Shown in pieces: positions 1 to 36,601 of a stretch of DNA of 36,601 nt. The notes beneath the pieces are model-generated. The model worked only from the letters and a program-made list of their open reading frames with translations. It was not told the origin of the DNA and searched no databases. The stretch spans positions 1-36,601 of IMG/VR virus record IMGVR_UViG_3300045739_000036; one strand, written 5' to 3'. Each line of letters begins with the position of its first letter. The first letter of the stretch is position 1. Source of the stretch: a virus. A program made the translations under genes and the position numbers.

Positions 1-30
1 CGGGGTGATCGAGCCGTGACCGGGCAGTGA
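1..30 (+). CDS. C-terminal end of upstream gene (partial)
   Basis: Frame 1 is open from the first base and ends in TGA at 28-30. That stop overlaps the GTG start of the next gene by the GTGA arrangement used repeatedly in this genome. Only nine residues are visible, so the product cannot be identified. From gene order (upstream of MuF/protease) a portal or terminase-region protein is expected, but this is inference only. Confidence 0.45.
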   Translation, partial: RGDRAVTGQ

Positions 31-686
31 CACGCGTCCTCGACCTGTTCTGCGGGGCGGGGCTCGCCGCAGACGGGTGGGCACGCGCCGGGTACGAGGT
101 CGTCGGCGTCGATCACGCCGAACAGCCTGACTACCCGTACGAGTTCCACCGCGACGACGCGTTCAACTGGCTGCACTCGTGGCGGGCCGACCACTTCGAT
201 GTGATCCACGCCGCCCCACCGTGTCAGGACCACAGCGTCCTGCGGGGGATGCGTGACGCGCAGGGCCACGGCAGCCGCAACAGCGCCAACGACCTCCTCC
301 ACGTCCTGTCCGTGCTGCGGGTCCGCTGGAACCACGTCCCGTGGGTGGTGGAGAACGTGCCCGGGGCGCCCATGCCGAAGGGGTCCGTGCGGATGTGCGG
401 GTCGATGTTCGGCCTTGAGGTGCGCCGACACCGCCTGTTCGCCTCCAACCGGGAGATCGCACCCATGAAGTGCGCGCACACCGGCAGGGCGTGGGGCGTG
501 TACGGGCGGCCGGGCGACAACCTGCCCGGCGGGGGGCGTACCGCGATGAACGTCGAGCACGGCCGGGAACTGATGGGTGTGGATCGGGAAGTGCCGTGGC
601 ACAGCCTCACGCAGGGCGTGCCACCGGCCTACACCCAGTACGTTGGCACCGAGATCAGGAGGAACAGTGAGCATCATGGACAGTGA
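27..686 (+). CDS. C5 cytosine DNA methyltransferase, phage type
   Basis: A 219-residue protein that should transfer a methyl group from S-adenosylmethionine to C5 of cytosine. Motif I is near the N-terminus (DLFCGAGLAADGW, residues 5-17). The catalytic PPCQ loop (motif IV) is near residue 64, ENV (motif VI) near residue 110, and RRHRLF (motif VIII-like) near residue 132. The C-terminal GVPPAYTQYVG matches the end of phage Dcm-like enzymes. It is much shorter than host Dcm/HhaI enzymes (330-470 aa) and has little room for a target-recognition domain, which is usual for small phage versions. The GTG start overlaps the previous stop. The 3' end overlaps the next gene by 20 bp, so it is probably cotranscribed with head genes. 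Likely role: methylating phage DNA against host restriction; the target site is not predictable. Confidence 0.88.
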   Translation: MTRVLDLFCGAGLAADGWARAGYEVVGVDHAEQPDYPYEFHRDDAFNWLHSWRADHFDVIHAAPPCQDHSVLRGMRDAQGHGSRNSANDLLHVLSVLRVRWNHVPWVVENVPGAPMPKGSVRMCGSMFGLEVRRHRLFASNREIAPMKCAHTGRAWGVYGRPGDNLPGGGRTAMNVEHGRELMGVDREVPWHSLTQGVPPAYTQYVGTEIRRNSEHHGQ

Positions 687-3600
687 GCAGTTCCGCCTCG
701 ACCGGGTCAACCAGATGGGCGAGGTGTCCGACGCGATCTACCAGCACGTCGATGACGCGCGGGCCGAGACGATCGGCGGCGACGAGATGGCCCTGTCGCT
801 GGAGCCGCATCTGGAGGAGGCGTTCTACCGGCTGTACACCGACAGCGGCGAGTTCGCCCTGTTCGACACCCCGCAGGCCGCGTGGTCGTGGACGTGGCAG
901 CGGATCAAGCCCGGCATCACCGCCGCGTCCGACCTCGCCGACCCCCGGCGGATCGCCGACTGGCTGGGCACCGCGCTGGTGAACGCGGCCACCGTCACCT
1001 CCACCGACAGCGACGTGGGCAAGATGTGGCTGTCCCGCCGCGACGACCGGGTCCGCCCTTTCCACGTGGACGCCGACGGGCAGACGGTGCCGTGGGATGA
1101 GCCGTTCACCGTGTGCGGCGGTCGGGAGATGCATTTCCCCGGGGAACCAGTGGGGTCACCTGACTGCTGGATCAACTGCCGTTGCGCTGTTGCGATTCGC
1201 GTTCTGTCCGCGTCTGCCGATGCCCCTATGTCCGAATCATTCGGCCAGCACGACGTGCTACCGACGGACAGCCCACTCTCCGGCGAGGTACTTCTCTCGG
1301 GCGCAGGCCCGGCACCAGCGGCCGCCGTTGGGGCGGACTCCCCACTGATCGACGTGCCCACGTTTGCACTCGTTCGTGCGGACGGCCCGCGCGGACGGGT
1401 GATCGCTGCGGAGGAAGTTCTCGCGCTGACCCACGATGTCGAGGTGGTCCGGGCGTACGCACAGTGGCACTCGGCACCGATGGTCCACAGCGACGGCGGG
1501 CCATTCACCGTTGGTGAGGAACAGGCTGACGCGGTGCGCGAGGCGCATCTCCCAGCCGCGTTCGGTCTTGATGGAGAACTGCCCGTACTTCACGCCGTTG
1601 CAGGTGACGGTGCTGGCAGTCCAGAGCCAGCAGTCACCGCTGCGATCGACCTTCTCCCAGAAGCGGTCGGCGATGGGTCGGGGCTTCGGACCACGGGGCA
1701 TGGGGAAATCATACCAAACGCAAAACATGACGTCATTTTCTACGAGGGGCGGCGAACCCCCGAGGTCGTCGCCAAGGGCGCCAAGGGCAAGAAGGGCGGC
1801 GCCGGGACCAAGGCGGGCAAGGTGGTGAAGCGTCGGGCGGCCACTGCCGAGGAGGAGAAGGCCATTGCGCGCGGCGACTGGCTGCGGGTGAACCGTGACG
1901 GCAAGAAGCCCGGCGACGGCGGCTACATGAAGCGCAAGTCCAAGATTCGGCCACAGAACAACAGCGCGGACGACGTTGCCGAGTACGCTGACGCCGAGGA
2001 GGTGGGCGATATGACCGATCTGATGGTGGACGACGCCGCACCAGACACCGAAGCGACCGAGAACCCGCTCGTCCCGTGGTACGGGGTGCTCGCCCCCGAA
2101 GGCATCGACTCCGGCGACAAGCGCATGTTCACCGAGGGTGCGCTGGAATGGCGCGACCTGCCCATCCCCCTGCTGTGGCAGGAGAAGTCGGGCAACGGGC
2201 ACGCGGGCAGCGTCGTCATCGGCAGCATCGCCGACATCGTGCGTGACGGGAACCTCATCCGCGCCAGCGGCACGTTCGCGCAGTCCGAGGAGTCGGACAA
2301 GGTCATCGGCCTGCTCGCCGAGGGCCACCTGCGCGGCGTGTCCGTGGACGTGGACAAGGCCGAGATGGCGATGGACGACGCCGACGAGGAGCGTCTGGTG
2401 TTCTCCCGTGGCCGGATCAGTGCCGCCACCGTCGTGCCGATCCCCGCATTCGCCGAGGCGTTCGTCGCCCTCGGGACGTGGCCCGACGCCCAGCCGGAGC
2501 AGGTCGCCGCATCGGTGCAGTCCCCGACCGGGCCCACAGCGGACGGTGAGGACATCGAGTTGCCGTTCGTCAGCGTGAGCGAGGAGCCGTGGGACGGGTC
2601 CGCCAGCCGGTTCACCCCCGAGCAGTGGCGCAAGGCCACGATCCTGCACGTGTGCGACGGTGAGGAGAAGTCCTGCCACAAGTTGCCCATCCGTGAGCCG
2701 GGCGGGGCCCTGTCCCGGGCCGGGGTCCACGCGGCAGCCGCGCGGATCAATCAGGTGGACGCCAGCCCGGAGCAGATCAGCGCCGCCAAGGGCCACCTCC
2801 GTGGCGCGTACAAGGAGTTGGGTGAGGAGCCGCCGGACGTGGTGAAGGCGTCGGCGGACACCGAGGCGTTCAAGCGTGGGCCCGGCTGGATCACCAACCC
2901 GGCAGAAACCAAGCGCCTGCACGACTACTGGACCCGCCCCGGCGAGCCGGGCTACGCGAAGGTCGGCTGGGGCACCCCCGGCGACTTCCGCCGACTGCGG
3001 GCCTACCTCGCCGAGTACCTGAACCCGATCTACCTGAACCGCACGGCGGCGCAGTGGCACCACGACGCCCTCGGGTACTGGCCGGGCGAGTGCGGCAAGC
3101 CGGGCAACCCGCCGTGCGGCAGCCGTCTGGAGGGCGACACGATCGCCGCAGCCGTCGAACTGGTCGCCGCAGGCGGGTGGGAGGCGATCCCGCTGGATGT
3201 CGAGTGGTTCCTCGACCCCAAGTTCAACGGGCCGACCCCGATCACCGTCACCGAGGACGGGCGCATCTACGGCCACCTCGCCGTGTGGGGCACCTGCCAC
3301 ATCGGCATCCCCGGCACGTGCGTGACGGCACCGGCGTCGCCGACCGGGTACGCCTACTACCGGACCGGCACCGTGATGACCAACGCCGGGGCGGTCCCGG
3401 TCGGGCAGATCACCATGGACACCGGGCACGCGGGCCTGTCCGACGGCGCGGCTGCGGCATCCTCGCACTACGACCACACTGGGACCGTGGTGGCCGACGT
3501 GGCCGCAGGTGAGGACGAGCACGGCATCTGGGTCGCGGGCGCGGTGCGGGACTACCTGTCCGCCGAGAAGGTCGCCGCTCTGCGTGCCGGGGTCCTCTCC

Positions 3601-3912
3601 GGAGATTGGAGGTCGATCGGTGGGAATCTGGAACTTGTGGCAGCACTCGTCGTCAACGTCCCCGGGTTCCCCGTTCCCCGTGTCGGGATCGCTGCGAGCG
3701 GGGCAGAGCAGACCACGCTCGTGGCGGCAGGACTGGTCGTCCCTGACAGCGGCAGCAGCACGGATGTTGAGGCGGCTGTGGCCGAACTGGTGAGCGCCGT
3801 CGCCGACGAGGTCGAAGCGCGAGCAGACCGGGCCGGGCGGGCGGCGGCACTGATGGAGCAGACGCGGGCGGCGCGTGTCGCTTCGCTCGTCAACAGCATG
3901 GGAGGGCAGTAG
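667..3912 (+). CDS. MuF-like head protein fused to capsid maturation protease (interrupted by antisense HNH)
   Basis: Continuous frame of 1,081 residues from GTG 667 (AGGAGG at 657-662); ATG 676 is an alternative start. Residues 1 to about 180 resemble a MuF-type minor head protein and end with the typical WINCRCAV segment. Residues about 198-345 are only the antisense reading of an HNH gene on the other strand. From about residue 360 there is a basic linker, then the prohead protease: NPLVPWYGVLAPEG near 466, the W-G-S-A/RF plus KLPIREP module near 645-690, and the GHLAVWGTCHIGIPG, MDTGHA and AGEDEHGIWVAGA segments near 869-970, all typical of actinophage capsid maturation proteases. A strong internal start at 2011 could express the protease alone. 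Known role: cleaving the scaffold part of the capsid protein in the prohead. Whether the long fusion is made intact is doubtful. Confidence 0.82.
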   Translation: MSIMDSEQFRLDRVNQMGEVSDAIYQHVDDARAETIGGDEMALSLEPHLEEAFYRLYTDSGEFALFDTPQAAWSWTWQRIKPGITAASDLADPRRIADWLGTALVNAATVTSTDSDVGKMWLSRRDDRVRPFHVDADGQTVPWDEPFTVCGGREMHFPGEPVGSPDCWINCRCAVAIRVLSASADAPMSESFGQHDVLPTDSPLSGEVLLSGAGPAPAAAVGADSPLIDVPTFALVRADGPRGRVIAAEEVLALTHDVEVVRAYAQWHSAPMVHSDGGPFTVGEEQADAVREAHLPAAFGLDGELPVLHAVAGDGAGSPEPAVTAAIDLLPEAVGDGSGLRTTGHGEIIPNAKHDVIFYEGRRTPEVVAKGAKGKKGGAGTKAGKVVKRRAATAEEEKAIARGDWLRVNRDGKKPGDGGYMKRKSKIRPQNNSADDVAEYADAEEVGDMTDLMVDDAAPDTEATENPLVPWYGVLAPEGIDSGDKRMFTEGALEWRDLPIPLLWQEKSGNGHAGSVVIGSIADIVRDGNLIRASGTFAQSEESDKVIGLLAEGHLRGVSVDVDKAEMAMDDADEERLVFSRGRISAATVVPIPAFAEAFVALGTWPDAQPEQVAASVQSPTGPTADGEDIELPFVSVSEEPWDGSASRFTPEQWRKATILHVCDGEEKSCHKLPIREPGGALSRAGVHAAAARINQVDASPEQISAAKGHLRGAYKELGEEPPDVVKASADTEAFKRGPGWITNPAETKRLHDYWTRPGEPGYAKVGWGTPGDFRRLRAYLAEYLNPIYLNRTAAQWHHDALGYWPGECGKPGNPPCGSRLEGDTIAAAVELVAAGGWEAIPLDVEWFLDPKFNGPTPITVTEDGRIYGHLAVWGTCHIGIPGTCVTAPASPTGYAYYRTGTVMTNAGAVPVGQITMDTGHAGLSDGAAAASSHYDHTGTVVADVAAGEDEHGIWVAGAVRDYLSAEKVAALRAGVLSGDWRSIGGNLELVAALVVNVPGFPVPRVGIAASGAEQTTLVAAGLVVPDSGSSTDVEAAVAELVSAVADEVEARADRAGRAAALMEQTRAARVASLVNSMGGQ
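1258..1701 (-). CDS. HNH homing-type endonuclease inserted antisense in the MuF/protease gene
   Basis: 147 residues. The HNH_3-type core has YGQF followed by AHRVSLFLTNGEWP and then VDHRCRVPLCVRPDHLD, giving the His, Asn/Arg-position and His residues of the betabetaalpha-metal nuclease fold. The C-terminus carries a zinc-ribbon-like CxxGH...CxxC (ECKRGH ... WCRACAREK) common in small phage HNH enzymes. It lies wholly inside, and opposite to, the head gene. No ribosome site precedes ATG 1701; instead a TATGAT box lies 6 nt upstream, implying a leaderless transcript. An alternative ATG at 1728 would lie upstream of that box. Likely a selfish mobile nuclease gene. There is no space for a group I intron around it. 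Role as a homing or nicking enzyme is inferred from the family. Confidence 0.88.
   Translation of the reverse strand: MPRGPKPRPIADRFWEKVDRSGDCWLWTASTVTCNGVKYGQFSIKTERGWEMRLAHRVSLFLTNGEWPAVAVDHRCRVPLCVRPDHLDIVGQRENFLRSDHPSARAVRTNECKRGHVDQWGVRPNGGRWCRACAREKYLAGEWAVRR
1708..1736 (-). promoter_or_regulatory. Candidate promoter for the first HNH gene (leaderless)
   Basis: Read on the minus strand: ATGACG (1736-1731, 4/6 to TTGACA), a 17-nt spacer, TATGAT (1713-1708, 5/6 to TATAAT), then 6 nt to the ATG at 1701. The expected transcription start falls on or next to the A of ATG. The patch is visibly A/T-richer than its surroundings. The prediction rests on sequence match only. Confidence 0.55.
1996..2013 (+). 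promoter_or_regulatory. Internal ribosome-binding site and ATG for the protease
   Basis: GAGGAGG at 1996-2002 is followed by an 8-nt spacer and ATG at 2011-2013, in the same frame as the long MuF/protease reading frame. The site falls just before the protease domain and downstream of the HNH insertion. It would give a 633-residue protease. The Glu-Glu-Val codons themselves can create such a match by chance, so function is inferred from position and spacing. Confidence 0.5.
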
Positions 3913-3914
3913 AC

Positions 3915-4061
3915 ATCGGGTGCGGATGTGGTGGCACGAAGTCGAAGCAGCAGTACGAGGTGACGAAGGCCGACGGTGAGGTGGTCGTCGTTGACTCCCG
4001 CACGGAAGCCCTTGCAGTGGTCCGCAAGGAAGGCGGACGGTGGGGTCCGAAGAAGGGATGA
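3915..4061 (+). CDS. Small CxCGG-motif phage protein with apparent AUC start
   Basis: 48 codons reading (I)GCGCGGTKSKQQYEV and ending RWGPKKG-stop. The frame has strong G/C third positions. The sequence matches a family of tiny actinophage proteins beginning Met-Gly-Cys-x-Cys-Gly-Gly that sit between protease and capsid genes. No ATG, GTG or TTG exists in frame near the start. The only well-placed codon is ATC at 3915, 8 nt after GGAGGG (3901-3906). It begins 2 nt after the protease stop, so translation may be coupled. Function of the family is unknown. Alternative explanations are a sequencing error (ATG read as ATC) or a gene lost by start-codon mutation. Confidence 0.65.
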   Translation: MGCGCGGTKSKQQYEVTKADGEVVVVDSRTEALAVVRKEGGRWGPKKG

Positions 4062-4139
4062 CGCGCCGTTGCGTGCATTCACGCGGAGTGTTGGTCTACT
4101 CTGCGTGGTAGCAGCAGCATGGAGTAGCCCTACTGCTGG

Positions 4140-4154
4140 CCTCGCGGAGCGAGG
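4140..4154 (+). other. Hairpin in the leader of the capsid gene
   Basis: CCTCGC-GGA-GCGAGG is a perfect 6-bp stem with a 3-nt loop in the 130-bp gap 4062-4191, about 37 nt before the capsid ATG. The gap otherwise shows a weaker imperfect repeat (CAGCA ... TGCTG, about 4111-4138) and no convincing -35/-10 pair. It may stabilise or regulate the capsid mRNA leader; no function is proven. Confidence 0.4.
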
Positions 4155-4191
4155 AGCGACATAGCCGTTCCGAGAACCGGGAGACGCCATC

Positions 4192-5847
4192 ATGGCCTTC
4201 AACCTGCCTGATAACCTGTCGGCCCTGACCGACGAGGAACTGAACGCCCTGCTCAATGAGGGGCTGGACGCGTTCAAGGAACTCGGCATCACCGCCGAGT
4301 CCGACGACGACACGATCACCGAGGGTGAGCGCATCGCGCCCCTCATCCACTCGATCCGCGCCGAGCAGACTGCGCGCGTCGAGGCCGCCGATGCGCGCGC
4401 ACAGCGCGCCACTGACCTGCTGGCAAGCGTGCCAGAGCAGACCGCCGAGGACACCGACGCCGAGGAGGCGGCTCCCGAGGAGCCCTCCGCCGAGGAGCAG
4501 GTGGAGCAGGAGGACCCCACCCCTGAGATCACGAGCGAGGAGCCCGTCGTGAACGAGAACACCCCAGAGCCGGTCGCGGCATCCGCCGACAATGCGGTCG
4601 CCCGCGCCGCCGCCAACGCCCCGGCCCCCGTCGTGCCGAGCCCCGCAGCCTCGCTCATCGCGTCCGCTGACGTGCCCGGGTTCACCTCCGGCGGCGAACT
4701 GGACAGCCTGACCGACGTGGGCAGCGCGGTCGTCGCCCGCCTCAAGGCCCTGCCGCGTGGCGCGCAGCCCGCCTCAGTCCGCCAGCGCTACGGCGCCGCA
4801 GTCGTGAAGAAGACGCACGACTTCGCGCAGGGCCGCGAGCACGACGACTTCGGCCTCGTGTGGGCCGCCGCCGACGAGAAGAACCTCCCCGGCGGCTCCC
4901 TCGTCGCCGCTGGCGGCTGGTGCGCCCCCAGCGAGACGCTGTACGACATGTGCCAGATGGAGACGGTCAGCGGCATCATCGACCTCCCCGAGTTCGGTGT
5001 CAGCCGTGGCGGCATCCGCTACACGTCGGGCCCCGACTTCTCCGACATCTACAACAACTGCGGCTTCCACCAGACCGAGGCGCAGGCCATCGCCGGTGAG
5101 TGCAAGTCCTGCTGCGAGGTGGACTGCCCCACCTTCGATGAGGTCCGGATGGACGCCATCGGCTACTGCGTCAAGGTGCCCATGCTGACCGAGGTCGGGT
5201 ACCCCGAACTGGTCCGCCGGTACATCGAGGGCGCTGTCGTCGCCCACGCGCACAAGATGAACGCGTGGCTGATCGGCCAGATCAACACCGCTGCGGGGAC
5301 CGGGGTGGACCTCACCACCTCCGACCCGATCTCGTTCGCGCTCGACGCGATCGAGTTGCAGGCCATCGGGATGCGGTACCAGTACCGCCTCGGCGAGACG
5401 GCCACCATCGAGGCCGTCGCCCCGATCTGGCTCAAGCACCTGATCCGGATGGACGTGTCGCGCCGCAACGGCCAGCAGTGGCAGTCGGTCACCGACGCGC
5501 AGATCGACGCCACCTTCGCCGCCCGCAACATGAAGGTCCAGTGGGTGTACGACTATCAGGACCTCGTCGTCACCGGCGATGTCGTGACCCTGCCGACCGA
5601 GGTCGAGGTGCTGATGTACCCGGCTGGCACGTGGGCCAAGGGCGGCGCCGATGTCATCTCGATCGACGCGGTCTACGACTCGGTCGGGCTGGAGTCCAAC
5701 ACCTACACGGGCGTGTTCGTGGAGGAGGGCGCTCTGGCCGTCCAGAAGTGCACCCACACCACGAAGATCAAGGTGGACCTGTGCGTCAGCGGCCAGACCG
5801 GCGCTGCCGACCTGAACACCTGCCTGACCGCCGCAGTCGCGGTCTGA
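4192..5847 (+). CDS. Major capsid protein with N-terminal scaffold domain
   Basis: 551 residues. Residues 1 to about 155 are acidic, Ala/Glu/Pro-rich and helical in character, like the delta/scaffold domain of HK97-type capsid precursors. A probable protease cleavage zone lies around residues 150-170 (after the Ala/Pro-rich stretch, near ASADVPGF). The remainder is the HK97-fold shell protein, with a long spine-helix-like segment and the C-terminal P-domain (VEVLMYPAGTW). The mature part has 11 cysteines, including a CKSCCEVDC cluster near residue 305, which is unusual for a cytoplasmically assembled shell. GGGAGA precedes ATG 4192. It is placed directly after the protease that should cut it, and a strong hairpin follows the stop. 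Head assembly component; confident from context and sequence character. Confidence 0.88.
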   Translation: MAFNLPDNLSALTDEELNALLNEGLDAFKELGITAESDDDTITEGERIAPLIHSIRAEQTARVEAADARAQRATDLLASVPEQTAEDTDAEEAAPEEPSAEEQVEQEDPTPEITSEEPVVNENTPEPVAASADNAVARAAANAPAPVVPSPAASLIASADVPGFTSGGELDSLTDVGSAVVARLKALPRGAQPASVRQRYGAAVVKKTHDFAQGREHDDFGLVWAAADEKNLPGGSLVAAGGWCAPSETLYDMCQMETVSGIIDLPEFGVSRGGIRYTSGPDFSDIYNNCGFHQTEAQAIAGECKSCCEVDCPTFDEVRMDAIGYCVKVPMLTEVGYPELVRRYIEGAVVAHAHKMNAWLIGQINTAAGTGVDLTTSDPISFALDAIELQAIGMRYQYRLGETATIEAVAPIWLKHLIRMDVSRRNGQQWQSVTDAQIDATFAARNMKVQWVYDYQDLVVTGDVVTLPTEVEVLMYPAGTWAKGGADVISIDAVYDSVGLESNTYTGVFVEEGALAVQKCTHTTKIKVDLCVSGQTGAADLNTCLTAAVAV

Positions 5848-5853
5848 TGCTCT

Positions 5854-5890
5854 CCGGTGGGGGCTGGTTGGACCTGCCAGCCCCCACCGG
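5854..5890 (+). terminator. Strong hairpin after the capsid gene (attenuator or partial terminator)
   Basis: A perfect 14-bp G/C-rich stem, CCGGTGGGGGCTGG (5854-5867) with CCAGCCCCCACCGG (5877-5890), and a 9-nt loop, starting 7 nt after the capsid stop codon. No U-tract follows; the next gene's AGGAGG is 15 nt downstream. This suggests an mRNA-stabilising 3' hairpin or attenuator that keeps capsid transcripts most abundant, rather than a full terminator. Confidence 0.6.
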
Positions 5891-5920
5891 GCCCCCGCAC
5901 TCACTAGGAGGTGAGGTCAG

Positions 5921-6712
5921 GTGGTGAACATCACCGGCGCCCGGGCATGGGTCGATCTGCCCGCAGCGAAGCCGAGGTTGGGCGGCCTGTTCCCGGCGGC
6001 GACCGTCATCGACACAGCCGACCCGCACGTTCTGCTCGGGGTCGAGGGACAGACCCACGCCTGCGTCGCCGCCGAGCACTGGTCGGGCGGGAACTGCGGG
6101 TACGGCTTCCCGGCCACCCCCTGCAACCCGGGCGGAACCCCGACGCTCAAGACGTTCCACGGGCTGACCGATGTCACTGGTGACCCGTTCACCATCTACG
6201 ACGGCATCGACTGCAACCTGCTGGGCAGCGACGGGTTCGGAACGCACGTGCGTGACGGCCTGACCCTCAAGGAGGCCAAGGCGGTCGAGACTCACGTCCT
6301 GACCGTCATGCAGTCCCTTGCGGGTGCGCCGAACCTGTCCGGCGACGTGGTCGCGAAGGTGGCCGCAGCCGAGGGGTGGCTGGCCGACAACTACGAGGGG
6401 CAGGGCGTGATCCACATGTCCCGTTCCCTCGCTGCCGAGGCGTGCGCCGCTCAGGTGGTCAGCGTCGGGCTCGACGGAACCCTGACGACCTGTCAGGGCA
6501 CCCCCATCGCGAACGGGGCGGGGTACTCGGCCCTGTCCGACTCAGTCATCGCGTCTGGTCAGGTCGTCCTCATGCGAGGGCCGATCGAGTCGCGCGACGT
6601 TCCGCAGATGGACAACGGCGACGGCACCTGCTCGCCGCCACGTTCCCTTGCGGAGCGCACCTACGTCGCGTTGATCGAGTGTGGCGCGGCACAGTTCGAC
6701 ACGTCCCCGTGA
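5921..6712 (+). CDS. Virion structural protein of unknown fold (between capsid and major tail genes)
   Basis: 263 residues starting at GTG 5921, 9 nt after AGGAGG; GTG 5924 is an alternative. No signal peptide or membrane segment. It contains eight cysteines (for example HACVAAEHWSGGNCGYG near residue 45). A central helical part (about 115-155, LKEAKAVETHVLTVMQSL) is followed by a beta-rich C-terminus with ASGQVVLMRGPIE. In related actinophages an uncharacterised protein of about this size follows the capsid gene. Its position suggests a capsid, decoration or neck protein, but this is only contextual. I do not recognise a named family with certainty. Confidence 0.6.
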   Translation: MVNITGARAWVDLPAAKPRLGGLFPAATVIDTADPHVLLGVEGQTHACVAAEHWSGGNCGYGFPATPCNPGGTPTLKTFHGLTDVTGDPFTIYDGIDCNLLGSDGFGTHVRDGLTLKEAKAVETHVLTVMQSLAGAPNLSGDVVAKVAAAEGWLADNYEGQGVIHMSRSLAAEACAAQVVSVGLDGTLTTCQGTPIANGAGYSALSDSVIASGQVVLMRGPIESRDVPQMDNGDGTCSPPRSLAERTYVALIECGAAQFDTSP

Positions 6713-6729
6713 TCTAGGAGGAACTCACC

Positions 6730-7437
6730 ATGGCATCACCCAAGTCCTTCCCCCTCCTTCGGGGGCGGACCATGCGCGTCACCAAGTTGAACGGCTGTGG
6801 CGTGCCTGTCGATGGCCCCGAGTCGGTGGCCGTCACCGATGGATACGTCAGCGTCGCACTGTCGGCTGACGTGAACGAGGCCGAGGAGATCACGGTCACC
6901 AACGCCAACGGGCAGACCTGTGTTCGCGACCCCGGATGCTCGGAGTTCAAGGGGTACGAGGTCGAGATCACGTTCTGCAACGTCGATCCCTGCCTGTTCA
7001 CCATGCTCACCGGTCAGGACACGATGGCCGACGGCGCTGGTGACTCCATCGGCTTCAAGATGAACTCGTCCAAGAAGGCGTGTGACTACGCCTTCGCGCT
7101 GGAGGTGTGGTCCGGGGTGCCGGGCGTCGCCTGTCAGGGGCAGACCGCCGAGTCTGGCTCGTTCGGCTACGTGCTGCTGCCGTTCGTTCGCGCTGGCGTG
7201 ATCGGCGACTTCACCATCGAGAACGCGGCGGTCACGTTCACGGTTACCGGCGCGGTGACCCTCGACGGCAACGCGTGGGGCACCGGCACGTACGACGTGC
7301 ATGACACGGATGGCCTCGGCACTCTCGGGCCGCTGCCCGAGGCGCTGGACGTGGATGACCACCTGCTCGTCATGTACACCACCGTGGCTCCTCCGGAGCC
7401 GACGGATGGGTGCGTGGCGTACCCGCTGGCGGCCTGA
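6730..7437 (+). CDS. Major tail protein
   Basis: 235 residues, ATG 6730 after TAGGAGG. Should polymerise as stacked hexamers forming the tail tube around the tape measure. Features visible: RVTKLNGCGVPV near the N-terminus, YVSVALSADVNEAEEITVTN (about 38-57), FCNVDPCLFTMLTG, and the beta-strand-rich core FVRAGVIGDFTIENAAVTFTVTG (about 156-178), ending MYTTVAPPEP. This pattern matches the major tail proteins of many actinophages from family knowledge. Eight cysteines are present. It lies ahead of the neck genes rather than after them, a less common order. Separated from the previous gene by 17 nt, so in the same operon. Confidence 0.75.
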   Translation: MASPKSFPLLRGRTMRVTKLNGCGVPVDGPESVAVTDGYVSVALSADVNEAEEITVTNANGQTCVRDPGCSEFKGYEVEITFCNVDPCLFTMLTGQDTMADGAGDSIGFKMNSSKKACDYAFALEVWSGVPGVACQGQTAESGSFGYVLLPFVRAGVIGDFTIENAAVTFTVTGAVTLDGNAWGTGTYDVHDTDGLGTLGPLPEALDVDDHLLVMYTTVAPPEPTDGCVAYPLAA

Positions 7438-7457
7438 CCTGACAGGAGATAGCCGTA

Positions 7458-8270
7458 ATGGCTACGGACTGCGCGGCGTGCGGCTCATGCGTGCCGTACT
7501 CGCCCACGATGGACTGCTGTCCTGACTGGGGCGATCTGGATGACGCATTGCTGTGCAGGTCCATCGACCTCGCGTGGAGTACGCTGCGTACGCTGAGCGG
7601 GGGGATGGTCGGGAACTGTCCTGTTCTCGTCAGGCCGTGCCTGACCTCCCCCTGCAAGGTGTGCTCGGACTACTCGCTTGGGGTGTTCCGCACCGGCGAG
7701 TGTGAGGGTTGCTGGGCGAACAACTGCGGCACCTCGGGCTGTTCGTGCCCGAGCCTGTCCGAGATCGTGCTGCCGGGCCCGGTGGCCGAGGTGTGGCAGG
7801 TGAAGATCGACGGCGCGGCCCTGCCTGTCGATTCCTACCGGGTGGACAACGGCAACCGTCTGGTCCGCACCGACGGGTCGGTGTGGCCGTCGTGTCAGGA
7901 CATGTCGGCCGATGTGGGCGAGTCCAAGACGATGGGTGTCTGGTACATCCCCGGCGTGGTGCCGGACTCAGCGGCGCTGTGGGCTGCCGGGGTGCTGACG
8001 TGCGAGTTCTCCAAGGCTTGCTCGGGGGGCAAGTGCCGTCTGCCGTCGTCGGTCACGTCGATCGCCCGGCAAGGCGTCACGATGGAGTTCTCGACGGGCA
8101 TGTTCCCTGACGGGATGACCGGCATCCGTGAGGTGGACGCGTTCCTGACCTCGGTGAACCCGAACGCGTTGAAGGTGGCTCCGAAGGTGTGGAGCCCGGA
8201 CCTTGTGCCCGCCAAGCACAGGTACACGACGTGGAGTGCGCGTCCCGCCGGTATGCCGGAGTCGTCGTGA
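7458..8270 (+). CDS. Head-to-tail adaptor, cysteine-rich
   Basis: 270 residues; AGGAGA precedes ATG 7458. Contains 19 cysteines, starting with CAACGSC and CC near the N-terminus. Characteristic segments: LAWSTLRTLSGG (about 35-46), CPSLSEIVLPGPVAEVWQVKIDG (about 95-117), YRVDNGNRLVRTDG, CEFSKACSGGKCRLPSSVTSI, and IREVDAFLTSVNPN before the C-terminus. This layout fits the gp6/adaptor-type neck proteins of actinophages that bind the portal. The cysteines may form metal sites or disulfides in the mature neck. Ends overlapping the next gene (GTGA). Confidence 0.72.
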   Translation: MATDCAACGSCVPYSPTMDCCPDWGDLDDALLCRSIDLAWSTLRTLSGGMVGNCPVLVRPCLTSPCKVCSDYSLGVFRTGECEGCWANNCGTSGCSCPSLSEIVLPGPVAEVWQVKIDGAALPVDSYRVDNGNRLVRTDGSVWPSCQDMSADVGESKTMGVWYIPGVVPDSAALWAAGVLTCEFSKACSGGKCRLPSSVTSIARQGVTMEFSTGMFPDGMTGIREVDAFLTSVNPNALKVAPKVWSPDLVPAKHRYTTWSARPAGMPESS

Positions 8271-8755
8271 ATGAACTGGGCACAGCGATCGCGTTGCAGT
8301 TGCAGAACCTTGCTGACTGCGTCTGCCAGTTGCTCGCCGAGAAGGGCGCCGGGGAGACGTGCTGGTGTGGCGTGTACCCGGGCAACGAGGTGGCGTGGGA
8401 CTTCTGCGGCGAATGCTCCGGGGACACCTGCGGCATGGGCTACGTGCACGTCTACTCGATGTTCCCGTCTGAGCGGTTCCCGTCCGAGGCGATAGGCGGC
8501 AATGCGTGTGCCGCTCCTCTGGCCGTCGAGGTTCGGGTCGGGGCGCTGCGCTGCCTGCCGGTGGCGGATGAGCAGGGGTCGCTGCCCGATGAGGGACTGC
8601 TGTTGGAGGCGAGCCTTGCTGCGGTCGCTGATGCGAGCGCCATGTACGAGGCCATGTGCTCCTGCATCCCTGCCGGGTCGATAGGGGCGTACCTGCCAAT
8701 GGGCCCGAGGGGCGGCTGTGTCGGCGGTGAGTGGCAGTTCTGGGTGCCGCTCTGA
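8267..8755 (+). CDS. Head-to-tail connector (neck/stopper-type) protein
   Basis: 162 residues from GTG 8267, which overlaps the adaptor stop by GTGA; upstream in-frame starts would overlap the adaptor extensively and are less likely. Twelve cysteines, with the block DFCGECSGDTCGMGYVHV near residue 47-64 and a C-terminal GPRGGCVGGEWQFWVPL. From family knowledge this Cys-rich protein follows the adaptor in actinophage neck modules. Whether it is the stopper or another connector is not decided by sequence alone. No membrane or signal segments. Confidence 0.58.
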   Translation: MNELGTAIALQLQNLADCVCQLLAEKGAGETCWCGVYPGNEVAWDFCGECSGDTCGMGYVHVYSMFPSERFPSEAIGGNACAAPLAVEVRVGALRCLPVADEQGSLPDEGLLLEASLAAVADASAMYEAMCSCIPAGSIGAYLPMGPRGGCVGGEWQFWVPL

Positions 8756-9180
8756 TGCCCTCTACAGCGCGTGTGCGTATCTCCGAAACCTTGCTGTGGA
8801 AGCACACGATGACCTACGGCAGCGAGATGAACGCCCCCGGCGTTATGGACCGGCTTGCGCGCCGAATGACGAAGTATGGAGAGTCGATCGCGCCTGTCGG
8901 CGATGTGGGTGATGCGGGGTCACGGAACTGGGTCGTCGGCACGTACAAGAAGTCCTTCGGCTGGGAGCGCGTGCCGGGCGGCAACCAGTGGCAAATCTCC
9001 CGTCGCATCTACAACACTGCCCCCCACGCCTACTACGTGGAGTTCGGGCGTGGCATGTCGTTCGGGTATGAGCGGTTCACCAGCAAGGGCAGGTGGTACA
9101 GGGCACTAGGCGGGACCGGCGGCTGGGAGGGCCACTACGTGTTCCAGCAGATCAGCCGCACCGCTGGAGCCCTGTTGTGA
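8755..9180 (+). CDS. HK97 gp10-like tail completion / neck protein
   Basis: 141 residues; ATG 8755 overlaps the previous TGA by one base. Helical N-terminal part (MNAPGVMDRLARRMTKYGE, about 23-41), then VGDAGSRNWVVGTYKKSF and YNTAPHAYYVEFGRGMSFG (about 83-101). The latter is the hallmark aromatic-Glu-Phe-Gly pattern of gp10-like tail completion proteins (A-Y-x-x-E-F-G). These act at the head-tail interface, joining tail to neck. Strong positional support from the neighbouring adaptor and chaperone genes. Confidence 0.7.
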   Translation: MPSTARVRISETLLWKHTMTYGSEMNAPGVMDRLARRMTKYGESIAPVGDVGDAGSRNWVVGTYKKSFGWERVPGGNQWQISRRIYNTAPHAYYVEFGRGMSFGYERFTSKGRWYRALGGTGGWEGHYVFQQISRTAGALL

Positions 9181-9231
9181 GGGATGTGTGTGCGATGATT
9201 CTGGCACCACAGTCCTATGAGGAGGTCCGCT

Positions 9232-9630
9232 GTGCGGGAGTTCAAGTCGTCAGCCCACCAAGGCGCCCAGCAAGCCCTGCCGAACGCTGTCGAGGTCCAG
9301 TTCATGTTGGACGGCCGCGAGATCACAGCCCAGCCCGCGAACTCGGGCCAGTTGGCGTATCTCGTCGCGATGCAGGCAGAAGCGGTGAACCCGTCGGAGC
9401 AGATCGCGGCCGTGTTCGACTTCCTGCAATCCCTGCTGGACGAGGAGGACTTCGACTTCATCCGCGATCAGATGAAGCAGGGCATCACCAGCGCGGAGAC
9501 GCTGCTGGAGATCGTGGAGTACCTTGTCGAGGAGTGGACCACGGTCCCTACTACGTCTGCGCCCGCCTCGTCGTCGGCGCGGCGCAGCACTGGCAAGCCA
9601 TCGACGGCACGTGCGCGCTCCAAGGCGTAG
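9232..9630 (+). CDS. Tail assembly chaperone (short, G-type product)
   Basis: 132 residues from GTG 9232, placed 6 nt after AGGAGGT; ATG 9217 overlaps that ribosome site and is not used. Acidic helical protein with QFMLDGREITAQPANSGQLAYL (about 23-44) and FDFLQSLLDEEDFDFIRDQM (about 63-82), matching the N-terminal tail assembly chaperones that bind the tape measure before tail polymerisation. The C-terminal 25 residues are Ser/Ala/Arg-rich low-complexity. The neighbouring -1 frame carries a conserved-looking extension, so this is the unshifted product of a G/GT pair. Sits just upstream of the tape measure, as expected. Confidence 0.78.
   Translation: MREFKSSAHQGAQQALPNAVEVQFMLDGREITAQPANSGQLAYLVAMQAEAVNPSEQIAAVFDFLQSLLDEEDFDFIRDQMKQGITSAETLLEIVEYLVEEWTTVPTTSAPASSSARRSTGKPSTARARSKA
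9543..9549 (+). promoter_or_regulatory. Candidate -1 ribosomal frameshift site
   Basis: Zero-frame codons here are ACG GTC CCT. A one-base slip back to GGT CCC joins the first chaperone to the -1 frame coding GPYYVCARLV. GGTCCCT is only a partial match to the X-XXY-YYZ rule: the Pro codon re-pairs well, the Val codon does not. The exact slip point is therefore uncertain; the existence of the shift is supported by the frame change at the place where related phages shift. Confidence 0.5.
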
Positions 9631-9863
9631 ACCCTTTCGGGCTGCGGCCTGACCGCTTCATCAATCTGATCTACGCGTGGAGCATAGATCACGTTGAGGA
9701 GCCCGATGAGTTTCGGCGTGCCCTCTACAACCCGCCGCCGGGCGTGGAACCGACCCCGGAGGTGCTGGAAGACGAGGCCGCCGGATTCGACATGTTCGCT
9801 TCCGCCTTTGGAGTGAAGAAGCCAGCCGCCGGAACGGTACCTTCGGGGACGGAGGAGGTGTGA
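9550..9863 (+). CDS. Tail assembly chaperone, frameshifted (T) extension
   Basis: Frame -1 relative to the short chaperone, translated only as a G-T fusion (about 9232-9549 joined to 9550-9863). It reads YYVCARLVVGAAQHWQAIDG, then DRFINLIYAWSIDH and EEPDEFRRALYNPPPG, with codon usage like true genes. It has no ribosome site or start of its own. It ends in TGA 9861-9863, one base before the tape-measure ATG. Family knowledge: the GT fusion and G act together to coat the tape measure during tail assembly in siphoviruses such as lambda. Confidence 0.72.
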
Positions 9864-9864
9864 C

Positions 9865-12800
9865 ATGGCTCCGGATATCGGGAAGATTTCCGTTGAAGGT
9901 GAATTCGACGGCAACAAGATGCCCGGCGAGGCCAACCGCGCTGGCAAGGCTGCGGGCGCAGCGGCAGCAGAAGGCTTCGATGAGAACTTCTGCAAGGAGA
10001 ACAAGAAGAACATCGCCAAGTGCTTCGACCGGGCCCAGAAGGAGTCCGAGAAGGGCTGGGGCAAGTCCGGCAAGAAGTCGGGCAACATCTTCTCCAAGGC
10101 GTTCGCGACTGCCACCGGCAAGAATCTGACGAAGCGCTGGAAGGCGATCATCGGCAGCATCGTCGCCTTCGCCGAGCCGTTGGCTGCCAGCCTGTACGGC
10201 GCCGTCGGCGCGGTGACTGCCCTCGCCGGTAGCCTCTACCAAGCCACCTCGGCCGGTCTGGCCCTGTTGCCGGTGTTCACCGGGATGGCCGCCGGTCTGG
10301 CTGCGGTGATCGTCGGCTCGCAGGGCGTGCCCAAGGCGTTCGGGGCGATCAGGGACGAATGGAATGAGGCGGCCGAGGATGGCCGCAAGTTCAACCTGCA
10401 AGCGGAGGGCATCCAGAAGGCCCTCAAGAGGCTGTCGCCGGAGGCTAGGAAGTTCGCGGTCGCGTTCGCTGGCATCCAGAAGCCGCTGGAGGCGTTCCGG
10501 CGCGAGGTGCAGGACGCGCTGTTCAAGGACTTGGACGACGTGCTCACTCGGCTGGCCGACAAGGTGCTGCCGAGCGTGCGGGTGGGCTTCGTCGCGCTTG
10601 CTGGGTCGGCCAACAGCACCGCGAAGGCGTTCGCTGAGATGGCTGAGCGGGTGGACATCGGTTCCATCTTCGGTGGGCTGTCGGGAACCATGACGACCCT
10701 CGGTAACGCCATGGCGACCTTCACCGAGGGCTTCATGGTCTTCATTCGCGCGGCGACGCCCGCCGCTGAGGCGCTGGCCGGGCGCTTTCAGGAGATGGCC
10801 GACAACTTCAAGGCGTTCATGGAGCAGGGCGAGCGCACGGGGTCGATCAACGACTTCCTGATGCAGGCGCAGGAGCACATGAGCGCGTGGTGGTCGCTGA
10901 TCCGGGCCACCGGCAGCGCCTTGAACACGCTGTTCGCTGCGGGGTCCAGCGCTGGGATGGACATGGTCACCTCGCTGACCAACATCCTGAACACGTGGAA
11001 CGAGTGGATGCAGACTGCGGACGGGCAGGCATCCTTGCAGCAGTTCTTCACGAACACGCAGGAGATTCTGAAAGCGTTCGTCCCGATCCTGCAAGGGCTG
11101 CGGGACATGTTCACGATCCTCGTGACGCCCGACGCGATCGCTCGTATGCAGGAGTTGGGGGCCTCGGTCGGCTCCATCCTGCCGGTCCTCGGCCAGATGT
11201 TCTCCATCCTCGGTCAGACCGGGATCATCAACGCCCTGTTCGCTGCGATTGCCGGGATCGGGCAGGCCATTCAGCCGTTGATGCCGCTGTTCTCTGAGAT
11301 GGCTGCCATCATCAACGACACGCTGGGCATGGTGGCGCCGATCTTCCAAGAGGCGTTCAAGGGGATCGTGGCGGCGGTCCAGCCGCTTCTCGCCGCGTTT
11401 TTGCCGTTGATGGAGACGCTGCTTCCGGCGCTGGTGACGGCATTTGTGCCGGTCATCGACATGGTGGTGTCCGTGGCGACGGTGATCGCGTCGGCGCTGA
11501 CCCCGGTCGTGGAGGCATTGACTCCGGTGATCGCGGAACTCGCGCCGGTCATCGTGGCCGCCTTCATCGCGTTCAACCCGTTCCTGCGCGTCCTGATGGT
11601 GCTGGGCCCGGTCATCAAGTTCCTCGCCCCGATCCTGAGCGACGTGGTGGTGTGGCTGGTGAAGTTGATCGAGCCGATCGTGCCGTTGATCGCGTGGATC
11701 GGGAAGTTGATCTTTGAGTTCATCGCGTTCAACAAGGTGTTCGGCCTGATCGGCAGGGCGTTCTCTGCCGTCGTCAACATCTTCAAGGGCGGCGGCGGCG
11801 CGTTCGCGGCGTTCGGTCAGAAGGTGGGGGCGGTGTTCAGTGCGGTCGGGCAACTGCTGCGCGGCTTCCTCAAGGTGCTGATGGAGGTGGGCAAGTTCCT
11901 GTTCACCGTCTACAAGGCGTACTTCACGGCGGTGACGAGGGTGATCGTCGTGGCGGTCAAGGCGTGGGTGGCGATCATCCGCACCGTGTTCAACGCGATC
12001 GCGAGCATCGTCCGTGGCTTCATCGGCATCTTCTCGTTCGTGTTCAAGGGCGCGGCTGCGGTCGTGTCGAAGGTGTTCAACGGCATTGTCACCATCGTGC
12101 AGGTCGCCATCGCTGGCATCCGGATGTACCTACAGGGGCTTCTCACGGCGTTCGTGTGGGTGTGGTCGAGGATCGGCGCAGCGGTCCAGTGGGTCTGGGA
12201 CCTGATCCTCAAGGGCGCGATGCTGGTGGTCGCGGGTCTGAGGGCGCTGTTCAACGGGTTCGTGTGGGTCTTCCAGACGTTGTGGAGTGGGCTCACCACG
12301 GTCGTCAGCACGGTGTGGAACGCCGTCGTGAGCATCGTTGCGAACGCGCTCATTGCCATCTACACCCGATTCACGAACCTGTGGCACTTCATCGTGAACA
12401 TGTGGAACGGCATCAAGACGGTCATCTCTGCCACGTGGACGTACGCCGTGTCCGTTGTGAAGAATGCGGCTGCGTTCATCACAGGCTATCTGCGGCTTAT
12501 CTGGACGACTGCCCAGAACGCATTCACGGCAGCGTGGAAGATCGCAAAGAGCGCCTTCGATCGCATTGTGAACGTCGCCAAGGTGGCGGTCAACAAGGTC
12601 AAGTCGCTACTGACGGGCATCAAGGGAGCGGTCAAGAGCGCGCTGGCGGGTGTCGCCGCTATCTTCTCCAACGTGTTTGAGAGTGCCTACAAGAAGGTGA
12701 AGTACTGGATCGACAAGATCAAGAACATGTTCAGTGGCATCGGCTCCAAGATCAAGGGCATGATCCCCGGCTTGGCGAAGGGCGGGGTGGCGATGGCGCC

Positions 12801-13041
12801 CATGGTCCGCACCATCGGTGAGGCCGGGCCCGAGGCGGTCATCCCCCTTGCCAAGCCGTTGAACCAGATCGACCCCAGTGTCCGGCACATGGCGGCGATG
12901 ATCCGTGGCAAGGGCGGGTCTACCAGTAACGTGACCTCCACAAGGACCGTGAACAACTACCTCACGGTCCACAGCCCGGTGACTGACGTGAATGCAGTAG
13001 CGCAGCAGGTGATGAACCGGACAGTCGCGCTAGCAGGATAG
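9865..13041 (+). CDS. Tape measure protein
   Basis: 1,058 residues, ATG 9865 six nt after GGAGGAGG. N-terminus begins with the common VEGEFDGNKMPGEANRAG, then a Lys-rich helical part. Residues about 90-800 alternate long hydrophobic segments (for example around 110-160 and 500-640) with amphipathic helices. The C-terminus carries the typical LAKGGVAMAPMVRTIGEAGP and VIPLAKPL motif near residue 970-1000. It sets tail length; at about 1.5 angstrom per residue a tail near 160 nm is expected (inference). No lytic transglycosylase or peptidase insert was recognised. Placed directly after the chaperones and before the tail-tip genes, as in siphoviruses. Confidence 0.93.
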   Translation: MAPDIGKISVEGEFDGNKMPGEANRAGKAAGAAAAEGFDENFCKENKKNIAKCFDRAQKESEKGWGKSGKKSGNIFSKAFATATGKNLTKRWKAIIGSIVAFAEPLAASLYGAVGAVTALAGSLYQATSAGLALLPVFTGMAAGLAAVIVGSQGVPKAFGAIRDEWNEAAEDGRKFNLQAEGIQKALKRLSPEARKFAVAFAGIQKPLEAFRREVQDALFKDLDDVLTRLADKVLPSVRVGFVALAGSANSTAKAFAEMAERVDIGSIFGGLSGTMTTLGNAMATFTEGFMVFIRAATPAAEALAGRFQEMADNFKAFMEQGERTGSINDFLMQAQEHMSAWWSLIRATGSALNTLFAAGSSAGMDMVTSLTNILNTWNEWMQTADGQASLQQFFTNTQEILKAFVPILQGLRDMFTILVTPDAIARMQELGASVGSILPVLGQMFSILGQTGIINALFAAIAGIGQAIQPLMPLFSEMAAIINDTLGMVAPIFQEAFKGIVAAVQPLLAAFLPLMETLLPALVTAFVPVIDMVVSVATVIASALTPVVEALTPVIAELAPVIVAAFIAFNPFLRVLMVLGPVIKFLAPILSDVVVWLVKLIEPIVPLIAWIGKLIFEFIAFNKVFGLIGRAFSAVVNIFKGGGGAFAAFGQKVGAVFSAVGQLLRGFLKVLMEVGKFLFTVYKAYFTAVTRVIVVAVKAWVAIIRTVFNAIASIVRGFIGIFSFVFKGAAAVVSKVFNGIVTIVQVAIAGIRMYLQGLLTAFVWVWSRIGAAVQWVWDLILKGAMLVVAGLRALFNGFVWVFQTLWSGLTTVVSTVWNAVVSIVANALIAIYTRFTNLWHFIVNMWNGIKTVISATWTYAVSVVKNAAAFITGYLRLIWTTAQNAFTAAWKIAKSAFDRIVNVAKVAVNKVKSLLTGIKGAVKSALAGVAAIFSNVFESAYKKVKYWIDKIKNMFSGIGSKIKGMIPGLAKGGVAMAPMVRTIGEAGPEAVIPLAKPLNQIDPSVRHMAAMIRGKGGSTSNVTSTRTVNNYLTVHSPVTDVNAVAQQVMNRTVALAG

Positions 13042-13049
13042 GAGCGACG

Positions 13050-14231
13050 ATGTACACGGGCTATCTCGCGATGAGCGGTGATGAGGTCATCAACACGCAC
13101 CGGGCGAACGCATACGCCCGGACCGCTGGACTGCCGTGGCTCAAGGGCTGCGACTGCGATTCGATCGGGCATTCCCACAATCAGACGTACCTGTCGCCCA
13201 TGCTCGACGCGGACGCAGGGAACCCGCCCCCATGGTGGGATGAGGAGCGCAGGCACGACTCGTCGCGGTTCTTCGGTGTGGTGGGCGTCGAGTTCGCGGG
13301 AATCTCGGACTCGACCCGGTCGGTCGTTGTGTCGGACACGAACTCGGTCGGTGGCTACATCGGGTCGCTCAGGTTCAGGCAGAGGACAACCACTGTTCGC
13401 GCCCTTCTGATCGGTGCTGATGACTGTGCAGTGAACTTGGGTATCGAGTGGTTGCGGAGCATCGACACGATCAACGTCTGCTCGTTGAGCACCATGGAGG
13501 TCTACTCCTGCTGTCCCTGTCTCTGCGGTGACGAATGCGATGATCCTGTCTGTCAGGAGCAGTGCGTGGACACAGCCAAGCGCCTGTTCTACGACTCGCG
13601 GGTCGTCACGGGCCCGACGATCCTGACAGAGCACGCGATGTCAGTCGGATACATGGCCGAGGTCGAGTTCGTGATCGTCTCTGCCGATCCGCAGCCCTAC
13701 ACCGTTCCTGTGGTTGTTGAGGTGTTCAGCACCGACTTGGGCTTCCCCCATCTCGATCCGGAGCCGTCGCCGGAGCCGTCGGTGGATGCGTTCGGGTTGC
13801 CGGTGGCCGGGTCGCCACGGACCGTGCTGCTGGAGCCGCAGACGACGTGGCGGCGATCGGTTCACGAGGTGTCCCTTGAGGGTGAGGGGCTTCTGGACCC
13901 GATCCTCGTGGTGCACAACGTGTTCGATGAGGCGGCCGGTGATGTGAGGGTGCATGTGGCTGGGCCGCGTGGCGAGTTCGCGTTCCGGTTGCCGTTCCTG
14001 CCGGGGATGTCGTCAGTCGAGTTGGACTTCATGCGCCGCAAGGTGTTCACCGTCGATGAGGCAGGAGAGCGGCGGCTGAACAGCGCGTTCGCCTACGGCC
14101 CCGATGGGGCCCTTATCCGGTGGCCGCAGCAGGTTCGTGCGGGGGAGTTCACGGTGACGGTGGATGTGCTGCCGTGGTCGCCGAACGTGACACTTGAGGT
14201 GCATCTGTCGCGGGTCGGTATGGGCGCATGA
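13050..14231 (+). CDS. Minor tail protein (distal-tail type)
   Basis: 393 residues, ATG 13050 after AGGAG. First gene after the tape measure, the position of the distal tail protein that closes the tube and carries the tip. N-terminus MYTGYLAMSGDEVINTHRA is followed by TAGLPWLKGCDCDSIG, then a Cys cluster (CCPCLCGDECDDPVCQEQC, about 152-170) inserted in the middle. The C-terminal half is beta-rich, containing a jelly-roll-like stretch (about 260-390) with WPQQVRAGEFTVTVDVLP. Assignment is by position and general pattern. Its stop overlaps the next start (ATGA). Confidence 0.7.
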   Translation: MYTGYLAMSGDEVINTHRANAYARTAGLPWLKGCDCDSIGHSHNQTYLSPMLDADAGNPPPWWDEERRHDSSRFFGVVGVEFAGISDSTRSVVVSDTNSVGGYIGSLRFRQRTTTVRALLIGADDCAVNLGIEWLRSIDTINVCSLSTMEVYSCCPCLCGDECDDPVCQEQCVDTAKRLFYDSRVVTGPTILTEHAMSVGYMAEVEFVIVSADPQPYTVPVVVEVFSTDLGFPHLDPEPSPEPSVDAFGLPVAGSPRTVLLEPQTTWRRSVHEVSLEGEGLLDPILVVHNVFDEAAGDVRVHVAGPRGEFAFRLPFLPGMSSVELDFMRRKVFTVDEAGERRLNSAFAYGPDGALIRWPQQVRAGEFTVTVDVLPWSPNVTLEVHLSRVGMGA

Positions 14232-15325
14232 GCCTTGGGTGTGGTCACCATCGCGCGTTCATCGTGAAGCGTGGCGGTGTCGATGTCATCGGAGAGGTCA
14301 CGCCACTGCTGCAAACGCGGTGGGAGCGCCGCAGGGACGACATCTCGCAGGCGTCGGTCATCATCGGCGCCGACGGGGACTGCTGCGAATGGCTCGGCGA
14401 GGTCAGGACGGTGAAGCACGAACTTCACCTGTACCGCGATGAGGTGAAGGTCTGGGAGGGAGTAATCACTCGGCTTGAGTATCGCAGTGACGTTGTCGAG
14501 GTCTACGCGCAGGACATCCTGTGGGTTGCGAAGAACACCGCCTTGGAGGAGGGCTACTCCAATGCGTTCCCGAACGTCGGGACCTGCGGTCATCGGATGG
14601 GCTGGCTGCTGAACGAGCAGACGTACGCCAAGTACGGCGATCCGTGGAACATGACGAACCGGCTGCACCGGATTGTGGGCTCCGAGGAGCCAAAGACCTC
14701 CAAGGTGGTTCGTGCTTTCACAGGCACCACGTTTGATGACTTCGACAAGTTCGCCGAGGACTCCGGCATGGACTACACCGTTATCGGGCGGGATGTCTAC
14801 TGGTGGGAGACGCACTTGAAGGTGTGGACCCTGCCGCCGCTGCTGCCGGAGTATCTGGAAGCCGAGCCAGCGATCGTGGAGTACGGCAACGAGTTCGCCA
14901 CTCGCGTGTTCGTGACGAACGGGAACGGTGCCACGTCGATGGCGCAGCACCCACCGGAGGTGCTGGCCGAGTGGGGCTACGTGGACACCGTGAACTCCAC
15001 ATGGAACGAGGCGGACGGTAATGAGACGCCTACCGATGAGGAACTGGCTGCGTGGTACGAGCAGGCGAAGGCGTACCTCGGTCAGACACCTGAGCCTCCT
15101 GCTCAGGTGCGCGTGACCCAGAACACCGGGTTGTCGCAAGATGCCCCCTACGACATCAACGATCTGCGGCCCGGGTCGTGGTTGATCGCGTCCGTCACCT
15201 CGTTGTGCCGCCAGTTGGAGTCGTGGCACAAGTTGGACTCCGTGAACGTGTCGGAGGAGAACGGCAAGGAGGTGGTGGCGATCACCACGATCACCGCCCC
15301 AGCGAAGGGAGTTGACCTGCCGTGA
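14228..15325 (+). CDS. Minor tail protein (tail-tip/baseplate hub type)
   Basis: 365 residues, ATG 14228 in an ATGA overlap. N-terminal part contains GGVDVIGEVTPLLQTRWERR and WLGEVRTVKHELHLYRDEVK, then VWEGVITRLEYRSDVVEVYAQDI (about 80-100), similar to tail-tip proteins that follow the distal tail protein in actinophages. The region about 170-200 (DFDKFAEDSGMDYTVIGRDVYWW) resembles the beta-domain of gp27-like hubs. No enzymatic motif seen. The C-terminal quarter is acidic and probably helical (TDEELAAWYEQAKAYLGQ). Confidence 0.68.
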   Translation: MSLGCGHHRAFIVKRGGVDVIGEVTPLLQTRWERRRDDISQASVIIGADGDCCEWLGEVRTVKHELHLYRDEVKVWEGVITRLEYRSDVVEVYAQDILWVAKNTALEEGYSNAFPNVGTCGHRMGWLLNEQTYAKYGDPWNMTNRLHRIVGSEEPKTSKVVRAFTGTTFDDFDKFAEDSGMDYTVIGRDVYWWETHLKVWTLPPLLPEYLEAEPAIVEYGNEFATRVFVTNGNGATSMAQHPPEVLAEWGYVDTVNSTWNEADGNETPTDEELAAWYEQAKAYLGQTPEPPAQVRVTQNTGLSQDAPYDINDLRPGSWLIASVTSLCRQLESWHKLDSVNVSEENGKEVVAITTITAPAKGVDLP

Positions 15326-15567
15326 GACGGAATCTGCGTGGTGGCGATGATCTGCGCGCATGGATGACCTCCATCGAGAGGCGCGTCATCCGTCAGGAGC
15401 GTCGAGGCCAGACTGTGTTGCAGGGCGCCCCTGCGTCCACGCTGGCTGTACCGACGATTGCTGACATTCCCGAGGGCACATCGCAGGAGACGCACGTTGT
15501 TCTGTTGGAGTCTGGTGGTACGGCTGTCTACGAAGCCGCCGCTAGTGCGTGGGTTGAATCCTCGTGA
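15322..15567 (+). CDS. Small tail-region protein
   Basis: 81 residues from GTG 15322, overlapping the previous stop by GTGA. The N-terminus MRRNLRGGDDLRAWMTSIERRV is a basic amphipathic helix with arginine pairs. The C-terminal half is beta-rich and reads like a short fibre tip (THVVLLESGGTAVYEAAASAWVES). It sits between the tip proteins and the first collagen fibre and could be a trimerising adaptor joining fibres to the tip; this is inference from location only. Confidence 0.6.
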   Translation: MRRNLRGGDDLRAWMTSIERRVIRQERRGQTVLQGAPASTLAVPTIADIPEGTSQETHVVLLESGGTAVYEAAASAWVESS

Positions 15568-15607
15568 GGTCACGCTGCTCCCCCTATCCTGACCGCAGGA
15601 GGTAGCC

Positions 15608-17086
15608 ATGACCTACCAGCATCCCGGCGCGATGCCGGTTCCCTATCAGGACTGCCAGCAACCTGCGTTCTGCGCCGGTCCTCCGGGACCGATCGGGCCG
15701 GAAGGCGCTGCTGGTCCGGAGGGTCCGACTGGCCCGGCGGGCACTGCCGGGCCCACAGGGCCCACAGGGCCGTTCGGAGGGCCGACAGGCCCCACGGGTC
15801 CGGCTTCCGACATTCCGGGGCCCACAGGCCCCACAGGGGCGCAGGGACCGCAGGGCGTGAACGGCGTTCAGGGCCCTCCGGGCCCGTTGGGGCCGACAGG
15901 GCCGAGGGGTCTGGTCGGTGCGACCGGTCCGCAGGGCGTGCAGGGCGTGCAGGGCGTTCCGGGTTCGGACGGGGCGCCCGGGTCGATCGGCCCGACGGGG
16001 CCTGCTGGTTCTGACGGAGCCGATGGGGCGCAGGGCCCCACCGGCCCGACCGGGCCGACAGGCGCGACCGGACCGGCTGGGGCAGACTCCACGGTGCAGG
16101 GCCCGACCGGCCCCACCGGGGCCACCGGCGCTGACGGCACCTCGGTCACCATCAAGGGGTCGGTGCCCACGGAGGGCGACCTGCCCGGAGCCGGGAACAC
16201 CGAGGGCGACGGCTACATCGTGGAGGCCACCGGCCATCTGTGGGTGTGGAACGGTTCGGCGTGGGCCGATGCGGGCCAGATCAAGGGCCCGACCGGTGCG
16301 ACGGGGCCCTCCGGGGCGGACGGGGCCACCGGCCCGACGGGACCTGCTGGCTCCGATGGCGCGGCGGGCGCCGCCGGTCCGACGGGTCCGACCGGTGCGA
16401 CTGGGGCGCAGGGCCCGCAGGGAGACACCGGCGCGCAGGGTGTGCAGGGCCCGCAGGGCGCTCAGGGTGTGCAGGGTGTGCCCGGGCCGGAGGGGCCGAC
16501 AGAGGTCAGTGGCGACGCGGACAACATCGCGGTCCTCGGCACGGACAGCCTGATCTACGTCCCTGCGTCGGTGGTGGATGGGGCCGACGAGGTCATCATT
16601 GACGACGCGCTGCCGGTGGGTGGCACGTGGGAACTGTGGGTCGATCCGACCGCGTCGTCGGGGCCGTCCACGTTCGCGCACGCGTCGCTGGTCGGTCTGG
16701 ATGAGGACGATCACCCGCAGTACCTCACGCAGGAGCGTGGTGACGCCCGGTACCTGCCGCTGTCCGGGGGCACGCTGACCGGGCCGTTGACGCTGGCTGG
16801 TGCGCCGTCGCAGGCGGGCCACGCCGCCCGGAAGGCTGATGTGGACGCGGTCGCCGCGCGCAGCATCGTCGCGGGCAACGGCCTGACCGGGGGTGGCACG
16901 CTGGAGTCGAGCCGCACGCTGAATGTGGGTGCGGGCGACGGGATCACGGTGGCCGCGTCGCTGGTCGCTCTGGACACGGCGTTCACTGATGCGCGCTACG
17001 TGCCGCAGGATCAGTTGATCGTGTCGGACAGTCCCGCTTCCGGCACTCCTGCCGGGGGCAGCGGCACTCTCTGGGTCGAATACTAG
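15608..17086 (+). CDS. Collagen-like tail fibre protein 1
   Basis: 492 residues, ATG 15608 after AGGAGGT. A short head (1-21, Pro/Gln-rich, two Cys) leads into Gly-X-Y repeats (about 23-175), mainly [12 protein letters not shown] compact non-collagen module follows (about 176-226, [10 protein letters not shown] ... [15 protein letters not shown]), then a second Gly-X-Y block to about 298. The C-terminus has [15 protein letters not shown] (about 304-318) and the tail-fibre motif [18 protein letters not shown] near residue 358, then [16 protein letters not shown] and a beta-rich tail. Predicted to trimerise as a collagen triple helix and act as an adsorption fibre. The modules recur in two other fibre genes here. 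Confidence 0.85.
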
Positions 17087-17098
17087 GGAGGGGCTGCG

Positions 17099-18835
17099 AT
17101 GCCTGCCTCGGTTTGGAACGGTTCCACATGGGCGCCTGTGAAGGCCATGCCCGTGTGGAACGGTTCCACGTGGGTGAACGGCAAGAAGGCGAAGGCGTGG
17201 AACGGGTCGTCGTGGGTCTTGGCGTGGGTGCCTCCGGTGACGACGGCGACGCTGTCGGTGTCGAAGTCCGGTGTGGAGGTTGGGGAGGCGTACAGCATCT
17301 ACCTCGATGTTCCCGGTGGGTTCCCCGAGGGCGCGCTTGTGACGTTCCGCCTGCCTGCGTGGCAGGGCTATGTGTCCCCGTCGGAGGGCGCGACGCGGGC
17401 TGAGATCAATGGGCTGAGCCACGCCGAAGCAGGCGACTGGACGTGGTACGCGGACGTGTCCACGGCTGGCGGTGATACGACGTTCGGCCCTCTGGTCCAG
17501 ACGGCGTCTCCGGCGGCCCCGCAGCACTACCACGAGGTTGTGCCGTCGGGGTCGAGCCGGGCGGCGATCCAAGCGGCGATGGACCGGGCGTACAACTTCT
17601 GGGCCGCGAACCAGTCGGGCACGCACGTGGACTTCGATGACGAGAGCACGATGGCGTGCGTCGAGTTGGTGTCGGGCGGGGTGTACACGCTGGATGGGCG
17701 GCTGTACACGCGGCGCGGCGTGCGCCTGTTCGGCGGCGGGTCCGGCGCGTCGCGGCCTCTGGTGTACTCGGTCGCTGCCGATTCGCACCTGCTGGTGGCT
17801 GACCAGAACGGAGGCGGCGGCTACAACGCGCCGCACTTCGACTGGCTGTTGGAGAACATCCGGTTCGACTGCCAGTCGTGGGCGGGTGGGCTGTCGATCG
17901 GGCATACGTCGCGGTTCCGGGTCAAGGGCTGCGACTTCGCCAACATGGGCGGCAAGAAGCACTACATCGAGATCAACTCGTCCGGCGGTCCGCGTGGCGC
18001 TGACGGCGTGTACAACGTGGAGGTTCTGGACTGCTACTTCACGATGCCGAACGCGAGTGCGAACCCGGAGAAGCCTCGCCGGAACATTGACGAGTGCATC
18101 CAGTTGGACTACGCGTGGCCGGGCGCCGCGTACGGCCTCCAGCCGGATGGGACGGTCGCGAACAACGTGCGGATCGCGGGCTGCACCTTCCATCAGGTGC
18201 CCCGTGCGATCGGCGCCCACAAGTACGAGATCGAGCAGGGCGTGACCCCGGCGAGCATCCCGTGGAACGTGCTGATCGAGGACAACGTGTTCACCCGGAA
18301 CGATCCCCGGACGCCCGCGCAGGGCGGCTACGGCGACGGTGCCGGTGGGTCGTCCGCCGAGGGCACCGTCCGTTCATACGTGTGGTCGAACGTCCGCGTC
18401 CTCAACAACCAGTTCACCGACTGCTACGCCCCGTTCCGCATCTACACACCGTCGGATGCGTACACCGGGCACGGCAGCCCGACGTACATCGTGGTGGACG
18501 GCAACACGTTCACGGACTGCGACTACGGCAGGTACGCCATCTACGGCGACTCCAACGCGATGAAGACCCATCAGGTGCTCATCCAGAACAACGTCGTGGA
18601 TGGGCAGTGGAGCGGTTCGTCGGATGTGTACATGGCGGGCTGCGATCACACGGATGGCCTGTTGCCCGCATCGTCGTTCGGCTGTGTGATCCGGTGGAAC
18701 ACGTTCAGGCCGGACAACTACTCGGTGGCCGGGGAGGCGGCGTACAACAAGTTCCGGGCGGGGAACTCATCGAACCTGACTGGTGTGTACATCTACCAGA
18801 ACTGGATCAGTGACGGCTCCGAGGACAACTCGTGA
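17099..18835 (+). CDS. Tail spike with right-handed beta-helix (possible depolymerase)
   Basis: 578 residues, ATG 17099 after GGGAGGGG. Residues 4-41 hold three WNGS(S/T)W repeats, likely a virion-attachment or binding module. Residues about 50-140 look like an Ig-like beta-sandwich (ATLSVSKSGVEVGEAYSIYL). From about 150 to 570 there is a parallel beta-helix pattern: repeated short strands rich in Asn and Gly such as RFRVKGCDFANMGG, VEVLDCYFTMPN, VRIAGCTFHQV, VLIEDNVFTRND, VRVLNNQFTDC, YIVVDGNTFTDC, VLIQNNVVDG. That is typical of pectate-lyase-like spikes that bind or cut surface polysaccharides. Acidic residues are abundant, but I cannot pick out a catalytic pair, so enzyme activity is a guess; binding only is possible. 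Confidence 0.8.
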   Translation: MPASVWNGSTWAPVKAMPVWNGSTWVNGKKAKAWNGSSWVLAWVPPVTTATLSVSKSGVEVGEAYSIYLDVPGGFPEGALVTFRLPAWQGYVSPSEGATRAEINGLSHAEAGDWTWYADVSTAGGDTTFGPLVQTASPAAPQHYHEVVPSGSSRAAIQAAMDRAYNFWAANQSGTHVDFDDESTMACVELVSGGVYTLDGRLYTRRGVRLFGGGSGASRPLVYSVAADSHLLVADQNGGGGYNAPHFDWLLENIRFDCQSWAGGLSIGHTSRFRVKGCDFANMGGKKHYIEINSSGGPRGADGVYNVEVLDCYFTMPNASANPEKPRRNIDECIQLDYAWPGAAYGLQPDGTVANNVRIAGCTFHQVPRAIGAHKYEIEQGVTPASIPWNVLIEDNVFTRNDPRTPAQGGYGDGAGGSSAEGTVRSYVWSNVRVLNNQFTDCYAPFRIYTPSDAYTGHGSPTYIVVDGNTFTDCDYGRYAIYGDSNAMKTHQVLIQNNVVDGQWSGSSDVYMAGCDHTDGLLPASSFGCVIRWNTFRPDNYSVAGEAAYNKFRAGNSSNLTGVYIYQNWISDGSEDNS

Positions 18836-18841
18836 GACAGG

Positions 18842-21679
18842 ATGGGTGTCATGGCGATCCCTGAGTTGGTCACCGTTGTCGGCCGGTACCTGACTTCGGA
18901 CGGTGACCCGGAGGTTGGGAGTGTCCGGTTCACCCCGGTGATCGTGGCCGTGAACTGGGTGTCGCCCGATCCGGTCGTGGTGACTCGTGACCCGGTCGAG
19001 GTGACGTTGGACGCGTCGGGCGCGTTCACGGTGGACCTGTTCGCGTCGGATGATCCGAACTGGGGCACGGACGGCCCGGTCTGCTACAAGGTGCGTGAGC
19101 GTCTCGGTGGGCATGATCGGACGTACACGATCGTGGTGCCGTCGCCGGGCCCGGTGGACATTGCCACGTTGCAGCCGTACGCCTGTGATCCGGGTGCGGT
19201 GGTGCCGGTGCCGGGTCCGACTGGCCCGACTGGGGCGCCGGGGGCGCCGGGGGCGCAGGGCCCGACGGGTCCGACTGGGCCTCTGGGGTTGCAGGGTGCG
19301 ACGGGCCCGACCGGTGCGGACGGCGTTGATGGGGCGACTGGTCCCACTGGATCGGTGGGGCCGACGGGGGCTACTGGCCCGACGGGGGCGGACAGTGTTG
19401 TGCCGGGCCCGACCGGGCCGACGGGCCCGACTGGCCCTCCCGGCACGGGCATGGGGGATGGGGCGACGGGTCCGACCGGTCCTACGGGTCCGACTGGTGC
19501 TGTTGGACCAACAGGTCCGACCGGTGCTGACGGCGCTGATGGAGTGGCGGGCCCCACCGGCCCTACCGGTGCGGGCGGCTCTGATGGGATCGCGGGTCCG
19601 ACCGGCCCGCAGGGCCCGGCTGGTGCGGACGGTTCGATCGGTCCTGCCGGGCCCACGGGCGCGACTGGCCCCACGGGCGCGGACAGCACAGAGCCGGGCC
19701 CGACCGGTCCAACGGGCCCGAAGGGCGCTGACGGCACGTCGGTGAAGATCGTTGGGTCGGTGCCCACTGCGGGTGATCTGGACCCGGGATACACCGGAGA
19801 CATCGGTGATGGGTACACCGCTCAGGACACCGGTCATCTCTGGACGTGGGACGGGGTGCAGTGGAACGACGCCGGTCCGATCGTGGGTCCGACGGGTTCC
19901 ACGGGTCCGACTGGTGCGACGGGTCCGACCGGCGCGGACTCGACTGCGCCCGGCCCCACCGGTCCTACCGGCCCGCAGGGTTCGCAGGGCATTCAGGGCA
20001 TCCAAGGTGCGTTGGGCCCCACGGGCCCGACCGGTGCTCAGGGCGCGGACAGCACGGTGCCGGGTCCGACCGGTCCCACTGGTGCTCAGGGTGCTGACGG
20101 TGCGGTGGGACCGACCGGGCCTAGCGGTGCGGATGGGGCGGCGGGTCCGACTGGCCCTGCTGGCTCCGACGGGGCGGATGGGGCTGCTGGCCCAACAGGA
20201 CCGACCGGAGCAGACGGTGCGGACGGCGCGGTGGGCGCGACAGGTCCGACCGGTGCTACCGGTCCCACGGGTCCCGCCGGGTCGGATGGCGCAAACGGAG
20301 AGGTGGGTCCTACGGGGCCGACTGGCGCGTCCGGCCCGGCGGGAGCCACTGGCCCGAGCGGGGCTGATGGTGCGGCAGGACCGACGGGTCCGACTGGTGC
20401 TACCGGTCCCGCTGGAGCAGACGGCGCGACGTGGTTGTCCGGTAGTGGACCTCCCTCTGAGGGGCTGGGGGAGCCGGGGGACTTCTACCTCGATGAGAGC
20501 ACGTCGCAGTACTACGGGCCGAAGTCCGATGTCCTGCCATCGGTGAACCTCCTGACCGACGATGAGGCGTCCTACGAAACCTCCTCCGCTGGGGTGTCCG
20601 GCTCCAACGTCACCGTGGAGCGGTCAACTGAGTGGGCCGCCCACGGCACCTACTCGATCAAGGCGCACACGGCCACTGCTGCGCCGTTCGATGTCTACCA
20701 CCACAACGTCGCCGACCTGCTGGCCGCCAACGAGGGCGCGGCGGTCACTGTCTCCGTGGAGGTCTACACCGACACCGCTGGTGTCACCGGGCGCGTGTGT
20801 CTGCTGTCCAACGTCGGGAACCTGTGGGACTCCCCTGTCGCCATCCCTGCTGGTGTGCCGACGACGTTGCAGTTCACGCTGGACCCGGTGCCAGCGGGGA
20901 TCACGTCAGCGCTGCTGACCACACAGGTGTGGAACGCTGACCCGATCTACTTGGACAAGGTGGGGCTGTGGCTGGGCACGGGCGGGGCGTGGTCGCTGCC
21001 CAGTAGCGCGCCGAGTCTGTGGGGCGACCCTGTCTCGCTGGAGGGCGCTGACGGGGCTGCTGGCCCGACGGGCCCGACCGGTGCCGACGGGGCGGATGGG
21101 GCTGCTGGCCCTACCGGACCGGAAGGTCCCACTGCGGTCAGCACCGATGCGAACAACATCGCGGTGCTGGGTTCGGACAGCCTGATCTACGTCCCGTCCT
21201 CCGGCGGTGGTGGGACGGACGACCACTCGGCGCTGCTGAACCTCGACGCGGACGACCACCTCCAGTACCCGCTGATGGAGATGCAGCCCGACACTCCGTC
21301 GCCGCTGCCCGCAGCGGATCGCCCGGCACTGTGGTGGGACACTGACGACGATCCGGTGGGCTCCGGACCCGCAGGTCCCACTGGCCCGACCGGCCCCGCT
21401 GGCCCGACTGGTTTGATTGGTGCTCAGGGCGACCCCGGTCCCACAGGCCCGACCGGGCCGACGGGTGCTGACTCCACGGTGCCGGGCCCGACTGGGCCGC
21501 AGGGCGATCAGGGGATTCAGGGTCCGACCGGCCCCACGGGCCCGACCGGCCCCACGGGCTCGACCGGCGCTCAGGGCGACCTCGGTCCCACAGGTCCCAC
21601 CGGCCCGGCTCAGGTGACGGTGTCCGCCACCGAGCCGCCCAGTCCTGCGCTAGGTGAGATTTGGGCTCCGGTGCCGTGA
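18842..21679 (+). CDS. Large multi-domain collagen-like minor tail protein
   Basis: 945 residues; ATG 18842, with ATG 18851 (MAIPELV) an equally plausible start. Residues 1 to about 120 form a beta-sandwich found at the start of many actinophage minor tail proteins ([20 protein letters not shown]). Then come four Gly-X-Y blocks (about 122-296, 350-535, 734-766, 843-922) separated by folded modules. These are the [10 protein letters not shown] ... [15 protein letters not shown] module (about 300-350), a jelly-roll or carbohydrate-binding-like domain (about 566-725, starting [16 protein letters not shown]), and [15 protein letters not shown] plus [10 protein letters not shown] (about 774-810). 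The protein should be a long, jointed trimeric fibre. Gly-Pro-Thr triplets dominate. The stop overlaps the next ATG. Confidence 0.85.
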
Positions 21680-21906
21680 TGGCCTCCAACGCTGTTGGAT
21701 GCACGCAGGGGCGGGAGTGCTGCTGGGTGGAGGGCAGGCCGTGCCCCCACCTCGACGGTGACGAGTGCAGTCTGCGGGTGGAACTTGGGTCGTGGGAGGC
21801 GGTGCATTCCGACCCCCGCTACTTGGAGAACCCGAAGCCGGTGTGGGATCGGCTCGGCATTGCGGACTGCGGGGACTTCTCCTGCAAGAACTGCCGGGTG
21901 CTCTGA
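21679..21906 (+). CDS. Small cysteine-rich protein in the fibre cluster
   Basis: 75 residues, ATG 21679 overlapping the previous TGA. Eight cysteines in two groups (C-x5-CC-x6-C-x7-C near residues 8-30, and C-x4-C-x2-C near 64-72), suggesting one or two metal-binding or disulfide knots. No signal peptide. Its stop overlaps the next ATG, so it is cotranslated with fibre genes. Function unknown; it could cap or be attached to a fibre. Confidence 0.65.
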   Translation: MASNAVGCTQGRECCWVEGRPCPHLDGDECSLRVELGSWEAVHSDPRYLENPKPVWDRLGIADCGDFSCKNCRVL

Positions 21907-23495
21907 TGGCGTCGGTCACCCTGCGCGGCACGCAACCGCAGTATCAGGACGCGGACTGGCAGACCTTCGACGGGCTGGCGTGGGAGGACGACGCCACGGT
22001 CGGTGGGGTCACGTCGTACGACAAGCGTCGCGCGGATGTGGTGCTCATCGCGTTCGGCCTGCGTGATCCGGTGACGGAGGAGTCGCGGCTGCCGATCGAC
22101 TTCCCGCACACCGACTTCTACAACCAGATCACGGCGATCACCTACGAGATGCGGTTCGCGCACACCGGGTACGGCGATGACACATTCACCATGACGTTCT
22201 CCCGGATGGGCGCATGGACCGGTGACGGCTCCGATGTCACCCCGCTGTGGGGCGAGGTCGCCGACGCCTCGTCCGGTGACCTCGGCTCCGGTGGCGGTGG
22301 GCCGACCACCTCCGTGTGGGCGCCTGCCGTGCAGGGCCCTGCCAGCGATGTCAGCGAGGCGGTGTTCAACCAGTGGTGGTCGGACCTGCTGGCCGGGCCG
22401 GGCACCTACTTCGGGATGCAGTTCACCGGCGAGCACGCCGCGAACATGGCGTCCGATGGCCCGGTGAACGTGTCCTTCTACTCGGTGGCGGTGACGATCG
22501 AGTACGTGCCGGTGGCGGTCGCACCTCCGACGGTGACCCTGACGGCGGACCCGTCCACGGTGCTCACCGGGGATCAGGTGGTGCTGACCGCTGACGTGAC
22601 GGGGCTGCCCGCGCCGACGCTGGTGTGGGCGCTCGATGGTGCCACGGACCTCGGCGGCGATCCGGTGAAGACGGTGCAGTGGGATGCGGCGGGCACGTTC
22701 AACCCGCAGGTCACTGCGACGAATTCGTCGGGGTCGGATGTGGATTCCGTCCCGGTCACGGTCGATCTGAGGCTCGCGCTGGTGTGGAACGGCACGGTGT
22801 GGGAGGGGGCGAAGTCGTGGGATGGCACCGCGTGGGTGACACCGAAGGTGTGGAATGGCAGCCGTTGGGTGCCGTTCGCTGACCATGGCGGCGGGCAGCC
22901 ACCCACGCCCGGAGGGTCCCCATCGTTCGTGTCGGTGGAGTCCGACCTGTTGGACTCATCGACCGGGTTCACCGTGGCGCGCCCGGCTGCCGCGCAGGAC
23001 GGGGACCTGCTGCTCTGTCAGGTCGTGTCGCACGCCTCGTCGGGAACGATCACTCCCGACCCCGGATGGGCAACGGTGCAGGCCGCGACGCCCAACAATG
23101 ACTACACGTTCGCGGTGTTCTCTCGGGTGGTGCAGGCGGGGGACACGTCGTGGGAGTTCAGCAACTCGACGGCGAACGTGATCTGGTCGGTCGCCACGGT
23201 GCGGGACGGGACGACCACGACCTCCGGGTTGGACCTACTGAGCGGGCTCACGGTCACTCCGGAGGTCACGGTTGGCGCGGACGCGCTGCTGCTGCACTTC
23301 ACCGGCACGGACGTGTCGAATGTGATCTCGTGGTCCGGCGATGGGACCAAGCAACTCGATGAGGTGGTGGGGGCGGACTGGCTTTCCCACGCCCTGTTCA
23401 CCAGTGAGGTTGGGGCGGGGACCCACCAGATGTCGGCCACCCACTCCTACGGGTCGTCGCAGGATATCCACGGATTGCTGGTGGCAGTGACATGA
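21906..23495 (+). CDS. Minor tail / fibre protein with Ig-like and WNG-repeat domains
   Basis: 529 residues, ATG 21906 in a one-base overlap. Residues 1 to about 200 are a beta-rich domain with [20 protein letters not shown]. Residues about 205-290 look like an Ig/PKD-type domain ([20 protein letters not shown] ... [20 protein letters not shown]). Residues about 292-325 carry WNGTVW, WDGTAW and WNGSRW repeats like those in the spike at 17099. The C-terminal 190 residues form a lectin-like beta-sandwich ([20 protein letters not shown] and [11 protein letters not shown]). No collagen repeats. Likely a receptor-binding accessory fibre; the domain assignments are pattern-based. Confidence 0.7.
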
Positions 23496-23520
23496 TGCCT
23501 GCGAATGGAGGGGTGACCTG

Positions 23521-24000
23521 ATGGGACTGCTCAAGGTCTGGAACGGCACTGACTACGTGCCGGTCGTCGGATCGCAGGGTCCGACGGGCCCGACCGGCCC
23601 GCAGGGCGATCAGGGCGATCAGGGCCCCACCGGTCCGACAGGGGCGACAGGAGCGACCGGTGACATCGGACCCACTGGAAGTGCGGGGCCTACTGGGGCC
23701 ACTGGCGATGCCGGGCCCACGGGCCCGACCGGCCCGACCGGCCCGACGGGTCCGCAGGGTGCGGACTCGACGGTGGTGGGCCCTACCGGCCCCGCTGGTG
23801 CAGACGGCGCGCAGGGTGATGCGGGTCCTACGGGTCCTACGGGTCCTACTGGCGCGGAGGGCCCTAGCGCGGTCAGCGCCGATGCGGACAACGTCGCTGT
23901 CCTCGGAACCGACACGCTGATCTACGTCCCACCGCAGGTCGAGGTCGGAACGGTTCAGCCGACGAATGAGGATGTGCTGCTCTGGGTGGACCCAACGTGA
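23521..24000 (+). CDS. Collagen-like fibre protein 3 (short)
   Basis: 159 residues, ATG 23521 after GGAGGGG. Begins [17 protein letters not shown], a single WNG unit, then Gly-X-Y repeats (about 18-114) with [15 protein letters not shown]. Ends with [15 protein letters not shown] (about 122-136) and a short tail LLWVDPT, the same terminal module found in the fibres at 15608 and 18842. It lacks a C-terminal receptor-binding head, so it may be a stalk or a truncated fibre. Stop overlaps the next start (GTGA). Confidence 0.78.
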
Positions 24001-24122
24001 TCGCCGACAGGATCGCGCGGCTGTTCGGACACGCGCTGGCGCTGTGCGCGGCGCCGTTGGCGTGGGCCATGCACCGCTGGGACCGCAGCCTGTACCACGG
24101 CAACTGGCGTGAGGAAGGGTGA
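23997..24122 (+). CDS. 41-residue small protein between fibre and glycosyltransferase
   Basis: GTG 23997 overlaps the fibre stop (GTGA) and the frame runs to TGA 24120-24122. It reads [20 protein letters not shown] followed by [16 protein letters not shown], a short hydrophobic or amphipathic helix with flanking arginines and tryptophans. Codons are G/C-rich at third positions, and the arrangement matches the overlapping style of this operon. It could be a small membrane-binding peptide; function unknown. Confidence 0.55.
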
Positions 24123-24132
24123 AGGGGAGCAG

Positions 24133-25065
24133 GTGAAGGTCACAGTGAGCGCGATCATGCTCAACGAGCCGTTGGGGTTCGTTGAGCGGTGGGCGCGCAG
24201 CGCGGAAGGCGCTGATGAGCGGGTGCTGGTGGACACCGGGTCCGACAACGGGGCGGTGCCGTTCGCCCGCAGTCTCGGAATCACGGTGCACGAGATCAAG
24301 GTGGACCCGTGGCGGTTCGACGTGGCCCGCAACGCGGCCATGGCTCTGCTGCCTGCTGACACCGATGTGATGGTCACCCTCGATGTGGATGAGGTTCTGC
24401 GTCCGGGTTGGCGGGCGGCGCTGGAGAAGGCTGGCCCGGCGGCGAAGTACCAGTACCGCTACATCTGGTCGCACAAGATGGACGGCAGCCCCGATGTGGA
24501 GTTCTACGGAGATCGGATCGTGTCCCGGCACGGGTGGATGTGGCGCCATCCGGTGCATGAGTCGCTTCGATGGGTGGGAGAAGGCGAGCCGCACACAGTC
24601 CTGACGGACGTGGTGATCGAGCACCTTGCCGACAACTCCAAGCCCCGGTCCCAGTACCTCCCTCTGCTGCGGAAGGCGGTGGAGGAGGCGCCGAACGACG
24701 ATCGGATGGCGCACTACTACGCGCGGGAGTTGTTCTTCCGTGGTCAGTGGGCGGAGGCCCGCAAGGAGTTCGTGCGTCATCTGGCGATGCCGGAGGCGAC
24801 GTGGCCCCCGGAGCGGGCCCAGTCCTACCGCTACCTCGCCAAGATGGACGACCGTCCGGAGCGGTGGCTGCTGCACGCGGCCAGTGAGGACCCGAATCGC
24901 CGTGAGGTGTGGGTGGACCTCATGGAGTTCTGGCTGGATCGGGATTCGGTGATGGCGGCGCTGTACGCGCGGCGTGCACTTCGGATCAGGAACCGTCCGG
25001 GGGACTACATGACTGAGGCGAAGGCGTGGAATGACGAGTGGCTGCACACTGTCATGGGAGGGTGA
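24133..25065 (+). CDS. Glycosyltransferase, family 2-like
   Basis: 310 residues from GTG 24133 (VKVTVSAIMLNEPLG); GTG 24109 would overlap the previous gene. N-terminal GT-A fold: TVSAIMLNEP, then ADERVLVDTGSDNG (about 25-38), and VMVTLDVDEVLRPGW (about 79-93), where DVDE supplies the DxD metal/nucleotide-sugar site. WRFDVARNAAM (about 60-70) is typical of family 2 enzymes. The C-terminal half is helical, TPR-like (YYARELFFRGQWAEARKEF). It should transfer a sugar from a nucleotide donor. Set among Gly-Pro-Thr fibre genes, it probably glycosylates virion fibre proteins, by analogy with phage glycosyltransferases reported to modify capsid and tail proteins. Modification of host wall or phage DNA is less likely. 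Confidence 0.85.
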   Translation: MKVTVSAIMLNEPLGFVERWARSAEGADERVLVDTGSDNGAVPFARSLGITVHEIKVDPWRFDVARNAAMALLPADTDVMVTLDVDEVLRPGWRAALEKAGPAAKYQYRYIWSHKMDGSPDVEFYGDRIVSRHGWMWRHPVHESLRWVGEGEPHTVLTDVVIEHLADNSKPRSQYLPLLRKAVEEAPNDDRMAHYYARELFFRGQWAEARKEFVRHLAMPEATWPPERAQSYRYLAKMDDRPERWLLHAASEDPNRREVWVDLMEFWLDRDSVMAALYARRALRIRNRPGDYMTEAKAWNDEWLHTVMGG

Positions 25066-25068
25066 GGC

Positions 25069-25656
25069 ATGGCTGTCGTCTACTACCGGAACGCGGCACA
25101 GGAATGGGTGCCGCTGAGTCAGACCGGTCCGACCGGCCCGAAGGGTGCGACTGGCGATCAGGGTGTGCAGGGCCCGACGGGCCCGACGGGACCGACCGGC
25201 GTTGACGGTGACACAGGTCCGGCGGGGCCGACCGGCCCGACCGGCGCGGCTGGCACGACCGGGGCGCAGGGCCCGACCGGCCCGCAGGGCAACACTGGTG
25301 CGAAGGGCCCGACCGGCCCGCAGGGCGCCACCGGCGACAAGGGCGCGACCGGCGCGAAGGGCGCGACCGGCGCCACGGGGGCCTCTGGTGACGCGCACGA
25401 TCGGTGGCGGATGGTGAAGGGCCGTACGGCTGTCGCTGGCGGCAGCGGCAGCCCGACGACGGCTGTGGCGGGGTACGGTCTGACGTACAACGCGACTCCG
25501 AATGTGGTCTGCAACGGCTACTCGACGGTGATGGGTTCCACGGTGAAGGGAGCGTCGGTGGACACGTTGAACACCACGTCGATCACCCTGTGCGTCACAC
25601 GATCGAACACCACCACCACGTACGTGGACTGGATAGCATGGGGTACGGTTTACTAA
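25069..25656 (+). CDS. Collagen-like tail fibre with lectin-like head (YYR family 1)
   Basis: 195 residues, ATG 25069 four bases after the glycosyltransferase stop. N-terminal anchor [16 protein letters not shown] is shared with the next two fibre genes. Gly-X-Y repeats follow (about 22-107, [16 protein letters not shown]; later [11 protein letters not shown]). The C-terminal head (about 110-195) is a small beta-sandwich with [13 protein letters not shown] and ending [12 protein letters not shown], similar in spacing to H-type-lectin-like fibre knobs (inference). An antisense HNH cassette is inserted immediately after its stop, and a second copy of its last four codons plus stop lies at the other side of the cassette. 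Confidence 0.82.
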
Positions 25657-25678
25657 CAGTCTACATATCCGACGGGAG

Positions 25679-26254
25679 TCAGATGTGGGCCCACTTCTCT
25701 CGGCGCTGAATCTTGCCGATGTGCGAGGCGCTCAGCCCGTACTCGGCTGCGATCACGCTGCGGCGTCGCGTGTCGGCGCGGATCGCCAGCACGTCCGCCG
25801 CTGTCAGCACGGCCTTCCCGCTGGCTTCCCCTCGCTGCTGACGACCCTTGCGCACCATGTCGGCCATGTTCTCGGCGTGGGTGCCGGTGAGCAGGTGGGC
25901 CGGGTTGCAGCACGCAGGCGTGTCGCACGTATGGAGCAAGGCCTTCTCGCTGGGCAGGGGCCCGTTCCATGTCGCGTAGGCGGCCCTGTGCGCCGAGATC
26001 GTCTTGCCGTCGATGCAGACCTTCCCGTACCCGTGCGAGTTCGTGGCCCGGGTCCACAGCCAGCATCCGTCGGCAGGCCGGTCAGGAAGGCCCGCGAGAA
26101 GGCGCTGCTCCAAAGTCGTGGCCTTCGTTGCCGTCGTTCTGATCGGCTCGTCTGGCATTGTGGAGCCGTGGATACGCACGCGCAGGTAGTGGCCGTTGCA
26201 CAGGCCCTTGGCGTAGTGGCGGTTGGTGCATCCTTCGACGGTGCAGGTTCTCAT
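25679..26254 (-). CDS. HNH homing-type endonuclease 2, antisense between fibre genes
   Basis: 191 residues. N-terminus has a zinc-finger-like MRTCTVEGCTNRHYAKGLCN with C-x4-C and later C-x2-H. The HNH core is GCWLWTRATNSHGYGKV, then AHRAAYATWNGP and HTCDTPACCNPAHL (about 110-123), containing the catalytic His and the NPxH pair. The C-terminus (about 148-190, LTAADVLAIRAD ... YGLSASHIGKIQRR) is a NUMOD-like helix-turn-helix DNA-binding tail. Starts at ATG 26254 with no ribosome site and a TATTAT box 6 nt upstream. The gene runs against the late operon and fits exactly between two collagen-fibre genes. It is not closely similar to the first HNH gene, so it was probably acquired separately. Confidence 0.9.
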   Translation of the reverse strand: MRTCTVEGCTNRHYAKGLCNGHYLRVRIHGSTMPDEPIRTTATKATTLEQRLLAGLPDRPADGCWLWTRATNSHGYGKVCIDGKTISAHRAAYATWNGPLPSEKALLHTCDTPACCNPAHLLTGTHAENMADMVRKGRQQRGEASGKAVLTAADVLAIRADTRRRSVIAAEYGLSASHIGKIQRREKWAHI

Positions 26255-26260
26255 GTACCC

Positions 26261-26266
26261 ATAATA
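26261..26266 (-). promoter_or_regulatory. Candidate -10 box for the second HNH gene (leaderless)
   Basis: Read on the minus strand, TATTAT (5/6 to TATAAT) ends 6 nt before ATG 26254, the same spacing as for the first HNH gene. No recognisable -35 lies 16-18 nt upstream (TCTCAG at 17 nt) and no Shine-Dalgarno sequence is present. Confidence 0.45.
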
Positions 26267-26288
26267 CGTGAGGGGACGGTGTACTGAG

Positions 26289-26882
26289 ATGCCAACGCTC
26301 TACTACCGGGACCCCAACGATCAGCAGTGGAAGCCCATCAACGAGCAGGGCCCGACCGGCCCGGTGGGTGACACGGGCCCGACGGGGCCGACAGGTCCGA
26401 CCGGCCCGCAGGGGTTGACTGGAGATGCGGGAACGCAGGGCCCGTCAGGGCCGACTGGGCCGCAGGGGGCGGCGGGTTCGACCGGGGCCGTCGGCCCGAC
26501 CGGCCCGCAGGGTGCCACGGGCGCCACGGGTGACAAGGGCCCGAAGGGTGCCACGGGCGCTACGGGCGATCGGGGTGCGACGGGCAACACCGGCGCGCAG
26601 GGTGTGTCGGGGCAGCCGCGTGGCTGGTCCTGCCGGTGGGCGTACACGGTGGTGACGCCGGTGGCGAACACTCCGACCTCGCATCGGGTGTACTTCTCCA
26701 ACGGTTCGGGTTCGGGTGGGTTCACCACCGTGCCGCAGGTGATGAGTGGGGCGAACTCGACTGTGCCTGCCACGGTGAGGTCCACAGGGGTGAGCGCGAC
26801 GACGACGACGTACGTCGATCTGGAAATCTACCGGACCAACACGACGAGCACCGGCATCGACTGGATTGCGTTGGGATGGTGA
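26289..26882 (+). CDS. Collagen-like tail fibre with lectin-like head (YYR family 2)
   Basis: 197 residues from ATG 26289; ATG 26268 upstream overlaps the flank of the HNH cassette and is unlikely. N-terminus [17 protein letters not shown] is the same anchor as in the two neighbouring fibres. Gly-X-Y blocks run from about 20 to 110 ([33 protein letters not shown]). The C-terminal head (about 115-197) has [19 protein letters not shown] and ends [17 protein letters not shown], the same fold pattern as the gene at 25069. Probably a tandem paralogue; differences in the heads suggest diversified receptor binding. Spacing to the next gene is 4 nt. Confidence 0.82.
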
Positions 26883-26886
26883 CGGC

Positions 26887-27699
26887 ATGACGTTCTACTA
26901 CCGCGATCCTGACAGCGGGCTCTGGACACAGATGCCGCTCGTCGGGGACAGCGGCGATACGGGCGCGAAGGGTGCGACTGGCCCGGACGGTCCGACGGGG
27001 TGGGATGGGGCGCAGGGCGCTCAGGGCGCTCAGGGAGTGCAGGGTGTGCAGGGCCCGACGGGGCCGCAGGGCAGCGCGGGTGCCACGGGGGCGACTGGCC
27101 CGCAGGGTCCGGTCGGAAACACGGGTTCGACCGGCGCGCAGGGCGACAAGGGCAACACCGGCGCGCAGGGCCCGACCGGCTACACCGGCGCCACCGGCCC
27201 GAAGGGCACCAACCACTTCGCCCAGTTCCGTGTGGGGAACACGCGGTTTGCTGGCGGCACTAACGTGCAGGGCCCGTGGACGGCGTTCTCGGCGGCCTTC
27301 GCCGCCACGCCTGCGGTGTCGGTGTCCAAGCGCACGTCGGTGCCTCATGTGTGGATGTCGGTCACGCACACGGGCCGGAACACTGCCGGGTTCTACCCGG
27401 TCGTGTACCGAACGAACACCACCGACTGCATCGTGGACTTCCTTGCGGTGTCGAACCGGGCCACGTTGCTGATGATGGCTGAGGCGGCTGCCCGTTACGA
27501 GGATGAGGCCCGGCATGTCCTGTACATCCAGCAGGACGGTCGGGCGGATCATCTGCTGGTTGAGGCCCATGACTATGTGATCGGCCCGGAGGACACTCCG
27601 TGGCTGCGGACGTTCGACACTGCGGGGGCTCTGGTTCGCGAGTTCGCGCCGGAGGAGTGGGACACGGTGCAACGCGAGTATGTGGTGGGAGGTCCGTGA
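26887..27699 (+). CDS. Collagen-like tail fibre with lectin-like head and C-terminal extension (YYR family 3)
   Basis: 270 residues, ATG 26887. N-terminus [18 protein letters not shown], then Gly-X-Y repeats (about 25-115, richer in Gln/Ala: [13 protein letters not shown]). Head at about 116-195 ([19 protein letters not shown] ... [17 protein letters not shown]). An extra C-terminal domain (about 196-270) contains [20 protein letters not shown] and [21 protein letters not shown] related short domain is encoded alone by the next gene, so this fibre may be a head fused to that unit. The stop overlaps the next ATG. Confidence 0.8.
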
Positions 27700-27953
27700 T
27701 GGGGATGGGTGTGGATGGGCGGCACTACTTCGGTGTCGTCACCGGCCAGTCGGTGCGGAGCGCGTCTGGCAGTGATGAGCAGGTGATCCACGCGGTGCCT
27801 GCGGTGAGTTATGCCCAGTACCTCGATGACGACGGTGGGGCGTGGATGGTCCTCACCGACGAAGCGGGGGAGATTGTCGAGCGGTACGCGCCGGGAACAT
27901 GGCAGGATGTCACCGACACGGTACCGGGAGTGGATGATGAAGCGCCTGAGTGA
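27699..27953 (+). CDS. Small protein related to the C-terminal domain of the preceding fibre
   Basis: 84 residues, ATG 27699, with GGGAGG 8 nt upstream. It contains YAQYLDDDGGAWMVLTDEAG and EIVERYAPGTWQDVTDTVPG, which aligns by eye with the C-terminal part of the preceding fibre ([17 protein letters not shown]). Could be a chaperone or cap for the fibre, or a duplicated domain. No membrane segments. Overlaps the next gene's start by 17 bp. Confidence 0.65.
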   Translation: MGMGVDGRHYFGVVTGQSVRSASGSDEQVIHAVPAVSYAQYLDDDGGAWMVLTDEAGEIVERYAPGTWQDVTDTVPGVDDEAPE

Positions 27954-28317
27954 GACAACTTTCGCTGAGAGGGAGCACCTGTTCATCGGCGGGACGTTCC
28001 TCATGGCGAACGTCACCCTGTTCTACTTCGCGCTACTGCCGATGGTCACTCTTATTTGGGTGGAGGTGGCCGTGATTGTCGTGGCGAGCGCCTCGTTCGC
28101 CCTCATCGCCATGGACATGTTCTCGTCGTCGCGCTCCACTCGTGTGGGCTACCTGATGACTGGCCTGAACTCGCTGTACGCGACGCTGGCGTTCCTGTTC
28201 ACATCCGAATACGCGCGGGAGGCTGCGTACAGCGTTCCTCTGGTGCTGTTCCTCTTCACGTTTGCGCTCGGCGGGGTCACGTCGTACCTGATCCTGACCC
28301 CGGACAAGCGAGATTGA
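27937..28317 (+). CDS. Four-span membrane protein, candidate holin
   Basis: 126 residues from ATG 27937 (GGGAG 6 nt upstream; ATG 27934 is adjacent). After a charged N-terminus (KRLSETTFAEREHLF) come hydrophobic spans at about 22-40 (TFLMANVTLFYFALLPMV), 40-62 (LIWVEVAVIVVASASFALIA), 73-92 (GYLMTGLNSLYATLAFLF) and 98-120 (VPLVLFLFTFALGGVTSYLIL), then a short basic tail. Start of a cluster of three small membrane proteins before the endolysin, so a holin or holin regulator is likely. It is not a recognised holin family by sequence, so this is contextual. Confidence 0.65.
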   Translation: MKRLSETTFAEREHLFIGGTFLMANVTLFYFALLPMVTLIWVEVAVIVVASASFALIAMDMFSSSRSTRVGYLMTGLNSLYATLAFLFTSEYAREAAYSVPLVLFLFTFALGGVTSYLILTPDKRD

Positions 28318-28319
28318 GC

Positions 28320-28487
28320 GTGTTTGAGGACTGGGAGCAGTTCCTCCTGTGGGCTGCCACTGTCCTCTTTGGTGTGTTCATCGAGTACTTGCGTCGCAGG
28401 ATGCCCCCGCCCGCCGATCCTGACTATGAGCCGCGCGAGATTCCCACGGTGGGAAACGACGACGACGACGCCGACAGGGGAGCCTGA
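28320..28487 (+). CDS. Single-span small membrane protein in lysis cassette
   Basis: 55 residues from GTG 28320 (TTG 28314 is alternative). N-terminal VFEDWEQF is followed by one membrane span (LLWAATVLFGVFIEYL, about 9-24), then RRR and an acidic, Pro-rich tail ending GNDDDDADRGA. Two bases after the previous stop and one base before the next ATG. Probable holin partner or antiholin by position; no family recognised. Confidence 0.65.
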   Translation: MFEDWEQFLLWAATVLFGVFIEYLRRRMPPPADPDYEPREIPTVGNDDDDADRGA

Positions 28488-28488
28488 T

Positions 28489-28740
28489 ATGAGCGGAGGA
28501 ATCGTGGGCGACTCGCACTTCTGGTGGTCGCGGCTGAGCGGGCTGGCGGTGGTGGCGGCGCTGCTGGTCACTGCCGCGTTGAAGGAGGGCTCTCCGCTGT
28601 CGGCGCCGCTTGTCGCAGCCGGGCTGGTGGTGCTCGGCGCGTGGCTGGCGGTGGAGGTCACGAGGATCACCGACGCGCACTACGCCAAGGAGCACAGGCG
28701 GCTGACCGAGGACGACAATTCCGGATCGGAGGATTCATGA
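28489..28740 (+). CDS. Two-span membrane protein, candidate holin
   Basis: 83 residues, ATG 28489. Two hydrophobic spans (LSGLAVVAALLVTAAL, about 16-31; LSAPLVAAGLVVLGAWLAV, about 37-55) with a short loop, then a charged C-terminal tail (RRLTEDDNSGSEDS). This small two-span layout with a hydrophilic C-terminus is typical of class II holins. Its stop overlaps the endolysin start (ATGA), strong contextual support. Which of the three membrane proteins forms the lesion is not determined. Confidence 0.68.
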   Translation: MSGGIVGDSHFWWSRLSGLAVVAALLVTAALKEGSPLSAPLVAAGLVVLGAWLAVEVTRITDAHYAKEHRRLTEDDNSGSEDS

Positions 28741-30035
28741 CATCACCGGTGCCCACGCACAAGATCACGACCCCGTATGGCCGTCGCGGCAAGCACTGGT
28801 CCTGCCAGAAGAACAGTGCTGGTGAGGGCATCCACACCGGGGCTGACTACGCCGCGCCTGCGGGGACGAAGGTTGTCGCGGCCAGACCGGGGGTCGTGAG
28901 GTACGTCAACTTCGGCTCCGCATTCGGCTCCAAGCAGGTGGCAATCACAGGTCCTGACGGAACCGTGGACTTCTATGCTCATATGCGTAAGCGTGTCGCT
29001 GCGGGGACGCAGGTCAAGACCGGCGACAAGGTCGGCGAGGTGGGCAGCGAGGGGAACTCCACGGGAAACCACCTGCACTTTGAGAGGCATAAGAACGCGT
29101 CGGGATGGAGTTGTAGCAACGTGGTGAACCCTCAGCCTTCGATCGACTACGGCGGCCACACGATTATCGGTCGCGGCAAGGTGTACCTGTCCAAGTTGGT
29201 GTACGGGCAGCCCTGCGATGACGATCCCAGTGACTCGATCAAGCGTCTCCAGCAGGCGTTGAACGCGGACGGTCTGGGTGCGAATCTGAGCGGCACCGGC
29301 ATCTACGGCGGCGGGACGGACAAGTGGGTGCGGGAGTGCCAGAAGCGGCACGGCTACGGCAACGACCCGGAGGGGCAGAGCAATGTGGGCCCCATGCAGG
29401 CCAACCACCTGTTCACGCCGACGGCTGACACCGTGGTGGATGACCGGGACGATCCGGTGGAGCCTTGCGATGACACGCCGACCGATCCGACCGACCCGGA
29501 GGAGCCCGAAGTGCCACCCACGATTCCTGACGGAGCCTCACTTGTCTATTTCTACTCCGGAAAACCCAATTCCGATCAGTCCATCGGGACTGGCTACACG
29601 GAGGTCACGAAGTCGCGTTGGACGGCACCGGACTCCGACGGGTTCCTGTTCTCGATGCTGTACCTGAACCTCGCCCACTCGCTGACCTCGTCCAAGCCCA
29701 TCGGCGGCATCCGGACGCGCATGGTGCGGATGAACCCGACGGATGAGACGGCCTATCAGGACGAGGCGGTGTCTCGGGATGGGGTGTCGAAGTCGGCGTT
29801 CCTGACCACGCGCATCTGGTTCGGGTCGTGGAAGGCGCAGCGTCCGCTGCGGTGGGATGTGCGCCGTTCGGACTCGATGGGGACCACGAAGGCGGGCACC
29901 CGGTACACGAAGGTTCTGTGGTTCGCGAAGAAGGCGCCGATGACTGCTCTGGCGCATCCGATCAAGACGGCGAAGTTCGTGTCTCAGGCGTTGTCGGCCT
30001 CGGAGGGTGAGGATGAGGTTCTGATCGTGCTGTGA
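28737..30035 (+). CDS. Endolysin with M23 (LytM-type) peptidase domain
   Basis: 432 residues, ATG 28737 after GGAGG. Zinc metallopeptidase of the M23 family: HTGAD supplies His33 and Asp37, YAH has His81, and the HLH pair is His112/His114. It should cut peptide cross-links in the host peptidoglycan. Residues about 150-225 (KVYLSKLVYGQPCDDDPSDS ... RLQQALNADGLG) look like a cell-wall/peptidoglycan-binding domain of the kind found in actinophage endolysins. An acidic Pro/Thr linker (about 235-265) leads to a C-terminal beta-rich domain of unknown function (about 268-432). No signal peptide, so export needs a holin; three small membrane proteins sit immediately upstream. Confidence 0.85.
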   Translation: MTSPVPTHKITTPYGRRGKHWSCQKNSAGEGIHTGADYAAPAGTKVVAARPGVVRYVNFGSAFGSKQVAITGPDGTVDFYAHMRKRVAAGTQVKTGDKVGEVGSEGNSTGNHLHFERHKNASGWSCSNVVNPQPSIDYGGHTIIGRGKVYLSKLVYGQPCDDDPSDSIKRLQQALNADGLGANLSGTGIYGGGTDKWVRECQKRHGYGNDPEGQSNVGPMQANHLFTPTADTVVDDRDDPVEPCDDTPTDPTDPEEPEVPPTIPDGASLVYFYSGKPNSDQSIGTGYTEVTKSRWTAPDSDGFLFSMLYLNLAHSLTSSKPIGGIRTRMVRMNPTDETAYQDEAVSRDGVSKSAFLTTRIWFGSWKAQRPLRWDVRRSDSMGTTKAGTRYTKVLWFAKKAPMTALAHPIKTAKFVSQALSASEGEDEVLIVL

Positions 30036-30110
30036 CGTTCTTCCTCACGTCCTCCTAATCAGGGGGTGCAGTGAGTACCATCATCGAAGGCATACCCCTA
30101 GGAGGAAGCC

Positions 30111-30539
30111 ATGCCACGTCGTTCGACCAAGACGGTCACCACGCCCGAGGAGCACATCGACGTTGACGGCGACGGTGACGTGGACGCTGTCGTGTCGCAC
30201 ACGACCACCATCACCATCGAGGACGAGCCTGACGCCGGGGGTGTGACCCCGATGAGCGTGGGCGTCCGTGCTGCCGGTGATCCGGGCGAGTGTGGGGAGA
30301 ATGCGTGCTGGAGCCGCACGGTCCTCACGTTCACCGATCAGACCGCTGGGCTTCTGGCGACGTTGACCCCGGACTGGCAGGGCAACATCGTGTGGGACTT
30401 CGGAGACGGCAGTGATCCGGTCATGGGTCGGGGCCCGGTGCAGCACACCTACGCTGGCGCGGGCACCTACACGGTCACGGCCACCCCGGTCGCGTCGTCC
30501 TGCTTCAAGGCTGGTTCGGCGAGCGTCACGGTCGCCTGA
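30111..30539 (+). CDS. PKD-domain structural protein
   Basis: 142 residues, ATG 30111 after TAGGAGGAAGCC. N-terminal basic segment MPRRSTKTVTTPEEH, then DVDGDGDVDAVV (an Asp-rich, possibly Ca-binding loop, about 17-28). A PKD domain follows at about 60-142, with NIVWDFGDGSDPVMGRGPV and HTYAGAGTYTVTATP, the family's WDFGDG and HTYxxxGTYTVT signatures. PKD domains mediate binding on virion surfaces. The 75-bp gap upstream (30036-30110) shows no clear promoter beyond the ribosome site. Confidence 0.75.
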   Translation: MPRRSTKTVTTPEEHIDVDGDGDVDAVVSHTTTITIEDEPDAGGVTPMSVGVRAAGDPGECGENACWSRTVLTFTDQTAGLLATLTPDWQGNIVWDFGDGSDPVMGRGPVQHTYAGAGTYTVTATPVASSCFKAGSASVTVA

Positions 30540-30739
30540 TGGCCGGTTCGGGTTCCACCGCGCACCATGAGTGGCCGGTGCCGGACACGACGGATGAGGT
30601 CCGCCTGATCCGTTCACACATCGAGGGTCTGGGTTCCGCGATCGACGCGGACATGCCGAAGATCACGATGGGGACCGGTCTGCCGACGGTGTCGGGTGGC
30701 GAGCGCGATGGGGACATGTACCTCCAATACGTTCCGTGA
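30539..30739 (+). CDS. Small protein of the distal fibre cluster
   Basis: 66 residues, ATG 30539 overlapping the previous TGA. Contains HHEWPVPDTTDEVRLIRSHI and ends GDMYLQYVP, a short beta motif reminiscent of fibre linker units (the DGDMYLQY form occurs in phage tail proteins before collagen-like stalks). No catalytic motif, Cys or membrane segment. Probably a virion accessory protein; function unknown. Confidence 0.6.
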   Translation: MAGSGSTAHHEWPVPDTTDEVRLIRSHIEGLGSAIDADMPKITMGTGLPTVSGGERDGDMYLQYVP

Positions 30740-30748
30740 GAGGCCGTT

Positions 30749-32062
30749 GTGGCGTGGCATGTCTGGGAGAGCGGTGCGTGGCGGTATGTCGTCGCGCCGC
30801 ATGTCGCTGTCGGCGGTGAGCAGAAGCAGGTAGCGCGGGCGTACGTGTTCGTCGGTGGCGCGTGGGAGCGGTACTGGCCGGACAAGGAGCCGACGGTCAC
30901 GACCATTGACGGTGGTCTGGGCAGCATCCCTGTGGGGGCGGGTTCGACCGTGTTCGGGACGGTCACCACGGAGATCGGCGCCATCACCGGGGGGACGGTG
31001 ACGCTGTACCAGCGGCTCGTCGGTGAGGGTGAGGGGGACTGGGTTCAGGTCGGTTCGACGGTGATCTTCAACCCGGGTTCGGCTGTGGGGAACTGGTCGA
31101 TGACGGCCACGCCGACGAAGTGTGGGCTGTCGGTGTTCCGCGCGGTCTACGAGGGGACGGTGTCGAACGGGGAGTCGCAGGCCGAGGAGCCGTCGTCGGT
31201 GTACGTGCAGGTGCCTGCGTTGCCGACGGGTGGGGCGATCACGAACGACAGCCTGTCGATCTCGTGGGACGCGGTTCCCGGGGTGGATGCGTACTGGTTG
31301 AAGCGTGACGGTGTTGCGATTGACTCGGTGTCGGCGGGCACGTTGTCGTACACGTTCACGGGTCTGTCGGCGGGTACTCAGTACGGGTTGATCGTGGAGG
31401 CTGTGTCTGGGGATTGCTCTGCCGAGTCTCCGGAGAAGGTCGGGACGACGAGTGCTGATGAGGTGCGGGACACGGGGTCGGCAACGATTCAGGTGGACTC
31501 GTGGCGGTCGGGTTCGTGGCGCCCGGACGTGGGCTGGGGCTACATCGACAGCAGAGTTGGTCAGGGTTACTACTCGGTGTCCAGCCGCAACTACACGGGA
31601 TGTGTGGACTACGGCGGGGCGTCAACCATGCGGGGCAAGATCGTGACGGCGTTGGGCCAGAACGGGGATGGCCGGTTCGACAACGGCACGATCAGTGGTG
31701 CTCGGGTGTACCTGTACAAGACTTCGGGTGTCGGTTCGGGTGGGTCGGTGACCGCGTCGTTCTATCACTCTGCGGCAGAGGTGGACGCTGTTGATGCGGA
31801 GCCGCCACGTCTGGGAACCGTTGTGGATGAGGCCACGAGCGTTTCGGGTGCTGGTAAGTGGTACGACATAGGCGTGGAGCACGGTGACGCGATCGCTCGG
31901 GGGACTGGCGGGGCGCGGTCCCTGCTCATGTACGACTTGGGCACGTCGAACTACTTGCAGATGCAAGGTCGGTCGTTCTCTGCCGACTCGTGCGACATGG
32001 AAATGGATTGGGCGTGGGACTATGTGTCTCAGCCGTCGGTGCCGGGCGAGTGGCTGAACTAG
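30749..32062 (+). CDS. Minor tail/fibre protein with fibronectin III-like domain
   Basis: 437 residues from GTG 30749 (weak GAGAGG upstream). Residues 1-48 carry two short repeats of the W-x5-W kind (WHVWESGAWRYV; FVGGAWERYW), similar to the WNG units elsewhere. Residues about 50-145 form an Ig-like domain (TVTTIDGGLGSIPVGAGSTV). Residues about 155-230 have the FN3 signature SISWDAVPGVDAYWLKRDG followed by YTFTGLSAGTQYGLIVEAVS. The C-terminal 200 residues are beta-rich (SRNYTGCVDYGG, FDNGTISGARVYLY), maybe a carbohydrate-binding domain. Likely an adhesin-type decoration of the tail. Confidence 0.72.
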   Translation: MAWHVWESGAWRYVVAPHVAVGGEQKQVARAYVFVGGAWERYWPDKEPTVTTIDGGLGSIPVGAGSTVFGTVTTEIGAITGGTVTLYQRLVGEGEGDWVQVGSTVIFNPGSAVGNWSMTATPTKCGLSVFRAVYEGTVSNGESQAEEPSSVYVQVPALPTGGAITNDSLSISWDAVPGVDAYWLKRDGVAIDSVSAGTLSYTFTGLSAGTQYGLIVEAVSGDCSAESPEKVGTTSADEVRDTGSATIQVDSWRSGSWRPDVGWGYIDSRVGQGYYSVSSRNYTGCVDYGGASTMRGKIVTALGQNGDGRFDNGTISGARVYLYKTSGVGSGGSVTASFYHSAAEVDAVDAEPPRLGTVVDEATSVSGAGKWYDIGVEHGDAIARGTGGARSLLMYDLGTSNYLQMQGRSFSADSCDMEMDWAWDYVSQPSVPGEWLN

Positions 32063-32072
32063 GGAGGCTTGA

Positions 32073-32564
32073 ATGAGTGGCTGCAACTGCATCAGCGTGG
32101 GCTGCGAGTGCGTCGTTCTGGGTGGTGCGGGCATTTCTGTCAGCGGGCTTGGTACCTCGGGGAGCCCGTTCGTCATCACCAACACGCGAGACACGCTCGC
32201 GGTGGATGACACGGCGACGTTGGACCTGAACAAGGACAACAACGTCGTGACCGGTCACGCGATGATCGGGCCTCTGCTGTCGGCGTCGGACACGCCGACG
32301 GTGGACATGACGTTGGCTGGTCAGGGGACGGAGGCTGAGCCGTTCGTCCTGTCCGCCGAAGTGGCGGGCATCGACATCACCGGCGGCAACACGGGTGACG
32401 TGCTGACCAAGCAGTTGGATGGCACGTACAAGCCGGGCCCGCCGGTTCAGGCCGATGTGGGGCAGGTTGTGGTTGGGGATGGGCTGCGTGGTGACGGTTC
32501 TGGGCCTGATCCGCTGCGCGTGTTCCCGGGCACGTACGCGGAGTGGGAGGGGTTGACTCTGTAG
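32073..32564 (+). CDS. Small fibre-like protein
   Basis: 163 residues, ATG 32073 after AGGGAGG. The N-terminus has a Cys group (MSGCNCISVGCECVVLGG). The middle resembles beta-solenoid phage fibres (GISVSGLGTSGSPFVITNTR) with the GTEAEPFVLSAEV repeat-like unit. Near the C-terminus is GNTGDVLTKQLDGTYKPGPP, a motif common in trimeric fibre tips. It is the last gene before the secreted SpaA-type protein and lies at the distal end of the fibre cluster. Confidence 0.68.
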   Translation: MSGCNCISVGCECVVLGGAGISVSGLGTSGSPFVITNTRDTLAVDDTATLDLNKDNNVVTGHAMIGPLLSASDTPTVDMTLAGQGTEAEPFVLSAEVAGIDITGGNTGDVLTKQLDGTYKPGPPVQADVGQVVVGDGLRGDGSGPDPLRVFPGTYAEWEGLTL

Positions 32565-32636
32565 TCCCCTCTGGAACGATGGTCAGGGACGGGGTGATGC
32601 TGCCTCGTCTCTGCCCCCATTACTAGGAGGAGACAC

Positions 32637-34154
32637 ATGAGGAAGACCCTCATCGCTGCCAGCGTGGCAGCACTTGCGCTTGCCGGGCTGTCCCCGGCGA
32701 TCGCTGACGCGGGCCCGCCGTCGCTGGCGGGCAGCGATTTCGAGATCGAGGCCGACGCCAACATCATCGTGGACACGCCCGGCAACATCGACTGGGTGTC
32801 AGACGGTGTGACCGTCAAGGCCGACAAGCCTTCCGGCAAGGCCGACGACTCGTTCGGTCAGGGCACCAAGGAGAACACTGCTGTGCCCGTCGTGGTCAGC
32901 GGCTCCATCCCGCCGAACAAGTCCGACCTCAAGGAGTTCGGCTCCTATCAGGAGGGGACCACGGCTGACGGGTTCTTCCACCTGTTCTGGTCGCGTGTGC
33001 AGGACCCGTCCGGCACGACGAACATGGACTTTGAGTTGAACCAGTCCGACGTGCTGTCCTCCAATGGTGTGACGAACGTGCGGACGGCTGGCGATCTGCT
33101 CATCACCTACGACTTGGACAAGGGCGGCAAGGTCGCCACGATGTCGAAGCGTGAGTGGGACGGCTCCAAGTGGGGGCCTGCTGAGGGCTTCGCTGACGGC
33201 GAGGCTGTGGGCACCATCAACACCAGCACGATTCCCGCCGACAGTGGCCTTGGGCCGTACAGTCCTCGAACGTTCGGTGAGGCCAGTGTGGCCCTGTCGT
33301 CGCTGTTCCCGTCCAACGGTGAGTGCAAGACGTTCGGCACCGCCTACGTCAAGAGCCGGTCGTCGGACTCGTTCACCGCCGCGTTGAAGGACTTCATCGC
33401 GCCGAAGGCGATCAACCTCACCAACTGCGGCAAGGTGAACATCGTCAAGAAGGACGACGCCGGTGCGGTTCTGGCCGGTGCCGAGTTCACGCTGCTGGGC
33501 ACCGATCCGCTGCTCAAGTGCACCACCGACGCGGCGGGCCTGTGCTCGATCACCGACGTGCCGTTCGGCACCTACACGGTGAAGGAGACGGTCGTGCCGA
33601 CCGGGTACGACCCGGCGCCTGACCAGACCGCCACGGTGTCCGGGTCGGTGCAGGTCGTCACGCTGACGTTCATCGACGTGCGCCAGCGTGGTGCCATCGA
33701 GGTGACCAAGACCTACGGCGACGGCGTGCCGCTGGCCGATGTCGAGTTCACCGTGAACGGCGTGACCAAGAAGACCGGGACCGATGGCAAGGTCTGCTTC
33801 GACGGCCTGCTGTTCGGTGACTACAAGGTCACGGAGACGGTGCCTGCCGGGTTCAAGCCTGCGGGTGCCAACCCGAAGACGGTCACGGTGGACACCAAGG
33901 CATCATGCTCGGACGCCACCTACGTTGGCGAGACTGTCTCGTTCGTCAACATCCCGCTGAGCCAGATCGCGGTCGGGTTCCGCCCGGAGGTGGCTGGTGC
34001 GACCAGCGCCACGATCGAGTGCAAGAAGGGCTCGGACGTGATCTCCACGGTGGCGCTGCCCACGCTCCGCACGGACTCTGACGCCTACGGCACCGCCGTC
34101 GGCGCGGGCTCGCTGGAGCCGGGCACGTACGTCTGCACGGTGGTCATCCAGTAG
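32637..34154 (+). CDS. Secreted protein with two SpaA/Cna-B-type (prealbumin-like) domains
   Basis: 505 residues, ATG 32637 after AGGAGG. Sec signal peptide MRKTLIAASVAALALAGLSP with cleavage near AIADA. Residues about 26-262 resemble an N-terminal domain of secreted actinobacterial surface proteins (SGSIPPNKSDLKEFG; RVQDPSGTTNMDFELNQ; SRSSDSFTAALKDF), from family memory. Domain 1 (about 264-350) has Lys271/272, Glu317 and Asp347; domain 2 (about 352-440) has Lys358, Glu400 and Asn438, the Lys-Glu-Asn pattern for a self-made isopeptide bond. The C-terminal 65 residues have no LPxTG motif or membrane anchor, so it is probably released or held on the wall otherwise. Last late gene, directly before the terminator. 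Role unknown; host-derived moron or wall-binding factor are both possible. Confidence 0.82.
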   Translation: MRKTLIAASVAALALAGLSPAIADAGPPSLAGSDFEIEADANIIVDTPGNIDWVSDGVTVKADKPSGKADDSFGQGTKENTAVPVVVSGSIPPNKSDLKEFGSYQEGTTADGFFHLFWSRVQDPSGTTNMDFELNQSDVLSSNGVTNVRTAGDLLITYDLDKGGKVATMSKREWDGSKWGPAEGFADGEAVGTINTSTIPADSGLGPYSPRTFGEASVALSSLFPSNGECKTFGTAYVKSRSSDSFTAALKDFIAPKAINLTNCGKVNIVKKDDAGAVLAGAEFTLLGTDPLLKCTTDAAGLCSITDVPFGTYTVKETVVPTGYDPAPDQTATVSGSVQVVTLTFIDVRQRGAIEVTKTYGDGVPLADVEFTVNGVTKKTGTDGKVCFDGLLFGDYKVTETVPAGFKPAGANPKTVTVDTKASCSDATYVGETVSFVNIPLSQIAVGFRPEVAGATSATIECKKGSDVISTVALPTLRTDSDAYGTAVGAGSLEPGTYVCTVVIQ

Positions 34155-34165
34155 TAGGCACGACG

Positions 34166-34199
34166 AAGGCCCCCACCCCTGTGGACAGGTGGGGGCCTT
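34166..34199. terminator. Bidirectional transcription terminator between convergent operons
   Basis: AAGGCCCCCACC (34166-34177) pairs with GGTGGGGGCCTT (34188-34199): a perfect 12-bp stem with a 10-nt loop, whose inner bases can extend the pairing (TGT/ACA). It starts 11 nt after the SpaA-type gene's stop and is followed by TT-C-T-GTGT on the plus strand. The two A and two T bases at the stem foot allow use from both directions. It separates plus-strand late genes from the minus-strand operon. Confidence 0.85.
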
Positions 34200-34230
34200 C
34201 TGTGTCTCGCGGCGAGACAATCATCTCACA

Positions 34231-34662
34231 TCAGAACGGCGGCGGCGGCAGTTCTGTCCCTGCCGCACGGGATGAGGCGGCGGGCGCCTTGTTGGACCTC
34301 TCCTGCCGGTGGATGGTGGCGCTGGCGAAGGTCAGGGCGGGCCCGACCTCGCGGACCTGACACTCGACGCTGGTGCCGGTGCCGCCTTCCCTCGTCTCGT
34401 ACTGCCGGACCTTGAGGGTGCCGACGACGATGACGCGGTGGCCCTTGGTCAGAGTCTCGGCCACGTTCTCGGCGTACTGCCGCCAGACGGTGCAGCGGAG
34501 GAAGGTGGTGTCGGCCTCCTCCCATTCGCTCGTCTGCTTGTTGAACCGGCGCTCGTTGACGGCGACGGTGAAGTTGGTGACGGCGGTGCCGTCGGGGGTG
34601 AACCTCAGTTCCGGGTCGCTCGTCAGGTTGCCGACGAACGTCAGTTCTGGTGCTCCGCTCAT
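34231..34662 (-). CDS. ssb: Single-stranded DNA-binding protein
   Basis: 143 residues, ATG at 34662 with AGGAG upstream on the minus strand. OB-fold core: LTFVGNLTSDPELRFTPDG (about 7-25), AVTNFTVAVNER, FLRCTVWRQYAENVAETLTK and GHRVIVVGTLKVRQYE (about 73-88). A Ser/Ala-rich linker ends in ELPPPPF, the acidic/hydrophobic SSB C-terminal tip (PPF) that recruits host and phage replication proteins. It protects and organises ssDNA during replication or recombination. First gene on the right side of the terminator and last of the minus-strand operon. Confidence 0.94.
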   Translation of the reverse strand: MSGAPELTFVGNLTSDPELRFTPDGTAVTNFTVAVNERRFNKQTSEWEEADTTFLRCTVWRQYAENVAETLTKGHRVIVVGTLKVRQYETREGGTGTSVECQVREVGPALTFASATIHRQERSNKAPAASSRAAGTELPPPPF

Positions 34663-34697
34663 TTGCTTCTCCTAGGGTTAGTCCTTGCTTACCGGCT

Positions 34698-34913
34698 TCA
34701 CAGTGGTGTGAGGTCGGGGTCTTCTCCGTACTCCAGCCAGTGCCCTGCGGCGTAGGCGTGGATGAACTGCTTGTCGGGCCCGGACAGGACGAGTGTCCCG
34801 TTGCTGCTGACGAAGGTGCTCGCCACGTTCGGGTGGATGTCGTCGCCCAGCATGGTGGTCACGCGCATGGTGATCGGGCCGTCGATCTGCTCGGTGCTGA
34901 CGTTGCCGCTCAC
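34698..34913 (-). CDS. Small phage protein of unknown function (upstream of ssb)
   Basis: 71 residues starting at GTG 34913, which overlaps the previous stop as GTGA; ATG upstream lies within the preceding gene. Contains IDGPITMRVTTMLGDDIHPN and GPDKQFIHAYAAGHWLEYGE. Mixed alpha/beta character, no Cys, no membrane segment. In the same operon as ssb and read 35 nt before it. No family recognised. Confidence 0.62.
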   Translation of the reverse strand: MSGNVSTEQIDGPITMRVTTMLGDDIHPNVASTFVSSNGTLVLSGPDKQFIHAYAAGHWLEYGEDPDLTPL

Positions 34914-35329
34914 TGCATACCCCTGTGGACGACCGTGACGCTGTCGTAGTCGAATGCGTCCCAGTTGACGGGCCATTGGCCTTCTGCCGTGTGCATCTCA
35001 GGCATCCACACGTCGTGCCCGACCTTCACCCACTGTCGGACCTCGGGGCCCCCGACCTCAGCGAGTCGGGCCTTGATGACGGTTCCGAGGCCGGACGGTT
35101 CGTGAATCCGCAGGCGCGCCTCGGCGAAGCCGGGGAGGAGGCCGGGTGGGAAGTGGTCATTGTTCTCGCCGACCACGAACAGGACCATCCACGGTGACTG
35201 TGGGGGGCCGAAGCACAGGTTCTTGCCGCCGTCAGGTGAGGAGATGTCGCTGATCGTCCCGTGGACGCTGCTTCCGTCGGCCCAGATGGCTTCGATCTTG
35301 GTGCCTTCTGGCAGGTTCTCGGGGTTCAT
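34910..35329 (-). CDS. Hypothetical phage protein, 139 residues
   Basis: Start at ATG 35329 with AAGGAG on the minus strand; the longer frame upstream (to 35542) has no support. Sequence MNPENLPEGTKIEAIWADGS is followed by a beta-rich part (KNLCFGPPQSPWMVLFVVGE) and a C-terminal VWMPEMHTAEGQWPVNWDAF. Resembles small single-domain beta-barrel (SH3-like) phage proteins, but no function is recognised. Overlaps both neighbours in the ATGA/GTGA style of the operon. Confidence 0.62.
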   Translation of the reverse strand: MNPENLPEGTKIEAIWADGSSVHGTISDISSPDGGKNLCFGPPQSPWMVLFVVGENNDHFPPGLLPGFAEARLRIHEPSGLGTVIKARLAEVGGPEVRQWVKVGHDVWMPEMHTAEGQWPVNWDAFDYDSVTVVHRGMQ

Positions 35330-35508
35330 GTGTGCTCCTTCTTGTTCGTGGTGCTGGGGATCACGCATCCGCACTGTGCGGTGGGGGGTTTCGTTCCGAA
35401 CGGCCAGATGGTGCAGTACGCCTTCTTGTTCCGTCCGCCGTTGTCGTTGTGGCTGGCGAGTGGGTGTTGGCACTTGCCGCAGAGGGGGTAGCGGGGCTCT
35501 GCTGTCAT
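35326..35508 (-). CDS. Small zinc-ribbon-like protein
   Basis: 60 residues, ATG 35508. Two Cys/His sets: CGKCQHPLASH near residues 10-20 and C ... CGC near 32 and 46-48, suggesting one structural zinc site. Short and basic at the C-terminus (NKKEHT). No known family. Overlaps its neighbours by 3-4 nt. Perhaps a nucleic-acid-binding regulator; not proven. Confidence 0.6.
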   Translation of the reverse strand: MTAEPRYPLCGKCQHPLASHNDNGGRNKKAYCTIWPFGTKPPTAQCGCVIPSTTNKKEHT

Positions 35509-35603
35509 TTGTTGCGGTCCCGTAGGTGCTTGCCGATCGCAACGCCGAACAGGAAGCAGAAGATCAGGTACAGCAGGACGATCAGCAGGGCCCGGTCGCT
35601 CAT
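35505..35603 (-). CDS. 32-residue single-span membrane peptide
   Basis: ATG 35603; reads MSDRALLIVLLYLIFCFLFG then VAIGKHLRDRNK. One transmembrane helix (about 5-24) with a basic C-terminus that should face the cytoplasm. Start and stop both overlap neighbouring genes (ATGA), supporting that it is real. Possible superinfection or membrane-signalling peptide; no family recognised. Confidence 0.6.
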   Translation of the reverse strand: MSDRALLIVLLYLIFCFLFGVAIGKHLRDRNK

Positions 35604-35830
35604 GTCACGGTCTTCTTGTGCTCGTTGTGCGCCCGCCGTCGGGCCGCGCCGCTGGCTAGCCACGGGCCGACCCATCCGCACGCACAGCGCGGGTGGCCCT
35701 GCCCACCGATCCCGACGTTGAACACCCGGACGATGCCGCCCCGCCCGGCGCAGTGGTCGCAGGAGAACTGCCCGCAGCGGTAGGCGGCGCCCTCGCTGAG
35801 TAGCCCGTGGCCGGGCACTTGGGTGGTCAT
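35600..35830 (-). CDS. Zinc-ribbon-like small protein
   Basis: 76 residues, ATG 35830 (GAGGAGG upstream on the minus strand). Two CxxC-type pairs: YRCGQFSCDHCAGRGG (about 17-32) and HPRCACGWVGPW (about 44-55). A basic C-terminal helix (ARRRAHNEHKK) follows. Typical of small phage zinc-ribbon proteins; function unknown. In operon with its overlapping neighbours. Confidence 0.62.
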   Translation of the reverse strand: MTTQVPGHGLLSEGAAYRCGQFSCDHCAGRGGIVRVFNVGIGGQGHPRCACGWVGPWLASGAARRRAHNEHKKTVT

Positions 35831-36117
35831 GGTGTTGCCTCCTCGGCGACCTCGCGGGCGACGCGCCATGCGACGGCGAGCCCATCATTGACTGCTTCGG
35901 CTTCGGGGCCGTGGTCGCGGGCAGAGGGAATCCGCTGGGCGTCGATGGCCTGCGCGATGTCCTCGGCCACTCTGGCGCGGATCAGCGGCTCCACGGCGTT
36001 GATGACGATGGTGGCCTGCGCCACCTCGTCGGAGTCTGGGACGACGGGCTTGCCCCGGTTCCACCAGAGGGCCAGCGCCTGCGCCCCGGCCTCGACCAGT
36101 TCGTCACGCCCGCTCAT
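35827..36117 (-). CDS. Hypothetical helical protein (paralogue 1)
   Basis: 96 residues, ATG 36117 with GGAGG on the minus strand. Helical throughout; core RARVAEDIAQAIDAQRIP (about 47-64) followed by AEAVNDGLAVAWRVAREVAE. The core and following helix resemble the product truncated at the window's right end, so the two are likely paralogues. No catalytic motif. Common in actinophage early regions as a hypothetical gene. Confidence 0.65.
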   Translation of the reverse strand: MSGRDELVEAGAQALALWWNRGKPVVPDSDEVAQATIVINAVEPLIRARVAEDIAQAIDAQRIPSARDHGPEAEAVNDGLAVAWRVAREVAEEATP

Positions 36118-36380
36118 CGCTGGCCTCCTTCCTCATCGAGCAGGGCGAGCACTTCATCGAGGGCGTCGTCCCAGTAGGTGCTGGGGGCGCACCCGTGCAG
36201 CGCGTCCACCTTCTCGCGCAGGTCGTGCATCCACTCGTCCCACATGCCCCGGCAGGTGCTGCCGTGACGCTCCTGCTCGTTGGCGCGGACGCGGGCGATC
36301 TCGTCGCAGACCGGGCAGCGCGCGCCCGCAGTCCACGGCGTCCAATCGGTGTTGCGGCAAAGGGGGTCGTGGTCAGTCAT
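36114..36380 (-). CDS. Hypothetical protein with CxxC zinc site
   Basis: 88 residues, ATG 36380 (AAGGAGGT upstream on the minus strand). Contains LCRNTDWTPWTAGARCPVCD (about 6-25), giving a probable C ... CPVC zinc site, then helices (ARVRANEQERHGSTCRGMWD and VDALHGCAPSTYWDDALDEV). Possibly a small DNA-binding or regulatory protein. Overlaps the neighbouring stop and start. Confidence 0.62.
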   Translation of the reverse strand: MTDHDPLCRNTDWTPWTAGARCPVCDEIARVRANEQERHGSTCRGMWDEWMHDLREKVDALHGCAPSTYWDDALDEVLALLDEEGGQR

Positions 36381-36601
36381 CGCTGCTGACCTCCTTGAAC
36401 GAGTGGGCGATGTCACGCGCCTGCGCGAGAGCGAAGGACATGTCATCGCGGCTGCGGGTGGTCCCGTGGTACGAAGGTGTCTCGTCGGGCAAAGCGATGC
36501 GGGCGCGCTCGATGGCTTGCGCGATCTTCTCGGCGGTGTTGTCGCGGACACGGGCGATCAGAGCGCACTGGCATTCCCCGGTCGGGTCGGTCGCGTCCGG
36601 G
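36373..36601 (-). CDS. Hypothetical helical protein (paralogue 2), N-terminus outside the window
   Basis: The frame is open from the right edge to TGA at 36373-36375, about 76 codons. It reads GECQCALIARVRDNTAEKIA then QAIERARIALPDE, followed by DDMSFALAQARDIAHSFKEV. The helix ARVRDNTAEKIAQAIERARI matches RARVAEDIAQAIDAQRI of the gene at 35827-36117, and the closing helix is also similar. It overlaps the next start by 8 bp. Real start is off the window. Confidence 0.6.
   Translation of the reverse strand, partial: PDATDPTGECQCALIARVRDNTAEKIAQAIERARIALPDETPSYHGTTRSRDDMSFALAQARDIAHSFKEVSSDD

Follow-up and report, generated by a model that had tools for sequence, protein, structure and literature searches.

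Why should a phage carry, at the end of its late genes, a gene for a large secreted protein of the kind made by actinobacteria? The question is posed by an open reading frame (ORF) at positions 32637-34154 of a 36.6-kb virus record (36,601 nucleotides), the whole of which we refer to as the window. An intact gene, its domains, an export signal, its status as cargo and two separate placements in a phylogenetic tree can be regarded as established, as far as sequence analysis can establish them. As to its role, we tentatively propose a captured secreted protein that would be exported and would mask or sequester receptors outside the cell, an account that we find plausible but rather short of probable.

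Gene and transcription context

On the + strand, the window has a late operon of siphophage type, with portal/head-morphogenesis, major head protein, tape measure and collagen-like fibre genes. The ORF is the final gene of this + strand run, so that gene order agrees with the preliminary description of this DNA, which had placed it last in the late operon. Its immediate surroundings are as follows:

32073-32564, + strand: left flank, the last late gene, common to the collinear relatives (genome comparison)
32625-32630, + strand: ribosome-binding site AGGAGG, 6 bases 5' of the ATG (read directly from the sequence)
32637-34154, + strand: secreted-protein gene, 505 aa, with an ATG start and an intact ORF
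34166-34199, no strand assigned: strong hairpin AAGGCCCCCACC...GGTGGGGGCCTT (sequence and pattern scan)
34231-34662, - strand: right flank, single-strand DNA-binding protein (SSB) gene, convergent, common to the relatives

A pattern scan for sigma-70-like promoters found none for the gene, and we therefore infer that it is transcribed with the late operon by read-through. The hairpin, lying where the late and early units converge, is likely to be a terminator. The GC3 of the gene (0.89) lies inside the range of the phage genes, and thus its composition shows no sign of recent entry. Matches of the window head protein are mostly from actinobacterial phages, the best being from a cyanobacterial phage. 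The window, which falls short of a 62.6-kb relative in length, is probably a fragment.

Absence from collinear relatives

Collinear relatives were found via the major head protein (72% identity). Two contigs, G399 and G402, hold every stretch of the window from the portal-type gene to SSB, and in both of them the two flanking genes are present and the 32637-34154 gene is absent. In G399, about 165 bases separate the end of the 32073-32564 homologue from the SSB gene; the corresponding gap in G402 is about 665 bases and has no match to the secreted-protein gene. Read by eye, G402 (L057) appears to have another ORF at this junction, on the minus strand at about 36780-37252 of its contig, and G399 has none. 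A search of viral contigs with the window peptidase returned no further relatives.

We call the gene cargo because the collinear relatives run from the last late gene towards SSB without it; it would be a moron-like gene, captured from bacteria. An assembly chimera is unlikely, as both flanks match the same collinear relatives. The junction between the last late gene and SSB is possibly a hot spot where genes are gained.

Export signal, stalk and C-terminal domain

The encoded protein is divided as follows:

32637-32711, + strand: Sec signal peptide, residues 1 to about 25, without a lipobox (sequence; crude ORF scan)
32709-33428, + strand: N-domain, about residues 25-265 (about 240 aa), a domain of bacterial secreted proteins with no Pfam family
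33429-33686, + strand: SpaA/Cna-B domain 1, residues 265-350, triad K271/E317/D347 (Pfam, fold)
33687-33956, + strand: SpaA/Cna-B domain 2, residues 351-440, triad K358/E400/N438 (Pfam, alignment)
33957-34151, + strand: C-terminal beta-domain, residues 441-505, Cys pair C462/C500 (comparison, model)

The signal peptide, MRKTLIAASVAALALAGLSPAIADA, has the highest N-terminal core hydrophobicity, by a crude score, among the 36 window ORFs compared. The 505-aa protein has no lipobox, its first Cys being residue 230, which rules out a lipoprotein. Its C-terminus, GSLEPGTYVCTVVIQ (ending GTYVCTVVIQ), has neither an LPXTG motif, which rules out a sortase-anchored pilin, nor a hydrophobic stretch with a charged tail, and the protein has no C-terminal membrane segment or other anchor. 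Against the major pilin model it scores 29.6 bits, below the cut-off of 95. Its eight Cys residues make up four plausible within-domain pairs that are kept in homologues, which fits an exported protein, and they would be expected to form disulphides.

The Pfam SpaA entry (PF17802) matches two stretches of the protein, the best being 265-345 (E 2.3e-24, 85.8 bits, cut-off 23.1). In the AlphaFold model, the SpaA domains match the Cna-B domains of pilins and adhesins (8bdw_A, Z 12.8, 89 residues, 2.1 A). Both isopeptide-type triads lie at positions aligned with homologues, K358/E400/N438 being invariant across four phage proteins, and isopeptide bonds probably lock the Cna-B domains. The 441-505 domain is common to three other viral proteins and to the bacterial proteins L025 and L027.

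The preliminary description had taken the ORF for a host-like secreted protein with a large N-domain of the secreted actinobacterial type, two SpaA/Cna-B domains and no sortase motif, and the signal peptide, the N-domain homologues described below, PF17802 and the C-terminus bear this out well beyond what chance would give. Both of its proposed triads stand; where it left the lysine of the first as K271 or K272, alignment with homologues favours K271. Its list of domains was right for the SpaA/Cna-B part and the N-domain, and missed the C-terminal beta-domain.

Distribution and predicted fold of the N-domain

Outside phages, the N-domain occurs only in secreted-type bacterial proteins among those found. 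Its matches are secreted proteins of Streptomyces, Sinomonas and others, with 41-59% identity over the trimmed domain. Twelve bacterial loci encode it, and the carriers are mostly actinobacterial. Among 296 genomes sampled from the actinobacterial phylum, 20 have it, counting weak matches and the seed genome, and one sample of the seed genus has it in 1 of 101 genomes, namely the seed genome. The bacterial proteins have varied SpaA, Ig-like or other repeats, mostly C-terminal to the N-domain, and no LPXTG-type anchor at the complete ends read. At the four loci examined, the adjoining genes are mainly of housekeeping type (guanylate kinase or acyl-CoA dehydrogenase, for example), and a prophage origin of the bacterial copies is rejected on this account. 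The N-domain represents a new family of secreted domains in actinobacteria.

Neither Pfam nor PHROGs gave a sequence match to the N-domain, a search of 50,697 phage records with it returned nothing even at E 10, and a PDB sequence search returned nothing meaningful. An ordinary tail or capsid protein is rejected, the phage records yielding matches to the SpaA part only (28-32%). The original view that this is not a standard phage function holds, and there are no tail proteins among the N-domain homologues found; close homologues that are ordinary tail proteins, which would have told against that view, did not appear.

When modelled alone (pLDDT 69, pTM 0.73), the N-domain is a predicted beta-sandwich. 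Its best fold matches are 4jpq, a putative carbohydrate-binding protein (Z 9.2), 2ivf_C (Z 8.6) and the CBM9 domain 7nwn (Z 7.8), at 3.9-4.8 A, which we take to be members of one sugar- or haem-binding fold group. These scores are modestly higher than the background of Ig-type folds (about 6.4-7.3), and Foldseek gives a single match below 1e-3, to 2ivf_C. None of 15 N-domain members has a CBM9/DOMON-type Pfam match, and a sequence link to CBM9 is rejected, since hhalign against CBM9_1 sequences gave 0.1% probability. The CBM9/DOMON/ethylbenzene-dehydrogenase-gamma fold group thus supplies the best structural matches but no sequence or profile match. The model weakly suggests that the N-domain is closest to CBM9/DOMON-type sugar- or haem-binding sandwiches; with modest fold scores and no CBM9 profile support, sugar binding would be a lead and not a result.

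A second phage group and the origin of the gene

Contigs L014 and L015 (48 kb) and the fragment L016 encode proteins in which the N-domain is combined with a single Cna-B domain and with the C-domain of the window protein, and both complete copies have a signal peptide. At E 1e-4, these three have nothing in common with the window phage apart from the secreted-protein gene. Terminase and portal genes occur in L014 and L015, and a major head protein gene was seen in L015, which identifies these contigs as real phages. In L015, the secreted-protein gene is the last of the replication-side strand, with an exonuclease two genes upstream, and is convergent with an endolysin-type gene; late expression is therefore not a general property of the phage copies. 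The L014 and L015 contigs show 77% identity across 1.1 kb of the gene region and 66-74% in their remaining matches of more than 400 bases, and dN/dS is about 0.32-0.33 (dN 0.21-0.23, dS 0.63-0.70), which indicates purifying selection. A search for more phage copies with the L015 protein led back to these three contigs alone.

A phylogeny against host proteins, as the preliminary description had suggested, was built from 29 N-domains and gives the phage copies an ancestry among bacterial proteins. It places the window protein beside a Streptomyces/Rubrobacter-MAG group (95/92) and the second-group copies beside a different bacterial protein, G192 (100/99); a single clade of phage copies is rejected (p-AU 0.0003). 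The simplest reading of the two placements and the rejected clade is at least two captures, and the gene was probably taken up from bacteria on at least two separate occasions. The proteins with the nearest N-domains carry C-terminal repeats unlike those of the window protein, whose second Cna-B domain and C-terminal domain instead match the second phage group (43%), a discrepancy that implies domain shuffling as well.

Possible roles of the secreted protein

Entry into at least two unrelated phage groups, together with conservation by selection in one of them, points to a selectable extracellular task in infection and suggests that the protein is useful outside the infected cell. The phage gene would give rise to a Sec-exported, unanchored protein with a new beta-sandwich in front, two probably self-locking Cna-B stalk domains and a disulphide-bearing end domain. 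Export would take place during infection, the isopeptide bonds would stiffen the stalk, and the N-domain may bind the surface or matrix of infected or neighbouring cells, possibly through glycans. Receptors would thereby be covered or sequestered, leading to superinfection exclusion or keeping progeny off debris and dying cells. The roles put forward in the preliminary description (decoy or mask of receptors, superinfection exclusion, aid to attachment to mycelium) would be candidates only, as would late expression and a mycelial host.

Receptor masking or superinfection exclusion is the likeliest single role, even if we would not go so far as to call it the expected one. Surface proteins by which phages block superinfection have been described (PMC3952083), and a surface exclusion protein has been proposed in an actinobacterial phage (PMC11480721), both of which count for masking. 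Against it, the 505-aa protein is unanchored while those proteins are lipid- or membrane-held (the Ltp-type ones by lipid), the N-domain lacks CBM9 profile support, and the five records searched (the window, its relatives and the second phage group), which may be fragments, yielded no integrase or resolvase, so that a lysogeny benefit is not evident. Captured genes are sometimes transient passengers, which also speaks against masking. A stronger form of the proposal, in which unrelated phages repeatedly captured a glycan-binding adhesin family as a diffusible, isopeptide-stiffened shield for soluble superinfection exclusion, seems to us doubtful.

The main rival to masking is adhesion, whereby infected mycelium, lysate or free phage would stick to surfaces or neighbouring cells by means of an adhesin or matrix protein, a service that the bacterial relatives may render to their own cells. 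The bacterial relatives, which join the N-domain to SpaA, Ig-like and other adhesin-type repeats, would suit this role, as would the adhesins and pilins among the stalk's best fold matches and the weak resemblance of the modelled N-domain to sugar-binding domains, but the protein lacks an anchor to either cell or virion, and we judge adhesion to be somewhat unlikely. That the gene is a picked-up host gene of no benefit to the phage is less likely again: it does occur in one member of its phage group, with relatives that do without it, yet it is a long intact ORF with a good ribosome-binding site and phage-like GC3, it was probably captured more than once, and in the second group it is under purifying selection and better conserved than the other long matches.

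A fibre or decoration of the virion that merely resembles a secreted protein is improbable. The gene does come immediately after structural-type genes in which an Fn3/Ig-like part occurs, and Ig-like domains occur on virions, as in T4 Hoc (PMC10385173); the signal peptide and conserved Cys pairs, the patchy presence among collinear relatives, the replication-strand position in the second group and the failure to find a tail or capsid homologue of the N-domain all argue against it. We give slightly less credence still to a secreted auxiliary serving the host cell during infection by binding nutrients, polysaccharide or haem (DOMON-type). Although 2ivf_C and the cytochrome domain of cellobiose dehydrogenase, both of which bind haem, are among the fold matches, the match is weak, no enzyme domain is present, and no such family is matched in sequence.

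Relation to known systems

Masking by an exported, unanchored protein would differ from what is familiar. Phage-encoded exported surface proteins are mostly small, membrane-held and from temperate phages; here, a large unanchored multi-domain protein of surface type, one of its domains undescribed, has made its way into at least two groups of phages that are unrelated to each other. A literature search of limited coverage found no report that combines phage, isopeptide and prealbumin-like domains. The closest counterparts are bacterial SpaA/Cna-B secreted proteins (L011-L013 of Sinomonas, and L025 and L027 from the actinobacterial phylum), which also have a signal peptide, the N-domain, Cna-B-type domains and no anchor seen, L025 and L027 having the C-terminal domain too. 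They differ in lying in bacterial genomes, mostly by housekeeping genes at the loci checked, and are frequently longer and contain other repeats.

Gram-positive pilins and MSCRAMM adhesins (SpaA, BcpA, SdrD, TIE protein) have the same Cna-B stalk fold and isopeptide-type triads, but the phage protein lacks LPXTG or any anchor and its N-domain is unrelated by sequence. Ltp-type superinfection-exclusion lipoproteins (TP-J34) and the proposed C. acnes phage gp41 are likewise phage-encoded with an export signal; in contrast to them, the window protein has beta domains and no lipobox or membrane helix, nor is any similarity to them in sequence evident. Like moron genes, ours is an addition that separates two conserved genes, is missing in relatives and has a terminator-like hairpin behind it; the difference is that no promoter of its own was detected here.

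Other features of the late operon

The 1111-aa ORF at 577-3912 (+) has head morphogenesis, portal and head maturation protease family matches along its length and is possibly a fused head-assembly polyprotein. The tape measure (9865-13041, +) is about 23% identical to those of the relatives, its neighbours being 38-76% identical, and appears to be fast-changing or exchanged. Several separate genes with collagen-like Gly-X-Y repeats occupy 15608-27699 (+). Inside the operon, on the opposite strand, 25679-26254 (-) is an HNH-type endonuclease-like ORF, judged from its sequence; its site has no match in the relatives, similar ORFs occur elsewhere in G402, and it is probably a mobile homing-type insert. 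The gene at 28524-30035 (+) encodes an M23 peptidase with a peptidoglycan-binding domain, and a PKD-domain protein follows at 30111-30539. Since homology of the peptidase to G402 starts at residue 72, its translation probably begins at the ATG of position 28737 and not at the GTG that was listed.
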